A DNA stretch of 64,000 bases from Pseudomonadota bacterium. Lineage in GTDB: Bacteria; Pseudomonadota; Alphaproteobacteria; Sphingomonadales; Sphingomonadaceae. Under the pieces are notes generated by a model. That model did no database searches and was not told the origin of the DNA. It worked only from the letters and a program-made list of their open reading frames with translations. The position numbers were made by a program, and so were the translations under genes. Within the stretch, counting starts at the first letter, position 1. Each line of letters starts with the position of its first letter. This document shows, piece by piece, positions 1 to 64,000 of the stretch. The DNA is taken from positions 1 through 64,000 of the forward strand of contig CAUJJI010000216.1 of the NCBI GenBank assembly GCA_963205265.1, in the 5' to 3' direction.

Positions 1-19
1 CACCGCTCCCCGCTTGGCC

Positions 20-59
20 GGCGTTTCCGTCCACGCCCCCCGGGGCCCGGGGAAACGCC
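20..59. terminator. Possible hairpin downstream of the OmpA gene
   Basis: Inverted repeat GGCGTTTCC...GGAAACGCC just after the minus-strand stop at 75; no clear U-tract. Confidence 0.3.
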
Positions 60-74
60 CGGGACGACGAAATG

Positions 75-770
75 CTACTGCCCCTGCTGCCGTGCGGCCT
101 GGACCTGTTCCTGCGAGATCGGCACGATCTTGATCTCGACTCTCCGGTTCCGGCGGCGGCCGTCGTCGGTCATGTTGTCGGCGACCGGCATGGTCTCGCC
201 AAAGCCCTGGCTGCGGATGCGCGAGGGCGCGACGCCGCGCATCGTCAGGTAATTGGCGACGGTGCTCGCCCGGTTTTCCGAAAGCGTCTGGTTGTAGGCG
301 TCGGAACCGGTCGAATCGGTGTGGCCGTAGACGTCGATCAGGCTGTTGGGATACTGATTCATGCTCTGCGCGATCTGGTCGAGCGTGTTGCGGAATTCCG
401 GCCGCAGCGTGTAGCTGCCGACGTCGAACGTCACGCCTTCGGGCAGGTTGACGAGGATCGCCTGGCCATTGTCGGTCGGCGTGATGTCGACCCCGCTGCC
501 CGCGGTACTTTCCTTCAGCTCCCTGATCTGCTTGTCCATCGTGTAGCCGATCGCGCCGCCGGCGATGCCGCCGATGCCGGCGCCGAGGATGCGGCCGGTG
601 CCGCCGCCGATCAGTCCGCCGATCAAGAGCCCGGCGAGGGCGCCGGCCCCGCCGCCGATGGCGGTGCGCGAGACCTTGCGCTCCCCGGTGTTCGGATCGG
701 TCACGCAGGCGGAAACGGTGACCAGCGACAGGGCGGCGAAGCTCGATACGAGCAGGCGGGATTTCTTCAT
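75..770 (-). CDS. OmpA-family outer membrane lipoprotein (glycine zipper + OmpA C-terminal domain)
   Basis: MKKSRLLVSSFAALSLVTVSAC lipobox; glycine-rich zipper; IDVYGHTDSTGSDAYNQTLSENRA and RRNRRVEI motifs; start trimmed from the longer ORF. Confidence 0.9.
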   Translation of the reverse strand: MKKSRLLVSSFAALSLVTVSACVTDPNTGERKVSRTAIGGGAGALAGLLIGGLIGGGTGRILGAGIGGIAGGAIGYTMDKQIRELKESTAGSGVDITPTDNGQAILVNLPEGVTFDVGSYTLRPEFRNTLDQIAQSMNQYPNSLIDVYGHTDSTGSDAYNQTLSENRASTVANYLTMRGVAPSRIRSQGFGETMPVADNMTDDGRRRNRRVEIKIVPISQEQVQAARQQGQ

Positions 771-937
771 GTTCTTCACGTCCCCTTGGCGATCGTGCGA
801 TCGGAAGCAGCCGGCATCCTGACGGCGACAACATGAATGAGCGCTGTGCCGGTCGATTGTCAACGCAGCCCGGCCCTGGCGAGCGATTCGCATCGGCACT
901 TCGCCTTTCTCGTGAAACCTGCTAGCTGCGACACGTT

Positions 938-2251
938 GTGACACCCTTTCCCTGGACCGACGTCCTCGTCATCGCGGGGCTTATTCTCATCAACGGCCTG
1001 TTCTCCATGTCGGAGATGGCGATCGTCTCGGCGCGCCCGGCGCGGCTGAAGGTTGCGGCCGAACGTGGCAGCGGCGGGGCGAAATGTGCGCTGGTGCTGG
1101 CCACCGATCCCGGCAAGTTCCTGTCGACCGTGCAGATCGGCATCACGCTCATCGGCATCGTCGCCGGCGCCTATTCGGGCGCCAGCCTCGGCGGCCCGAC
1201 CGGGGAAAGGCTGGCGGCGCTGGGCCTGCCCGAACGCTATGCCGGCGAGGCCGGCTTTGCCCTGGTGATCGTTGCCACCACCTATCTCAGCCTCGTCGTG
1301 GGCGAGCTCGTGCCCAAGCAGCTGGCGCTGCGCATCGCCGAGCCGATCGCGGTCTTGGCGTCGCGGCCGATGGTGGTGCTGGCGCGGGCGATGGCGCCGT
1401 TCGTCTGGCTGCTCGACCGTTCCTCCGGCCTGCTGCTGCGCCTGCTCGGCCAGCGTCAGCCGAGCGCGCAGGAAGTCACTGCCGAAGAGCTGCACATGAT
1501 CTTCGCCGAAGCCACCCGCTCGGGCGTGATCGAGGAAGACGAGCGCCAGATCATGACCGGCATCATGCGCCTCGCCGATCGCCCGGTGCGCGAACTGATG
1601 ACGCCGCGGACCGAGATCGACTGGGTCGACCGCAAGGCGAGCGAGGCCGAACTGCGGGCGCGCATCAAGGAATCGCCCCATTCGCTGCTGCCGGTGGCCG
1701 ACGGTTCGCCCGACAACATCGTCGGCGTGCTGAAAGTCCGCGACGTGCTGGCGCTGCTGCTTGCCGGCCGCAAGGTGAACATCGGCCGGCAGATGCGCAA
1801 GGCGGAGATCATCCCCGACCAGCTCGACGCCATGGACGCGCTGCGCCTGCTGCAGCAGTCGGACGTGTCGATGGCCATGGTCCACGACGAATACGGCCAC
1901 CTCGAAGGCGTGGTGACGCCGGCCGACCTGCTGTCCGCCATCGTCGGCTCCTTCGTCAGCCACCTCGACGAAGGCGACGAACCGATGATCGTCGTGCGCG
2001 AAGACGGCTCGCTGCTGATCTCGGGCGCGCTGCCGGCGGATGCGCTGGCCGGGCGGCTCGCGATCGACCTGCCCGAGGACCGCGAATATGCGACAGCCGC
2101 GGGCTATGCGCTGTCGGTGCTCAAGCGCCTGCCCAAGGAAGGCGAGCATTTCCACGATCGCGGCTGGCGGTTCGAGATCGTCGACATGGACGGGCTCAAG
2201 ATCGACAAGCTGCTGGTGAGCGCGGTCAAGCCGCAACTGCCGCCGGAGTGA
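938..2251 (+). CDS. Hemolysin-family / CNNM-CorC transporter-like protein (DUF21 + CBS + CorC_HlyC)
   Basis: N-terminal TM DUF21 segment, CBS-like VRELMTPRTEIDWVD..., C-terminal transporter-associated domain. Confidence 0.9.
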   Translation: MTPFPWTDVLVIAGLILINGLFSMSEMAIVSARPARLKVAAERGSGGAKCALVLATDPGKFLSTVQIGITLIGIVAGAYSGASLGGPTGERLAALGLPERYAGEAGFALVIVATTYLSLVVGELVPKQLALRIAEPIAVLASRPMVVLARAMAPFVWLLDRSSGLLLRLLGQRQPSAQEVTAEELHMIFAEATRSGVIEEDERQIMTGIMRLADRPVRELMTPRTEIDWVDRKASEAELRARIKESPHSLLPVADGSPDNIVGVLKVRDVLALLLAGRKVNIGRQMRKAEIIPDQLDAMDALRLLQQSDVSMAMVHDEYGHLEGVVTPADLLSAIVGSFVSHLDEGDEPMIVVREDGSLLISGALPADALAGRLAIDLPEDREYATAAGYALSVLKRLPKEGEHFHDRGWRFEIVDMDGLKIDKLLVSAVKPQLPPE

Positions 2252-2290
2252 GAGCTTCCATATGCCCCGGCCTTCGCCGGGGAGCCATTG

Positions 2291-2701
2291 CTAGCCGCCG
2301 ATGGCGGTCTGAGCTTCGCGGCCGTCGCCTTCGGGAGCCGCAAGGATGTCGCGGGTGACCGAGCCTTTGGCGACGGTCTTGGTGTTGAAATCGCCGACGC
2401 TGGAGCGGATGCCCGCGGCGGAATCGCCGGCGCGGCTGATCGTGTCCCTTTCGACGTCGCTGCGCTGGCTCGGGCCGCCGAACAGCACGTCGAGCGTCTG
2501 CTGCTGCAGGCCGCGGTCGACCGGGCGCGGATCGCCCTGTCCCGGCGGGGTCAGCGCGAAATCGGGCGGCACGACCAGCGGGGTCTGGCGCTGCACGGCG
2601 AATTCGTCCGGTCGGTCGCGGTTGAACAGCCCGCCGCCACCGCAGGCGGAGAGCATGGTCGAAGCGGCGGCAACCAGGACTAGGGCAGTGATCTTACGCA
2701 T
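2291..2701 (-). CDS. DUF3035 lipoprotein (BamF-like)
   Basis: Lipobox LSACGGGG; VVPPDFALTPPG; position next to lspA/ileS. Confidence 0.75.
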   Translation of the reverse strand: MRKITALVLVAAASTMLSACGGGGLFNRDRPDEFAVQRQTPLVVPPDFALTPPGQGDPRPVDRGLQQQTLDVLFGGPSQRSDVERDTISRAGDSAAGIRSSVGDFNTKTVAKGSVTRDILAAPEGDGREAQTAIGG

Positions 2702-2704
2702 GTT

Positions 2705-3226
2705 TCAGCTCTCCGGTGCGGTTTCCGCTGCGGCTTCGCCGGGCTTTTCGCGCGAAAGCAGGGATCGGGCAAGGATTATCAGGACGCCGAAAGTGATTGC
2801 GGCGTCGGCGATGTTGAAGATGAGGAACGGACGGAACTCGCCGAAGTGGAGATCGGCATAGTCGATGACGAAGCCGATCGTCGCTCGGTCGTAGATGTTG
2901 CCCAGCGCGCCGCCGAGCACCAGCGCGAGCGCCACCACGTCGGCCATGGCCTTCTCGCGCAGCATCCACACGCAGACGGCCAGCGCGATCGATGCGGTCA
3001 GCGCGACCAGCAGCCAGCGCATCTCCATCGATTCGGCGGTCAGCAAGCCCAGCGACACGCCGTAGTTTTCGGTCCAGCGCAGGTCGAAGAACGGCAGGAT
3101 CTCGACCACCCGGGTTTCGCGCAGGTCCAGCCTGTTGACCATCAGCCACTTGACCAGCCGGTCCAGGCCGGCGACCGCCGCGGCGATGGCGAGGCCGGTC
3201 AGGCGGCGACGCGCCGGCGTGGTCAT
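2705..3226 (-). CDS. lspA: Signal peptidase II
   Basis: GGALGNIYDRATIGFVIDY and FNIADAAITFG motifs; start overlaps ileS stop. Confidence 0.95.
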   Translation of the reverse strand: MTTPARRRLTGLAIAAAVAGLDRLVKWLMVNRLDLRETRVVEILPFFDLRWTENYGVSLGLLTAESMEMRWLLVALTASIALAVCVWMLREKAMADVVALALVLGGALGNIYDRATIGFVIDYADLHFGEFRPFLIFNIADAAITFGVLIILARSLLSREKPGEAAAETAPES

Positions 3227-6045
3227 CGCGCGGCGTCCCCGGCCGTTTCCAGCGCGCCGACCACGTCTGCGCAGCGGGCGCAAAGCGTGCCGTCCTCGGT
3301 CACTTCCGGCAGGTGGCGCCAGCAGCGGCCGCATTTGTGGTGAGACGTACGGGTCACCGCGATGTCCTGCCCGCGAGTGACTGTCGCGGTGATGAACAGC
3401 TCTTCGAGGTCGGCGTCGGGCGCGTCGGCGGGAACGGTGACTTCGGCTTCGAGGCCGGAGCCGAGAACCTTGTCGCGGCGCAGCGGCTCGATCGCCTCGA
3501 GCACTTGCGCGCGCAGGGCGCGCAAGGCGCTCCACCGTTCGACCAGGCCGGCGTCGTCTTGCGCCGGAAGCTCGGGCCACTCGAGCAGGTGCACGCTGTC
3601 CGCGTCAGGGTAGCGCGTCTGCCACACCTCCTCGGCGGTGAAGACCAGCACCGGCGCGGCGTAGCGGACCAGCGCGTGGAACAGCGTGTCGAGCGTGCTG
3701 CGGTAGGCCATGCGCCGGGGATCGCCGGGGGCGTCGCAATAGAGGCTGTCCTTGCGGATATCGAAGAAGAAGGCCGACAGGTCTTCGTTGCAGAAGTCGG
3801 TCAGCGCGCGGACGTAGGTATTGAAGTCGAAGTCGTCGACCGCCTGCCGCAGCGTCGCGTCGAGCCGGGCCAGCAGCGCAAGCACGTAGCGCTCGAGCTC
3901 GGGCGCCTGCTCTGCCGGCAGCCGTTCGGCCTCGTCGAATCCGTCGAGTGCGCCCAGCAGGTAGCGGAAGGTGTTCCTGAGCTTGCGGTACTGGTCGGCG
4001 ACGCCTTTCAGGATCTCGTCGCCGATGCGATGGTCCTCGGTATAGTCGACCGACAGCGCCCACAGGCGGATGATGTCGGCGCCGTTGGTCTCCATCACTT
4101 TCAGCGGGTCGATGGTGTTGCCCAGCGACTTCGACATCTTCATGCCCTTGGCGTCCATGGTGAAGCCGTGGGTGAGCACCGCCTTGTAGGGCGCGCGGCC
4201 GCGCGTGGCGCAGCTTTCCAGCAGCGAGGACTGGAACCAGCCGCGGTGCTGGTCCGACCCTTCGAGATAGAGGTCGGCAGGCCAGGAGAGGTCGGGCCAG
4301 CGCCCGCTCTCCAGCACGAAGGCGTGAGTCGAGCCCGAATCGAACCAGACGTCGAGGATGTCGGTGACTCGCTCGTAGTCCGCGGCCTGGTAGTCGCCGC
4401 CGAGGTACTCCTGCGCCCGCGCGTCGCACCAGGCGTCGACGCCGCCCTCGCGCACCGCGGCGATGATCCGGGCATTGACTGCCGGGTCGGCAAGGTACTC
4501 GCCGCTCTTGCGGTGGACGAACAGGGTGATCGGCACGCCCCAGGCGCGCTGGCGCGACAGCACCCAGTCGGGCCGCCCCTCGACCATCGAGCCGATGCGG
4601 TTGCGGCCCTTGTCGGGGACGAAGCGGGTGTCGGCGATCGCCTGCAGTGCCTTCTCGCGCAGCGTGTCGCCCTCTCCGGCGCGGTCCATCGGGACGAACC
4701 ACTGCGGCGTGCAGCGGAAGATGACCTTGGCCTTCGAGCGCCAGCTGTGCGGATAGGAATGGCGATAGTCGGTCGATGCCGCCAGCAGCCCCCCGCTTTC
4801 GCGCAGGTCGGAGCAGATCGGCCCGTCGGGCGCGTTGAGCTTGGGATTGATGACCGATGCCTGGCCGCCTTCCTGGTCGCGCCGCGGCCAGACCCAGTCG
4901 GCGCGGTACTTGCCGTCGGCCTCGACGATGAAGGCGGGGTCGATGCCGTGCGCCTTGCACAGGATGAAGTCGTCCTCGCCGTGGTCGGGCGCCATGTGGA
5001 CGAGGCCGGTGCCGCTGTCGGTGGTGACGAAGTCGCCGGGCAGGAACGGCCGCGGGCGCAGGAAGAAGTAGCCGCGGTCGTGCATCGGGTGCCGCGCCGT
5101 GGTGCCGGCCAGCTCCGCCCCCTTGTAGGTCCCCAGCGCATATTCGGACAGCGTCATGCCCTCGGTGAGCCCTTCGGCGACGGGGCCGAGCCCGGTCCGC
5201 GCGAAGAAGGCCTCGAGCAGGTCGACGGCGACGAGGAAGCGGCGTCCGTCGTGCGCGCGGTAGTGGTGGTAGTCCACGTCTGGGCCATAGGCGATCGCCT
5301 GGTTCGCCGGGAGCGTCCACGGCGTGGTCGTCCAGATCACCGCGTGGGCGCCGACCAGCTCGGCAATCGGGCTCTCGATGATCTCGAAAGCGACGTCGAC
5401 CTGGGTTGAAGTGATGTCCTCGTACTCGACTTCGGCTTCGGCCAGCGCGGTCTTCTCGACCGGGGACCACATCACCGGCTTGGCGCCGCGGTAGAGCTGG
5501 CCGCTCTCGGCGAATTTCAGCAGCTCGGTGACGATCGTCGCCTCGGCCTGGAAATCCATGGTCAGGTAGGGATTGTCCCAGTCGCCGTTGATGCCCAGCC
5601 GCTTGAGCTGCTCGCGCTGGGTGTCGACCCAGTGCTGGGCATAGGCGCGGCATTCGGCCCGGAACTCGACCGGGTCGACCTGGTCCTTGTCGAGCTTCTT
5701 CTTGCGGTACTGCTCCTCGACTTTCCACTCGATCGGCAGGCCGTGGCAGTCCCAGCCGGGCACGTAGGGCGCGTCCTTGCCGAGCAGGCTCTGCGTGCGC
5801 ACCACCATGTCCTTGAGGATGTGGTTCAGCGCATGGCCGATGTGCATGTCGCCGTTGGCATAGGGCGGACCGTCGTGCAGGATGAACGTCTCCCGCCCGG
5901 CACGCGCCTCGCGCAGCCGGCGGTAGAGGCCCTGCTCCTGCCAGCGCGCAAGAATGCCCGGCTCCTTCTGCGGCAGGCCGGCCTTCATCGGGAAATCGGT
6001 CTTCGGCAGGAAGACGGTGCTACGGTAATCGCGCTGCTCGGTCAT
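3223..6045 (-). CDS. ileS: Isoleucyl-tRNA synthetase
   Basis: HIGH-type GDMHIGHALN, KMSKSLGN, C-terminal zinc motif CGRCWRHLPEV...CARC. Confidence 0.98.
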   Translation of the reverse strand: MTEQRDYRSTVFLPKTDFPMKAGLPQKEPGILARWQEQGLYRRLREARAGRETFILHDGPPYANGDMHIGHALNHILKDMVVRTQSLLGKDAPYVPGWDCHGLPIEWKVEEQYRKKKLDKDQVDPVEFRAECRAYAQHWVDTQREQLKRLGINGDWDNPYLTMDFQAEATIVTELLKFAESGQLYRGAKPVMWSPVEKTALAEAEVEYEDITSTQVDVAFEIIESPIAELVGAHAVIWTTTPWTLPANQAIAYGPDVDYHHYRAHDGRRFLVAVDLLEAFFARTGLGPVAEGLTEGMTLSEYALGTYKGAELAGTTARHPMHDRGYFFLRPRPFLPGDFVTTDSGTGLVHMAPDHGEDDFILCKAHGIDPAFIVEADGKYRADWVWPRRDQEGGQASVINPKLNAPDGPICSDLRESGGLLAASTDYRHSYPHSWRSKAKVIFRCTPQWFVPMDRAGEGDTLREKALQAIADTRFVPDKGRNRIGSMVEGRPDWVLSRQRAWGVPITLFVHRKSGEYLADPAVNARIIAAVREGGVDAWCDARAQEYLGGDYQAADYERVTDILDVWFDSGSTHAFVLESGRWPDLSWPADLYLEGSDQHRGWFQSSLLESCATRGRAPYKAVLTHGFTMDAKGMKMSKSLGNTIDPLKVMETNGADIIRLWALSVDYTEDHRIGDEILKGVADQYRKLRNTFRYLLGALDGFDEAERLPAEQAPELERYVLALLARLDATLRQAVDDFDFNTYVRALTDFCNEDLSAFFFDIRKDSLYCDAPGDPRRMAYRSTLDTLFHALVRYAAPVLVFTAEEVWQTRYPDADSVHLLEWPELPAQDDAGLVERWSALRALRAQVLEAIEPLRRDKVLGSGLEAEVTVPADAPDADLEELFITATVTRGQDIAVTRTSHHKCGRCWRHLPEVTEDGTLCARCADVVGALETAGDAAR

Positions 6046-6109
6046 AACCAGCCGCCGTTAGAGGAAAGTGGACCTGTAGGAAAGCGTTACGCGGCTGGGG
6101 TGGGTTTGA

Positions 6110-6331
6110 TCACGCGGAGGCGCGGAGACGCGGAGTTCTTTTGGGGTCGGTTCGCGCAGAGGCCGCAGAGAGCGCTGAGAGGGCCAGCTTTACTGCGCCG
6201 CAGGCTTTTCTCATTTCGTTCGTATATGGCGGCACCGTCGGTGGGGAAGGCGGCTTCGCCGCAAGTGCAACCTCTCAGCGCTCTCCGCGGCCTCGGCGCG
6301 AACCAACAAAAACTCCGCGCCTCCGCGTGAA
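6110..6331. repeat. Imperfect long inverted repeat (arms ~6110-6182 and ~6271-6331)
   Basis: CACGCGGAGGCGCGGAG...TCGCGCAGAGGCCGCAGAGAGCGCTGAGAGG is mirrored by CCTCTCAGCGCTCTCCGCGGCCTCGGCGCGAA...CTCCGCGCCTCCGCGTG. Confidence 0.85.
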
Positions 6332-6337
6332 CCCCAA

Positions 6338-7261
6338 TCACCCCAGCAACCGCCGAGCCTCGTCGCAATCACGCTCCATCTGCCCCGTCAGTTCATCGAG
6401 TGTCGCGAACTTCGCCTCGGGCCGCAGGAAGTGGTGGAAGGCGACGTCGATCTCCTGGCCGTAGAGGTCGCCTGAGAAATCGAAGAAGTAGGGCTCGAGC
6501 AGCTCGACCGGCGGATCGAAAGTCGGGCGGATACCGATGTTGGCGGCGCCCTGCAGAGTGCGGCCGTCGGGCAGGTGGCCGGTCACCGCATAGATGCCGT
6601 AGCGCGGCCTGAGGTAGGTGCCGAGCGCGAGGTTGGCGGTGGGAAAGCCGATGGTGCGGCCGCGCTTGTCGCCGTGCTGGACAGCCCCGCGAACGGTGAA
6701 GGGCCGCGTCAGCAGCCGGGTCGCCGTCTCGCAGTCGCCGCCTTTCAGCGCCTCGCGGATGCGGCTGGAGGAAATCGCGCCCTCGGCGTCGTGGACCGCT
6801 CCGACCGTGCGCGCCGAGACGCCGAGCGGTTCGCCCAGCTGTTTCAGCACGGCGGGATTGCCGCCCCGGCGCCGGCCGAAAGTGAAATCCTCGCCGGTGA
6901 CGACGCCGACGGCCCCGACATGTCCGGCGATCATGTCGCGCACGAAGCCTTCCGCGTTCATGGCCGCCAGCGCATCGTCGAAATGGAACACCAGCATCGC
7001 ATCGGCACCCGCCGCCGCGAACAGTTCCTGGCGCTGGTCCAGCGTGGTCAGGCGGAACGGTTCGGCATCGGGGCTGAAATGGCGCACGGGGTGCGGATCG
7101 AAAGTCGCGACGATCGCCGGTCGGCCTTCGGCCTGCGCCCAGCGGATCGCTTCGCCGACCACGGCCTGGTGGCCCTGGTGGAAACCGTCGAAATTGCCCA
7201 GCGCCACCACGGCGCCGCGCAGCTCCTCGGGCATGGGATTGCGATGGTCGAGGCGAATCAT
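6338..7261 (-). CDS. ribF: Bifunctional riboflavin kinase / FAD synthetase
   Basis: ALGNFDGFHQGHQAV, ISSSRIREAL, GFPTANLAL motifs. Confidence 0.95.
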   Translation of the reverse strand: MIRLDHRNPMPEELRGAVVALGNFDGFHQGHQAVVGEAIRWAQAEGRPAIVATFDPHPVRHFSPDAEPFRLTTLDQRQELFAAAGADAMLVFHFDDALAAMNAEGFVRDMIAGHVGAVGVVTGEDFTFGRRRGGNPAVLKQLGEPLGVSARTVGAVHDAEGAISSSRIREALKGGDCETATRLLTRPFTVRGAVQHGDKRGRTIGFPTANLALGTYLRPRYGIYAVTGHLPDGRTLQGAANIGIRPTFDPPVELLEPYFFDFSGDLYGQEIDVAFHHFLRPEAKFATLDELTGQMERDCDEARRLLG

Positions 7262-7268
7262 GGGCGGG

Positions 7269-8820
<1,552 letters not shown>

Positions 8821-8884
8821 GCAGGTCGTCCCGGGCTCGACCCGGGAGCGCCGGCCGCCGGGGATGACGGTGGGGCGGCAGGTT

Positions 8885-9376
8885 TCACTGCGGCTTCTCC
8901 GCCACGCTGTCGCTCTGCGCCGCGCGGAAGGCCTTGAGCCGCTCGGCCAGCGCCGGATCGGTGGTGGCGAGGATCGCCGCCGCCAGCAGGCCGGCATTGG
9001 TGGCCCCGGCCTCGCCGATCGCCAGCGTCCCGACCGGGATGCCCGCCGGCATCTGCACGATCGACAGGAGGCTGTCCTGGCCCGACAGCGCTTTCGACTG
9101 CACCGGCACGCCCAGCACCGGCAGGTGCGTCATCGCCGCGACCATGCCCGGCAGGTGGGCGGCGCCACCGGCGCCGGCGATGATCACCTTGAAGCCCTCG
9201 GCCTCGGCGCCCTTGGCGAAAGCGGTCAGACGGTCGGGCGTGCGATGGGCCGAGACGATCCGCGCGTCATAGGCGACGCCCAGCTTGTCGAGCGCCTCGG
9301 CGGCGCGCTGCATCGTCGCCCAGTCGGACTGGCTGCCCATGACGATCGCGACGACTGCGCCCCCCGCATCTGCCAT
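8885..9376 (-). CDS. purE: 5-(carboxyamino)imidazole ribonucleotide mutase
   Basis: [39 protein letters not shown]. Confidence 0.95.
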
Positions 9377-9378
9377 GC

Positions 9379-10065
9379 TTATCGCTCCGAAAGGTAATAG
9401 CGCTCCCGCGCCTTCAGGTCATTGTCGAGCTCGTAGACGATCGGCTGGCCGGTCGGGATCTCGAGCCCGGTGATCTCGGCGTCGGAAATGCCGGACAGGT
9501 GCTTGACCAGTGCCCGCAGCGAATTGCCGTGCGCGGCGACCAGCACTGTGGCGCCGGCGCGCAGGTGCGGCACGATGCTGCCTTCGTAGTAAGGCAGGAC
9601 GCGGGCGATCGTGTCCTTGAGGCTTTCCGTATTGGGGATCGGGATGCCGGCATAGCGCGGATCGCGGGCGAGATCGAATTCCGATCCGGATTCCAGCGGC
9701 GGCGGCGGCGTGTCGAAGCTGCGGCGCCAGATCTTGACCTGGTCGTCGCCGTGCCGGGCCGCGGTCTCCGCCTTGTCGAGCCCGGTGAGGCCGCCGTAGT
9801 GCCGCTCGTTCAGCCGCCAGTCCTTGGTCTCGGGGATCCAGAGGATGCCGGCGGCTTCGAGGGCGAAGTGCAGCGTCTTGATTGCCCGTGTCTGGAACGA
9901 GGTGAAGGCCACCGTCGGCAGCAGGCCCTTGTCCGCCAGCAGGCGCCCGGCGGCGCGCGCTTCTTCCTCGCCCTGGGCAGTCAGGTCGACGTCCCACCAG
10001 CCGGTGAAGCGGTTCTCCAGGTTCCACTGGCTCTGGCCGTGGCGGACGAGGATCAGTTGCGGCAA
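9379..10065 (-). CDS. gpmA: 2,3-bisphosphoglycerate-dependent phosphoglycerate mutase
   Basis: [44 protein letters not shown]; probable TTG start. Confidence 0.95.
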
Positions 10066-10106
10066 GGTCTTCGGCTCCCGGTTGGGCGATCTGGAAGGGG
10101 GAGCCC

Positions 10107-10262
10107 CTAGCTTTTCGGCGGCGCTTTGGGAAGAGAGGGCTTGTCCTCCCCCTCCAGCGCGCGCGCCTGCGCCTTGCGGCGATGCAGGTTCTCGCGCAGC
10201 TTGGCGGCAAGCCGCTCTTCGCGGGACCGGTCGGGTTCCTTCGTGTCGCCTAGCTTGCTCAT
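10107..10262 (-). CDS. Small hypothetical protein
   Basis: 51-aa [37 protein letters not shown]... upstream of gpmA. Confidence 0.5.
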
Positions 10263-10387
10263 CGTGCCTTTCCCTGCCCGTGCCGGCGGCAAAGCTCAAG
10301 CGCCGCTTGACATTGCAGGCCTTGCAGACAATAGCGCGCGCCTGCCCGGCGGAGCTAGCGCTCTTACGGGCCCGGCGGATTCGCCAT

Positions 10388-10462
10388 GCTGCTGTAGCTC
10401 AGTGGTAGAGCGCACCCTTGGTAAGGGTGAGGTCGGGAGTTCAATCCTCCCCAGCAGCACCA
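10388..10462 (+). tRNA. tRNA-Thr (anticodon GGT), CCA encoded
   Basis: GCTGCTG...CAGCAGC acceptor stem, CACCC-TTGGTAA-GGGTG anticodon arm, GGGAGTTCAATCCTCCC T-arm. Confidence 0.95.
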
Positions 10463-10464
10463 TC
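10413..10464 (+). repeat. attL-type direct repeat inside tRNA-Thr
   Basis: CACCCTTGGTAAGGGTGAGGTCGGGAGTTCAATCCTCCCCAGCAGCACCATC identical to 52260-52311. Confidence 0.93.
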
Positions 10465-10493
10465 TTTTCAATGAGTTGGGCGGATCCAGGCTA

Positions 10494-10516
10494 TTCCGTA
10501 CGGAAACGGTACGGAA
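10494..10516. repeat. Island-terminal inverted repeat TTCCGTAC-N7-GTACGGAA (left copy)
   Basis: TTCCGTACGGAAACGGTACGGAA; same arms and spacing as 52144-52166. Confidence 0.85.
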
Positions 10517-10623
10517 AGAGGCGTGAAGGAAGGCTGCCAGGCTGCTGTCAGTCCGATGCGAACCGCTCTTCACATAGCGGAGCTCGGTCTCTGAGCGCGG
10601 CGAGCCTAGCTTGCGAGATTTTG

Positions 10624-11322
10624 TCACTCCACCAGGGCAGCAGAGCGACGTTCCTTGTAGGTGCTGCGATCGACGAGATGACGTTCCGAATTGAAATGAT
10701 TGTGCAGGCTGGCGTGGACCGAGGCAAACTTCTGTAGCGACTTCATCTGGCGAAACCGCAGCATCGCCCGCTCCCTTCGTCGAAGGGACAGGTGTGAATT
10801 CTCGGCTCGATTGTTCAGATGGCGGCCCATCTCACGGCGGTCGAGATTACCCCCGATCGCGCATCGCCGCTGGGTATGACCGCAGCCCGTCAGTGACGAT
10901 CTTCTCGGCCTTCCCATGCCGCTTCAGCGCTTTCTTCAGGAAACGCAAAGCCGCCGCATTATCGCGGGTTTTGGTGACGTAGCTTTCCAGGATCTCGCCT
11001 TCATGGTCCACCGCACGCCAGAGATAGTGCATCTCCTCGTTGATCCGCACATAGACCTCGTCGGCGTGCCATTTCCAATGCCGAACCCGCGCATCCGGCT
11101 CACCCGCTGGCGGCGGATATCGGCCGCAAACAGAGGACCGAATCTGTTCCACCACAGCCGCATCGTCTCATGGCAAAGATCGATGCCGCGCTCGAAAAGC
11201 AAATCCTCGAGGTTCCGCAGTGACAGCGGGAAACGGACTTGCATGAGTACGACAAGCCGGATCACTTCGGGCGAGGAGTGGAAATACCGGAACGGATTGG
11301 GCGGATTGCGAGATCTGGCCAT
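10624..11322 (-). pseudogene. IS6-family transposase, frameshifted
   Basis: MARSRNPPNPFRYFHSSPEVIRL... / WKWHADEVYVRINEEMHYLWRAVDHEGEILESYVTKTRDNAAALRFLKKALKRHG / NRAENSHLSLRRRERAMLRFRQMKSLQKF lie in different frames. Confidence 0.9.
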
Positions 11323-11429
11323 GCCCCAGCCCTACCCTGCCATCACACCCTGCAGCAGCCGGAGCAGTTCCTTTGACGGTGTCAGATTTATCAAGGCTCG
11401 GCAGATTGATGCATCCGCTGAATAATTCA

Positions 11430-11444
11430 ATAGCTTTGTTCTAT
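11430..11444. promoter_or_regulatory. Putative LysR-type operator ATAG-N7-CTAT
   Basis: ATAGCTTTGTTCTAT, 12/15 identical to ATAGAATTGTTCTAT at 18619-18633. Confidence 0.5.
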
Positions 11445-11542
11445 TTGAATGACCCAAGAAGCCCTTGCTAGATACCGACTGGATGCGTCCAGCGGAATCC
11501 GAATAAACTGTGCCGGATGCGATTGGCGGAGCGCGAGTCCCA

Positions 11543-13621
11543 ATGAATAACCGGAAAGTTGGCGGTTGCGTCGCTCTTGCATCAATGGTGCTTTCCGGTG
11601 CCTCCGGCGTTGCGCATGCAGGTGTCACGCGCGTCTTGGTCGAGCGCGTTGAAGCAACAAAGCGCCTGGACGGCGCGCCCGATTATGAGATCGTCATAGG
11701 CACATTTGAAGGCGAACTCGATCCTGCCAATCCACACAACCGGATCATAACCGACATCAACCTGACGCCACGAAATGCGCGGGGCCGGGTCGAGTATCGC
11801 GCATCGTTTCGCGTTGCGCGACCGGTCAATCCGTCAAAGGCAAGCGGCCTGTTGTTCTACGACGTGCCGAACCGTGGCCTGGGATCAGTCGCGGCTGATC
11901 CCGATGGTCACGTCCGGGTGATCAGCGGATGGCAAGGAGATCTCGATCCGCTGACATTCAAGAAGTTGTTGAGCGAGATGCGCATCAACATCGATGTTTC
12001 GGCAATTCAGACCATTGCGGTGCCAGTGGCGGAGGGCGTGAACGGCCGCCCTATTACTGGACCTGTCACTGTCCGCCTACTCAAGCGCAGCGCCTCAGAA
12101 CGCAGCGCGCCGCTGAGTCGGGGCATTGGTACACCGGTCGTAGTGCCCGAGCCGGTCAGCCTTGATCCGAGCCACGCGCAATTGTGGCGCGAAAGTCGGG
12201 ACGGTACGAAAGTCGCAGTTGCCGCCGATGCATGGGCATTCGCCGACTGCAAGGCGCAGCCCTTTCCGGGGACGCCGGATTCGACCCAGCTCTGCCTGCG
12301 CGACGGCTTCGATGCGGATGCTGCCTACACACTTGTCTACCAGGCAAAGAACCCGCTTGTGCTGGGGATCGGCTTTGCCGCGACGCGCGATCTTGTCTCG
12401 TTCCTGCGCAGCGGCAAGCCGGACCAGTTCGGCACACCCAATCCGGCGGGCAGCAGGATTAGATGGACAATCGGAGCGGGCAATTCCCAATCCGGAAACT
12501 TCCTCAAGAGCTTCGTTAACCTGGGCTTCAATGCCGATGAGGCTGGCTTGCGGGTGTTCGACGGCATCAACCCGAACATCGCCGCGCGGCAGGTTCCGAT
12601 GAACATCCGCTTCGGGGTGCCCGGCGGAGCTGCCGGACTGTACGAAGCAGGAAGCGAAGGCACGCTGTGGTGGGGCTCCTACAATGACCGCGCACGCAGG
12701 CTGGGCAAGTCGAGCCTGCTCAGCCGCTGCGCCAGGACTGACACCTGCCCCAAGGTGATCGAAACGCTTGGCTCGGCTGAATTCTGGGGTTTGCGTTTAT
12801 CACCGGGGCTCGTCGGCACGGACGCACGTTCTGACATTGCCTTGCCAGGCAATGTCCGGCGATATTATTTCCCGAGCACAGCGCATGGAGGCAGCAACGG
12901 CAAGGGATTCTTGTCCAAGGGAGATCCGGTCCAGGGCACTTGCCTTCTGGCCGGGAACCCTAATCCATCGCGCTATCTGCTGAGGGTTGCGCAGCGGGCG
13001 CTGATCGACTGGGTGCGCGATGGTAAGGAACCTCCGCCGAGCCGTTATCCGGCTTTGGCCAAGGGAGAGCTTGTGCCCGCAGACGCCAGATCGCTTGGCT
13101 GGCCAGCCATTCCCGGCGCGCCCTCGCCCGATGGCAAGGTCAACCGGTTCTTGGATCAGGACTTCGGCAAGAAGCTTCGCGCCAACGATCTGAGCGGCCA
13201 GTTGGACCGCCAGCCGCCCGCTATCCGTCGAACTCTGCCATTGCTGGTGCCGAAGCTCGATGCAGATGGCAACGAACAGTCCGGCGTCCCCTCGGTCCAT
13301 CTGCGCGTTCCACTTGGCACATACACCGGTTGGAATGTCGAAACCAAGGGCATCGGCGCAGGAGGCGGCTGCGGTTTTGAGGCTGGGTTCATTCCCTTTG
13401 CGCGTACGAGGACCGAGCGGGATGCCGCCGGCGATCCTCGTCCATCACTGGAGGAGCGCTATGGCGATCATGCCGGCTTCGTCGCTCAGGTCCGCAAGGC
13501 AGTCGATGCGTTGTTGGCTGAAGGTTGGCTTCTGCCTGACGATGCCAGCCAAATCATCGGCGATGCGGAGGTGAGCGACGTCCTGCAACCCCTGCCTCCA
13601 AGCACAAGACCACAAGGATAA
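11543..13621 (+). CDS. Secreted alpha/beta-hydrolase domain protein
   Basis: Signal peptide MNNRKVGGCVALASMVLSGASGVAHA; family resemblance recognised from sequence (VTRVLVERVE..., C-terminal VHLRVPLGTYTGWN). Confidence 0.7.
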   Translation: MNNRKVGGCVALASMVLSGASGVAHAGVTRVLVERVEATKRLDGAPDYEIVIGTFEGELDPANPHNRIITDINLTPRNARGRVEYRASFRVARPVNPSKASGLLFYDVPNRGLGSVAADPDGHVRVISGWQGDLDPLTFKKLLSEMRINIDVSAIQTIAVPVAEGVNGRPITGPVTVRLLKRSASERSAPLSRGIGTPVVVPEPVSLDPSHAQLWRESRDGTKVAVAADAWAFADCKAQPFPGTPDSTQLCLRDGFDADAAYTLVYQAKNPLVLGIGFAATRDLVSFLRSGKPDQFGTPNPAGSRIRWTIGAGNSQSGNFLKSFVNLGFNADEAGLRVFDGINPNIAARQVPMNIRFGVPGGAAGLYEAGSEGTLWWGSYNDRARRLGKSSLLSRCARTDTCPKVIETLGSAEFWGLRLSPGLVGTDARSDIALPGNVRRYYFPSTAHGGSNGKGFLSKGDPVQGTCLLAGNPNPSRYLLRVAQRALIDWVRDGKEPPPSRYPALAKGELVPADARSLGWPAIPGAPSPDGKVNRFLDQDFGKKLRANDLSGQLDRQPPAIRRTLPLLVPKLDADGNEQSGVPSVHLRVPLGTYTGWNVETKGIGAGGGCGFEAGFIPFARTRTERDAAGDPRPSLEERYGDHAGFVAQVRKAVDALLAEGWLLPDDASQIIGDAEVSDVLQPLPPSTRPQG

Positions 13622-13751
13622 ACGTTCATCTTGCGCCGTGACCAGATTGGATGGGGCTGCGCGCCCGATCGTTCGAACCATGCGCAATGCCAGCCGATCG
13701 AAAATTGATGCGGCTTTTTCGAAACTGCCTCTCTGGTCCGGAGAATGCACG

Positions 13752-15476
13752 ATGAATTCAATCCGAGGCCCCAGCCTTTTTCGACCTCGCCGCCAAATGA
13801 TCTTTGAATCTCTGCCGTTCATTGCACTTGCGAGCATGGTGCTTACAGCCACGCCGCAATCCGCCAGTGGCGCTGGCGCCTCTGCCTTCGACGACAAGGC
13901 GCGATGTGCGGCTCTCGGCAATGGTCGGAGGATCGGCAATGCGGTCATCGTATCATCAAACCATGTCGACGAAGGCTCGGCCAAAGATGCGAGCGGTACA
14001 ACCAATGTCGGCCTCGCCGGCCGTTGCCGTGTCATCGCTGTCGCTTCAGCCGACGGGAAGTCGAATATCCTGATAGAAGTATGGCTGCCGAATGCCGCGC
14101 ATTGGAATGGCAAGTTCCTGGGTACGGGCAACGGAGGGTTCGCCGGATCGGTGAACATCGGACCTTTGGCTGGTGGCCTGAAGCGCGGCTTTGCAGTCGC
14201 CAATACTGATATGGGGACATTTCCCGCGGCCCAGTCAGGTGGAGCGGGCCAGATAGGTTATGCTGCCGGCAACGGCCGACCCTCGGCAGTAAAGGATTGG
14301 GGGCATCGTTCGACACACGAGATGACCTTGCTGGCGAAGGCTGTGATCGAGAGGTATTATGGACGCGCGGCACGCAATTCATTCTTCGCCGGCTGCTCGA
14401 CCGGCGGCCATCAGGGTTTGATGGAAGCCCAACGCTATCCTGAGGATTACGACGGCATCATTGCGGGAGCGGCCGGGCATAACCGCACCCATCTACATAC
14501 GATGTTTCTGCGGCAAGCCCTGGCGATGAACAGGCCGGATTTTGCGCTGCCCAGCTTGCCGTCGCTCAGACTGTGGACAGACCATTGGCGTTCGCGCTGT
14601 GTCGGCAAGGACGGCGGAGCGCCGGGCGACCCGTTCTTGACCGTGCCTGGGAAATGCACAGCGAAGCCGCGCGATCTGATTTGCGGATCAGGCTCGGCCA
14701 GCGACACATGCATTCCGGAAAGCGAGTTGATCCTGCTCGAGACGATGTACACACCAACTCGCAACCCACGCACCGATGAGGTCATCTATCCACGCATCGA
14801 GATCGGTGCCGAACAAAGCCTGGTGCGCTATGCGCATCTGATGGGGGCATTCAAGCCGCGCGGAGTGCCGGCCGAAATCGCTCGCTGGGCATTCCCTTCG
14901 GATTGGGATACCACGACATTTGATTTCGATAGAGACATGGGCCGCGTCGACAGTACGCTTGCTTCCGCCATCAATGCCAACAATCCCGATCTCACACGTT
15001 TCGCCGCTCGGGGCGGGAAGCTGATCATGTGGCATGGCTGGGAAGACTATCTGGTCAGCCCATACGACAGCATCACCTACTATGACCGGGCTTTTGCCAG
15101 CGGACGGTCCAGGTCAGGATTCTTGAGATTGTTCATGGCTCCTGGCGTCGATCACTGCGGCGCCGGAGCCGGACCCGACAGCTTCGGCCAGATGGCTTCA
15201 ATCGAATCGTTCCAGAGGAATGCCGGCCGCGCAAGCCACGACATGCTGGCAGCGCTCGAAGCCTGGGTAGAGGCTGGCAAGGCTCCTGAGGCGATCATAG
15301 CCTCGAAGTACAGCGTGACGGACCCCGACAAGACCATCGCGCAACGGCCGCTCTGCCCCTACCCATCGGCAGCGTACTATTCTGGATCAGGCTCTAACAC
15401 AGATGCGGGCAACTTTTCCTGCGAGTCTGCTGCTCCAGTCAGGTTCGATCGGGCTGCCGACATCTATCTGAAATAG
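13752..15476 (+). CDS. Tannase / feruloyl-esterase family protein
   Basis: FAGCSTGGHQGLMEAQRYPEDYDGIIAGAAG nucleophile motif; LIMWHGWEDYLVSP; GVDHCGAGAGPD; signal-like N-terminus. Confidence 0.9.
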   Translation: MNSIRGPSLFRPRRQMIFESLPFIALASMVLTATPQSASGAGASAFDDKARCAALGNGRRIGNAVIVSSNHVDEGSAKDASGTTNVGLAGRCRVIAVASADGKSNILIEVWLPNAAHWNGKFLGTGNGGFAGSVNIGPLAGGLKRGFAVANTDMGTFPAAQSGGAGQIGYAAGNGRPSAVKDWGHRSTHEMTLLAKAVIERYYGRAARNSFFAGCSTGGHQGLMEAQRYPEDYDGIIAGAAGHNRTHLHTMFLRQALAMNRPDFALPSLPSLRLWTDHWRSRCVGKDGGAPGDPFLTVPGKCTAKPRDLICGSGSASDTCIPESELILLETMYTPTRNPRTDEVIYPRIEIGAEQSLVRYAHLMGAFKPRGVPAEIARWAFPSDWDTTTFDFDRDMGRVDSTLASAINANNPDLTRFAARGGKLIMWHGWEDYLVSPYDSITYYDRAFASGRSRSGFLRLFMAPGVDHCGAGAGPDSFGQMASIESFQRNAGRASHDMLAALEAWVEAGKAPEAIIASKYSVTDPDKTIAQRPLCPYPSAAYYSGSGSNTDAGNFSCESAAPVRFDRAADIYLK

Positions 15477-15539
15477 CCTTTGCTAGTTTGACCCTCTGTG
15501 CCGCAAGGGGGGCGGCAATTTGATAAGGTAGACGGCAAA

Positions 15540-15576
15540 CGGCCCGGCCATCCTCGGGAGGATAGGGGCCGGGCCG
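15540..15576. terminator. Bidirectional hairpin between convergent genes
   Basis: GGCCCGGCCATCCTCGGGAGGATAGGGGCCGGGCC stem-loop. Confidence 0.6.
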
Positions 15577-15603
15577 AAGGCATGCTCGCTCTGGATTGAG
15601 TGA

Positions 15604-18480
15604 TCAGAACTTCTTCGAGATTCCGAATTGGATGAGCCGACCCAGCGTGAAGCCATTGGCATAGCCCGGGTCGCCGATGTTCTTGTACACCGGCGGATCC
15701 GTATCGAAGACGTTGTTGACGTTGAGCGTCAGTTCCAGATCGCGAAGCAGCGTGCTTTCGCCTGGCACCGCGTATTTGAAGAACAGGTTGACAGTGTCAA
15801 ACCGCTTCACTCGATCCTGAGGAAGTCCGGATGCGGTCGGAACGCCGGTCGCCGAGGCGGTGCAGGCCGGAGTGGTCGTGCCGTCGCAGCGCACGACCCC
15901 GTATCCCGCACTGTGATTGAGGGTCGCCTGGGCACGGAAAGCACCGACGTCTGCTCCGACCGTAGCCGCAAGCTGAAGCCGGCTGGTTGCATTGGTCGCC
16001 AGTGGAATACCGGCAATTCTGAGCTTGGTCGCCTTCAGTTCGTCGACGACCGGTGCGCCAAGGCCGGTCTGGCTCTTGCGATCGAGGATGTAGTTGCCGG
16101 CAACGTTGAAATCCAGCCCGCCGAAGCTGGTCTCGGTCCGGTAGCTGACGGAGAAGTCGATGCCCTGGACCTTGATGGTGCCGTAGTTGCCCTGGCGGAA
16201 GTCGACCAGCTCGTAGACGTTCGGGCAGGCAGCGGGAGTGGTGCAGCCCTGGGCTACCGTCGTCAGAGCCGTCGAAGCACCCTGGGCGCCCGAATTGTTG
16301 AGGAACGACTGGATCGTCGCCAGCGGTACGCCCCCTGTTGCCGCAATGACGTTGTTGGGGAAGTTCGCAAAAATCCCGGCATTCGGCGTCGGAATGCTGA
16401 TGATGTTATTGAACTTCACATTGTAATAGTTGGCGCTCGCGCGAAGCCCAGTCATCGGATCGAGATCGATGCCGAAAGAATAGGTCTTGGCCGTCTGTGG
16501 TTTGAGGCCCGGGTTCGAACCCTGGAGCGCGACGACACCGTTCGCAGTCGGCGTGACGCCGGGCGGAACGAACGCGTTGAAGCCGAAGTACGAAGCGGTG
16601 TTGCGCAGGCCACCAAGCTGGTCGTTCGGCGACGGCGCATTGAACGAAGTGGAGTAGTTGCCACGAAAACCAAGCCAGGACACCGGCTTGAAATTGACGC
16701 CGATCTTCGGATTGGTCGTATTGCCGAAGTCACTGTAATGGTCACGGCGCACCGAGGCCGCGATGGTCAAGGTATCGATGAAACCCATGCGGTTCTCGGC
16801 TCCGACGATCGGTACGTTGACCTCACCGAAAACCGAATTGATGCGCCGGCTGTAAGCCGCGTACGGCAGGCTGCGGAGGGTGCCAATCGCACCCTCATTG
16901 GAAGTGCGCTGCCGGAAGCGGTCGAACATGTACTCATAGCCTACGGCCAGCTTGACGTCGCCTCCCGGCAGCGTGAGCAGCGTACCATCGATGATGGCGC
17001 GAGCATTGAACAGCTCTTCCCGACCCTGGCCGGCCCTTTCATTGTTGACCAGCCGGGCGATGTTGGCGGAATCACTCGAGCCTGCGCCGGGGTTATAGAA
17101 ATTGATGGTTCCGGCGGCAGATCCGGAATTCGGGCCGGAGGCAAATGCATTCAGCAGCGTGCTGTTGAGCTCCTGAATATGGAACTCGCTGTTGCTGCGG
17201 CTATAGTTGAAAAGCGTTCGTAACTGCCAATTGTCGGTCAGCTTGGCGGCGAATTCGGCATTGGCACCCCATTCTTGGAATTGAGATCCCGAACGTGCAG
17301 GGCTGGCTCCCAAGACGGGCGAGAGATTGAACAGGACCGTCTGGCTGTCAGTTGCGCTCTGTCCAGGCACGGGGACATAGTAAAAATTGCGAAAGCTGGC
17401 GGGGATGACAAACGGAATGCCGAGCGGCCTCAGATCGACAGCGGCCTGATTGAGTCCCGACACATTGGCACTGCCGCGGAAGGGGGCAGACCCCGTCGTC
17501 TTGCGTTCGCCGTAGAAGGCCCTCAGGTCCGCCGTCAGCCAGGTGGCCAGATCCTGATGGAGGCTGATAATCGCGCCGTGACGGGTGCTCCGCGGAATTG
17601 TCGTCGTACCGTCGGTCGGATCACAGGCATTCGGTGTTTTCGATGTCAGAGCAGGCAAAGCATACAGGTTGGTCACGCCGCCGGCAGTCATCTGCACATT
17701 GCCGGGCGCGCACTGGCGACCACGCGGGGTCAGGTTGGGCGAGAGCCAGTCCACGCCGCGAATGAAATCGCGGTCACGGCCAAAGATCGCGTCGTTGTGC
17801 TGATAGTTGTAGGCTGCGAAGAGCGACCCTGAGCCCCAGTCCTTGCCGACTATCGCGCCAGCTTCAACCTGATGGTAGTTGTCGGCAAAACCATACCGGC
17901 TTTGGACTTTGATGCCATCGAAGCGCTTGCGGGTGATGAAATTGATCACGCCGCCGACAGCATCGGATCCGTAGGTTGCCGAACCGCCGTCCGTGACAAT
18001 TTCGACCCGTTCGATAGCGATTGGCGGGATCAGGTCGGGATCAACGGCATTCTGCGTCACGCCGACTGGTGAAATGCGATGGCCGTCGAACAGCACGAGG
18101 GTGGAAGACGACGAACTGGTCGCGCCCGCAAGGTTGCGAAGGTTGGGGCGAACCACCTGGATCTGGTTGGCGGCGATCGAGAGGGTCGCGTTAGGGACAG
18201 TGTTGAACAGGTTGGTGACCTGCGGCACGGATGCCAGCAGTTCGTTGGCCGTGGTTGCGCCCGTCTCGGCAAGCTTGTTCTGGCCGACGCTGATCAGGTT
18301 AGAGCCTACCGGTGGAGCGCCACGAAGCAGGGTGCCCGTCACCACGATTTCGGAGCCGTCGGTCGCCTCTTCACCTTCTGCATCCTGCGCCCACGCGCCA
18401 GATGAAATGGCAAGCGCGCCGAAAGCTGCGCCAACGAGCAGTCCGTTGCGGATGCCCCTCAATTGATTTCTCGATGTCAC
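15604..18480 (-). CDS. TonB-dependent receptor
   Basis: Signal peptide, plug (SEIVVTGTLL, VEIVTDGGSATYGSDAVGGVINFITRK), C-terminal beta-barrel ending ...RLIQFGISKKF. Confidence 0.95.
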   Translation of the reverse strand: MTSRNQLRGIRNGLLVGAAFGALAISSGAWAQDAEGEEATDGSEIVVTGTLLRGAPPVGSNLISVGQNKLAETGATTANELLASVPQVTNLFNTVPNATLSIAANQIQVVRPNLRNLAGATSSSSSTLVLFDGHRISPVGVTQNAVDPDLIPPIAIERVEIVTDGGSATYGSDAVGGVINFITRKRFDGIKVQSRYGFADNYHQVEAGAIVGKDWGSGSLFAAYNYQHNDAIFGRDRDFIRGVDWLSPNLTPRGRQCAPGNVQMTAGGVTNLYALPALTSKTPNACDPTDGTTTIPRSTRHGAIISLHQDLATWLTADLRAFYGERKTTGSAPFRGSANVSGLNQAAVDLRPLGIPFVIPASFRNFYYVPVPGQSATDSQTVLFNLSPVLGASPARSGSQFQEWGANAEFAAKLTDNWQLRTLFNYSRSNSEFHIQELNSTLLNAFASGPNSGSAAGTINFYNPGAGSSDSANIARLVNNERAGQGREELFNARAIIDGTLLTLPGGDVKLAVGYEYMFDRFRQRTSNEGAIGTLRSLPYAAYSRRINSVFGEVNVPIVGAENRMGFIDTLTIAASVRRDHYSDFGNTTNPKIGVNFKPVSWLGFRGNYSTSFNAPSPNDQLGGLRNTASYFGFNAFVPPGVTPTANGVVALQGSNPGLKPQTAKTYSFGIDLDPMTGLRASANYYNVKFNNIISIPTPNAGIFANFPNNVIAATGGVPLATIQSFLNNSGAQGASTALTTVAQGCTTPAACPNVYELVDFRQGNYGTIKVQGIDFSVSYRTETSFGGLDFNVAGNYILDRKSQTGLGAPVVDELKATKLRIAGIPLATNATSRLQLAATVGADVGAFRAQATLNHSAGYGVVRCDGTTTPACTASATGVPTASGLPQDRVKRFDTVNLFFKYAVPGESTLLRDLELTLNVNNVFDTDPPVYKNIGDPGYANGFTLGRLIQFGISKKF

Positions 18481-18618
18481 TTTCGTCCCTCCCTCTGGTA
18501 TCCCGCAACAACTTGAGGTTCAATCAGTAGAGATGCGTGGCTCGCAATCTGCGAGGTGACGCATCGCGAGCAAACTCCCATTTGCGCCGCATTACGATGC
18601 AGGCATTTGTTCTGCCAA

Positions 18619-18633
18619 ATAGAATTGTTCTAT
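18619..18633. promoter_or_regulatory. Putative LysR-type operator ATAG-N7-CTAT
   Basis: ATAGAATTGTTCTAT in the divergent TBDR/LysR intergenic region. Confidence 0.5.
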
Positions 18634-18687
18634 GCATTAATCCGCAATTCGCATAAATTATTGCATGCCTTTATCTCAAATCGTTTC

Positions 18688-18702
18688 ATGCGTTTAACGC
18701 AT
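18688..18702. promoter_or_regulatory. Perfect palindrome ATGCGTT-T-AACGCAT in the TBDR/LysR intergenic region
   Basis: 7-bp arms around a single T within an AT-rich spacer. Confidence 0.45.
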
Positions 18703-18864
18703 AAATCCATACCTGAAATGTCCTTGATGGATTAATTGACCCGCGGTTATGTTGTCCCAAACGCCCCCGACGTGAAGGCTGCGGGGCAAACGGTTCGAAT
18801 GATCTGGTGCGGGAGTATCAATGATTGAAATACGGCCAGACATGACTGCCAGGATCATCGGCAG

Positions 18865-19770
18865 ATGAGCTGGTCGCCAAACTTGCCCGCCATGAGGTTC
18901 TTCGTCGGCGTTGCGAAGGCAAGAAGCTTCAGTGTCGCAGCACGCGAGATGAACATCTCGCAGCCTGCCCTAAGTCGCAATATCCGCATGCTCGAAGAAG
19001 GTGTGGGAACAAGCCTGTTTGATCGCGACACACGCAATGTGCGCCTGACGGCTGCAGGCGAAGCACTGCTCCCGGTAGTAGAGCGCCTGCTGACCGACAT
19101 CGATCATGCCTTTTCAGAGCTGTCGCTGAGTTTTTCAGGCGAGCGGGGCCGTGTGGTGGTTGGGGCGCTTCCTTCGCTTGCCGCCGGATTCCTGCCCCAA
19201 GTGATAGCGGCGTTTCGCTTGACCCATCCAGGTGTGGACATTGCGGTTGTCGATACCCTGTCGGGCGCCATCGAAACGCGCTTTCGTGATCGGCAGGTCG
19301 ACCTCGCCCTGATCGCCCAGAATCAGGAATCGAACGACCTGACTTTCTTACCGATATTTCAGGAAGAATTTGGCCTTGTCTGCCGATCTGATGATGACCT
19401 TGCCGGTGGAATTGCCGCGACGTGGGAGACTTTTGGCGAGAAGCCCTTTATCGCAATGGCGCCGCTGAGCAGCGTGCGCCGGACCACCGATGCAACGTTT
19501 GCTAAGATCGGCCGTGTTGTCGAACCGCTGTTTGAATGCGCCCACGTACCGACAGTTGGCGGATTGATCGCCAACGGACTGGGAATTTCTGCCCTGCCCA
19601 AGTCTGTCCTGCCGCTGCTGGGATCGGACAAGCTTGTGTGGCGCCCGCTTGGCAAGCCCACGGTCAGTCGTTCTGTCGGAGTTGCGAGCTGGCGGCATTT
19701 CAGTCTTTCACCTGCCGCTCGCGCGTTCCGGGCGGCACTACTCGCCGCTGCTGAAAAAATGGAAAAGTAG
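18865..19770 (+). CDS. LysR-family transcriptional regulator
   Basis: N-terminal HTH MRFFVGVAKARSFSVAAREMNISQPALSRNIRMLEEGVGTSLFDRDTRNVRLTAAG. Confidence 0.93.
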   Translation: MSWSPNLPAMRFFVGVAKARSFSVAAREMNISQPALSRNIRMLEEGVGTSLFDRDTRNVRLTAAGEALLPVVERLLTDIDHAFSELSLSFSGERGRVVVGALPSLAAGFLPQVIAAFRLTHPGVDIAVVDTLSGAIETRFRDRQVDLALIAQNQESNDLTFLPIFQEEFGLVCRSDDDLAGGIAATWETFGEKPFIAMAPLSSVRRTTDATFAKIGRVVEPLFECAHVPTVGGLIANGLGISALPKSVLPLLGSDKLVWRPLGKPTVSRSVGVASWRHFSLSPAARAFRAALLAAAEKMEK

Positions 19771-19771
19771 G

Positions 19772-21103
19772 ATGAAAACGGTGCGCATTGGGTGCGGCGC
19801 CGGCTTTGCGGGCGACCGTATCGATCCTGCGGTGGAACTCGTCGAAAAAGGGCAGCTCGATTTCCTGGCGTTCGAATGCCTGGCCGAGCGGACGATCGCC
19901 CTTGCTCAGCTTGCCTTTCAGCGCGATCGGCGAACTGGTTTCGATCCCCTGTTGGAACAGCGCATGCGGGCAGTGCTGCCAGCAGCAAGGTCGAATGGTG
20001 TGCGCATCATTTCCAACATGGGTGCAGCCAATCCGCTAGGGGCAGCGCGCGAGGTGACACGCCTTGCCCGCCTGCTCGGGATCAGGGGGCTCAAGATCGC
20101 AGCAGTACTGGGCGACGATGTTCTCGCACCGGTTATGGCGGGCCTATCGCCGCTCACCGACAGAGTCGGCACAGTCGCAGACCTGCAGCCCCACGTGATC
20201 TCGGCCAATGCCTATCTTGGTGCGGAAGCGATTGTCGAGGCGCTGGATCTCGGTGCCGATGTGGTCATAACTGGGCGCGTGAGCGATCCGTCGCTTTTCG
20301 TCGGTCCGATGATCCATGTGTTCGGTTGGGCCGCCGATGACTGGGGCCGACTGGCACGGGGCCTGGCTGTGGGCCACATGCTGGAATGTGCCGGCCAGCT
20401 GACCGGAGGCTACTTCGCCGATCCGGGGCGCAAGGATGTTCATGGCCTGGCCCGGCTCGGCTTTCCGTTCGCCGAGGTGGACGAGGATGGAAACGCATTT
20501 TTCTCGAAGGTTACGGGGAGCGGGGGCCGGGTTTCGGTTGAATCGTGCAAGGAGCAACTGCTCTATGAGGTTCTCGATCCGGCCGCCTATGCTCAGCCCG
20601 ACGTGATTGGCGATTTCAGTAAGGCCGTGCTCACGGATGCCGGGCCGGACCGTGTTGCTCTCAGCGGCATACGCGGCTTTCCTCGCCCGGAACAGTTGAA
20701 GGTCTCAGTCGGCTATCGCGATGGATTCATCGCCGAGGGAGAAATCAGCTATGCTGGGCCTGGAGCCGCAGACCGCGGACGGCTGGCACTCGAAATTGTC
20801 CGAGAACGCATAGCTCTTCTCGGGCTGAAGCTGGCAGAAATCGACTTGTCCCTGATTGGCCTCGACTCGGTTGGATTGCGCCGGAAGCCTGCCGAGCCAA
20901 GCGAAGTCAGAGTAAGGGTCGCGGCTCGCACGTTCGACAAACGCACGGCACAACAGGTCGCCCATGAGGTCGAAGCACTCTACACCAACGGACCTGCGGG
21001 CGGAGGCGGCGTGCGCAAGTCCGTTCGCGAAGTCATTGCTATTGCCTCGACGATGATCGGACGCGATGCGATCTCGACGGAAATCTGCATGGAGGAGAGC
21101 TGA
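19772..21103 (+). CDS. AtuA-family protein (acyclic terpene utilization / DUF1446)
   Basis: VRIGCGAGFAGDRIDPAVELVEKGQLDFLAFECLAERTIALAQ. Confidence 0.85.
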   Translation: MKTVRIGCGAGFAGDRIDPAVELVEKGQLDFLAFECLAERTIALAQLAFQRDRRTGFDPLLEQRMRAVLPAARSNGVRIISNMGAANPLGAAREVTRLARLLGIRGLKIAAVLGDDVLAPVMAGLSPLTDRVGTVADLQPHVISANAYLGAEAIVEALDLGADVVITGRVSDPSLFVGPMIHVFGWAADDWGRLARGLAVGHMLECAGQLTGGYFADPGRKDVHGLARLGFPFAEVDEDGNAFFSKVTGSGGRVSVESCKEQLLYEVLDPAAYAQPDVIGDFSKAVLTDAGPDRVALSGIRGFPRPEQLKVSVGYRDGFIAEGEISYAGPGAADRGRLALEIVRERIALLGLKLAEIDLSLIGLDSVGLRRKPAEPSEVRVRVAARTFDKRTAQQVAHEVEALYTNGPAGGGGVRKSVREVIAIASTMIGRDAISTEICMEES

Positions 21104-21104
21104 C

Positions 21105-21431
21105 ATGCAGTTGGGCGAGGTCGCGCATTCCCGATCCGGCGACAAGGGGAACATCTCCCAGATTTCAGTGATCGCCTACAAGGCGGTCGATTTCGAATTG
21201 ATCGAGCGCGCAGTTACCCCGGAGCGGGTGAAGCGGCACCTTGGACTCCCTGCCGCAGTGGTCATCGAGCGGTACGTCGTCCCAGGCCTCAATGCGCTCA
21301 ACTTCGTTCTGAGCGGAGCACTGGGTGGCGGAGTTACGCGATCGATCCGGCTCGATGCACATGGGAAGACCCTGGCCATGCAATTGCTGGACCTTGAGCT
21401 GACCACATCAATTGCCGACGAGACCGCCTGA
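21105..21431 (+). CDS. AtuA-related small protein (separate C-terminal-like domain)
   Basis: MQLGEVAHSRSGDKGNISQISVIAY...NFVLSGALGGGVTRSIRLDAHGKTL. Confidence 0.75.
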   Translation: MQLGEVAHSRSGDKGNISQISVIAYKAVDFELIERAVTPERVKRHLGLPAAVVIERYVVPGLNALNFVLSGALGGGVTRSIRLDAHGKTLAMQLLDLELTTSIADETA

Positions 21432-21433
21432 CC

Positions 21434-22765
21434 ATGGACACGCACGCGATAGCGGGTTTTGTCACTTTGGGCACATTCCTTGTGCTGGTGCTCTTTACGC
21501 GTCTGCCGGTCCTGTTCTCACTCGTTCTGGCCCCGATCCTTGGCGTTCTGGCGCTCGGCGACGGCGGGGAGATCGGCAAGTTTGCGTTAGAGGGTTTGCG
21601 TTCAGTCGCACCCGTTGCGGCGATGATCCTGTTCGCGATCCTCTACTTCGGGCTGATGCTGGACAGCGGATTGTTCGAGCCGATGGTCAGGCGGTTGCTG
21701 GACCTCGTTCGTGATGATCCGGTCCGCCTATGCCTGGTCTCGGCGCTCCTGCCCATGTTCGTTGCGCTCGATGGGGACGGTTCGACGACCTTCCTGATTT
21801 CCGTGACGGCGCTGCTTCCCGTCCATCGCAGGCTCGGCATCAATCCGCTGGTGCTTCCCGCGATTGTTGCACTTGCCGCCGGCGTCATGAACATCCTGCC
21901 ATGGGGCGGGCCAGCCGCGCGGGCGATGGCCGCGATCCATGCAAGCGTTGACGAGATCTTCCTGCCGGTCATTCCAGCGATGATCGGAGGCATTGCTTGG
22001 GTTCTGCTCGCGGCCGTTATCATGGGACTGCGAGAACGCAGGCGCCTGGGTCATTGCGGCAATATCCCTGAAGTGCCTGATCCCCACAACATGGAGTTGC
22101 CTGCGTCCCCGGCAGAAGGCCGCATAAGCCGACTTTTTCTGTTCAACGCCGTGCTGACTGCTGTGCTTGTCCTGTTCCTGTTTCAAGGTCTCTACGCCAA
22201 GCGGTTTGGGATCCCCGAAATTCCCCCGGCATTGCTGTTCATGGCCGCGTTCGCGATCGCATTGCCGGTGAACCGGCGAAGCGCCAAGGCGCAACAGGAG
22301 CAACTCGCCGCTCACGCGGGCAGCGCGGTTTTGGTCGTTTCGATGATCCTTGCCGCAGGCATTTTCACCGGGCTTCTCGCCGGATCAGGCATGATCAAGG
22401 CGATGGCCATGGTGATCGCCGGATCGGTAGACCCTGCTTTGGCACCCTGGCTCAGTTCCGCCGTGGCACTGACCTCGATGCCGCTCAGTCTGGTGTTCAC
22501 TCCCGACGCCTACTATTTCGGCGTCCTGCCTGTGCTGGCCGACACGGCAAGTGCGGTCGGCCAGGATCCCCATGCCATCGGCCGTGCGGCAATCCTGGGC
22601 CAGATGACTACCGGCTTCCCGCTGAGCCCGCTCACGGCCTCAACATTCATCCTGATTGGGTTGTCGGAAGTGACGCTGCGAGATCACCAGCGCTTTGTGT
22701 TTGGTTGGGCCTTCGGCACGACGGCCGTCATGACAGTGATCGCAAGCCTGACGGGAGCCATCTAA
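21434..22765 (+). CDS. CitMHS-family (citrate-Mg2+/H+-like) transporter
   Basis: Multi-TM; MILFAILYFGLMLDSGLF, LDGDGSTTFLISVTALLPVHRRLGINPL, NILPWGGPAARA. Confidence 0.88.
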   Translation: MDTHAIAGFVTLGTFLVLVLFTRLPVLFSLVLAPILGVLALGDGGEIGKFALEGLRSVAPVAAMILFAILYFGLMLDSGLFEPMVRRLLDLVRDDPVRLCLVSALLPMFVALDGDGSTTFLISVTALLPVHRRLGINPLVLPAIVALAAGVMNILPWGGPAARAMAAIHASVDEIFLPVIPAMIGGIAWVLLAAVIMGLRERRRLGHCGNIPEVPDPHNMELPASPAEGRISRLFLFNAVLTAVLVLFLFQGLYAKRFGIPEIPPALLFMAAFAIALPVNRRSAKAQQEQLAAHAGSAVLVVSMILAAGIFTGLLAGSGMIKAMAMVIAGSVDPALAPWLSSAVALTSMPLSLVFTPDAYYFGVLPVLADTASAVGQDPHAIGRAAILGQMTTGFPLSPLTASTFILIGLSEVTLRDHQRFVFGWAFGTTAVMTVIASLTGAI

Positions 22766-22846
22766 TGCGGTGGCGGGCGCAAATGGTCAACGAACGGGCC
22801 GCAGCACCAAAAATGGCCGATCAGATTGAAACACGGGAGCACTTCG

Positions 22847-23974
22847 ATGCCAGCTAAGATCACGCGAACTTTTCTGCTGGCATTGACCAGTATGGCGCTG
22901 ACTTCCGCTGCGCCGCTCCAGGGTGAGCCCCCAGTGCGACAGAGCTTGCCGCTCCAGATCATGGCAAATGCCATCCCGTTAGGCCCACCCGTTCAAGGTG
23001 CATTGCCCGAGCAGTGGGAGCGCGATCCGGAAGCCGGTCGGCTTGTTTCGAATGTGGTCGATCCCGCGCTCATCCCGGTGCTACCGGGCAAAGGCAAGTC
23101 GACCGGCGTGGCGATGATCGTCGCCCCCGGAGGTAGCTTCGAGCGCTTGTACATCGACACGGAAGGCTTTGTCATAGCCCGCCGCCTTGCGGCCCGCGGG
23201 GTGTCGGCATTCGTGCTCAAGTATCGCACCAGGCCTCTGCCCCGGACCGCAGCCGAGATCGCCGCGATGCCGCGCACGGCACCGGTCGACGAACCTCCTC
23301 ATCCCGAGGCAAAGCCGGAGGCGGTGGCGGACGCCCAGGCTGCCGTGCGCTACCTGAGGGAGCACGCCACGCAGCTGCGTATCGATCCCGCGAAGATCGG
23401 GTTCGTCGGATTTTCGGCGGGAGCGATGACCACTTTAGCTGTTGGTGTGACCCCGGATCGCACCGCCCGCCCCGATTTCATTGCACCTATTTACGGCCCC
23501 CTCTGGCTGAGGCCCGTACCGTCAGACGCGCCGCCGCTGTTCACCGCACTCGCGCTTGACGACCCCATCTTCGGCGCAGGCGAGGAAATGCCACTGATCC
23601 AGGCGTGGCGGGATGCAAAGCGGCCGATCAATGTCCATCTCTACCATCGCGGTGGGCACGGCTTTGCGACCAAATCGTCAGCGGAAGCACCGAAGCTCTG
23701 GTTCGAGGAAATGTTCGCCTGGATGCAGGACCTGGGGTTGTTCAGCAAGCCGGTCAAGGTCACTTACAGCACCGCCACTTCAACGGTGGGCGAACTCCTG
23801 GACAATCCGCAAACGCGCGCGATCGTGTTGCGGCATTATCCCCATATCCTCGAATTCGGCATGCTTGAAAAGGCACGCACATTGCCGATTGGCCAGTTCG
23901 CGACGTACGTTCCAGCGCAGTTCCCGCCGGAAGAACTGCCAAATCTCGACGCCGAACTGGCAAATTTAAAATAG
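22847..23974 (+). CDS. Secreted alpha/beta hydrolase (esterase-like)
   Basis: Signal peptide MPAKITRTFLLALTSMALTSAAP; GFVGFSAGAMTTLA nucleophile elbow; HLYHRGGHGFA catalytic His region. Confidence 0.8.
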   Translation: MPAKITRTFLLALTSMALTSAAPLQGEPPVRQSLPLQIMANAIPLGPPVQGALPEQWERDPEAGRLVSNVVDPALIPVLPGKGKSTGVAMIVAPGGSFERLYIDTEGFVIARRLAARGVSAFVLKYRTRPLPRTAAEIAAMPRTAPVDEPPHPEAKPEAVADAQAAVRYLREHATQLRIDPAKIGFVGFSAGAMTTLAVGVTPDRTARPDFIAPIYGPLWLRPVPSDAPPLFTALALDDPIFGAGEEMPLIQAWRDAKRPINVHLYHRGGHGFATKSSAEAPKLWFEEMFAWMQDLGLFSKPVKVTYSTATSTVGELLDNPQTRAIVLRHYPHILEFGMLEKARTLPIGQFATYVPAQFPPEELPNLDAELANLK

Positions 23975-24163
23975 AGTGGCAAAAAGTAGATTCGTCTATA
24001 CTCGGCTTCCTGAGTAAACTTTACATCGAGATTTCCAACTGCAGTACCAATGTTTTGGATAATACAGGTCGGGTATTTTCCTTTGGTCCGATTGACACCA
24101 AGGCATTGGCGATCGCGGTGGAATGAATTCCTGACTTCTGTCGCCTTCGCCGAATTTCCCTGC

Positions 24164-24916
24164 CTATTCCATCGATCGCTGCGTATCTTCAAGGGCGAGA
24201 TCGACCAGCACTCGCATGGCTGTCCGAGCGGCCTCGGGGTCGCTGGCAGCGATCGCCTCATAGACCCGTCGATGATCCGGAATCGGGTTGCGGGGCAGTG
24301 CGCGGGAACGTTGCTTGAATTGGGTCGTCCAGTTGACGGCCGCACCGATGCTGGAGCTGAGCACGACGAGCGCATCGTTGCGGGTGGCGCGCAGGATGGC
24401 ATCGTGAAAATCGCGATCCGCCGCACGGCCCGCTTCGCTGGCGAGACTATGCTGCCGCATCGCGTCAAGCGCATGTTCCATGGCTTTCAGATCGGCGGAA
24501 TCGCGCCGCTCGGCAGCCAGCGCGGTAGCAGCAGGCTCGACGATTGCCCTGAGTTCGAAAAGACTACGGATGAAAGCGATGTCGGGGTCGCCTGCAAAGG
24601 CCCATGCAAGCACATCGGGATCGAGCAGGTTCCAGCGGTTACGGGGCAGCACGCGCGTCCCGGTTTTCGGCCGGCTTTCGACAAGACCCTTGGCGATGAG
24701 GACCTGGACGGCCTCGCGATAGGCGGTGCGCGATACGCCAAGAGTTTCCGCCGCAATGACTTCCGCGCCAAGCACGTCGCCCGGCGCAATCTCGCCGGAC
24801 AGGATCGCAATGCCCAGCTTTTGGGCAATGGCGCCATGATGACGCCTGCCAGTGCCGAGCGGCTTGCGAGAAGCGCGGCCTTCTGGGTTTGCAATCGCGG
24901 GGTCGCTTCGCTTCAT
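24164..24916 (-). CDS. GntR-family regulator, FadR subfamily
   Basis: HTH ...AQKLGIAILSGEIAPGDVLGAEVIAAETLGVSRTAYREAVQVLIAKGLVESRPKTGTRV, FCD C-terminus. Confidence 0.9.
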   Translation of the reverse strand: MKRSDPAIANPEGRASRKPLGTGRRHHGAIAQKLGIAILSGEIAPGDVLGAEVIAAETLGVSRTAYREAVQVLIAKGLVESRPKTGTRVLPRNRWNLLDPDVLAWAFAGDPDIAFIRSLFELRAIVEPAATALAAERRDSADLKAMEHALDAMRQHSLASEAGRAADRDFHDAILRATRNDALVVLSSSIGAAVNWTTQFKQRSRALPRNPIPDHRRVYEAIAASDPEAARTAMRVLVDLALEDTQRSME

Positions 24917-25848
24917 TCCATATCTTCGAATCGCTCGGTTATGTAGGTAGTGCCGCGCAGGCAGGCATCGGCTACCAGTTGCAGGGGGGCGAGATCAACA
25001 TCGCTGGCCCCGCTCCGTACAAGGTCGACGAAGCGGCGGTACATGGCGCGGTATTCCTGCGTAAGGGTTGATTCTGCGCCAACTGCGGTATGCGCGGCAT
25101 CATCCCCGCCTTGGCTGAAGAGATAGAGTTCGTCTCCAGCCTCGAAGGCGATTTGCCAGATTTGCGGGCCGGTCTGACGCCAATCGAACGCGGCGCTGAT
25201 TGGCACGCCCTGCGCGGTCGCCATTTCCATGTCGACCGCAATGGGCGCAGCACGGCCTGCTGGAATGTGCAGCGCGGCGTCAATCAGGCGGATCTGGTCG
25301 TCCAGCACTTCGGTGAGGATCGAAAGCGCGTTGATCCCGGGATCGAACACGCCAAAGCCGCCGGCCTCCCAGATCCAGTCCTGCCCTGGATGCCAGCGAC
25401 GGACATCTTCCTTCCACGTGATCGCGATGCGGGTGAGCCTGCGCGCCGCGCACCATGCGCGGGCCTGCGCAACGGGCGCGGAATAGCGCGAATGCCAGCT
25501 GGCATAGAGCGTAAGGTTCTTGCGGCGCGCCAGATCGACCAGCGCATCGACTTCCGAAAGCGTGGCCCCCGGCGGCTTTTCCAGGAAGACGTGCTTGCCG
25601 GCGAGAAGGGCAGCGCAGGCGGCTTCATAGCGGACTGCCGGTGGCTGGCACAGGATAACCGCATCGATGTCTGGCTGGCCGGCCAGCATGGCGGTGAGAT
25701 CAGGATAGCATGCGATCCCCTCGGCTGCGGCGTTGCGACTGGCGACGGCGACCAGTTCCGCGCCCTGCGTGTGCGCGATCGCCGGCAGATGCTCGTCGCG
25801 GGCGATCTTGCCGAGGCCGACAAGACCCATGCGGATGGGCCGACTCAC
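24913..25848 (-). CDS. Gfo/Idh/MocA oxidoreductase, probable L-arabinose/D-galactose 1-dehydrogenase
   Basis: MGLVGLGKIARDEHLPAI; GKHVFLEKPPGATLSEVD; gene context. Confidence 0.8.
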   Translation of the reverse strand: MSRPIRMGLVGLGKIARDEHLPAIAHTQGAELVAVASRNAAAEGIACYPDLTAMLAGQPDIDAVILCQPPAVRYEAACAALLAGKHVFLEKPPGATLSEVDALVDLARRKNLTLYASWHSRYSAPVAQARAWCAARRLTRIAITWKEDVRRWHPGQDWIWEAGGFGVFDPGINALSILTEVLDDQIRLIDAALHIPAGRAAPIAVDMEMATAQGVPISAAFDWRQTGPQIWQIAFEAGDELYLFSQGGDDAAHTAVGAESTLTQEYRAMYRRFVDLVRSGASDVDLAPLQLVADACLRGTTYITERFEDME

Positions 25849-26825
25849 AGTGGCTTCACCGCAACGAAGCCCTCATCCTGCGCTCGCTGCAACGGATTGC
25901 GCAGCGGCAGCGAAAAGGCATCGGCCTCCAGTTCGAACACGTCGCCTTCCTGCGTGCGCAGGCCATCGGAGAACGACAGCGTCGCCGTGCCGAAATAGTG
26001 GACGTGCAGGTCGCCCGGGCGGCGGAAAAGGGTGTTCTTGAAGTGGTGGTGCTCGAGATTGGCGATCGAGTGCGACATGTTGGCCTCGCCCGAAAGGAAC
26101 GGCTTTTCCCAGATCACCTGGCCTTCGCGGCGGATGCGACTGATGCCGCGCACGTCGTCGGGCAACGCGCCGAGACGCAGTTCCGGTGCCAGGGCCGCCT
26201 GCCGCAACTTGGAGTGCGCGAGCCAGAGATAGTTGCCGCGTTCGATCACATGGTCGGAGAACTCGTTGCCCATGCAGAAGCCCAGCCGCACGGGCTGGCC
26301 ATGCTGATCGATCAGGTAGATACCGGCGATTTCCGGCTCCTCGCTGCCATCCTCGGCAAAGCTGGGCATGGTCAGCGGCGCGCCCTGTGCGACAAGGATC
26401 GAGCCGTCGCCCTTGTAGAACCATTCTGGCTGGACCCCGGCGGTGCCTGGCGCGGGCTTGCCGCCTTCCTCGCCCATCAGGAACATGCGCATCGAATCGG
26501 TCAGGTTCTCGCCGCCGGCAGCGGCCTTGTGCATCTTGTCGCGACCCTCGGCGGAACCGAGATGGGTCAACCCCGTGCCGGATACGAGCAGATGGGCAGA
26601 ATCCCGATGGTCAATCGGGCCCAGCAGCGTGACTTCGGCCAGATCGAACGCGGCGCCCTTGCGCTGCTCGGCCAGCTCGGCGAGCTGCAGCCCCGCGGCA
26701 ATCGCCTGCTGCGCCAGCTGCAAGGTGGTTTCCGCGCCGGACAGGACGAATGCATTGCCGGCTGCATCGAGTGCTCCGATGCCGCGCCGACCATTGCGGG
26801 CAAACTGGATCAGGGAGCGGATCAA
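25845..26825 (-). CDS. AraD1/GguC-type FAH-fold protein, probable 2-keto-3-deoxy-L-arabinonate dehydratase
   Basis: TGLTHLGSAEGRDKMH, MGNEFSDHVIERGNYLWLAHSKLR, FKNTLFRRPGDLHVHYFGTATLSFSDG; TTG start overlapping upstream stop. Confidence 0.78.
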   Translation of the reverse strand: MIRSLIQFARNGRRGIGALDAAGNAFVLSGAETTLQLAQQAIAAGLQLAELAEQRKGAAFDLAEVTLLGPIDHRDSAHLLVSGTGLTHLGSAEGRDKMHKAAAGGENLTDSMRMFLMGEEGGKPAPGTAGVQPEWFYKGDGSILVAQGAPLTMPSFAEDGSEEPEIAGIYLIDQHGQPVRLGFCMGNEFSDHVIERGNYLWLAHSKLRQAALAPELRLGALPDDVRGISRIRREGQVIWEKPFLSGEANMSHSIANLEHHHFKNTLFRRPGDLHVHYFGTATLSFSDGLRTQEGDVFELEADAFSLPLRNPLQRAQDEGFVAVKPL

Positions 26826-28405
26826 TGGCCCACCTCGCGAATGCCTTCGACCGTTCGCGGCAGGTTCCAGGGATTGGCGGACTGCAAGGCGGGCGGCAGC
26901 AGTCCGTCGGGAATGTCCTGATAGCACACCGGCCGCACAAACCGCGCCATGGCCAGCGTGCCGACCGATGTGGAGCGTGCATCGCTGGTGGCGGGGAACG
27001 GACCGCCGTGGACCATGGCCGGGCAGACCTCGACTCCGGTCGGCCAACCATTCGCCAGCACACGGCCTGCCTTGGCCTGCAAGAGCGGCAGCAGCGATGC
27101 GGCGGCGGCGCTGTCTTCGGGGCCCATGTGGAGCGTCGCGGTCAACTGGCCTTCGAGCCCCGCGATCACTGCGGCCATTTCGTCCAGATCGGCGCACCGC
27201 ACCAGCACGGCCGCGGCGCCGAACACCTCATGGCCCAGCGCGGCATCGGCAAGGAATGCTGCCGCGGTGGTTTCGAACAGCGCGGCAGTGCACCGGGTGG
27301 GGCTGGATGCCTGCGGGCCTTGCGCGATCCGGTGCGCGGCCTGGTTGCCCTCGAGCGCGGCGACGCCGGCCCGGTAGCTGTCGTGAATGCCCGGCGTCAG
27401 CATCACCAGCGGTTCGGCTGCCGCAATGGCTTCGCCTGCCGCTGCGACGAAGCGGTCCAGCGCTTCTCCCTCAACAGCGATAACCACCCCCGGGTTGGTG
27501 CAGAACTGGCCCGCGCCCAGCATCAGCGACGCAGCGAACCCGGTGCCAAGCGCATCGGCCCGGACCGCCAGCGCACTCGGCAGAAGGACGACGGGATTGA
27601 CGCTGCTCATCTCGGCATAGACCGGGATTGGTTCGGAGCGAGCTGCGGCCACGGCGACCAGCGCCAGCCCGCCGGCGCACGAACCGGTGAAGCCCACGGC
27701 CTTGATGCGCGGATCGCCCACCAAGGCCGCACCCAGATCGTTCGCAACGCCCGGCAGGAAGGAAAACACGCCTTCAGGCAGGCCGTGCGCGGCGACAGTC
27801 GCCTGGATGGCCCGCGCGACCAGTTCGCCAGTGCCGGGATGCGCCGGGTGGCCTTTGACCACGACCGGGCAGCCCGCCGCCAGGGCCGAAGCAGTGTCTC
27901 CGCCCGCCACCGAGAAGGCGAGCGGAAAGTTCGAAGCGCCGAACACCGCCACCGGTCCCAGCGCGACGTTCATCCGCCTAATGTCGGCACGCGGCGGCGT
28001 GCGATCAGGCAGGGCGGGATCGATGGTCACGTCCAGCCATTCCCCCCTGCTCAGCTCGGCCGCGAACATGCGCAGCTGCCCGCAGGTGCGACCGCGCTCG
28101 CCTTCCAGCCGCATGCGCGGCAGGCCGCTTTCGGTCATGGCGGTGGCGATAAGGTCATCGCCAATGGCGAGGATGGCCTCGGCCACAGCCTCAAGAAACG
28201 CCGCGCGCGCTTCTGGCCGCAGTGCGGAAAAGGCCGGAAAGGCCGCCTCGGCGAGCGCGCAGGCATCGGCGACGTCCCGATCACCCGCCGCGCAGAAAGA
28301 CTGGGGCAGGGTTTCCCCGGTGGAGGGGTTGACTGCATGGAACAGCGCGGCGCTGCGGCGGTTCCCGCTGCCGACGAGGATGCTTCCGTCAATCATCATT
28401 CTCAT
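26822..28405 (-). CDS. NAD(P)-dependent aldehyde dehydrogenase, probable 2-oxoglutarate semialdehyde dehydrogenase
   Basis: VFGASNFPLAFSVAGGDTASALAAGCPVVVKGHPAHPGT; GFTGSCAGG; GQFCTNPG. Confidence 0.85.
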   Translation of the reverse strand: MRMMIDGSILVGSGNRRSAALFHAVNPSTGETLPQSFCAAGDRDVADACALAEAAFPAFSALRPEARAAFLEAVAEAILAIGDDLIATAMTESGLPRMRLEGERGRTCGQLRMFAAELSRGEWLDVTIDPALPDRTPPRADIRRMNVALGPVAVFGASNFPLAFSVAGGDTASALAAGCPVVVKGHPAHPGTGELVARAIQATVAAHGLPEGVFSFLPGVANDLGAALVGDPRIKAVGFTGSCAGGLALVAVAAARSEPIPVYAEMSSVNPVVLLPSALAVRADALGTGFAASLMLGAGQFCTNPGVVIAVEGEALDRFVAAAGEAIAAAEPLVMLTPGIHDSYRAGVAALEGNQAAHRIAQGPQASSPTRCTAALFETTAAAFLADAALGHEVFGAAAVLVRCADLDEMAAVIAGLEGQLTATLHMGPEDSAAAASLLPLLQAKAGRVLANGWPTGVEVCPAMVHGGPFPATSDARSTSVGTLAMARFVRPVCYQDIPDGLLPPALQSANPWNLPRTVEGIREVGH

Positions 28406-28416
28406 TCCGTTCTGGT

Positions 28417-30216
28417 TCAGTGGTTGTCTCTGGGCAGGCCGCGCGTCTGGGCGATGCGCTGGAACTGCTCGGAACCTTCAAGGATCGCGCCACTTTCGAG
28501 CTGGCCGACGAGCGATCTCTGGATCGCCTGCCAGGGGGTCTGCGATGGCGGATAGGCATAGCCGCCTGCCGCTTCCAGCGCGGCGCGGCGCTCCGCCAGT
28601 TCCGCGTCGCGCAGGAGGGCATCTACCGTGCCGCGACCCAGATCAATCCGCACCCGGTCGCCCGTGCGCAGCAGGGCGAGCCCGCCTTTTTCTGCCGCTT
28701 CAGGCGAAGCGTTGAGGATTGAGGGGCTGGCGCTGGTGCCCGATTGCCGGCCATCGCCCATGCACGGCAGATCGCGCACGCCTTCGCGCAGCAAATAGGC
28801 CGGCGCGCGCATGTTGACCACCTCCGCAGAGCCGGGATAGCCGACAGGGCCCGCACCGCGCATCACCAGCAAGGTGTTGATGTCGATCCCGAGCGCGGGA
28901 TCGTCGATCCGCGCATGGTAGTCCTCGGGCCCGTCGAACACCACGACCTTGCCCTCGAAGGCTTCCGGGTCGGATGGATTGCTGAGATAGCGGGCGCGGA
29001 ATTCCGGGCTTATCACGCTGGTCTTCATGATCGCGGTGTCGAACAGGTTGCCCGACAGCACGATGAAGCCGGCGTCCTGCATCAGCGGCTGATCGAAGGG
29101 GCGGATTACCCGCTCGTCTGCGATCTCGGCTCCCCGGCAATTGTCGCCGATGCCGCGCCCGGAGACAGTCAGCGCGGCCTCGCGGATGAGGCCTGCGCCC
29201 ATTAGCTGGTTCAACACGGCGGGCACGCCGCCGGCATGATAGTAATCCTCGCCCAGGAATTCGCCCGCAGGCATCAGGTTGACCAGCAGCGGCACCTTGT
29301 GGCCGTGGTCCTGCCAGTCCTGCAGGGCCAGTTCTACGCCCATGTGCCGGGCGATGGCGGCGAGGTGGATTGGCGCGTTGGTCGATCCACCGATCGCGGA
29401 ATTGACGACGATGGCGTTGAGGAAGGCGTCGCGCGTCATGATGTCGGAGGGCTTGAGGTCTTCGCGCACCATGTCGACGATGCGCTTGCCGGTCCGATAG
29501 GCATTTTCCTGCCGGTCGCGGTAAGGTGCGGGGATTGCTGCGGAACCGGGCAGCGACATGCCGAGCGCTTCGGCCAGGCTATTCATCGTGGTCGCCGTGC
29601 CCATGGTATTGCAATAGCCGGTCGAGGGGGCGGAAGAGGCGACCAGCTTGATGAAACCGGTATGGTCGATCTCGCCCTTGCTCAGCATCTCGCGCGCCTT
29701 CCACACGATGGTGCCGCTGCCCGTGCGCTCCCCGCCTTGCTTGTTGGATGCATGCCAGCCGTTGAGCATCGGGCCGACCGACAGCACGATTGCGGGCAGA
29801 TTCACCGTTGCCGCCGCCATCAGCGCGGCTGGGGTGGTCTTGTCGCAGCCGGTGGTCAGCACCACCCCGTCGAGCGGATAGCCGTGCAGCACTTCGACAA
29901 GGCCGAGATAGGCGAGGTTGCGGTCCAGCCCGGCGGTGGGCCGCTTGCCGGTTTCCTGGATCGGATGGACCGGGAACTCGATGGCCACACCGCCCGCCTC
30001 ACGAATCCCCTCGCGCACGCGCTCGGCCAGCATCAAATGATGGCGGTTGCAGGGCGACAGATCGCTGCCTGTCTGGGCGATGCCGATGATCGGGCGGCCG
30101 GAGCGCAGCTCTTCTAGGCTCAGCCCGAAGTTGAGATAGCGCTCCAGATAGAGCGCGGTCATGTCGATGTTGTCCGGGTTGTCGAACCAGGCGGCCGAGC
30201 GCAGCTTGCGGGTCAT
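28417..30216 (-). CDS. IlvD/Edd-family dehydratase, probable L-arabinonate dehydratase
   Basis: [56 protein letters not shown]. Confidence 0.85.
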
Positions 30217-31352
30217 TTGGCAGTGCTCATCCGCAATACCATCGTGTGGCGGTAGGTTTGCCCGGGATCGAGCCGTGCCGACCCGAACTCCGGACGGTTG
30301 GGCGTGTCGGGGAATTTTTGCGGCTCGAGTACGAAGCCGTCACCCATCCGGTAGACGCAGCCGCCTTTGCCGATATTGGCACCGTCAATGAAGTTGCCGG
30401 TGTACATCTGTAGACCCGGCTCGGTGGACAGCACCTCCAGCACGCGGCCCGATGCCGGATCGACAACGCGGGCCACAAGCTGCGGCGTTGCAGTCTGGCC
30501 CTTGTCGAGAACCCAGTTGTGATCGTAACCGCGCCCGATACGGATCTGCGCATCGTTGCCTTCGCGCAGGCCATCGGCGAGCACGCGCCCCCGGCTGAAA
30601 TCGAACACGGTTCCGCGCACCGGCCTCAGTTCGCCGGTGGGGATCAGCGTTTCATCGACCGGAGTGTAGCGGCTGGCGGGTATGGTCAGCAGCTGGCGCA
30701 TCGCACCGTCGCGCGCACAGTGGCCCGCCAGGTTGAACAGCGCATGATTGGTCATGTTGACGATCGTCGGTTTGGTTGTCGTCGCCGCATGGTCGATCGT
30801 CAGCTCGCCCCGGTCGTTCAGCGAGTAGGTGACCGTCGTCTTCACCTCGCCGGGATAGACGGAATCGCCATCCGGGCTCATCAGCGAGAGCACGACCGAG
30901 GCCGTTGGGCCGCTGGTGATGGATTCCACTTTCCACAGCTGCCGGTCGAACCCGTTGACACCGCCGTGCAGCGTGTTGACGCCGTTGTTCACCGGAAGCT
31001 GATAGCTCTGCCCATCGAGCGCGAACCGGCCTTTTGCGATCCGATTGGCAAAACGGCCGACAGTAACGCCGAAGAAGTCCTGCTTCGCCTCGTATTCCGC
31101 AGCCGTATCGTGGCCCAGTACGATGTCAGCCAAGCGACCCTTGCTATCGGGCGCCACCAGCGATTGCAGGGTCGCGCCATAGGCAATGATCCGGGCCGAG
31201 ATGCCTGTGCTGCTCCGTAGAGTTACGGCCTCGACATTCGTGCCGTTGCGTAGCGTTCCGGCGGAGGAACGCTCGGCGGTGGCGGCATTGGCGGCGCTGC
31301 CCACGGCAAGGCACATCATTGTTGCCAGGGGAAGCAAGCGGGCGTTCTTCAT
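30213..31352 (-). CDS. Aldose 1-epimerase (mutarotase), secreted
   Basis: Signal peptide; [52 protein letters not shown]. Confidence 0.9.
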
Positions 31353-31398
31353 CGGATGCTTTTCCATTTTAGTTGCAAGGCCAGTTCGCAGTCTTGGC

Positions 31399-31734
31399 TC
31401 AAGGTGAACAACGACAACTGAATGCGGCGAGAGACGCAGGGTCAGCGCATCGCCATCGGTCTTCGCTGCGAACGGTTTGGCAGCCACTGCATTCGGCGCC
31501 GCAAAGGTGTTGATCGTATCCACCCGCTCCGACGCCGCCATAGATTCCCGTGCCGGGATGCACGGCAAACTGACCAAAAATGTCGCGGTTGATCACAGGG
31601 CCCGGCTTGTCCGCCCGAATGGTCAGCCGGCCTGGTGCCGCAACGGGTTGTTCCACCGCAACCTGCGCCCATGCCTGTCCGGAAAGCGCAAGGGTCATTG
31701 CCGCCACTGCGTGCCTGATCGCCTCGCCTGCCAT
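31399..31734 (-). pseudogene. GH51 alpha-L-arabinofuranosidase remnant: N-terminus joined to C-terminus, catalytic core missing
   Basis: N-term LTIRADKPGPVINRDIFGQFAVHPGTGIYGGV runs into, in another frame, VDTINTFAAPNAVAAKPFAAKTDGDALTLRLSPHSVVVVHLEP. Confidence 0.8.
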
Positions 31735-31849
31735 GCCCTTACTCCTGCTTGTCTGGCCGGGAAGATGGCCCCCAATGGCAAATCGTCCCGATTGACCGCA
31801 CTCCGATATACTCCTACTAATAAAATGACAACCGCAGGGAGGAATCATA

Positions 31850-33151
31850 GTGGCCGGACCAGCGCCAATCTCGGGCCCCGCAATGCAGTCCGGTCAAAGC
31901 GGCGCCCCTGCCACGGGTCCAGCCTACGGCAAGACGCTGGCTTTGCTGGCCAGCCTGTTTTTCATGTGGGGCTTCATCACCGTGATCAACAACACGCTGC
32001 TGCCGCACCTGCGTAGCGTATTTGATCTCAATTATACGCAGACCACCCTGATCGAATCGGTCTGGTTCATCGCCTATTTCGTCGCCTCGATGCCCTCGGC
32101 CTTCCTGATCGAGCGGGTGGGCTACAAGAAGGCGATCGTCATTGGCCTGCTGATCATGGCGGCGGGGTCGCTCGGCATGATCCCGGCGGCGCGGGTGCCA
32201 TCCTATGAAGTGACGCTGGTCGCTCTGTTCGTCATCGCCAGCGGCATCGCGCTTCTGCAGGTTGCTGCCAATCCCTATGTCGCCGTCATCGGGCCGCCGG
32301 AAACTTCCGAATCGCGCCTGACGCTGGTGCAGGCGTTCAACTCGATGGGCACGTTCTTCGCCCCCTATTTCGGCGGCTATCTGATCCTCAGCCGCACGGT
32401 TTCGGGCACGACGTTGGAAGGCGGCGCCCTCAGCCTCGAGCAGCGCACCGCCGACGCGCTCGCCACGCAATTGCCCTATGCGCTGGTGGCCGTGGTGCTG
32501 GTGATCCTGGCTTTCGTAATCTCACGTGCCAGCCTGCCCACGCTTGGCGAGGAGACCCGCCGCGCCAACGCGGAAGAACGCAAGCACCTGTCGCTTTGGA
32601 ACCACCGGAATCTTGTCTGGGGAGTGCCGGCAATCTTCATCTACCTGATCGCCGAGATCGGCGTCGCCAACCTGTTCATCAATTTCGTCTCGCAGCCACA
32701 CATCGGCAAAATGACCCATGCCACGGCTGCCAACTACCTCATCCTGTTGTGGGGCGGGATGATGGTCGGGCGGTTTGCCGGCGCATTCCTGATGCGCACG
32801 ATCCCGGCGAACAAAGTGCTGGCCGCATTTTCGCTGGCCGCGCTGGCGGTGATGTTGGCGGCGGCGACACTGCACGGACCCATAGCCATGTGGGCGCTTA
32901 TCCTGGTCGGACTGTGCCATTCAATTATGTTCCCGACGATCTTCGCGCTGGGCATCAAGGATTTGGGACCGATGACAGAAGAGGGATCGGGGCTGCTCAT
33001 CACCGCGATCGCCGGCGGCGCGCTGGTCGTGGTGCAAGGCTGGCTAGCCGACCGCTATGGCCTGCAACAGAGCTTCTTCCTCACTGCCGCCTGCGAGCTC
33101 TATGTGCTGTGGTACGCGATCTGGGGCAGCAAATCCAAGGCCGCCGCGTGA
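31850..33151 (+). CDS. FucP-type sugar MFS transporter
   Basis: SLFFMWGFITVINNTLLPHLRSVFDLNYTQTTLIESVWFIAYFVASMPSAFLIERVGYK; GTG start. Confidence 0.88.
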   Translation: MAGPAPISGPAMQSGQSGAPATGPAYGKTLALLASLFFMWGFITVINNTLLPHLRSVFDLNYTQTTLIESVWFIAYFVASMPSAFLIERVGYKKAIVIGLLIMAAGSLGMIPAARVPSYEVTLVALFVIASGIALLQVAANPYVAVIGPPETSESRLTLVQAFNSMGTFFAPYFGGYLILSRTVSGTTLEGGALSLEQRTADALATQLPYALVAVVLVILAFVISRASLPTLGEETRRANAEERKHLSLWNHRNLVWGVPAIFIYLIAEIGVANLFINFVSQPHIGKMTHATAANYLILLWGGMMVGRFAGAFLMRTIPANKVLAAFSLAALAVMLAAATLHGPIAMWALILVGLCHSIMFPTIFALGIKDLGPMTEEGSGLLITAIAGGALVVVQGWLADRYGLQQSFFLTAACELYVLWYAIWGSKSKAAA

Positions 33152-34011
33152 TTCCAGCAGTCGGTCTCGTCTGGGATGTCGGCACCCAATTGGGCGAGGG
33201 CCCAGTGTGGTGCCCGAACGAACAGGCGCTTTGGTTCGTCGATATCAAAGGCGGCATGGTGCACCGCCATGTGCCCGAAGCCAATGCCAACACGAGTTTC
33301 GCAACGGGTGGAATGCCAAGCTTTATTGTGCCGTCAATCAACGGTGACATGATCGTCGGATCGGGAGGCGACATCTACCGGCTCGCCAACGGCCAATTCT
33401 GCGAACAGATTGCCGCAATCGACATGCCTGCCCACAACCGCACCAACGACGCCACCGTCGATGCGTTGGGAAGGTTATGGCTTGGCACGATGGATGATGA
33501 CGAAGCGCAAGCGACCGGCGCGCTCTACTGCCTCGACCGCGGCGTGCTGCACCAGCTGCCGGCAACCGCTGTTGTCACCAACGGCCCGGCGATCACTGCC
33601 GATGCGCGAATGCTCTATTTCGTCGATTCCGCCCGGCGCCGCATCTGGCGCTACGCTATCGAGGATGGACCTGCCCTCGCCCCGCCAGACCTGTTCCTTG
33701 AGCTTGGCGAGGCTGACGGCCATCCCGATGGAGTGGTGCTCGACAGCGAAGACTGCCTTTGGGTTGCGCTTTGGGACGGCTGGGGCGTGCGACGCTATGC
33801 ACCCGACGGCACGCTGCTGATGCAAATCGACATGCCCTGCCAGCGCGTGACCAAGATCGCATTCGGCGGACCGGACCTGCGCACGGCCTATGTTACGACG
33901 GCACGCACCGGTTTGAGCGAAGCGGAGCTGGCGCGGCAACCGCTGGCAGGTGGGCTGCTCGCCTTCGCTGCCCCGGCGCCGGGACGGCCGCTAGAGAGCT
34001 TACGACTTTGA
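33148..34011 (+). CDS. SMP-30/gluconolactonase-family lactonase, probable L-arabinolactonase
   Basis: LGEGPVWCPNEQALWFVDIKGGMVHRH; NRTNDATVDALGRLWLGTMDDDE; GTG start overlapping previous stop. Confidence 0.85.
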   Translation: MIPAVGLVWDVGTQLGEGPVWCPNEQALWFVDIKGGMVHRHVPEANANTSFATGGMPSFIVPSINGDMIVGSGGDIYRLANGQFCEQIAAIDMPAHNRTNDATVDALGRLWLGTMDDDEAQATGALYCLDRGVLHQLPATAVVTNGPAITADARMLYFVDSARRRIWRYAIEDGPALAPPDLFLELGEADGHPDGVVLDSEDCLWVALWDGWGVRRYAPDGTLLMQIDMPCQRVTKIAFGGPDLRTAYVTTARTGLSEAELARQPLAGGLLAFAAPAPGRPLESLRL

Positions 34012-34203
34012 TCGCATCAAAGCCAGCACTCTAGCACTTTGTTTTACCGTGATTTCCGAGTCGCTAGATGGTACAATCTGGCTCGAAATCACTCTAAGCG
34101 CCTGCCGCCCCAGTGACGTCAGCCGTGCCTTGTTCGGCGCAGCAACGGCATCTGTCGCGGCATTCGCGCCCAACATAGCGGCAAGTAGCAGCGCAAGGGT
34201 CAT
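34000..34203 (-). CDS. Small exported protein of unknown function (or truncated gene)
   Basis: 67-aa ORF with signal peptide MTLALLLAAMLGANAATDAVAAP. Confidence 0.35.
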   Translation of the reverse strand: MTLALLLAAMLGANAATDAVAAPNKARLTSLGRQALRVISSQIVPSSDSEITVKQSARVLALMRSKS

Positions 34204-34216
34204 ACGAACTATCGGA

Positions 34217-36841
34217 TCATCCTTTTCGGGCAACGGACGGAACGGCACCGGAGCGAAGTGAAAACTCGTGGAACCCCGAAGAGAATTCGATCGTCCCCTC
34301 TCCCCACCCCAGCGGTGAGACGAACTTGCCGGTCGCCCCCGGCGGAACTTCGATCCGGACCGCCAGTTCATCCGCGCGCCTTTCCCAGCGGATCGCGCTG
34401 CGGCCATAAGGCGTATTGATGCTTGCCTCGGCCCAATCCAGCTCGCCACCCGGCTGCGGCTCAAAACCTATGACCCGGTAGCCGGGCTTGGCAGGCTTTA
34501 TCCCCGCCAGCGACCGATAGAGCCAAGCCCCCACGGCACCATAGGCATAGTGATTGAAGCTGGTCATGCTGGCGGCGTCCTCGGCGGCCATTTCGCCAGC
34601 GTGGATCACCCCGCCGGGCTTGATCGCATCCCAACGTTCCCACACTGTTGTGGCGCCGTTTATCACCTGGTAGAGCCAGCCAGGCGCTTGCTCGTTAAGC
34701 AATAGACGGTAGGCGGTTTCCACTTGGCCGGTGCGTGTGAGCGCCGGCAGAACAAGTGGTGTTCCCAGGAAACCGGTGGCAATCCGTCCCTCACCCAACC
34801 TGACGAGATCCGCCAGACATGCCCCTAGTCCCACCATCTCTTCAGGGGGTGCAATCCCGAATTCGATCGACATAGCGCAGCCGGATTGTGTCTTCACCAC
34901 ATCGTCGGACCACTTCGCCCAGGTCGCTGCAGCGATCTGGTTGCTGCGTGCTATATAATGTTCGCCTAGATCAAAATCGCCCAGCACCTGTGCCGTTTGC
35001 CCGACAACCCGAAGACTCCTCGCCAGATAGGCCGAGGCAATGAAGTCGCGGTCGGTGGTGGCCTGCTCGGGCTTCTCTGGCGGCGCCCCGGGGTCGAGCC
35101 AGTCACCAAGGTGGAAATCGCCGCTCCAGGAGCCATCACTGGCCAACCGCGTCAATCCGTAGTCCACCCAGCTGCGCATGCTTGGGAACTGACGCGCCAG
35201 GATATCGCGGTCGCCGTAGGCCTCATAGAGAGCCCACGGAACAAGTGTCGCGGCATCGCTCCAGCCCACGCCACCAAATTCGAATTCGTGTCCCTGGATG
35301 ACGTTCGGCACTGTACTCGGGACATTGCCGTCGGACGCCTGTTCGTATGCCAGATCGACAAGCCAGCTGGCCAGGAACGCCCGAGTATCGAAGTTGGCGC
35401 AAGCCGTTTCGGCAAAGACCTGGATGTCACCAGTCCAGCCCAGCCGCTCGTCGCGCTGCGGGCAATCGGTCGGAATTGCAAAGAAGTTGCCGCGTTGCGA
35501 CCATTTGATGTTCGAATAAAGCCGGTTCACGCGTTCGTCGGAACAAGCGAAGTGACCGATCTCACGCAAATCGGAAGCAACAACGAGGCCGTTGGCAGCG
35601 TTCAGGCTGATGTCACCTTCCACTTCGGCAAAGCGGAACCCATGATAAGTGAACGCCGGTTTCACGCGCGATGCGCCTGCCGGAATGCTGAATGTGTCGG
35701 TTGCCCGAGCAGTGCGCAGTGCCGCGGTATGTAGTTCGCCATCGGCTTCCAGAACTTCGGCGTGGCGGACTTGCAAGCGAGCACTTTCGTGTGCCGTGAC
35801 ATCGAGCGCGAGGTACCCCGTAAGGTTCTGGCCACAGTCGATCGCCCAGGCACCCGACGGCCGCCGTGTGATCACTGGCTTGATCGTCATGACTTCCCGC
35901 ACTGCCGGCATGCTGCGCTGCTCGAGGCGTCCGGGCATGGGCAGTGACAAAACCTCGGCCCATTGGCTGTCGTCGAACCCGGCTTCGCGCCAGCCCACTG
36001 GTTCGGCGGCAAAGTCGATTGCAGAGCCGTCGTAGATGTCAGCAGACTGCAACGCACCCGTGCTACCCCGCCAACTGTCATCGGTGGCAATAATGGAACA
36101 GCTACCTTCCGGGTCCTGAAGCTCGAGCTGAGCCAGCAGAGCAGTCGTGTCACCATAGACGGCTCGCCGTCGCATCCAGGTCAGATTACCGCGCCACCAG
36201 CCATCCCCGACGGTCGCCGCCAGAATGTTCTCTCCATCCCTGAGCAGACCGGTCACATCATAGGTGGCGTAAAGCAGCCGATGAACATAGGCGCTCCAGC
36301 CTGGGTCAAAGAGGTCTGGCGTGATCGGTGTACCGTTCAACCAGCATGTCTGGAGCCCCAACGCGGAGAGATAGAGCCGGGCCTGACAGACCGATCCAGG
36401 CAAGACGAACGACTTGCGCAAAAGGGGAAGGGGCACGGGCCCGGTCTTGCCCTGGTTGAAGATCGGGCTGATCGGCCGCGCCAGCCAATCTTCCGCCTCG
36501 AACAGAGCCCCTTCGATCCGCAGCGGCTCGCTCCAGTCGGTCGCGCCAAGGTTGGTCCAGACCCGCACGCGCAGCCACGCAACTTCGCGGCTCGCAAGAT
36601 TCGGGCCGACCCAGGCTGCTCCAACAACTGCATCGGATTCGACCCGCCCACTCGACAAAGCGTTCGAAAAGGAACCATCGGCGCAGCGCTGCAGCTCGTA
36701 TGCTGCTTGGACGATCGGCGACGCTGATTGCAGAGTCCAGCTCAGTGTCGGACGCGCAAAGGCACAGGAAACCAGACCAGAGTCGTCATCAGTTTTCAGT
36801 CCGCGGGGCCGGACTGAGATGTCTGAACACGGGTGTCTCAT
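34217..36841 (-). CDS. GH78 alpha-L-rhamnosidase
   Basis: DCPQRDERLGWTGDIQVFAETACANFDTRAFLASWL; QHNGATTVWERWDAI-like NGATTVWERWDAIKPGG; start overlaps MFS stop. Confidence 0.93.
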   Translation of the reverse strand: MRHPCSDISVRPRGLKTDDDSGLVSCAFARPTLSWTLQSASPIVQAAYELQRCADGSFSNALSSGRVESDAVVGAAWVGPNLASREVAWLRVRVWTNLGATDWSEPLRIEGALFEAEDWLARPISPIFNQGKTGPVPLPLLRKSFVLPGSVCQARLYLSALGLQTCWLNGTPITPDLFDPGWSAYVHRLLYATYDVTGLLRDGENILAATVGDGWWRGNLTWMRRRAVYGDTTALLAQLELQDPEGSCSIIATDDSWRGSTGALQSADIYDGSAIDFAAEPVGWREAGFDDSQWAEVLSLPMPGRLEQRSMPAVREVMTIKPVITRRPSGAWAIDCGQNLTGYLALDVTAHESARLQVRHAEVLEADGELHTAALRTARATDTFSIPAGASRVKPAFTYHGFRFAEVEGDISLNAANGLVVASDLREIGHFACSDERVNRLYSNIKWSQRGNFFAIPTDCPQRDERLGWTGDIQVFAETACANFDTRAFLASWLVDLAYEQASDGNVPSTVPNVIQGHEFEFGGVGWSDAATLVPWALYEAYGDRDILARQFPSMRSWVDYGLTRLASDGSWSGDFHLGDWLDPGAPPEKPEQATTDRDFIASAYLARSLRVVGQTAQVLGDFDLGEHYIARSNQIAAATWAKWSDDVVKTQSGCAMSIEFGIAPPEEMVGLGACLADLVRLGEGRIATGFLGTPLVLPALTRTGQVETAYRLLLNEQAPGWLYQVINGATTVWERWDAIKPGGVIHAGEMAAEDAASMTSFNHYAYGAVGAWLYRSLAGIKPAKPGYRVIGFEPQPGGELDWAEASINTPYGRSAIRWERRADELAVRIEVPPGATGKFVSPLGWGEGTIEFSSGFHEFSLRSGAVPSVARKG

Positions 36842-38112
36842 GCGACTGCTGCGCGCTCCGCCTCGATTTCCTCGAGCGATTTGCCTTCGTTGCGAGGCGC
36901 GCCCAGCCATCCGATCAGCGCACTTAACCCCAAAAACCCGACCAGGATCCACGCCAGCGTGTGAAAACCGGTGGCGGTCAAGTACGGCACGAAGAAACTG
37001 AAAATGCCAAGGCCGATACGAACCACGGCGAACATCACGCCCTGAGCCGTGCTTCTCAATAAAGTCGGAAACAGCTCCGCGCTCCACAACTGGAAGAACG
37101 ATTGGGCACCGAATCCAACGGCTGTGGCCATGATCAGGATGTGGACGACAGCCACTCCACCTGTCAGCGGGAAAATGGCCAGCAAGGACATGCCCACCAT
37201 TTGCATCAGTGCCGAAACCAGGAACAACGCCCGCTGGTTCACCCGGTCGGAGAAACGCATAAAGATAAATATGATCGAAAGAATTCCGACTCCGAAGTTA
37301 AGCGCCTGCAACAGAACGCTTGCTTCCTGAGTTTGGCCGCCGACGGTGCGAAGAATGTACGGGAAGAAGAACCCGTTCGTGCCTGCCCAAAGGTTCCAAA
37401 AACCGTACATCCCGATCAGGAACAGCATAGGCTTCAGGTAGCGCGGCTGGAGCAACTGACGCCAGTCAGCTCTTGCGGCATGGTCCTCACCGGCCATCGC
37501 CTCTTCCCAATAGCGTGACTCGTGCATTTTAGAGCGCAAAAGTGTGAGTACCAGGGCAAGGACGAGGAGGTGAGCGAAAATGATCCGGATGCCAAGAATT
37601 CCAAGGGACGCTAAAAGCAAGCCGAGGCCCAGGACTACCACCGGCCCCAAATACCAGAGGATCTGAGCGACGCCGCTATAGCGGGCCCGTTCACGCTTCG
37701 GTGCCAGTTCGGCAATCAACGACCACGACGCAGGTATGTCTGCGCCCACCGCCAAGCCAACCAGAACAAACCCTAGGATAATCATCCACGGGGCGACGGC
37801 GAATGTTAGCCAAGCCATGCCAAAAGCGTAGAAGAGCATATCGTACTGATAGATTTTCTTGCGCCCAAATCTGTCGCACAAGATGCCGCCAATGAGTGCA
37901 CCGACGCCCGCTGATATCGCATTCGCACTGAAGGCCCCGATCAATCCAATCGTGGTCGTGCTCATTTTGTAGAGCTCGGCCCACAGCGCGAGTGCAGCAG
38001 AGCCCGCCACGATCGAGCCTGCATCGATATAATTGGCCAACCCGGCCAAAATTGAATCGCGCATTGGCGAACGGCTGTGACCGTCGTCCAATTGCTGCAT
38101 GTTCGTCGCCAT
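36838..38112 (-). CDS. MFS transporter (probable rhamnose/rhamnoside uptake)
   Basis: 12-TM MFS with GGILCDRFGRKKIYQYDM motif A; adjacent to GH78. Confidence 0.85.
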   Translation of the reverse strand: MATNMQQLDDGHSRSPMRDSILAGLANYIDAGSIVAGSAALALWAELYKMSTTTIGLIGAFSANAISAGVGALIGGILCDRFGRKKIYQYDMLFYAFGMAWLTFAVAPWMIILGFVLVGLAVGADIPASWSLIAELAPKRERARYSGVAQILWYLGPVVVLGLGLLLASLGILGIRIIFAHLLVLALVLTLLRSKMHESRYWEEAMAGEDHAARADWRQLLQPRYLKPMLFLIGMYGFWNLWAGTNGFFFPYILRTVGGQTQEASVLLQALNFGVGILSIIFIFMRFSDRVNQRALFLVSALMQMVGMSLLAIFPLTGGVAVVHILIMATAVGFGAQSFFQLWSAELFPTLLRSTAQGVMFAVVRIGLGIFSFFVPYLTATGFHTLAWILVGFLGLSALIGWLGAPRNEGKSLEEIEAERAAVA

Positions 38113-38352
38113 TTGCTACCCAACCTTTAGAGTGCGCTGAGCCTGGGGGGCGAAATGCGAGGCTCGGGTTTTCAAACAAGGATGGGCAGGGCGTTTCGGC
38201 CTCGCTGACGGAATAGGCACATGCCCCTCCGTCCTCCTCATGAGGGAATGCATTGTCTGCCCTTCCCGCGATGTTGGTAACGGCATCCAAACGCTCCCCG
38301 GTAACGCCCGCTCTTGGAGCGGCTAATCAGTGACCGATGACCAGCGATCATT

Positions 38353-39123
38353 TCAGACAACTATCACTTTGATTTCGTTCAAGGCAAAAGTCTCTGCAAT
38401 GTGTTCTGGAACGGCGTCGGTAATAACTGTGTCGATCTCTTCCAGGCCGCAGACTATGGCGCCGGAAGAGGCACCAAATTTGCTACTGTCGACAAGCAGG
38501 ATGACCTGTTCTGCGCGCTCAATGAGTCGCCGCTCTGCTGCAACCAGGATCACATCTTGCTGCATTATGCCTTGCGGACCGACAGAAGCTGCCCCCATGA
38601 ACAGCTTCGGAGCATGGAATCGAGGCATGGAGTCCTCACCCGCGGGGGAAAGGATGATGTTCTGCTCGCGAAAAACGGTGCCAGACGGTACCAGAACGCG
38701 CGTTCCAGCCTGGGGCAGCAGGGCGTCGACGATATGCAGAGAATTCGTCAGGACCTGCAGATCTAGTCCGGCGAGGTGAGGGCACATCTGGAGGGTCGTC
38801 GATCCACCGTCGATCATGATCCCTTCGCCCGGCTGGCACAGCGCGGCAGCGGTCTTGCCGATGGCTCGCTTGGCCTTCAGGTTCTGGGTGATCGCGAGGT
38901 CGAACGGCGTGCCTGTCAATCGGCTTGGAATTCCCGCCGGTTCCTCGATCAGCTTCGCGCCGCCACGGACCCGACTGATGCGGCCTTCAACCTCCAACTT
39001 GGCTAGATCCCGCCGTATGGTCGCAGGCGATGCCTGCAGCGTGGATTCCAGTTCCCGATAGGTAATAAAGCCCGTTGGTGCGAGGGCTGCAAGGATTGCT
39101 CTTACGCGTTCTTCGGCGTGCAT
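38353..39123 (-). CDS. DeoR/GlpR-family transcriptional regulator
   Basis: ILAALAPTGFITYRELESTLQASPATIRRDLAKLEVEGRISRVRGGA. Confidence 0.92.
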   Translation of the reverse strand: MHAEERVRAILAALAPTGFITYRELESTLQASPATIRRDLAKLEVEGRISRVRGGAKLIEEPAGIPSRLTGTPFDLAITQNLKAKRAIGKTAAALCQPGEGIMIDGGSTTLQMCPHLAGLDLQVLTNSLHIVDALLPQAGTRVLVPSGTVFREQNIILSPAGEDSMPRFHAPKLFMGAASVGPQGIMQQDVILVAAERRLIERAEQVILLVDSSKFGASSGAIVCGLEEIDTVITDAVPEHIAETFALNEIKVIVV

Positions 39124-39142
39124 ATGCCCCACTCTCAGTCCG

Positions 39143-40240
39143 TCAGGCGGCCTGTCGCTCGGCCTCGAGTTGTTCCAGCGACTTGCCCTGGTTACTTGGC
39201 GCCCAGATATAGCCGGCCAAGCCGGACGCAACCAGAAACCGGTCAGGATCCGCGCCAGGGTTGTAAAGTCGCTGGACGCGATCGTCGGTACCGCAAGGCA
39301 CCATATGCCAGGACCGATACGCACCGCGGCAAAGGTCAAGCCCTGCGCAGTCGAGCGGATCGTCGTGGGAAACAGTTCGGCGCTCCACAACTGGAGGAAG
39401 CTCCGCGGGCCGAAGCCTCCGGCAATGCCCATGATGAGGATATGGACGATGACGACGGGAAGGGTGAAGCCCATCACGGCGAGCAAGACCATGCCACCGA
39501 CGTGCATCAGCGCCGAAATTCCGAACATGGTACGCTGGTTCACCTTGTCCGACAGGGTCATGAAGAACCAGGATCGAGACGATGCCAATGGCGAAGTAGC
39601 TCGCGGGCAGCACGGTTTCCGCCCACTGGGGCAAGTGGTTCTGGTGAATCAGGTAGGGGGTGAAAAATCCGTTGTATCCTGCCCAGAGGTTCCAGAGCCC
39701 ATACATGGAGATGAGGTAGAGCATCGACTTGATGTAGAGCGGGCTGAACTGCTCGGGCCAGTCAATCCCGGCAGACTTGTCAGACTTCTCTGCGTGGCTT
39801 TCCTTCCAGCGCAGCGATTCCTTTATCCGGCTGCGCAGGAGGGTGAGCGCCAGAGCAAGAACCGCAAGGTGGATGAACAGCCAGCGGACGCCATCAATGC
39901 CGAAGGGCTGGAGGAAGTAGCCAGCGCCCAGGACGATCACGGGGCCGAGATACCACAGAACCTGCGCTAGGCCTGAATGGGCGCCGCGTTTCGTATCCGG
40001 GGCTTGTTCGGCGATTAAGGACCAGCCGCCAATGAATGCGCCGATCCCGGCCGAAATGGCATTGGCGCTGAAGGCGGCGATCAGGCCGATAAAACTGTCC
40101 GAGAGTCCATAGATTTCCTTCCACAATCCCAGCGCCAACGATCCCGCGACGATGGAACCGGAATCGATATAGTTGGCCAGCCCGGCAGGAACAGTGGTCC
40201 GCCAGCTGCTCTCTCTGCCCGCCGCACTGTTCATGCCCAC
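39143..40240 (-). pseudogene. Decayed MFS transporter paralogue
   Basis: Paralogue of 36838-38112 lacking ~53 aa including motif A; middle third (~39225-39560) is read only in another frame (SDKVNQRTMFGISALMHVGG...). Confidence 0.85.
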
Positions 40241-41385
40241 TGCTCTCCTGCAAGGTTTGTTCTGTTGATCTGGTCAATGCGACTGACCCCGATGAGCGTC
40301 ATGGCGACGCGCATTTCGGCTTCGATCAGTTGCAGCATCTGCGTAATGCCTGCTTGACCACGCGCGCCGAGAGCATAGGCCCAGGCCCGACCGAGCAGGA
40401 CGCCCTTTGCGCCCAATGCCAGCATCCGCACGACATCGAGACCGGATCGGACGCCGCCGTCAGCCAACACGGTCAGACGGTCGCCAACGGCATCGGCAAT
40501 CGAGGGAAGCGCGCGCGCGGTCGAAAGCACGCCATCGAGCTGGCGCCCGCCGTGGTTGGATACGACTATGCCATCAGCCCCAAGTTCGGCTGCTTCGCGC
40601 GCATCGTCAGGGTCGAGCAGCCCCTTGAGGATCAACGGGCCCTTCCATTCTGCCCGGATGAAATCGAGATCGTGCCAGGCGATGGAGGGGTCGAAGTTCT
40701 CGCGCATCCAGGCGAAGAAGTCCTCGATGCCGGTGCGCCCCTTGAGTACCGGCGCGACGTTGCCCAGCACATGCGGCCGGCCGAGCAGTCCGACGTCCCA
40801 TGCCCAGAGCGGGCGCGATGCCCCCTGCAAAGTGCGCCAGATCACGCCTTTGAGCCCGGGCGCGCCGGCCAGTCCCGTGTGGTAGTCACGATAGCGGGTT
40901 CCCGGCAGTGGCATGTCGACGGTGAATACAAGGGTAGAGCAGCCAGCTTCGACAGCCTGCGCCAGCAATTCGCGCATGAAGCTCCGGTCGCGAATCATGT
41001 AGAGTTGGAACCAGAAGGGCTTGTTGGCCGCATGTGCGACTTCGGGTAGGGAGCAGGCCGAGACGGTGGAGAGTGTGAAGGGAATGCCTGCAGCCTCTGC
41101 TGCACGTACAGCCTGGCATTCGCCGCGTCGAGCGTTGAGACCGGCAAGACCGATCGGAGCAAGCGCCACTGGAAGGGCCAGTTTCTGGCCAAACAGTTCG
41201 GTGGAGAGCTCCAGTGTCGACAAGTCACGTAGCACCCGCTGGCGCAGGGCGACGAGGGAAAGGTCTTCCATGTTTCGTCTCAGGGTCACCTCCGCGTAGG
41301 AGCCGCCATCCATGTATTCGAATAGGAAACTCGGCAGGCGACGACGAGCGGCCTCTCTGAAGTCGGCGATGCTGGCGACGATCAT
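40231..41385 (-). CDS. lldD: FMN-dependent alpha-hydroxy acid dehydrogenase (L-lactate dehydrogenase-like)
   Basis: [80 protein letters not shown]. Confidence 0.9.
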
Positions 41386-42800
41386 GCGACTCTCTCCAGC
41401 TCAGTGCGCCAGCGCGTCCTGTAGGATTCCAGATCGCCGTCGAACGGCGCGACGACCTTCAGTGCGCCCTGCGGGCGAAGCGAGGAGTCGATCAGACGAA
41501 GCGCTCCGAACGAAACATCGTTATGGGCAGTGGCCGTGTAGACCGTGGTTTCCGGTCGCAGGGCCGCAAGTGCGCGGACGAAGACTTCTGCTTCTGCAAA
41601 GCGTCCTTCGACAAGGATGCGCTCCTTCGAGCCGATTAAGTCGAGCGAAGCATCGGCCATGAGGGCGGCATAGAGGCAGGCTGCGGCCCGGCGGGCGTAC
41701 CGGTCTTGCGGCTCGCCGAGCCAGCGGCTGCGGCTCTCGGGAAACGGACCGGTTCCTGGCGCCAAGGTCGGCAGAAGCATCGATTGCGAGTCCAGGAGCC
41801 CCGGCACGACCTCAACGAGGGCGGGTTGGTCTGGCTTGATGTCGACGCGGCGTGTGTCGCTCCCAATCACCGTCTCGATTTCGCGCCCGCCCATGAAACG
41901 GACTGACGGGACCGGACGGCCATCGGCATCGATGTTGACGAGGCAATCGCGTCTTTCCGGGAGCGAGCGTGTCAAGACCACTTCGCGAGAGAGGCGCATG
42001 CCTATGAACCATGTGCCGGTGGACAGAATCGTCGCTTCCTCGAGGGCGATTTCAACGAAACCGCGCGCCGCGAGCACGGCGGCGTTGGAATCGTGCAGGC
42101 CTGCCAGAACCTTCACCGTGGGTGGCAGTCCGGTTCGGGCAGCCAATTCTGGGCGAAGCGTGCCGACCGGATCGGCTGCCCGAACCAGTCCGGCAAACCT
42201 GTCCGCCCAGCCAAACCGCTGGGCCAGCGGAGAGAATGTCCCTTCATCGGGCGCCCAGAGGTCGCTGTGGCAGCCGAGGCTCGTCACTTCGCTGGCCGCA
42301 ACTCCCGACAGGAACCATGCCCAGTACTGAGCCCATGGCAGGAACGTCATCTGAGGCATGAGGTCGGGATAGAGGCGATTGAGCCAGAACAGCTGGCTGC
42401 CCATGTTGAGCCCGTTCGGAAGGGCCGGAGAGCCCGTCCTGGCGAAGGCATCGCGCAATGCCCTGTATTCGGCCAGGATGTCTGCCGGGATGGCTTGCTC
42501 GTAATCGAGCGGTGGGAAAGCAAGGGCGTCGTCGCGTATCGCCGCGACGCCTGCGCCATGCGCGACAGGAACGATGACTTCGACGGGCTGTCCTGAATGC
42601 GCGCTCAGGGTCTCGACGATCCATGCGCCGATGCCCTCCGCATCGAGGCGGCGGATTCCACCGGCGCGGCACTCCGCATTCGGCCGTATCTGCCGGTCCA
42701 GCAAATGGCCATCGCGCGACCACAGCGTCACCTTGCTCAGCGTCTTGCCGATATCCAGCACAATGGCAAAGCCCCGTTTCAGTGACCCCTCCTGACACAT
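41382..42800 (-). CDS. FGGY-family carbohydrate kinase, probable L-rhamnulokinase
   Basis: [44 protein letters not shown]; rhamnose gene context. Confidence 0.8.
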
Positions 42801-42874
42801 TCAATGATTGCTGATGATTGGTTTTGTAGGCGATGGGATTGATCTTGGAAAGAGGTATCGTTAAGTTGCAATCC

Positions 42875-44983
42875 ATGGATATCCAAACAGCTAGCACCTT
42901 TGCGATTCCCTTCGCCGCTCCATCAAGCCGTTGGGATGACGCGGTCGCCTCTTCGTTGTCTGAGGCGGAGCAGCTTCTCTATCGTTCTAACCTTCTGGGT
43001 TCTGATCTGACTGTCACCAACTTCGGCGGGGGCAATACGTCCGCCAAAATCCTGGAAGTCGACCCGTTAACGGGCGAATATATCAAGGTTCTTTGGGTGA
43101 AGGGTTCGGGCGGCGACATCGGCTCGATGCAGCTCGATGGCTTTGCGACACTGTATCAGGACAAGTTGCTGAGCCTCGAAGCGCACTACAGCGGCCCGGA
43201 AGACGACGACCAGATGGTTGGCTTCCTGCCGCACTGCACGTTCAATCTGAATGGTCGCGCGGCTTCGATCGACACACCGCTGCATTCGCTCCTGCCGTTT
43301 GCGCACGTAGATCATGTCCATCCCGACGCCATCATTGCGCTGGCGGCATCTTCGGGCGGCGAGGCCGCAACCCGCGAGATATGGGGAGGCCGGATCGGCT
43401 GGCTACCGTGGAAGCGGCCCGGATACACCCTGGGCATCCAACTGCGCGACTGTGTTGCGGCCAACCCGGACCTGGAAGGCGTGATGCTTGCTGGTCACGG
43501 CATCATTTGCTGGGGCGACAGCGCAAAAGCCTGTTACGAGCGCACCATAGCGTTGATCGCCGATGCTGCGGACTACCTTAATTCACGGCTTGCCCGCAGC
43601 CCCGCCTTCGGCGGCGCAGTTGTCAATCCTGTCTCGGACCGCGCCGGGACTGCGGCCGGCTTCATGCCTCGACTGCGCGGCCTGATGGTCGGTACGAGGC
43701 GAAAGGTTGGCCATTTTTCGGATGACGCCGAAACGCTGGAGTTCGTCAACTCCGCCGATCTCGGGCGACTGGCGGCGATCGGGACCTCCTGCCCGGATCA
43801 CTTCCTGCGGACCAAGATCGCGCCTCTAGTTCTCGATCCTGAACGTCTCGACGACGAAACCTATCTCGCCGGATGCCTGGAAGACTATCGCGCGCACTAT
43901 GCGGCCTACTACGAGCGCTGCAAACGGCCGAATTCGCCGGCGATGCGCGATCCAAACCCGGTCGTCGTTCTAGTTCCTGGAGTTGGCCGCATCACATTCG
44001 CCGCCGACAAGGCGACTGCGCGGCTTGCTGGCGAGTTCTACGGCAACGCGATCAATGTCATGCGCGGAGCCGAGGCGATCGGCGACTATATAGGCCTCGA
44101 CGAGCAGGAGGCCTTCGATATCGAATACTGGCTTCTCGAGGAAGCCAAGCTGCAACGCATGCCGGCACCCATGCCGATGGTCGGACGCATCGCGCTCGTT
44201 ACGGGGGGCGCAGGCGGCATTGGTGCAGCTACTGCTGCGCGCCTGCTGCGCGAAGGTGCCTGCGTCATGCTTGCCGATCGTGATGCCGATGCGGTCGAGG
44301 AAGTCCGCTCCCGGTTCGTTGGCCAGTTCAGCAGCGACCTCGTCCGCGCCACGGTTTGCGATGTCACCGACGAGGCTCAGGTTCAGGCCGTCTTCGATGC
44401 CTGCGCCCGAGAGTTCGGCGGACTGGACATTTTGGTCGTCAACGCCGGTATCGCCTCGTCCGCGCCGCTGGAAGAAACGACGATAGAACTTTGGAACCGC
44501 AACTACGACGTTCTGGCGCAGGGCTATTTCCTGACAGCGCGCGCTGCCTGGCCGCTGCTTAAGCGGATGAGGCCGCATGGCGGCACCAGCGTCGTGTTCA
44601 TTGGTTCCAAGAACGGCGTTGCCGCCGCCTCCAACGCGAGCGCCTATTCGTCGGCCAAGGCGGCGGCGAACCACCTGGCTCGCTGTCTGGCGCTGGAGGG
44701 TGCACCGGATGGCATACGTGTGAACGTGGTGAACCCAGATGCAGTCATCCGCGGATCGAAGATCTGGAACGGAGACTGGCGGCAGGAACGAGCCGGAGTT
44801 CACGGCATAGACCCGGGCAAGGCGTTGGAAGAACACTACCGCCAACGCTCAATGCTAAAGCGCGATGTCTTGCCTGACGACATTGCCGAAGCGGCCTACT
44901 GGTTTGCTAGCGATGCCTCGGCAAAGTCGACTGGCAACATGCTCAATGTGGATGCCGGAAATGCGCAGGCTTTCACCCGTTGA
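42875..44983 (+). CDS. Bifunctional rhamnulose-1-phosphate aldolase / short-chain dehydrogenase (RhaD aldol-ADH type)
   Basis: N-term class II aldolase TVTNFGGGNTSAKI...HVDHVHPDAIIALAAS; C-term SDR GRIALVTGGAGGIGAATAARLL...YSSAKAAANHL. Confidence 0.92.
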   Translation: MDIQTASTFAIPFAAPSSRWDDAVASSLSEAEQLLYRSNLLGSDLTVTNFGGGNTSAKILEVDPLTGEYIKVLWVKGSGGDIGSMQLDGFATLYQDKLLSLEAHYSGPEDDDQMVGFLPHCTFNLNGRAASIDTPLHSLLPFAHVDHVHPDAIIALAASSGGEAATREIWGGRIGWLPWKRPGYTLGIQLRDCVAANPDLEGVMLAGHGIICWGDSAKACYERTIALIADAADYLNSRLARSPAFGGAVVNPVSDRAGTAAGFMPRLRGLMVGTRRKVGHFSDDAETLEFVNSADLGRLAAIGTSCPDHFLRTKIAPLVLDPERLDDETYLAGCLEDYRAHYAAYYERCKRPNSPAMRDPNPVVVLVPGVGRITFAADKATARLAGEFYGNAINVMRGAEAIGDYIGLDEQEAFDIEYWLLEEAKLQRMPAPMPMVGRIALVTGGAGGIGAATAARLLREGACVMLADRDADAVEEVRSRFVGQFSSDLVRATVCDVTDEAQVQAVFDACAREFGGLDILVVNAGIASSAPLEETTIELWNRNYDVLAQGYFLTARAAWPLLKRMRPHGGTSVVFIGSKNGVAAASNASAYSSAKAAANHLARCLALEGAPDGIRVNVVNPDAVIRGSKIWNGDWRQERAGVHGIDPGKALEEHYRQRSMLKRDVLPDDIAEAAYWFASDASAKSTGNMLNVDAGNAQAFTR

Positions 44984-45096
44984 CGCGTGAATGGCATCGG
45001 GCGGTGGTGACGAGGGTCAACGCGGTCCCTAAGCCCGATGCAACAGAAAAAGAACGTGTCGGTTGGCGACAGCGCAATGTGACTGATTGAGACAAG

Positions 45097-45426
45097 ATGA
45101 TGCAGCCTATCAAGAAATCCATTGTCGCCGTCTCGCTGGTCGTGGCGTCCCACGCGGCAGAAGCCCGAATCCTGGACATGGCAGCGATCGATGGGCCTGC
45201 AGTGGCCCCGCCAAGGGCGGTCGAGATCCCGCTCTATGGCAAGAAAACTCCATGCAAGGCATCAGACATGAGCCAGACCTTCACCATGGGCCGGGAAAGG
45301 GTGCTGCGGAATATCGATCATGGCTTTGGCACAGGAAAGCCGAGTACAACCACGACCTTGCTGATCCCCCAGTTCCTGGCTTGGATGGACATGCAAGGCA
45401 TACCGACCCCGAGGGCTTCCGTATGA
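45097..45426 (+). CDS. Hypothetical exported protein, possibly a truncated gene
   Basis: Signal-like MMQPIKKSIVAVSLVVASHAAEA then VEIPLYGKKTP; no recognisable complete domain. Confidence 0.3.
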   Translation: MMQPIKKSIVAVSLVVASHAAEARILDMAAIDGPAVAPPRAVEIPLYGKKTPCKASDMSQTFTMGRERVLRNIDHGFGTGKPSTTTTLLIPQFLAWMDMQGIPTPRASV

Positions 45427-46712
45427 ACCTGCCGCTTTCTGAAGGTCTGATCGCCGAAGCGAACGCGCGGGAACTCTACGCGCTGGAAGACGAATATGCC
45501 GCGCTCGGGCGCAAGTTATCCCGTACGGGCATCGACATCGATGCGATCAAGGACCGCGTGGCCTCTTTCTCAGTCGCAGTGCCGAGCTGGGGGGCGGGGC
45601 GAGGCGGAACTCGCTTTGCAAAGTTCCCGATCTCCGGCGAACCGACCAACATTCATGAAAAGCTTGAGGACTGTGCAGTCGTCAACCAGCTCTGCCGGGC
45701 GACGCCGCGCGTTTCGACGCATTTTCCGTGGGATAAGGTCAGCGACTACAAAGCGCTGCGCGAGGAAGCGGCTGAATTGGGCCTCAGCTTTGATGCCGTA
45801 AACTCCAACACCTTTCAGGACCAGCCGGGACAGCCGTACAGCTATTCGAGCGGTTCGCTGTCGTCGACGGTCGAGGCGGTCCGGCAGCAGGCCGTCGAAC
45901 ACAACATCGAATGCATCGAGATCGGTCGCCAGCTGGGGTCGCGGGATCTTACCGTCTGGGTGGGGGACGGCACGAATTTTCCCGGTCAACAAGACTTAGT
46001 TCGCAGCCTGGATCGCTATCTCGAAGCCGCCAGCCAAGTCTACGTCGCGCTGCCGGACGACTGGCGGATGCTGCTGGAACACAAGATGTTCGAGCCGGCG
46101 TTCTACTCGACGGTTGTTAGCGACTGGGGCTCGTCAATCCTCGCCGCGCAGGAACTGGGCCCTCAAGCCAAGTGCCTCGTCGACCTCGGCCACCATGCGC
46201 CAAACGTAAACATCGAGCAGATCGTGGCGCGGCTTCACCGCTTCGGCAAATTGGGCGGCTTCCACTTTAACGACAGCAAGTATGGCGATGATGACCTCGA
46301 TTCGGGATCCATCAACCCGCACCAGCTGTTCCTTGTGTTCAACGAACTGGTCGAGGCGGAACTGAACCCGCTTGGGGGCTTCAATCCTAGCTACATGATC
46401 GACCAGTCGCACAACGTTACCGATCCAATCGAATCCATGCTCTCGTCAGCCGAAGCGATTACGCAGTGCTATGCCAAAGCGCTTCTAGTGGACCGGTCGG
46501 CCCTTCATGCGGCGCAGGAAGCCAATGACACGATGATGGCGTTCCAGGCTTTGCGCCGGGCCTACACTATCGATGTTGCGCCGATCTTGGCCAAGGTGCG
46601 TGTCGAGGCAGGCGGGGCCATCGACGTCCTGTCCGTCTATCGTTCCAGCAAGTGGCGGGATCGAAAGGCTCAGCAACGCAAGGCTGTCGGGCTGGGAGCG
46701 GGCATCGTCTAG
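45423..46712 (+). CDS. L-rhamnose isomerase (Pseudomonas-type RhaI)
   Basis: HFPWDKVSDYKALREEAAELGLSFDAVNSNTFQDQ; VDLGHHAPNVNIEQIVARL; GFHFNDSKYGDDDLDSGSINPHQLF. Confidence 0.92.
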   Translation: MNLPLSEGLIAEANARELYALEDEYAALGRKLSRTGIDIDAIKDRVASFSVAVPSWGAGRGGTRFAKFPISGEPTNIHEKLEDCAVVNQLCRATPRVSTHFPWDKVSDYKALREEAAELGLSFDAVNSNTFQDQPGQPYSYSSGSLSSTVEAVRQQAVEHNIECIEIGRQLGSRDLTVWVGDGTNFPGQQDLVRSLDRYLEAASQVYVALPDDWRMLLEHKMFEPAFYSTVVSDWGSSILAAQELGPQAKCLVDLGHHAPNVNIEQIVARLHRFGKLGGFHFNDSKYGDDDLDSGSINPHQLFLVFNELVEAELNPLGGFNPSYMIDQSHNVTDPIESMLSSAEAITQCYAKALLVDRSALHAAQEANDTMMAFQALRRAYTIDVAPILAKVRVEAGGAIDVLSVYRSSKWRDRKAQQRKAVGLGAGIV

Positions 46713-46927
46713 GTGTTTGGTCCCAGCATGTGATGGCTAGGGTTGATGAAAGAGACATCGGGCTGCGATTTCCAGAGTTCCTCGATGGCCTCGTATGGCG
46801 TCCTGAACTTCAGAGCCTTGTGTCGCTAGGCGAAGTTGTAGGCGATCATCCAGTCGCTGAAATGCCGCCGCAGTCCCTGGATCGAGGCGTAGTGGAAGGA
46901 ATTTACGGTCGCCTCCTTGATCGTCCG
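46709..46927 (-). pseudogene. IS481-family transposase C-terminal remnant with in-frame stop
   Basis: Reverse strand reads ATVNSFHYASIQGLRRHFSDWMIAYNFA*RHKALKFRTPYEAIEELWKSQPDVSFINPSHHMLGPNT*. Confidence 0.85.
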
Positions 46928-46939
46928 TAAGCGCTGTGC

Positions 46940-47088
46940 TCAGGCCACCGCCGTCCATGGCATGAGTTCGCCGACGGCGTTTGCGGGATGACCCTTGGCA
47001 AGCTTGGTGAGCGTCTCGGTCAGCCAGGCATGCGGGCTGATGCCCGAGTTCTTGCAGTTCTCGATCAGCGTGGCGATGACCGCCCAGG
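46940..47088 (-). pseudogene. IS66-family transposase C-terminal remnant
   Basis: Reverse strand reads WAVIATLIENCKNSGISPHAWLTETLTKLAKGHPANAVGELMPWTAVA*. Confidence 0.8.
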
Positions 47089-47089
47089 G

Positions 47090-47325
47090 TGCTGTCAGAC
47101 CGATGCGAACCGTTCTCCACTGGGCAGTCTCACCCCGAGGTCAGACCTGCCTCAGGCGGCGAGCGACTGCCACTCCACCAAGGCAGCAGAGCGACGTTCC
47201 TCGCAGGTGCTGCGATCGATGAGATGACGTTCCAAATCAAAATGATTGTGCAGGCTGGCATGGACGGAGGCGAACTTTTGCAGTGATTTCAACTGGCAAA
47301 ACCGCAGCATCGCCCGCTCCCTTCG
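47090..47325 (-). pseudogene. IS6-family transposase 3' remnant, same orientation as 10624-11322
   Basis: Close match to ~10545-10780 (ASVHASLHNHF, RSTCEERRSAALVEWQ). Confidence 0.85.
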
Positions 47326-47335
47326 TCAGAGCTTC

Positions 47336-47659
47336 CTACGCATCTGCGGCCATCCCTCGCGCTCCGAACCGGAGTTCTGCCCACGGCCGGGGGCAATCGG
47401 AGTGATACTCGCGCCACAGGCGCAGGTCGTGATCGTCGCGGGCGTCCCATGCGGCCAGGACTCGGTCGCTGTACCGATCCCAGTCTTCGCGCATCATCTC
47501 GATGATCCGGGCCTGCGAAGCCTCGTCGACGCGATCGTAGAAATCCCCCAGCCAATAGCCGCAACCGGCGAGCAGGCACATTCCGGGGCCGTACCAAAGT
47601 TCCTGAATCTTCAGGCTGTCGAGTTCGCGGCTCTTAGCCACGCGGCGCTTAACAGGCAT
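47336..47659 (-). CDS. Hypothetical mobile-element protein
   Basis: MPVKRRVAKSRELDSLKIQELWYGPG...; tandem with a similar MPIKRR protein. Confidence 0.6.
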   Translation of the reverse strand: MPVKRRVAKSRELDSLKIQELWYGPGMCLLAGCGYWLGDFYDRVDEASQARIIEMMREDWDRYSDRVLAAWDARDDHDLRLWREYHSDCPRPWAELRFGARGMAADA

Positions 47660-47924
47660 TGCACGCCTCCCACGGCCGACCAAATGCCGTCTCGGCCCAC
47701 GCCTGAGGCGCACCAGGCTTCCGCTCGGCAAGGAAGCGCCGCCCCAGCGCGCGCCACGCCTCGATGGCGTCTTGTTCCCCAGGACGGCCGTATATGTCGG
47801 TCGCGGTGCCGATCGCCGGCAGCTCGCCGAAGAAATCCCTGCCCGCCTCGAAAACAAGCTCCCAGGCGTTGAAATGGACTTCCGAATTGATGCGCCGTTT
47901 GCCGGCGCGGCGTTTGATGGGCAT
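47649..47924 (-). CDS. Hypothetical mobile-element protein
   Basis: MPIKRRAGKRRINSEVHFNAWELVFEAGRDFF...; overlaps neighbouring genes in a tight operon. Confidence 0.6.
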   Translation of the reverse strand: MPIKRRAGKRRINSEVHFNAWELVFEAGRDFFGELPAIGTATDIYGRPGEQDAIEAWRALGRRFLAERKPGAPQAWAETAFGRPWEACNAC

Positions 47925-47927
47925 TCT

Positions 47928-48278
47928 CTAGTTCCTCCGGTTTGAAGTGAGAGCAGGTGGGCGCGGCGCTTCGCTGAGGGCGCCACCGTCGAGGTCGAGT
48001 TCACGGACCAGCCGCGCGAAGGCGACGCGGGCATCGCGCTCCATGGCAACGGCCGGGTGAGCACGGATCACTCCGCGTTCGTCCGTGAACGTCAGCCCGC
48101 CGTGATCGGCGAGCGCCTGGCGGGCTTGCTGCATCCGATCCCAGGCCTCGCAAGCGGCCCGCAGGAGCCTGAGGTGATGCGGTGCAAGCTCGAAGTCGCG
48201 CAGCACGTCGCGCCACCATGCAGCAGCTTCGTCGGTCAGATGCACCGGCGGCTGAGGCAGGTTGGATAGGTCAGTCAT
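47928..48278 (-). CDS. P27-family phage terminase small subunit
   Basis: PPVHLTDEAAAWWRDVLRDFELAPHHLRLLRAACEAWDRMQQARQALADHGGLTFTDERGVIRAHPAVAMERDARVAFARLVRELDLD. Confidence 0.88.
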   Translation of the reverse strand: MTDLSNLPQPPVHLTDEAAAWWRDVLRDFELAPHHLRLLRAACEAWDRMQQARQALADHGGLTFTDERGVIRAHPAVAMERDARVAFARLVRELDLDGGALSEAPRPPALTSNRRN

Positions 48279-48552
48279 TGTGTGTCTCCTCGCGCGGAAT
48301 GAACCGGGGCAGGACGCATGATCGTTGCGGGGCCAGCGCGGTCCTTGCTCCGAAGGCGTTAGCGATTGACCCTGCCCCTACCCCCTCACCAGCCAGGGCG
48401 CGTTCGAGCAGTCCGCTCAGCGCGGTCTGGCAAGCGGAGAGGGCCGTTAGTAACGCCTCGGCATGGGTTAGCTGGCGTGCGTCCGCCTCGACTGCCGACA
48501 GGGTGCGGCTCATGGCCAGGATGCGGTCGGGCGTCATCGGGCACCCTCCCAT
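48271..48552 (-). CDS. Hypothetical protein
   Basis: Overlapping ORF between terS and ATPase genes. Confidence 0.45.
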   Translation of the reverse strand: MGGCPMTPDRILAMSRTLSAVEADARQLTHAEALLTALSACQTALSGLLERALAGEGVGAGSIANAFGARTALAPQRSCVLPRFIPREETHND

Positions 48553-49652
48553 CCGCGAGGGTCGAAAGGGTCCAACTCTTCCTTATTTATATCCCCTGTC
48601 CGGTCTGTCCGGTGTCCGGTTTGATGAGCGTTTAGGACAACCGGACACATCGGACAGGTATATGTGCCTCGCCCTTCTTTATGGACTTCACCAGCGTCCC
48701 ACATCCGCGCCAACGTCTTGCGGGTTGCATCGTAACTGCGGCCCAAGACGTCAGAAATATCACGGACAGTCAGTGGCTTATCGTGCTTCCGTAACACCTC
48801 GAGAATTGCTTGCCGTTCATTCGTGCGGCCCACGTCTTCGGCGGCGCCAAGCAGTTCCCAGGTGGCCGTGTCCGGTTTGAACCGGACAGCTTTTTCGCTT
48901 TCCTCAACGTCGCGGCCCCGGACATACAGGATGCAGTGTCCGGTCCCGCTGTCCCGTTTGAGCACCATTACGGTGTCGGCAGCACCGGTGAGTCCGTTGG
49001 TCCCGCTGATGCTTTCAAGCGGGTCGTCCGCTTCCATCTTGCGAGTGTGATGGACAACCATAACCGCGATGCCGTGGCGTCGCGCGAATGCGGCGAGTCC
49101 AGTCAATGCCCGGTAGTCGGCATCGTAAAGAGATTCATTTCCCTTTGATGCTCCCCGCACCATCTTGAGCACGTCCACGATAACCAGGCTCGGACGGTCG
49201 ACGGCAGCGGCCCAGGCCACCAGCTCGGTAATGCAGCCATCGTCCAGGCCGGGCCATTCGGTCGCCAGCGTCAGCCGCGCGGGGGCGTGTCGGATACCCT
49301 TTTTCAGCATCCGGCCTTTCAACCGTCGCTCGCTGTCTTCCAGAGCGAGATAGAGCACGTCGCCTTGTGTGATCGGGATCGAACCGAACACTGGACTCCC
49401 GCTTGCAACCGCGATGGCGAAGTCATAAGCCAGCCAGCTCTTGCCGATCTTCGGCTTGCCGGCAAACAGCGTCGCGCCCTCAGCCAGCAATCCCGGCACC
49501 ACATAGTTTACGGGATCGAACGTCTTCGCCATCAGCGCGGCAGCAGAGATGGCGCGCATGTATGCAGGGCGCACTTCCGTGCGAGACTCCGACGTCATCC
49601 CCATTGCGTCGTATTCGGCGCTGTCGCGCTCAATGTCGGTCCATGACTTCAC
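48534..49652 (-). CDS. AAA-family ATPase (RepA-like helicase/primase-associated) with C-terminal winged helix
   Basis: LFAGKPKIGKSWLAYDFAIAVASG Walker A; SLVIVDVLKMVRGASKGNESLYDADYRAL; C-term LRKHDKPLTVRDISDVLGRSYDATRKTLARMWDAGEV. Confidence 0.88.
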   Translation of the reverse strand: MKSWTDIERDSAEYDAMGMTSESRTEVRPAYMRAISAAALMAKTFDPVNYVVPGLLAEGATLFAGKPKIGKSWLAYDFAIAVASGSPVFGSIPITQGDVLYLALEDSERRLKGRMLKKGIRHAPARLTLATEWPGLDDGCITELVAWAAAVDRPSLVIVDVLKMVRGASKGNESLYDADYRALTGLAAFARRHGIAVMVVHHTRKMEADDPLESISGTNGLTGAADTVMVLKRDSGTGHCILYVRGRDVEESEKAVRFKPDTATWELLGAAEDVGRTNERQAILEVLRKHDKPLTVRDISDVLGRSYDATRKTLARMWDAGEVHKEGRGTYTCPMCPVVLNAHQTGHRTDRTGDINKEELDPFDPRGWEGAR

Positions 49653-49930
49653 TGCATGGCCTCCACGGCTTCAAACTGATCGGCCACGCTGAGCAGGCGC
49701 CGCAGGAGCTTGGCGACTTCCGTCAGGGCTTCCAGGTCTGCAGTGGCATAGACCCAGGCGGTCGCAGTTTCGGCCACCTGCCAGCACAGCGCGCGGGCAT
49801 TGTCGCTGTCAGTCCTGCGCAACTTGAAGCTGGCTGCATTGCGCGCCACGCGAATCCGGCGACGCAACTCGTATTCCTCGGGCGGCAGGGTGCCCATGAA
49901 TGCGGTTATATCGTCCAGTGGGGCGTTCAC
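49649..49930 (-). CDS. Hypothetical protein
   Basis: Tight overlap with ATPase gene; probable GTG start. Confidence 0.5.
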   Translation of the reverse strand: MNAPLDDITAFMGTLPPEEYELRRRIRVARNAASFKLRRTDSDNARALCWQVAETATAWVYATADLEALTEVAKLLRRLLSVADQFEAVEAMQ

Positions 49931-50118
49931 GGTCGGACACCTCCCTGTAGCCATCCGCCCCACAGCAGGAGGGCGAGCCGGGCGCGCATCACGGGCGTCG
50001 CGCGGATGATGGCGCGCCCTTGCGTAATCTCTACGGTTTTGATAGACTTCGGTTTGTCACCCGCCAGATGACGTTCCGAAGCCCGCGCCGTATCCCCGGC
50101 CGGGCTTTTCGGTTTCAT
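49927..50118 (-). CDS. Hypothetical protein
   Basis: Overlapping minus-strand ORF MKPKSPAGDTARASERHLAGDKPKSIKTVEITQG... Confidence 0.4.
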   Translation of the reverse strand: MKPKSPAGDTARASERHLAGDKPKSIKTVEITQGRAIIRATPVMRARLALLLWGGWLQGGVRP

Positions 50119-50297
50119 CAGGCGGTCTCCCGCTCCCTGCGCCACGCGGCGCGAGCCTCGGGGGAAATGCGGACGCAGCGCCCGATGCGCATTTCACGCG
50201 GCGCCTCGCCGCGGTCGCGCAGATTGAAATAATGAGCCCGGCTGATCTTCTCAGACTTACAGAACTCATCAATAGTAAGTGATTGGTCCATGGTCAT
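50118..50297 (-). CDS. AlpA-like/excisionase HTH protein
   Basis: DQSLTIDEFCKSEKISRAHYFNLRDRGEAPREMRIGRCVRISPEARAAWRRERE. Confidence 0.82.
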   Translation of the reverse strand: MTMDQSLTIDEFCKSEKISRAHYFNLRDRGEAPREMRIGRCVRISPEARAAWRRERETA

Positions 50298-50364
50298 CGC
50301 ACTCCACTGAGGTTGATGACCGGCCAAGTATGTCAAAACCGATTGGACAGCCGAAGCGCTTGTC

Positions 50365-50964
50365 TTACCTTTTTTGAGTCGCCCGCTTGAAGCGCCTCAC
50401 GATTGATGAGGGTTGTGCCGAAAGCCCCAGGTCTCTTTTGACGTAGTGCGCCGCCTCTGACGCATTCCTGCCCCTGGCAATGTACGCATCCATTCGCCGC
50501 ACAATCTCAGTGGTCTCCAGCTTGTGCAGTGTGTTGAATGCATCCGACCAAATCCTGCCCACAGTCCGCTTTTGCTTGCCCAGGACCATCTCTCGTCCGA
50601 ACGCCTTACGCCACTGCCAGTCATTCCAAATTTCTGCCATCGCGACGGTGCGCAACATGTCCACGGTTCCGTATTGCTCGCCGCACTTTTCTAGCAACAA
50701 TGCGCATTTGCTTGCCACCTGCGCGGCATACCAAAGGTCTGTGAATGGAGTCGCGTCGATAGGATATTTTGACTCCGGGGTGCGGACCCAGTTGCGCTCA
50801 TCAAACACCGCCTGGCATTCTCGCAGACGCTCGACAAGAAGTGCTTCAAGGCCGCCGTCCGTAGCCAAGCTTTCCCATTCCACCCTACGGTGCACAAGAC
50901 GTTGCACATCGTCCTCAAACACGATCTGCCCATCGCCATTGGGCTGCATAGCGTCGGCAGTCAC
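50365..50964 (-). CDS. Hypothetical protein
   Basis: 199-aa ORF overlapping integrase stop. Confidence 0.6.
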   Translation of the reverse strand: MTADAMQPNGDGQIVFEDDVQRLVHRRVEWESLATDGGLEALLVERLRECQAVFDERNWVRTPESKYPIDATPFTDLWYAAQVASKCALLLEKCGEQYGTVDMLRTVAMAEIWNDWQWRKAFGREMVLGKQKRTVGRIWSDAFNTLHKLETTEIVRRMDAYIARGRNASEAAHYVKRDLGLSAQPSSIVRRFKRATQKR

Positions 50965-52127
50965 AGCGCCAACCTTTCAAGAGCTTCGGTAGCAGCCCCA
51001 CGGGTCAAATGCCCGTAGTGGCGCTCAATCATCTCGGCGCTCGTGCCGCTGATCTGCGCGACGGTCAGCAAGGGCAAACCGTCATTCACCAGGTCGGTGA
51101 TCGTGCTGTGCCGCAGCGTGTACGCTGTCGTATTGGCCGGCAGGCCCGCGCCTTTCGCCGCCGCCCCGATGGCGTCTCCCCAAGTGTTGCGATCCCAGGC
51201 GTCGCCAGTTGCCCGTCGAAACAGGAGCACGGCGGGGAGCTTGTCTTTTGACTGGTCGGCGAACAGCGCCGCAGCCGTCGCCGGTATGACGATCCGCCGG
51301 TCGTTGCCCGACTTGTCCTTGCCGATCGTCAGTTCGGACGTGCGCTTGTCGAAGTTGCCGGCGGTCAGGGCCGCCATCGCGCCGGGCCGCAACGGCAACA
51401 GGCAAAGCGCTCGTACGAAGGGCGCGGCCTCGGTGTCGATGTGCGCCAGCAGCTTCCGCCGTTCATCCTTGTCAAGGTAGAGCAACCGCCGCTTGTCGGC
51501 GCTCTTGAATGGCCTCAGTGCCTCCTGCCATGCGGCCTCGGTGTTTGGCGTGCCCGGTGCGAGCACCTTGTTCAGAGCGGCTCGTAACGGAACCATGTCG
51601 CGGTTGACCGTGGACTTTGCCCGCTCCCGCGTGCGCTGGTCGCCCTCCTTGCTTCGGCTGACGACGGCGGGAGCACCCTCAAGTCGCTTGCGCCATTCCT
51701 TCAGATGGTTCCGGCGCAGCTTGTCTAGCCTCACCTTGGCCAGCGGGTCGCTGTAAACGTGGCGTCGAAAGACTCCCTCGGCGATCCCGTTGTCATCATC
51801 GATCGATGCGAGATAGCTGAGGCAGGCGTCAGCTACCGTTTCGATCTTCTCCTTCGCGACTCCGCCAGCTTCGACAATATCCGCGAACGCCTCGGCCTCC
51901 TTCTTCGCGGCGGCGAACCGATCCCGGGATGGCAGCCCGGCAAAGTCCCCCAGGGCTCTCAGTCGATAGCTTCGCTTGTCCTCGTCGTAGGCGCGAGCAA
52001 TCCAGGTTCCGGCGCCCTCGCGTGCCGAAGGGCGATAGCCGATATACCTGCCGGGGCTGAGTCGCTGCCAGTAAGGCTCGCGCCGCGCCTTCAACGCTTC
52101 CCGTTGCTTTACCGTGCTGAGGTCCAT
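50961..52127 (-). CDS. Tyrosine-type site-specific integrase
   Basis: ALCLLPLRPGAMAALTAGNFDK; TAYTLRHSTITDLVNDGLPLLTVAQISGTSAEMIERHYGHLT. Confidence 0.95.
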   Translation of the reverse strand: MDLSTVKQREALKARREPYWQRLSPGRYIGYRPSAREGAGTWIARAYDEDKRSYRLRALGDFAGLPSRDRFAAAKKEAEAFADIVEAGGVAKEKIETVADACLSYLASIDDDNGIAEGVFRRHVYSDPLAKVRLDKLRRNHLKEWRKRLEGAPAVVSRSKEGDQRTRERAKSTVNRDMVPLRAALNKVLAPGTPNTEAAWQEALRPFKSADKRRLLYLDKDERRKLLAHIDTEAAPFVRALCLLPLRPGAMAALTAGNFDKRTSELTIGKDKSGNDRRIVIPATAAALFADQSKDKLPAVLLFRRATGDAWDRNTWGDAIGAAAKGAGLPANTTAYTLRHSTITDLVNDGLPLLTVAQISGTSAEMIERHYGHLTRGAATEALERLAL

Positions 52128-52143
52128 TTTTGCCGCTCCGCTG

Positions 52144-52166
52144 TTCCGTACGAAAGATGTACGGAA
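52144..52166. repeat. Island-terminal inverted repeat TTCCGTAC-N7-GTACGGAA (right copy), upstream of int
   Basis: TTCCGTACGAAAGATGTACGGAA; same arms and spacing as 10494-10516. Confidence 0.85.
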
Positions 52167-52259
52167 AACTATGGCGGATTGCAATAGACTACCCTGACTA
52201 GAAAATGGCGGAAATTAGAGGATTCATTGTCTATCCTGCTCCACCGAGATGCAATTATA

Positions 52260-52311
52260 CACCCTTGGTAAGGGTGAGGTCGGGAGTTCAATCCTCCCCA
52301 GCAGCACCATC
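52260..52311 (+). repeat. attR-type direct repeat (tRNA-Thr 3' half)
   Basis: Exact 52-bp copy of 10413-10464. Confidence 0.93.
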
Positions 52312-52540
52312 GGCGCCGCGGTCCATCGCAGCGGACCAGCGCCAGAAGCGCCCGCGCGGCTCGCACCCGGGGGCGGGCGGAATTCTCCCCCCGGCTTGCG
52401 TCCAGGATCGGTACAGGCTGCGACAGGCCGCAGAAACTATGCCTTGCGCCGCGGCGGTTATGCGAGATAGTCGACCGCCGTGCAGCATCACGGCCGGACC
52501 AGGGCCGCGCCGACCTCGCCGGCCTTCATGGGCGATCGTT

Positions 52541-53950
52541 ATGAGAACCTGTCTTTCAGTCCTGCTCCCGGCCCTGGCGCTGTGCGGCGCTCCCGCGCTG
52601 GCAGGTCCGAAGCCCCCCGATGTCGCGGACTACGTGGCGCAGCCGGTGACCTATTCGTCCGGCAGCGTGGCCGGCGAGATCCTGGGAGACGGCTCGAACG
52701 CCCACGGCGGCACGCCCCCGGCTTTCGCCACGATGCCAGCCGACCTACCGACGGTGAAGCGGGCATCGCACCTCGAACCCGCGCCGTCCTTTTGCGGCGG
52801 CGACGCCGGCAGCGCGACGCGGTGCGGCGAGCCCGGCTGGCGCGAGGCCCAGCCGAAGTTCCGCCTCACGATCTCCTCGTTCAAGATGCTCTGTGACGAC
52901 CCCATCCGCAATTACGGCGAGCCGGGTGCGAGCCACTGCCATCAGTGGTACGGCAACAAGGCCGCCGACGCCTATTCCACCTACCGGTCGCTGCGCACCA
53001 AGAGCGACAGCAGCTCCGCAGGCGGCCCGCTGAACGCCACGGCCTACTGGTTCCCCCCTCCGTGCAAGCCCAATACGTTCGGCACCGGCAAGACCTACTG
53101 CGCGCGATCGAACTGGATCACCGTGTACTATGCGGCCGAAGTGCAGGCCGACGCGGCAAAGCTGGTGCGCATTCCGCGCGGCCTGCGATATGTCGCCGGA
53201 ACCCACATGGACGATCCGGACGACAACTACGCAAAGGCGGAGATCGCTGCGGCCAATGCCCAGCCCGGCACGGCGGGGCGGTATCAGTACGCCGGCAACG
53301 GTTTCAACGGCTGGCAGTGCTTCAACAACGGCGCCGTCGTGAATGTCGATGCCGACATCGGCGGCGGCAACATCTATTCGGCGCTGACCAAGCCGGACGG
53401 CTCCGACCCCTGGGGCGGCCGCTGCAAGGGTTCGTCCGCGCCGGGCATCACCGAATCGTTCGTCGTCGCCAACATCACGGCGGCAACTTGCTGGGACGGC
53501 GTCAACCTGTGGTCGACGGACGGCTACAAGCACATGCGCAACCTGGTGCGCGACGCCACCAACGGGCACCTCGTCTGCCCGAACGGCTGGTACCGCCTGC
53601 CGCGGCTCGAATTGAAGTTCTTCTTCACGTTCGACACCACGGGCGAATACACCGGCTATCGCCTGACCTCCGACGATATGGCGGCCGCGGCCGCGGGTCG
53701 TGCGATGCGCAACGGCGAGAGCTTCCACGCCGACTGGTTCGGGGGCTGGGACGACGAGACCTTCATGGCCTGGCAGCAGTTCTGCCTGGGGATCGGGCAG
53801 GCTCAGGCCTTCGAATGCAACGACAATACCATCAGCACCACCGAAAAGCTGCCGAGCGTGGCGCTACCCATCTATGGCACCGGCTCGCCCTCGGCGATGT
53901 TCCTCCTGCCGCAGCAGGCCGGCGGGCCGGAAACCTCCCACGCCCATTAG
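52541..53950 (+). CDS. DUF1996-domain secreted protein
   Basis: Signal peptide; C/H-rich CDDPIRNYGEPGASHCHQWYGN...; YWFPPPCKP. Confidence 0.8.
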   Translation: MRTCLSVLLPALALCGAPALAGPKPPDVADYVAQPVTYSSGSVAGEILGDGSNAHGGTPPAFATMPADLPTVKRASHLEPAPSFCGGDAGSATRCGEPGWREAQPKFRLTISSFKMLCDDPIRNYGEPGASHCHQWYGNKAADAYSTYRSLRTKSDSSSAGGPLNATAYWFPPPCKPNTFGTGKTYCARSNWITVYYAAEVQADAAKLVRIPRGLRYVAGTHMDDPDDNYAKAEIAAANAQPGTAGRYQYAGNGFNGWQCFNNGAVVNVDADIGGGNIYSALTKPDGSDPWGGRCKGSSAPGITESFVVANITAATCWDGVNLWSTDGYKHMRNLVRDATNGHLVCPNGWYRLPRLELKFFFTFDTTGEYTGYRLTSDDMAAAAAGRAMRNGESFHADWFGGWDDETFMAWQQFCLGIGQAQAFECNDNTISTTEKLPSVALPIYGTGSPSAMFLLPQQAGGPETSHAH

Positions 53951-53995
53951 TGTGCCAATGCCGGGCCTGGATCGAACTGCCCGCCGCGCGGCCGG

Positions 53996-54247
53996 TCATT
54001 GTCGCGTCTCCCAGGGGCGAGTGAGGCGGACGTCGTCGAACCAGGCGAGCGCGGCGCCTTCGTTCTCGACCACCCGGAAGGCCAGAGCCTCCAGCCCACC
54101 ATAGGCATAGTCCCGCGCCTGCCAGTTGGGCACGACGAAGACGACGCGCAGGCCTTCCGGCGGCATGTCGTCTTCCAGCAGCAGGGTCAGCTCGTTGTCG
54201 AAGTCCAGCTCTACCATGGGCCCAGAAAGAACCGGAATCGGTTGCAT
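53996..54247 (-). CDS. Hypothetical protein
   Basis: 83-aa ORF MQPIPVLSGPMVELDFDNELTLLLEDDMPPEGLRVVFVVPNWQARDYAYGG... Confidence 0.5.
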   Translation of the reverse strand: MQPIPVLSGPMVELDFDNELTLLLEDDMPPEGLRVVFVVPNWQARDYAYGGLEALAFRVVENEGAALAWFDDVRLTRPWETRQ

Positions 54248-54523
54248 CGCAACGCGGTAGGTTACGTAATGGCTTGTCCGGACCGGTGGATTAACGCTCC
54301 GGCAACCAGCGGCGGGGGCGCGGGATGGGGTGCGGGTCTATTCGCCGATCTGCGGAAGGCCCGCCTTCGCGCCGCGAGGAATATCGCCTCGCCTGGACCT
54401 TGCCCGAGCCGGTTCGCCGCGACGCGGACGCCCGCGGCGCGCAATTCCCCACTGGATAATTGGCGCAGTGCGGGCCAAGGGTGAGGCAAGCCGCCACCGC
54501 GCGCGATCCAGGAGAGAGAAGCC

Positions 54524-54967
54524 ATGAGCGAACCGCAGAAATCCGATCTGGGCACCGACATCACGCTGATCGGCGAGGAACACGTCCGCCGCTACCGCGA
54601 GACCGACGGCGCGGTGGGCTACGAATGGAACGGCGTGCCGACGCTGCTGCTGACGACCAAGGGCCGCAAGTCGGGCGAGCCGCGGACCATCGCCATCATC
54701 TTCCGCCAGGTCGGCGACGCCCAGGTGCTCATCGCCTCGAAGGGCGGTTCGCCCACCCATCCGCTGTGGTACCTGAACATCGAGGCCGATCCCGAGGTCG
54801 AAGTGCAGATCAAGGGCGAAAGGTTCGCCGCCCGGGCGCGCACCGCCGAGGGCGAGGAGCGCGAGCGGCTGTGGGCCGAAGCGGTCGCGGGCTGGCCGAA
54901 CTACGACGTCTACCAGTCGCGCACCACCCGCCGCATCCCGGTCGTGGTGCTCGAGCGCAAGGGCTGA
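54524..54967 (+). CDS. Nitroreductase-family deazaflavin-dependent oxidoreductase-like protein
   Basis: LLLTTKGRKSGEPRTIAIIFRQVGDAQVLIASKGGSPTHPLWYLNIEADPEVEVQIKGE. Confidence 0.88.
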   Translation: MSEPQKSDLGTDITLIGEEHVRRYRETDGAVGYEWNGVPTLLLTTKGRKSGEPRTIAIIFRQVGDAQVLIASKGGSPTHPLWYLNIEADPEVEVQIKGERFAARARTAEGEERERLWAEAVAGWPNYDVYQSRTTRRIPVVVLERKG

Positions 54968-55003
54968 GCCCGCGCAGGACGAGGATAGGGGGAGAGGGCC
55001 GCC

Positions 55004-55492
55004 ATGTTCCTGAAGGGCCATTATCAGAACGCCTACGTCACCCATGACCTCGCCCGGGCGATGGACATGATCTCGCAGCGCTACGGCGTCGCCGACTACA
55101 TCACTTTCGAGCCCGAGATGGCGCTGCGCACCGCCGAAGGCGAGCGGATGCAGCGGGTCAAGGTCGCGGCGACCTGGGTCGGCTGGCTGCAGATCGAACT
55201 GATCGAGCCGGTTTCCGGCTTCGTCGATCCGTTCCTGCCCTATCTCCCGGCCGACAAGGCGGACGCGGTGCCGCGCCTCCATCACATCTCGCTGCGCCGC
55301 GAGAGCCTGGAGGAGATCGCTGCCGAGAGCGACCGGCTGGGCCTGCCCTTCGTCTGCGAAGGCGGCATCCCCGACCTGGTCTTCCGCTATCTCGATGCCC
55401 GCGACACGCTCGGCCACTATCTCGAATATGTCTGGGCCTCGCCGGCCGGCTGGGAGATGGTCGGCTGGCCGCAGGGTCGCCCGGCGACCTGA
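55004..55492 (+). CDS. VOC-family (glyoxalase-like) protein
   Basis: YVTHDLARAMDMISQRYGV...; HHISLRRESLEEI...; GHYLEYVW. Confidence 0.75.
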   Translation: MFLKGHYQNAYVTHDLARAMDMISQRYGVADYITFEPEMALRTAEGERMQRVKVAATWVGWLQIELIEPVSGFVDPFLPYLPADKADAVPRLHHISLRRESLEEIAAESDRLGLPFVCEGGIPDLVFRYLDARDTLGHYLEYVWASPAGWEMVGWPQGRPAT

Positions 55493-55642
55493 CCGCCTCG
55501 CCGTTTACCATTCCTGCGCAACATTGCCGCTATACAGGCCCCGGCCGGGGGGATAACCTCTCCGGGACAAGACATGTGCCGAACTCGGCCAGAATTCAGC
55601 CGGTTCGGGGCCACCGTATGGGGCGGAACGGGGGGAAGAGGA

Positions 55643-56998
55643 ATGGCTGTCACGGATCACGTCGATTTCAACGGATTCATGGAAGGGGTGAAGCGGCGCA
55701 ATCCGCACCAGCCCGAATTCGTCCAGGCGGTGCAGGAAGTCGCCGAGGACATCTTCGATTTCATCGCCGACAAGGAACAATACCACGAGCAGCAGATCCT
55801 GCGCCGCATCGCCGAGCCGGATCGCGTCGTCTCGTTCCGCGTCTGCTGGGAAGACGACAACGGCGGCATCCGCGTCCAGCGCGGCTGGCGGGTGCAGAAC
55901 AACAACGCGATCGGCCCCTACAAGGGCGGCATTCGCTTCCATCCCAGCGTCAACGAGAGCGTGCTGAAGTTCCTCGCTTTCGAGCAGACTTTCAAGAACG
56001 CGCTGACCGGCCTGCCGATGGGCGGCGGCAAGGGCGGCTCCAACTTCAATCCCAAGGGCAAGAGCGTGCGCGAGATCATGCGCTTCTGCCAGAGCTTCAT
56101 GACCGAGCTCTACCGCCACATCGGCGCCGACGTCGACGTGCCGGCGGGAGACATCGGCGTCGGCGGGCGCGAGATCGGCTTCATGTTCGGGCAGTACAAG
56201 CGCATCACCAATCACTTCACCGGGGTGCTGACCGGCAAGGGCCTGGAATACGGCGGCTCGCTGATCCGGCCGGAAGCGACGGGCTACGGCGCGGTCTATT
56301 TCCTGGCCGAGATGCTCGCCACCAAGGACGAGGACCTGCACGGCAAGACCGCGGTGATCTCCGGCTCGGGCAATGTCGCGACTCATGCCGCGGAAAAGAT
56401 CGTCCAGCTCGGCGGCAAGGTGCTGACGCTGTCCGATTCGGGCGGCTTCGTCTACGATCCGGACGGCATCACCCAGGAGAAGATCGACTGGGTGAAAGTG
56501 CACAAGACGCATCGCCGCGGCAAGATCGAGGAATATGTCGCGGAATACCCCAAGGCGACTTTCACCGCCGGCAAGACCCCGTGGGGCGTGCCATGCGACC
56601 TGGCGCTGCCCTGCGCCACCCAGAACGAACTGCTCGGCGACGATGCCCGCACGCTGGTCGCCAACGGCTGCCGGGCGGTATCGGAAGGCGCCAACATGCC
56701 GACCGACCTCGACGGCGTGCACGTCTTCAAGCACGCGAAGCTGCTCTATGCCCCGGGCAAGGCCGCCAATGCCGGCGGCGTCGCCGTCTCGGGCCTGGAG
56801 ATGAGCCAGAATTCCGAACGCCGCCCGTGGAAGGAGGAAGAGCTGCAGCAGATGCTCAGGGACATCATGTCCGGCATCCACAAGACTTGCCGCACTTACG
56901 GCGATCGCGGCGGCGGCTACATCGACTACGTCAAGGGCGCGAACATCGGCGGCTTCAAGAAGGTCGCCGACGCGATGCTGGCTTTCGGGGTGGTGTGA
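55643..56998 (+). CDS. gdhA: Glutamate dehydrogenase
   Basis: GPYKGGIRFHPSVNESVLKFLAFEQTFKNALTGLPMGGGKGGSNFNPKGKS; VISGSGNVATHAAEK. Confidence 0.95.
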   Translation: MAVTDHVDFNGFMEGVKRRNPHQPEFVQAVQEVAEDIFDFIADKEQYHEQQILRRIAEPDRVVSFRVCWEDDNGGIRVQRGWRVQNNNAIGPYKGGIRFHPSVNESVLKFLAFEQTFKNALTGLPMGGGKGGSNFNPKGKSVREIMRFCQSFMTELYRHIGADVDVPAGDIGVGGREIGFMFGQYKRITNHFTGVLTGKGLEYGGSLIRPEATGYGAVYFLAEMLATKDEDLHGKTAVISGSGNVATHAAEKIVQLGGKVLTLSDSGGFVYDPDGITQEKIDWVKVHKTHRRGKIEEYVAEYPKATFTAGKTPWGVPCDLALPCATQNELLGDDARTLVANGCRAVSEGANMPTDLDGVHVFKHAKLLYAPGKAANAGGVAVSGLEMSQNSERRPWKEEELQQMLRDIMSGIHKTCRTYGDRGGGYIDYVKGANIGGFKKVADAMLAFGVV

Positions 56999-57080
56999 TT
57001 CGGGGCCGGGTGCGGGCTCCAAGCCTTCGCCTCGGGGGGAGGGGGAGAGTGGCGCCTGCCTGCTCCCCTCTGTTCTTCCC

Positions 57081-58001
57081 TCACCGCACCCCGAGCAGCG
57101 CCGCCTGCTCGCGCAGTTCCGCCGCGCGCGCCGGGTTGGCGGCGACGGCCGCCCCCAGCGCGGCCTTCGCCTTTTCCTCCTCGCCCAGCGTCATCCGGCT
57201 GCGGATCAGCATGATCCAGCCTTCGACATTGCCGGGCTGCTGCTCGAGCCGCGCTTCGAGGCGGGCGACCATGCCCTCGGCCATGTCGCGTTGCCGGCTG
57301 GGCGGGATGGCCGATGCCGCACGCAGGTCCTGCGCGTCGGGGCCGGGGATCGCGCGGGTGGCGAGCGGAGCCGCCGCCGCCGGTGACCTGGCGGAAGCCG
57401 CCGCGATCCGCGCGGCGACGTCGATGCCGTTGATCTTGCCGACCTGCTCGATGGTGCGGACGAGGTCGCTGCGCCAGGGGGCATCGGCCGGCGAATCCTC
57501 GAGCAGGGCCAGCCAGTCGCCGATCGCCCCGGCATGGTCGCCGGCGAGGTCGCGCTTCACCGCGAGGAAATAGCGCGACCGTTCGTCGCCGGCATTGAGC
57601 GCGAGGGCCTTTTCGAAAGCCGCGACGGCCGCGGCGGGCATGGGATCGCGCTCGCTGGCCATGACGTGCGCCTCGCCCAGCGCCGCCCAGAGGATCGCCT
57701 TGCCGGGCGCCAGCGCCGTCGCCCGCTCGTAGGCGCGGACGGAGTCGGCAAAGCGGCCTTGCGAGAAATAGGCCAGACCCAGCGATCCCCAGGCGGTGCC
57801 GTTCTGCGGATCTGCCTGCACTTTCGCTTCCAGCGCATCGATCGAGAGCGTGCCGGCGGAAGCGGTGGCTTGCGCGGCCGGAGCCGGCTCGGCGGCGCGC
57901 TGGCGCCAGATGCCATAGGCCACTGCCAGCACGGCGACCAGGGCTGCGGCGAGCAGCACCAAGGTCCCGCCCCGCGGGCCTCTAGCAGCGTCCCTGTCCA
58001 T
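57081..58001 (-). CDS. Membrane-anchored TPR protein (CcmI/CcmH-like, cytochrome c biogenesis)
   Basis: Single N-terminal TM then TPRs LEAKVQADPQNGTAWGSLGLAYFSQGRFADSVRAYERATALAPG. Confidence 0.75.
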   Translation of the reverse strand: MDRDAARGPRGGTLVLLAAALVAVLAVAYGIWRQRAAEPAPAAQATASAGTLSIDALEAKVQADPQNGTAWGSLGLAYFSQGRFADSVRAYERATALAPGKAILWAALGEAHVMASERDPMPAAAVAAFEKALALNAGDERSRYFLAVKRDLAGDHAGAIGDWLALLEDSPADAPWRSDLVRTIEQVGKINGIDVAARIAAASARSPAAAAPLATRAIPGPDAQDLRAASAIPPSRQRDMAEGMVARLEARLEQQPGNVEGWIMLIRSRMTLGEEEKAKAALGAAVAANPARAAELREQAALLGVR

Positions 58002-58071
58002 CGCGGCGCTCCGTCCGTCGTTTCGGTTTGGAGACAAGACTTGCGAAACTTCCGCCAAGAAAGCAAACATC

Positions 58072-60609
58072 GTGCAGAGCGGTGGGGGGATCGCCGTGGT
58101 TGACAGCGTCCGCATTGCCATAGTGGGTTCGGGGCCGGCAGGGCTCTCTGCCGCGGCGCGCGCAGCGCAGCTGCAGATTCCGCATGTCCTGCTGGAAAAG
58201 ACCGACCACCTCTCCGACACGATCTACAAGTACCAGAAGGGCAAGCACGTCATGGCGACGCCCTCGTCGCTGGTGCTGCGCTCGGACCTCGATTTCGCGG
58301 CGGGCAAGCGCGAAGCCGTGCTCGAGACCTGGGACGCGCAAAGCGCCCAGCGTGGTGCAGCGGTCCGGCTGCAGGCGGACGTCGTCGGCATCGCGGGCGC
58401 CAAGGGCGATTTCACGCTGACGCTCAAGGGCGGCGGCACGATCAAGGCCGAGGCGGTGATCCTGGCGATCGGCACCCAGGGCAATCCCAATCTGCTGCGC
58501 TGCCCGATCGGCGAAGGCGCGGTGGTGCAGTATCAGCTCGACGATCCCGACGAATATATCGACGAGCACATCACCGTCATCGGCACCGGCGACGCCGGCA
58601 TCGAGAACGCGATGGGGCTTGCCGCCAATCCCGAGCAGCGCAACGTCGTCAGCATCCTCAACCGCTCGACCGAGTTCGCCTCGGCCAAGGACGCCAACGT
58701 CAAGGCGCTGCTGGCGATGGAGCAGGCGGGCCGCATCCAGATACTGCGCGAGACCACCGTCGCGCGCATCGATCGCGGCACGATCACGCTCGACACCCGC
58801 GACGGCGAGCTGACGATGCCGTGCAGCCGGGTCATTTCGCGCATGGGCTCGGCGCCGCCGCGCGCCTTCGTCGAGGCCTGCTGCGCCGCGTTCGAGGATA
58901 AGGACGGCAAGCGCGTGATCGTGCCGGGCACCGGCGTGCAGTTCACCAGCGCCGACCGCGTCGCCTATCCGAAGCTGTCCCCGCAGTTCGAAACGACAGT
59001 GCCGGGCATCTACGTGATCGGCGCGCTCGCCGGCTATCCGCTGATCAAGCACTGCATGAACCAGGGCTACGACGTGGTCGAGTTCATCAACGGCAACACC
59101 GCGCTCAAGCCCGCGGACGAGCCGATTCTCGCCGCGAAGTTCGCCGCCCTGCCCGGCGATCGCCCGGTCGACGAATGGCTGGAGCTGTTCGGCAGCGGCA
59201 TCGACATCTTCCGCGAGGTCTCGCCCTTGCAGCTGCGCGAGCTGATGCTCGATTCGCAGGTCCACGCCTTCGCCGCCGGCGAAGTGATCTTCGAGCGCAA
59301 CGATCCCGGCTCGTCGCTGTTCGCCATCGCCCGGGGATCGGTGCTGGTGCAGGTCGACAAGGACGATCCGGGCAAGACCGTGGCGATCGGCCAGGGCTCG
59401 ATCTTCGGCGAGGTCGGCCTGATTTCGGGCCGGCGCCGCGGCGCGACGATCCGCGCGGCGGAACCGACGGTCGCGGTCGAGCTGGACCGCAACGCCGCGC
59501 TGAAGCTGATCTCGACGGTCCCGGCCGCCGGCCGGGCGATCACCCGCACGTCGATCGAGCGGCAGCTGCTGCAGATCTTCGGTTCGGGGCTGACCGCCGA
59601 AGACGTCGCCGAAGTGGTCGATGCCGCCGAAGTCCAGACCAGGCGCGCGGGCGAGGTGGTGCTGGCCGAAGGCGACGCCAACGACGCGCCGGGCGGCAGG
59701 GACGTCTTCATCATCCGCCGCGGCTCGATGATCGTCGAGAAGGCGATCGCCGGCAAGCAGGTGTTCCTCAGCTATCTGCCGGCCGGCTCCTATGTCGGCG
59801 AAATGGCGTTGATCGACAATGCGCCCCGCTCGGCAACGGTCAAGGCGGCGATCAAGTCGGAAGTCATCCGCCTGCCCGGCGACGCCTTCGCCCGTCTGCT
59901 CGAACGCAAGCCCGAGCTGCTGCGCCGTGCCCGCGCCGACATGGAGGACCGGCGCCAGATCAACAGCTTCATCGAGGGCCGCAAGGAGAACTTCTCGGGC
60001 GCCGTCGACCTCTATTCGCAGACCGCGCAGTTCCTGCTCGACAACGGCGTCGGCGAGGCGACCGACGTGCTGCTGATCGACGAGAAGCTCTGCGTCGGCT
60101 GCGACAATTGCGAAAAGGCCTGTGCCGACAGCCACGAGGGGCTGTCGCGGCTCGATCGCGAGGCCGGGACGACCTATGCCCATCTCCACGTCCCGACCAG
60201 CTGCCGGCACTGCGAGCACCCGCACTGCATGGCCGATTGCCCGCCCAACGCCATCCACCGCGGCCAGGACGGCGAGGTGTTCATCGACGACAGCTGCATC
60301 GGCTGCGGCAATTGCCAGCGCAACTGCCCCTACGGCGTGATCCGCATGGACAGCGTGCCGCCGCCGCGGCCTTCGCTGCTCAAATGGCTGTTCCTCGGAG
60401 AGGGGCCGGGGCCTGGCGAGCCGACCAAGGCCTGGCGCAAGCAGCATGCCGTGCCGGGCGAGGAGAGCCCGAAGAAGGCGATCAAGTGCGACATGTGCTC
60501 GGGCATCGACGGCGGCCCGGCCTGCGTCCGCGCCTGCCCGACCGGGGCGGCGATCCGCGTCTCGCCCGAGACCTTCCTGTCGGTCGCGCGGATGGGGGAG
60601 GAAGGCTGA
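58072..60609 (+). CDS. Fused FAD/NAD(P) oxidoreductase + two cyclic-nucleotide-binding domains + four 4Fe-4S motifs
   Basis: GSGPAGLSAAARAAQ; FGEVGLISGRRRGATI and VGEMALIDNAPRSATV; CVGCDNCEKAC, CRHCEHPHCMADCP, CIGCGNCQRNCP, CDMCSGIDGGPACVRACP. Confidence 0.92.
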   Translation: MQSGGGIAVVDSVRIAIVGSGPAGLSAAARAAQLQIPHVLLEKTDHLSDTIYKYQKGKHVMATPSSLVLRSDLDFAAGKREAVLETWDAQSAQRGAAVRLQADVVGIAGAKGDFTLTLKGGGTIKAEAVILAIGTQGNPNLLRCPIGEGAVVQYQLDDPDEYIDEHITVIGTGDAGIENAMGLAANPEQRNVVSILNRSTEFASAKDANVKALLAMEQAGRIQILRETTVARIDRGTITLDTRDGELTMPCSRVISRMGSAPPRAFVEACCAAFEDKDGKRVIVPGTGVQFTSADRVAYPKLSPQFETTVPGIYVIGALAGYPLIKHCMNQGYDVVEFINGNTALKPADEPILAAKFAALPGDRPVDEWLELFGSGIDIFREVSPLQLRELMLDSQVHAFAAGEVIFERNDPGSSLFAIARGSVLVQVDKDDPGKTVAIGQGSIFGEVGLISGRRRGATIRAAEPTVAVELDRNAALKLISTVPAAGRAITRTSIERQLLQIFGSGLTAEDVAEVVDAAEVQTRRAGEVVLAEGDANDAPGGRDVFIIRRGSMIVEKAIAGKQVFLSYLPAGSYVGEMALIDNAPRSATVKAAIKSEVIRLPGDAFARLLERKPELLRRARADMEDRRQINSFIEGRKENFSGAVDLYSQTAQFLLDNGVGEATDVLLIDEKLCVGCDNCEKACADSHEGLSRLDREAGTTYAHLHVPTSCRHCEHPHCMADCPPNAIHRGQDGEVFIDDSCIGCGNCQRNCPYGVIRMDSVPPPRPSLLKWLFLGEGPGPGEPTKAWRKQHAVPGEESPKKAIKCDMCSGIDGGPACVRACPTGAAIRVSPETFLSVARMGEEG

Positions 60610-61511
60610 TGGCGAGCGTCGCTTCGCGTACCGAGCCGGCGGCCGAAGCCGCGGCCACGCCGCGCCCGTCGCGGCTCGTCCAGACCAGCCACGAGGGCTT
60701 CCTGCGCCATGCCCGCTTCCGCTGGCTCAAGATCGCCGCCGTGCTCAGCCTCGCGGCGATCGTCGGCTACTTCGCCGCCGACGTCGAGCCGCGGCCCAAC
60801 GGCGGCAGCTGGTACGGATACCTGCTGGGCACGATCGGCGCGCTGCTGATCGTCTGGCTGTCGCTGATCGGCATCCGCAAGCGGGCGATGACGCCGGGCA
60901 AGTGGTCGCTCAAGGCCTGGACCTCGGCGCACGTCTACCTCGGCCTCTCGCTGATCGTCGTGGCGACGCTGCACACCGGCTTCCAGCTCGGCTGGAACGT
61001 GCACACGCTGGCCTATGGGCTGATGCTGCTGGTGATCGCCTCGGGCGTGTTCGGCATCGTCGTCTACGCCAACCTGCCGCAGGCGCTCAGCAACAACCGC
61101 GAGCAGATGACCCAGCGCCAGATGATCGAGGCGGTGCAGGCGCTCGATCGCCAGCTGCAGGACGCGGCGCAGCCGCTGGGGCGCGGCCAGGCCGACCTGG
61201 TCATCGCCGCCCTGGCCGAGGACCCCTTCGGCGGCGGCATCTCGCGGCGGCTGTCGGGCCGCTACCCCGGTTGCGCGACGGCACGCGCGATCGAGGGGCT
61301 CGGCCTGGCCGACGCGCGCGGGGCCGGCGATCCGGCGAGCGACAAGGTGGTGAAGCTGCTGATCCGCCGCCAGACGCAGCTGGCGCGCATCCGGCGGCAC
61401 TTGCGCATCAGGGCGCTGCTCGAGATCTGGCTCTACGTGCACGTGCCGGCGACCTTCGCGCTCATCGCCGCGCTGTTCGCCCATATCCTCAGCGTGTTCT
61501 TCTACTGGTAG
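60609..61511 (+). CDS. Integral membrane protein, b-type-cytochrome-like
   Basis: ~5 predicted TM helices with intramembrane His (AHVYLGL, LHTGF, NVHTLAYG, YVHVPATF, FAHILSV); TGATG overlap with previous gene. Confidence 0.75.
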   Translation: MASVASRTEPAAEAAATPRPSRLVQTSHEGFLRHARFRWLKIAAVLSLAAIVGYFAADVEPRPNGGSWYGYLLGTIGALLIVWLSLIGIRKRAMTPGKWSLKAWTSAHVYLGLSLIVVATLHTGFQLGWNVHTLAYGLMLLVIASGVFGIVVYANLPQALSNNREQMTQRQMIEAVQALDRQLQDAAQPLGRGQADLVIAALAEDPFGGGISRRLSGRYPGCATARAIEGLGLADARGAGDPASDKVVKLLIRRQTQLARIRRHLRIRALLEIWLYVHVPATFALIAALFAHILSVFFYW

Positions 61512-61526
61512 CGGCGGGCGAGGGGC

Positions 61527-63239
61527 ATGGCATTCAGGCTCAGGCAGATCGAAGTCACCGCCGCCGGGCGCGAGATCGTGCGCGACCGCGCCGTCGCCGG
61601 GAAGCTGCTCGTCGTCGGCCGCGCGGCGGACAGCGACATCCACTTGCCCGACCTCGCCATCGAACCGCGGCATGCGACGATCGACCTGCGCCACGACGGC
61701 CGGGTCGAAGTCGTCGCGGCGGCCGGGACGCTGGGCTTCGGCTGCGACGGCGAAACCGTCACCGAGGCGGTGATCGACCCCGCAACCGGGGCGGAGCTGC
61801 GGTTCGGCAGCTACCGCCTCACCCTGTCGCGCGAGGCGGACGGCACGGTGCTCGTCCAGGTGCGGCTGGCCGATCGCGAGGATGCGGGCGGCTCGCTCGA
61901 GGACAAGCTGGGCTTCTCGCTCGGCGGCGTGCTTCCGGGCAAGCGCCGGGTGGCCTGGATCGTCGCGGCCGCGGTGGTGCTGCTGTTCCTGTTCCTGCCG
62001 ATCGGCAGTTTCCTGACTCGCGGCAGCGGCCAGACGGTGATCGGCGACAGCAGCTGGAGCGCCGGCAAGCTGAGCCTGGCGCACCACGCGCTCGAGGATC
62101 GCTGCGAGGCCTGCCATGTCAACGCCTTCGTCTCGGTCCGCGATGCGACCTGCAAGGGCTGCCACAAGAGCGTCGGCGATCATGCCGACCATGCCCGGCT
62201 GGCCGAGGCCCGCGCCGGCGGCCCGCTCGGCCGCCAGTTCCTCGACGCGGCGGCGCGCGCCTTCGGCCGGGAAGGCGCGGGATCCTGCGCCTCCTGCCAT
62301 ATCGAGCACCAGGGCCTGGCGCGGATGGCAGCGCCGGCGCAGCGCTTCTGCGGCGATTGCCACGGCGGCCTCAAGGAAAGGCTCGCCCATACCCAGCTCG
62401 GCGACGCCAGCGACTTCGGCACGCACCACCCGCAGTTCACCCCGGCGCTGGTCAGCGATCCGTTCACCCGCAAGCGCATCGCCGTCTCGCTCGACGCCAA
62501 GCCGCGCGAGAACAGCGGCCTTGCCTTCTCGCACCGGTTGCACCTCGACAAGCTCGGCGGCGTCGCGCGCATGGCCGCTTCGTTCCGCGGCGAGCGCGGC
62601 TACGGCGCCAGGGGCCTCGTCTGCGGCGACTGCCACCGTCCCAGCGAGGATGCGCTGCGCTTCAAGCCGATCGACATGGAGCGCGACTGCGAAGGCTGCC
62701 ACAGCCTCGCCTACGACCGGGTGGGGCCCATCGTCCGGCGCCTGCGCCACGGCGACGTCGAGCAGATGATCGCCGATCTCAGCGTCTCGACCAATGCCGA
62801 CGTGCCGCTGGTCGGCGATCGCACGCGGCCGGGCATCCAGGCGCAGGGCCGGCCCTACCGCTTCGCCTATGCGCCGCCGGCCTACAATGCCGCGCTGATC
62901 CGCGGGGCCCTGTCGCGCGACGGCATCTGCGGCGAATGCCACACGCCCAGCTTCTCGGGCGGCCTGCCCGGCGTGGTTCCCGTGACGCTGCCGACGCGCT
63001 ATATGCAGCAGGGCTGGTTCGATCATAAGGCGCACAAAGGGGAGACATGCACGTCGTGCCATCTGGCCGAGAAGTCTTCGTCGTCCGGCGACGTGCTGCT
63101 GCCTGGGATCGCCAGCTGCCGCAGCTGCCACCAGGGCGAGGATGCGGCCAAGGCCAAGGTGCCCTCGGGCTGCGCCATGTGCCACAGCTACCACCCGCCC
63201 TTCGCCGCGCCGGGCCGCGATCGGCTGGCGCGGAACTGA
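61527..63239 (+). CDS. FHA domain-TM-decaheme c-type cytochrome
   Basis: FHA-like VVGRAADSDIHLPDLAIEPRHATIDLR; TM VAWIVAAAVVLLFLFLPIG; ten CxxCH motifs. Confidence 0.88.
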   Translation: MAFRLRQIEVTAAGREIVRDRAVAGKLLVVGRAADSDIHLPDLAIEPRHATIDLRHDGRVEVVAAAGTLGFGCDGETVTEAVIDPATGAELRFGSYRLTLSREADGTVLVQVRLADREDAGGSLEDKLGFSLGGVLPGKRRVAWIVAAAVVLLFLFLPIGSFLTRGSGQTVIGDSSWSAGKLSLAHHALEDRCEACHVNAFVSVRDATCKGCHKSVGDHADHARLAEARAGGPLGRQFLDAAARAFGREGAGSCASCHIEHQGLARMAAPAQRFCGDCHGGLKERLAHTQLGDASDFGTHHPQFTPALVSDPFTRKRIAVSLDAKPRENSGLAFSHRLHLDKLGGVARMAASFRGERGYGARGLVCGDCHRPSEDALRFKPIDMERDCEGCHSLAYDRVGPIVRRLRHGDVEQMIADLSVSTNADVPLVGDRTRPGIQAQGRPYRFAYAPPAYNAALIRGALSRDGICGECHTPSFSGGLPGVVPVTLPTRYMQQGWFDHKAHKGETCTSCHLAEKSSSSGDVLLPGIASCRSCHQGEDAAKAKVPSGCAMCHSYHPPFAAPGRDRLARN

Positions 63240-63249
63240 GGCGCGGCCC

Positions 63250-64000
63250 TTGCTGATCGCGCAGATCACCGACACCCATGTCGGCTTCGATCGGGGCAAT
63301 CCCGACGAGGCCAATTTCCGGCGCCTGACAGCGGCGGTGCGGCACCTTGCCGAGGGGCCGAACCGCCCCGATCTCGTGCTGCTGACCGGCGACCTGACCG
63401 AGTTCGGCGACGCGGACAGCTATGTCCGCCTGGCGGAAGCCGTGCGCCCCTGCCCCTGCCCGGTCTGGCCGATGGTCGGCAACCACGATGCCCGCGCGGC
63501 GCTGCTCGCCGGCTTTCCCGATACTCCGCTGGCCGGCGGCTTCGTGCAATATGCCCTCGAATTCGACGCGCTGCGGCTGCTGGTCCTCGACACGCTCGAG
63601 CCGGGCCGTCACGGCGGCGCCTTCTGCGCCGACCGCGCGGCCTGGCTGAAAGCGCGCCTTGCCGAGCGGCCGGACGTGCCGACGATCATCGCCATGCACC
63701 ACCCGCCTTTCGCCGCCGGCCTCGCCTGGCTCGACAGCGACCCCGGCGAGGCCTGGATCGCGCGCTTCGCCGATGCGATCGGCGGCCATGGCCAGGTCGC
63801 CGGCATCGTCTGCGGCCATCTCCACCGCACTATCCATACGCAGTGGAACGGCGTGGCGCTGACCGTATCCGGCTCGACCGCGCCGGGCGTCGCTCTCGAT
63901 CTCAGGCCGGTCGACAGCGAACGTCCCGACGGCCGGGCGATGATCGTCGACGACTTGCCGTCGTACGCCCTGCATTGGTGGGACGGTACGCGCCTGATCT
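63250..64000 (+). CDS. Class III cyclic-nucleotide phosphodiesterase-like metallophosphoesterase (CpdA-like), partial at window edge
   Basis: Open frame from TTG: ITDTHVGFD, LTGDLTEFGD, MVGNHDAR, MHHPPFAAG, CGHLHRTIHTQWNG; absent from the ORF track because no stop lies in the window. Confidence 0.85.
   Translation, partial: MLIAQITDTHVGFDRGNPDEANFRRLTAAVRHLAEGPNRPDLVLLTGDLTEFGDADSYVRLAEAVRPCPCPVWPMVGNHDARAALLAGFPDTPLAGGFVQYALEFDALRLLVLDTLEPGRHGGAFCADRAAWLKARLAERPDVPTIIAMHHPPFAAGLAWLDSDPGEAWIARFADAIGGHGQVAGIVCGHLHRTIHTQWNGVALTVSGSTAPGVALDLRPVDSERPDGRAMIVDDLPSYALHWWDGTRLI

Follow-up and report, generated by a model that had tools for sequence, protein, structure and literature searches.

Analysis of a 64,000-nucleotide stretch of Novosphingobium DNA (hereafter, the window) points to a system of cAMP-controlled electron transfer across the cell envelope, of the PCC4 type, in which electrons would pass from NAD(P)H outward to an outer-membrane or external acceptor; we judge the chances of this overall reading to be about evenly balanced. 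Four genes at the end of the window, here called gene A, gene B, gene C and the CpdA-like gene, are only half of a conserved system. A sequence-only reading of the window had proposed the order flavin/Fe-S protein, membrane heme b protein and periplasmic decaheme cytochrome, which the motifs and invariant ligand residues described below support, and control by cyclic nucleotides, the case for which is strengthened by a linked cyclase.

The four genes run in the same direction in the order A, B, C and CpdA-like, with intergenic gaps of -1, 15 and 10 bases, the ATG of gene B overlapping the TGA of gene A. Their nearly contiguous arrangement and domains, as given in the sequence-only reading, were borne out (coordinates, PF00027, PF00498, 16 Cys and 10 CxxCH). 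The neighbourhood survey that it had suggested found A-B-C adjacent in 76 of 76 and 71 of 71 testable named Sphingomonadales loci, as well as in 17 of 18 loci from other families, indicating that their co-occurrence is conserved far more than chance would allow; the A-B-C core is kept across Alphaproteobacteria and beyond. A CcmH/CycH-like TPR protein (c-cytochrome maturation) is encoded divergently on the minus strand (57081..58220); it is the usual upstream neighbour of gene A and is probably a partner of A-B-C outside the core. An Rfam search of the window and the contig tail detected one tRNA only. Note that Sphingobium megaplasmids also carry a PCC4-type system, and that the system is common in Sphingomonadales.

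Gene A (58072..60609, plus strand) encodes an 845-aa fusion of an FAD oxidoreductase, two CNBDs and four [4Fe-4S] motifs, of which the FAD part is YpdA/TrxR-like and the Fe-S part HycB/NrfC-like. The FAD/NAD(P) two-Rossmann domain (residues 14-332; 58111..59067, plus strand) matched PF07992 at 8e-21 and TIGR04018 at 3.3e-25, the latter under its cut-off (88.6 against 339.9 bits), and the second score in the Thioredoxin reductase/YpdA family test was 41.4 bits against a cut-off of 343.45. Gene A shares the FAD and NAD(P) Rossmann pair with YpdA and thioredoxin reductase but lies far under the family cut-offs and is fused to CNBDs and Fe-S motifs; thioredoxin-reductase chemistry was ruled out since the domain lacks the redox-active CxxC. 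Gene A of the source genome has a substitution at one Arg of the NADPH-type NRR motif, which weakens an assignment of NADPH as the cofactor. The CNBD profile PF00027 matched two stretches of gene A (1.4e-31). Specifically, CNBD-1 (residues 399-481; 59266..59514, plus strand) has the phosphate-binding cassette FGEVGLISGRRRGAT and CNBD-2 (residues ~520-617; 59629..59922, plus strand) has the cassette VGEMALIDNAPRSAT; Glu447 and Arg456 of the former, and Glu577 and Arg586 of the latter, are invariant in an alignment of 20 homologues of ~50% identity, and the Glu-Arg spacing of nine residues in both follows the PKA pattern. The four 4Fe-4S motifs hold 16 invariant Cys (residues 674-822; 60070..60561, plus strand), and PF13247 matched gene A at 2.5e-11.

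Gene B (60609..61511, plus strand) encodes a 300-aa membrane protein with five TM segments, whose hydropathy peaks lie at residues ~39-57, 71-94, 103-127, 134-152 and 279-297. It carries W104-x3-H108-x13-H122, S145GVFG (SGxxG) and W274-x3-H278-x13-H292, the motif Trp and His being invariant in 21 homologues; two b hemes are expected to be bound there. The ferric reductase/NADPH oxidase domain (PF01794, E = 0.16 with gene B) likewise has an HX13H motif on each of TM3 and TM5, whereas the flavin sits here on the separate Fe-S protein, gene A. A PDB profile search with gene B returned no credible relative.

Gene C (61527..63239, plus strand) encodes a 570-aa c-type cytochrome in which an FHA domain (residues 21-102; 61587..61832, plus strand; PF00498 above cut-off) and a single transmembrane helix (residues 145-163; 61959..62015, plus strand) precede the heme-binding part (residues 186-556; 62082..63194, plus strand). 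The protein has exactly 10 CxxCH. All of these are invariant across 22 homologues, as are exactly 10 other His residues, indicating that gene C is an all-bis-His heme wire. The FHA domain has a GarA-like fold and matched the family profile of GarA/OdhI-type domains with an E value of 1.3e-7, but it is fused to a cytochrome and lacks the phosphothreonine contacts: VSRRH has become IEPRH and SLNGT has become TLGFG, so that Gly-Arg is retained while the pocket Ser and Asn are replaced, and the contact positions vary across the 22 homologues too. Because this Ser and Asn are absent, phosphothreonine recognition, which had been raised as a second means of gating, is unlikely.

The fourth gene (63250..64000, plus strand, from a TTG start to the window edge; the complete gene runs to 64098 on the 64,606-base contig) encodes a CpdA/SpdA-like metallophosphoesterase. 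Like the CpdA and SpdA cAMP phosphodiesterases, it has the full set of metal motifs (D-x-H, GD, GNHD, H and GHxH), but it scores far under both NCBIfam cut-offs (139 against 400 bits for SpdA and 84.7 against 225 bits for the CpdA equivalog); its hydrolysis of cAMP is putative. The gene is kept mainly in Sphingomonadales (65/68 loci), and none was found in the surveyed loci outside that group.

A putative porin-cytochrome c complex named PCC4 was sketched in 2017 (He et al. 2017, PMC5566968). As described there, its inner-membrane protein has ~300 aa and 5 TM, of which TM3 and TM5 each bear WX3HX13H and TM4 bears SGXXG, motifs that were likened to the two-heme domain of ferric reductase/NOX, and in Subgroup II an Fe-S (PF13247) gene lies upstream of the gene for this protein (PMC5566968). 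Gene B carries every one of these motifs, with the same size and TM count, and gene A, with its PF13247 match, is likewise directly upstream of it; by their sequence features, the window genes appear to be the inner-membrane half of a PCC4-type conduit. The cluster type is not wholly new, having been described earlier as putative PCC4 (PMC5566968); the link to a cyclase is what the present analysis adds. The main text on PCC4 leaves CNBD, FHA and FAD unnamed (PMC5566968). Our literature searches returned nothing relevant on FHA/cNMP multiheme operons, LVIVD cytochromes, extracellular electron transfer in Novosphingobium, or CHASE2 with multiheme proteins.

In the proposed pathway, gene A would take electrons from cytoplasmic NAD(P)H onto FAD and relay them along its four [4Fe-4S] clusters; gene B would receive them and carry them over the inner membrane via two b hemes to the membrane-anchored gene C. 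The ten bis-His c hemes would then deliver them, presumably through contact between the parts, to an outer module and from there to an acceptor located at the outer membrane or beyond it. We consider the opposite direction somewhat unlikely. In that case, oxidation of an external or periplasmic donor (Fe(II), Mn(II) or an organic compound in reduced form, for instance) at the outer membrane would send electrons inward, via C and B into the quinone pool or via A to NAD(P)+, as He et al. proposed for PCC4, mainly from the habitats of Fe(II)/Mn(II) oxidisers (PMC5566968). Gene B could trade electrons with quinone, in keeping with inward flow. It also counts in favour of that direction that most sphingomonads are aerobic and would hardly need an extracellular acceptor. 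However, with a cytoplasmic flavin protein that has four 4Fe-4S motifs, an NAD(P)H-linked source is the simpler match; high-potential donors could reduce NAD(P)+ only at an energy cost, and the genes point to no donor.

The source genome encodes the outer module on a different contig (C9), where we found a tetraheme cytochrome, an HbpS-like lipoprotein, an AlgE-like 18-strand barrel and a giant decaheme/beta-propeller protein of ~1,400 aa. The sequence-only reading had missed this outer-membrane half as well as the PCC4 precedent. The giant was present in 39/39 A-positive and 1/111 A-negative relatives and, in the class sample, in 29/36 A-positive and 0/350 A-negative genomes, and it tracks gene A even where both lie far apart. 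Physical adjacency of C9 and the window's contig (C216) was considered and dropped, as their tails do not overlap, and linkage in the source genome is not claimed. The reported PCC4 set comprises cytochromes with 4, 5 and 10 hemes and an outer-membrane porin, with no extracellular multiheme cytochrome (PMC5566968). The source genome likewise has 10-heme (gene C) and 4-heme cytochromes, but a second decaheme protein, the giant, replaces the 5-heme protein, and the HbpS-like lipoprotein, the CHASE2 cyclase and CpdA are additional; the exact 4/5/10-heme and porin set accompanies A-B-C homologues in three loci of relatives (L169-L171). The predicted barrel may be the counterpart of the PCC4 porin. 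MtrCAB, MtoAB and PioAB follow the same logic of porin plus decaheme cytochrome across the envelope, but here an FHA-TM segment holds gene C in the inner membrane and the barrel is AlgE-like; no sequence match of the MtrA or MtrB type turned up for this system. MtrB-type sheaths have more than 18 strands. A cytochrome threaded through the modelled barrel (mean pLDDT 60) is therefore doubtful, and the electron wire may reach no further than the inner face of the outer membrane.

Alternatively, there may be no conduit at all: the giant, or a c554-like cytochrome in other species, could be a periplasmic or surface reductase for a specific substrate, with A-B-C as its private electron supply and the barrel as a substrate porin. 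Consistent with this, the barrel is AlgE/OprD-like, the outer module is swapped between loci while A-B-C stays constant, variants contain c554-family tetraheme and pentaheme proteins, and at least 16 non-CxxCH His are conserved in the giant, a larger number than ten hemes require. The giant has an LVIVD propeller and an apparent signal peptide, but no recognisable catalytic family, and we regard such a reductase as improbable. Note that its predicted model (pLDDT 35) gave no usable fold, and that PDB profile searches with the barrel and with the giant returned no credible relative.

The outer cluster begins with a gene (C9, locus L191, 3837-6239) for a class III cyclase of the CHASE2 type, which matched PF00211 (66.3 bits, cut-off 21.9); no other cyclase of that family was detected in the genome. 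The catalytic residues of the CHASE2 cyclase are kept (FCDI, DKFMGD and GDTVNLASR), including the two metal Asp, the substrate Lys and the transition-state Asn and Arg. A cyclase was found in 38/39 A-positive and 11/111 A-negative relatives, and in 26 of the 38 it lies within 30 kb of gene A or the giant, where ~2 were expected; on the Sphingobium plasmid pMSHV, a divergent CHASE2 cyclase adjoins the outer cluster. The cyclase, the CNBDs and the CpdA-like enzyme would complete a set that makes, senses and destroys cAMP, and their travelling together suggests that the wire is switched by cAMP. Tentatively, we propose that this switching is direct and post-translational: the cyclase would sense the cell surface and make cAMP, whose binding to both CNBDs of gene A would change the flow of electrons, and the co-operonic phosphodiesterase would clear the signal and reset the conduit. 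Co-occurrence does not separate cAMP action on gene A from action on transcription. The cyclic-nucleotide parts might act on expression only, with a CRP-family regulator relaying the signal of the cyclase and a structural role for the CNBDs; a Crp/Fnr regulator does lie near the CHASE2 cyclase on pMSHV, and control of respiration by cAMP-CRP is common. We nevertheless find this improbable as well, given that the invariant cassette Glu and Arg of both CNBDs are unlike structural relics. That the four genes lie together by chance and have no function in common can practically be dismissed, as nothing was found in its favour, only the presence of CpdA varies, and the order of A-B-C is kept in ~90 loci from many families.

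If the preferred reading of an outward, cAMP-controlled conduit is right, these bacteria would have a testable transmembrane electron pathway under cyclic-nucleotide control at the protein level, in a group of aerobic soil, water and plant bacteria seldom tied to extracellular electron transfer. The loosely defined PCC4 proposal would become a modular system with a constant inner core, A-B-C, and exchangeable outer modules, and direct switching by cAMP, if true, would make it a second-messenger-gated electron wire.

The four genes that the sequence-only reading took for a cNMP- and FHA-regulated electron-transfer chain (58072-64000) carry the domains claimed for them, all of which were confirmed by domain searches. 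They lie on the forward strand of contig CAUJJI010000216.1 (C216; 64,606 bases), whose first 64,000 bases make up the window, in a 4.45-Mb genome whose nearest named relatives are Novosphingobium: A (58072-60609), an FAD/NAD(P)-CNBD-CNBD-4Fe-4S fusion; B (60609-61511), a membrane protein with two putative b hemes; C (61527-63239), which joins a cytoplasmic FHA domain through a single TM helix to ten CxxCH motifs; and a CpdA-like phosphoesterase gene (63250-64098), which runs past the end of the window at 64000. A and B share one base (TGATG), and gaps of 15 and 10 bases follow B and C, respectively. GC-rich short dispersed repeats extend from 3' of the phosphoesterase gene to the contig end (L036:7088-7607; C216 after 64098) and may have caused the assembly to break there. 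Note that a CcmH/CycH-like TPR cytochrome-maturation gene (57081-58220, reverse strand) is a divergent neighbour of A, as at loci L037, L174 and L175, and lies near A at L157 and L162. It adjoins an NAD-type glutamate dehydrogenase gene (55574-56998, forward strand); in one relative, a homologue of the Pycsar effector PycTM (PF18967; L037:6205-6828) lies between these two genes beside A. Elsewhere in the window, an apparent cluster for rhamnose use (34217-44983) contains an alpha-L-rhamnosidase, an MFS transporter, a kinase of FGGY type and a fusion of aldolase II with a short-chain dehydrogenase, and 11510-18480, where an alpha/beta hydrolase, a tannase/feruloyl esterase and a TonB-dependent receptor lie side by side, probably serves the use of plant-polyphenol esters.

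Residues 14-332 of A form a two-domain FAD/NAD(P) flavoprotein akin to YpdA and thioredoxin reductase, although it scores far under both family cut-offs and lacks the CxxC redox pair of thioredoxin reductase. Two CNBDs follow, and the Glu/Arg of both phosphate-binding cassettes (E447/R456 and E577/R586), spaced as in PKA regulatory subunits, were invariant in 20 homologues down to ~50% identity, so that A is predicted to bind cNMP. The C-terminal part, similar to formate hydrogenlyase subunit 2 and to HycB3 chains, has four 4Fe-4S motifs with 16 invariant Cys. Genome G535 has an additional A gene that is accompanied by neither B nor C (L198:9485-11962), with an unrelated class III cyclase ~1.7 kb away; it may represent a distinct cNMP-linked role of this flavoprotein.

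In 22 homologues of C, all ten CxxCH motifs and exactly ten other His were invariant, and the simplest reading of this pattern is ten bis-His hemes forming a wire, not an enzyme. The FHA domain aligned with GarA (profile E 1.3e-7); however, GarA's VSRRH and SLNGT are IEPRH and TLGFG in C, and the phosphothreonine-contact positions also vary across homologues. Phosphothreonine recognition, earlier proposed as a possible input, is thus unlikely, and a protein-contact role is more likely. For B, Pfam returned a weak cytochrome b561 match and nothing else. B contains W104-x3-H108-x13-H122, S145GxxG and W274-x3-H278-x13-H292, whose His (H108, H122, H278 and H292) were invariant in 21 homologues. 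He et al. describe the same WX3HX13H and SGXXG motifs in the inner-membrane proteins of two putative conduits, PCC3 and PCC4, and compare them to the ferric reductase/NOX domain with its two hemes (PMC5566968).

A gene-neighbourhood survey showed that A, B and C are conserved together in related genomes. Among testable named Sphingomonadales loci, A occurred with B in 76/76 and with C in 71/71, and all three were together in 17 of 18 loci of other alphaproteobacterial families. The CpdA-like gene was found in 65/68 Sphingomonadales loci and in none of 17 from the other families. A was present in 24 of the 276 genera sampled in the class, in certain genomes elsewhere in the phylum, and on twelve Sphingobium megaplasmids (0.88-1.28 Mb). 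The inner and outer halves are adjacent on pMSHV, a Sphingobium plasmid predicted to be conjugative, which points to horizontal spread of the system.

In many families, the genes 3' of C encode the outer half: a secreted HbpS-like protein, an outer-membrane barrel and a "giant" decaheme protein of ~1,300-1,400 aa that bears an LVIVD propeller. In the window's genome this half is on a second contig, C9 (locus L191), which could not be joined to C216 by comparing contig tails; it comprises a tetraheme c554-like cytochrome (L191:6398-7654), an HbpS-like protein with a lipobox (7894-9627), the barrel (9570-11495) and the giant (11327-15505). The giant was found in 39/39 A-positive vs 1/111 A-negative relatives (Fisher p = 2.5e-35) and, in the class sample, in 29/36 vs 0/350 genomes (p = 2.1e-37), both values ignoring shared descent. 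Since the two halves are far apart in several genomes, this co-occurrence does not reflect linkage only. The barrel model had 18 strands (mean pLDDT 60; AlgE match, E 3.8e-16). Such a barrel is narrow for a sheath around a cytochrome, so that electron transfer may follow another route, or the barrel may be a porin. Genes for two-partner secretion (TpsB plus a TpsA-like exoprotein of 1,600-2,100 aa) and for CHAT-domain proteins were repeatedly found close to the outer module or to A (L205, L206 on pMSHV, L209, L129, L134-L137, L140 and L152).

At giant-less loci such as L169-L171, A-B-C is instead adjoined by a different barrel and by tetraheme and pentaheme cytochromes, giving the 4/5/10 heme set of PCC4 (PMC5566968). 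Because of this exchange, the system is best described, from gene content, as a constant inner core, A-B-C, with exchangeable outer modules. The core groups with putative PCC4, and hence is not a new kind of system; the variant with the giant and the cyclic AMP genes was not found in the main texts, mostly of open-access papers, that were searched.

As for cyclic AMP, the sole PF00211 cyclase detected in the window's genome (90% complete) is a CHASE2 class III protein (L191:3837-6239) directly upstream of the tetraheme gene, and it retains the residues that class III adenylyl cyclases use for metal binding, substrate binding and the transition state. Its close homologues occurred in 11/150 relatives, all A-positive, and the cyclase, tetraheme, HbpS and barrel genes were contiguous in two relatives (L212 and L213), with the giant next. 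Any class III cyclase was present in 38/39 A-positive vs 11/111 A-negative genomes, and in 26 of those 38 it lay no more than 30 kb from A or the giant (~2 expected by chance). A divergent CHASE2 type lay beside the outer cluster on pMSHV and in genome G007, and cyclases were near A at L102, L105 and L198. All of these counts are inflated by shared ancestry, and more weight rests on the fact that two or more divergent cyclase types are physically linked to the system.

Beyond the gene content, ligands, conservation and co-occurrence observed, we infer a donor, a direction, contacts between the parts, gating and an acceptor. On the most likely reading, electrons would pass from NAD(P)H through FAD to the four [4Fe-4S] clusters of A, then to the two b hemes of B and the ten c hemes of C, and on to the tetraheme and giant cytochromes at the outer membrane; the flow may instead run inward, as modelled by He et al. 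(PMC5566968). Together with the cyclase, A's CNBDs and the CpdA-like phosphoesterase make up a synthesis-receptor-degradation set, by which cAMP acting on A may gate the chain.

Follow-up and report, generated by a model that had tools for sequence, protein, structure and literature searches.

DsrMKJOP and Hmc share a layout in which a cytosolic Fe–S protein is combined with a membrane cytochrome b and a periplasmic multiheme cytochrome c, and the regulation of respiratory and extracellular electron chains is thought to act mainly through expression and substrate supply. In extracellular conduits such as MtrCAB, PioAB, MtoAB and those of Geobacter, genes for a barrel-like protein and multiheme cytochromes are clustered. 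Fe–S flavoproteins of the AegA/YgfT type carry ferredoxin clusters and an NAD(P)H–FAD domain in one chain. Cyclic nucleotide-binding (CNB) domains joined to an activity that they control are known from the mycobacterial acetyltransferase Pat, the EAL protein Bd1971, CNG channels and the regulatory subunits of PKA (PKA-R), none of which controls an electron-transfer chain, the role that we propose for the protein described here.

We analyzed a window of 64,000 nucleotides (positions 1 to 64,000 of contig CAUJJI010000216.1) from a genome of the Sphingomonadaceae, at the end of which lie four genes, here called A to D. A–B–C is, as far as sequence comparison can tell, real, conserved and apparently undescribed, and probably a form of transmembrane electron conduit, with allosteric gating as a well-motivated hypothesis. 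Its layout is that of DsrMKJOP and Hmc, but it is made of other protein families, and those complexes have neither a flavin–CNB unit nor an FHA domain on the cytochrome.

Gene A occupies an uninterrupted forward-strand frame of 845 aa (58072–60609). Its true start is most likely the GTG at 58096, where the family alignment and the annotated homolog of Sphingobium sp. TomTYG65 begin, which would give a protein of 837 aa; residue numbers here refer to the 845-aa frame. The product is a fusion of an FAD/NAD(P)H oxidoreductase, two CNB domains and four [4Fe-4S] sites. Pfam assigns residues 14–332 (58111–59067), a TrxR/YpdA-like FAD- and NAD(P)H-binding domain, to Pyr_redox_3 (E 5e-24) and Pyr_redox_2 (E 8e-21), finds two cNMP_binding stretches (PF00027, E 1.4e-31), which are CNB-A (59266–59514, residues 399–481) and CNB-B (59647–59901, about residues 526–610), and places Fer4 families over residues 667–826 (60070–60549), a HycB-like ferredoxin domain. 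The CNB pair is thus placed between the flavin and Fe–S parts. By phmmer and profile searches, the PDB matches were YpdA/Bdr and TrxR-like FNR for the flavin part, PKA/PKG regulatory domains and CRP for the CNB part, and formate hydrogenlyase HycB for the Fe–S part (7z0s, E 3e-21 over residues 667–831); Pat, Bd1971, MlotiK1 and PKA-R were among the sequence matches. The sequence-only reading had posited three functions in this one chain, which Pfam, the PDB matches and residue conservation bear out, and it had looked to AlphaFold for the domain parsing. A model built from the window protein and 42 homologs delivered this for the flavin and CNB folds, mostly at pLDDT 80–95, with the same parsing as Pfam and Foldseek matches to YpdA, FNR and PKA-R; the Fe–S part, mostly at pLDDT <50, was uninformative for fold. 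The same fusion recurs in hundreds of independent assemblies, ruling out chance, a sequencing error or a frame artefact.

The best NCBIfam scores on A were to single domains and far below cutoffs, and the RefSeq label of its homologs derives solely from the CNB domain. By these comparisons, the parts of A can each be placed in a known family and the whole polypeptide cannot; open-access papers were searched for the fusion and none describing it was found, a result that argues weakly for its absence from the literature. At least 585 relatives were confirmed, and the best 80 of these, nearly all labelled Sphingomonadales, are 65–80% identical over almost the whole length. Among evenly drawn genomes, A was matched in 26 of 289 Alphaproteobacteria (E <1e-100) and in 15 of 399 Pseudomonadota (E <1e-60), most matches being full length; divergent members are 42–56% identical. 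One genome (G289, contig C17, locus L108) has a second copy of A that is not beside B and C.

Residue conservation was assessed in 88 aligned sequences reaching down to 42% identity. A has 21 Cys, of which 16 are invariant and five vary. The invariant ones make up four C-x2-C-x(2/4/8)-C-x3-C motifs over about 160 aa, confirming the four ferredoxin-like clusters noticed earlier; the accompanying term "dicluster ferredoxin" counted too few, as A has four [4Fe-4S] sites. The order and spacing of these motifs are those of HycB-type ferredoxins (7z0s; HycB3 of HDCR, 7qv7), which conduct electrons between a redox site and a partner protein. Unlike in the HycB-type subunits, the ferredoxin of A is the C-terminal domain of a flavoprotein, and its presumed partner is a cytochrome b. 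AegA/YgfT-type proteins, which were matched in NCBIfam over the Fe–S part only, have the reverse domain order and lack CNB domains.

In the flavin domain, G19, G21 and G24 are invariant, as are G171 and G173 of the second Rossmann motif; both motifs lie within one domain of 320 aa. This two-Rossmann FAD/NAD(P)H fold is common to A, TrxR-like FNRs (3ab1) and YpdA/Bdr (S. aureus YpdA, 7a7b). A TrxR-type arginine motif is kept only in part, so that either NADH or NADPH may be preferred. With YpdA/Bdr and TrxR as the best matches of this domain, A might be a thiol/disulfide reductase of the bacillithiol or thioredoxin reductase type that has acquired further domains. We consider this very improbable: the flavin half has neither a conserved CxxC nor any invariant Cys in the 88 sequences, and the YpdA score of 88.6 bits is well under the cutoff of 339.9. 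The variation of the five other Cys and the lack of a conserved CxxC set A apart from TrxR-type disulfide reductases; FNRs likewise have no CxxC. Unlike both the FNRs and YpdA, A is fused to two CNB domains and to its own four-cluster ferredoxin.

Both CNB domains have a CNB fold by profile and a phosphate-binding cassette with Gly-Glu and Arg. In CNB-A the cassette is FGEVGLISGRRRGATI (residues 445–460; G446, E447, R454, R456 and T459 invariant), and in CNB-B it is VGEMALIDNAPRSATV (residues 575–590; G576, E577, R586 and A588 invariant). The first reading had named pockets without ligand residues as grounds for giving up cNMP control, and this refutation fails, since the Glu and Arg of both pockets (E447/R456 and E577/R586) are invariant in 88/88 sequences. 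CNB folds that use no ligand exist in other families, and the pair in A could similarly have lost cNMP binding and be structural, serving dimerisation or docking to B. That this is so seems quite unlikely to us, as the constancy of the cassette Glu and Arg down to 42% identity would be unexpected for a relic, and a cyclase and a phosphodiesterase are linked to the system. We favor a pair that binds a ligand, most likely cAMP or another cNMP; the residue following the cassette Arg is Gly, Thr or Ser and does not settle the base. Matches to A in PADLOC cover essentially the CNB regions, and A has no effector domain such as TIR; an anti-phage reading, as Pycsar or another defence system with a CNB-linked effector, was therefore rejected. 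By the tests made, A falls outside the Mtr, YpdA and Pycsar families.

The start of gene B (60609–61511, +) shares one base with the stop of A (TGATG), and genes C (61527–63239, +) and D (63250–64000, +, continuing to about position 64098 of the contig) follow, D being the fourth gene of the operon. In 80 Sphingomonadales loci, several of them cut by contig ends, A, B, C and D were present in 80, 78, 76 and 70, respectively, and 17 of 20 distant Pseudomonadota loci had A–B–C as a group. As judged from these loci, the functional unit is the A–B–C membrane module, which extends beyond the single chain considered in the sequence-only reading. Nearly always accompanied by genes for a heme protein of the membrane and a cytochrome with ten hemes, A looks like the inner terminus of an electron cable through the envelope. 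Upstream of A and divergent from it, at 57081–58001 (−), lies a gene for a CcmI/CycH-like TPR protein of cytochrome c biogenesis that is kept in most Sphingomonadales: a CcmI-like gene, mostly divergent from A, was present in 76 of the 80 loci, and CcmF or CcmI-like genes adjoin A. No recognisable D was found in the operons of the 20 distant loci, and cNMP control may therefore be wired differently there.

B is a membrane protein with the pattern of a two-heme cytochrome b. Five of its His are nearly invariant, and among these the pairs His108/His122 and His278/His292, each spaced by 14 (His-x13-His), are invariant and fall on helices in the structural model too; two b-hemes stacked between two transmembrane helices are predicted. 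The heme-b assignment rests on this His pattern together with a match to the b561 family (PF01292, E 1.3e-4) that is below the Pfam cutoff. A PDB profile search with B gave no relative, and Foldseek gave no fold match to its AlphaFold model, a poor one built from 34 sequences. By the positive-inside rule, the long loop at 157–270 is probably cytoplasmic.

The character of B bears on the main rival to an outward path. Electrons might instead run inward or be linked to quinone, with B drawing on quinol, or C on an external or periplasmic donor, and with A reducing NAD(P)+ or ferredoxin while the CNB domains still regulate. The sequence fixes no direction, the hydrogenase and b561 cytochromes b that B weakly resembles are quinone-linked, and the FNRs that the TrxR-like domain also resembles are reversible. 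Against this, B has no recognisable quinone site and A has a complete flavin domain of the NAD(P)H type, and we regard an inward or quinone-linked conduit as doubtful, with perhaps half the weight that we give to the outward one.

C consists of an N-terminal FHA domain with matches to GarA/OdhI, a single hydrophobic TM-like helix (about residues 143–165) and a cytochrome part in which Pfam, motifs and alignment find ten invariant CXXCH and ten other conserved His, the ligand set by which we identify it as a bis-His decaheme cytochrome c. The FHA domain suggests a second, phosphothreonine input to the module. The attachment of an FHA domain to a decaheme cytochrome c by way of a TM-like helix is just as unusual as the fusion with CNB domains in A, and no description of FHA-decaheme proteins was found in open-access papers; PMC10734482 proved to be a false lead, as "Fha" there denotes filamentous haemagglutinin. 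On one Sphingobium replicon (L131:3081-6522), genes for a Ser/Thr kinase, a protein with a T6SS-FHA C-terminal domain and a PP2C phosphatase lie about 15 kb from the A operon, a possible source of phosphothreonine for the FHA domain, with the proviso that this proximity is no evidence of a link.

D is a metallophosphoesterase of the CpdA/SpdA type with the full metal-site motifs. Its scores are 84.6 bits against the CpdA cutoff of 225 and 138.7 bits against the SpdA cutoff of 400, and activity on 2',3'-cNMP is possible.

A second, distal module accompanies A–B–C. Distant loci have, near A–B–C, genes for a c554-like cytochrome, a small secreted protein, an HbpS-like protein of 640–790 aa and a barrel-like protein of ~610 aa. 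In the genome of the window the distal module is on another contig, C9 (stretch 18000–33801, with the operon at 3921–15508 of that stretch), where a CHASE2-class III cyclase is followed by the c554-like cytochrome (four CXXCH), the HbpS-like lipoprotein, the barrel-like protein and a cytochrome of 1336 aa with ten CXXCH and LVIVD repeats. These five genes form one tightly packed operon, in which the stops and starts of the last four overlap. Of 66 Sphingomonadales loci with sufficient flanking sequence, 46 have the LVIVD cytochrome gene convergent after D, often with the barrel gene behind it. The contig of the window and C9 end just after D and the LVIVD gene, respectively, as would be expected were they joined in the convergent order of the relatives; a comparison of the two ends found no common sequence. 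On two large Sphingobium replicons, A–B–C and the distal set are contiguous. Across the 289 Alphaproteobacteria, 20 genomes had the barrel-like protein and 19 the LVIVD cytochrome, and all of these belong to the 26 that carry A (naive hypergeometric p about 1e-25, a value inflated by shared ancestry); six of the 26 had no barrel match.

The distal module resembles the Mtr-type conduits in clustering a barrel-like protein with multiheme cytochromes. Unlike theirs, its barrel-like protein matches no MtrB, PioB or Geobacter porin family, and no family or structure was matched in Pfam, NCBIfam or the PDB; the presence of LVIVD repeats on the cytochrome is a further difference, and a transport role is our inference. 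No description of the LVIVD cytochrome was found in open-access papers.

The CHASE2 cyclase, whose gene immediately precedes the distal module in the genome of the window, has class III motifs. It also accompanies the distal module in Sphingobium, where its identity as a cyclase was established by sequence in one of the two replicons, and stands upstream of CycH-A in five loci (L024, L051, L052, L069 and L072); the protein is of a common type, and the linkage is absent from some loci. Together, D in the A operon and this cyclase upstream of the distal module of the same genome suggest cNMP gating of A. Beyond the contiguous set, the same Sphingobium replicons have a gene for a CHAT protein and, at a greater distance, genes for a ShlB/FhaC protein and a protein of 2000 aa. 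In one of them the CHAT (caspase-like) protein is beside the CHASE2 cyclase (L132:11841-14927), and between the cyclase and the cytochromes lie genes for the secretion protein of ShlB/FhaC type and for a protein of 2092 aa that has no match in Pfam (L132:17797-25950).

We propose that A–B–C is a cNMP-regulated conduit carrying electrons from NAD(P)H to the periplasm and probably further outward, a reading that we hold to be somewhat more probable than all others combined. A would be the cytoplasmic entry (or exit) unit, in which the FAD of the TrxR-like domain may take electrons from NAD(P)H and hand them to the four [4Fe-4S] clusters, from which they would pass to the two b-hemes of B, across the inner membrane, and on to the ten c-hemes of C on the periplasmic side. 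The c554-like cytochrome, the HbpS-like and barrel-like proteins and the ten-heme LVIVD cytochrome would then probably take them in the direction of the outer membrane or through it. The path and its direction, like the gating, the identity of the cNMP, an outer-membrane location and the final acceptor, are what we infer. With the CNB pair lying between flavin and clusters, a movement driven by cNMP could join or separate the two halves of A, and binding may in this way control their docking or the electron transfer between them. In a local circuit, the linked CHASE2 cyclase would supply the ligand, probably cAMP, and the CpdA/SpdA-like D would degrade it, and C would probably read phosphothreonine through its FHA domain in the cytoplasm.

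The signalling parts are numerous for a single enzyme: A has two CNB domains and an FHA partner, a cyclase and a phosphodiesterase are encoded in the neighborhood, and a kinase/FHA/PP2C cluster lies ~15 kb off in one Sphingobium. A could accordingly be mainly a redox-and-cNMP signalling protein, its chain reporting the redox state of the cell, with the CNB domains or partners transmitting the signal and little flux passing. Conservation of ligands for FAD, four [4Fe-4S] clusters, two heme b and ten heme c, along with the linkage of further cytochromes, suggests electron traffic instead, and A has no output domain; we judge a predominantly signalling role unlikely.

Returning to the regulated conduit, its strongest form is a cable gated by second messengers, in which cNMP on A and phosphothreonine on the FHA domain of C would directly switch electron transfer from NAD(P)H, through the inner membrane, to multiheme cytochromes of the periplasm and outer membrane. 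Such a cable would have a cyclase and a phosphodiesterase of its own and would be present in many Alphaproteobacteria that are not known to respire extracellularly. We put this forward as a tentative possibility, one that we would at present sooner doubt than accept. If true, electron flow would be under direct allosteric control by second messengers through two CNB pockets on A and the FHA domain on C. The proposal is testable, because the chain occurs widely among sphingomonads, a largely aerobic group that grows readily in culture. A common role is further suggested for several genes named only "cyclic nucleotide-binding domain-containing protein", "cytochrome c3 family protein", "heme-binding protein" or "hypothetical protein".

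Two further observations concern the surroundings of A. In one distant genome (L115:9845-12906), genes for a caspase-like peptidase (C14 + SH3) and a trypsin-like protease lie directly upstream of A. In the window, 50961–52184 (−) holds an ORF that, judged by its translation only, resembles a phage-type tyrosine recombinase.
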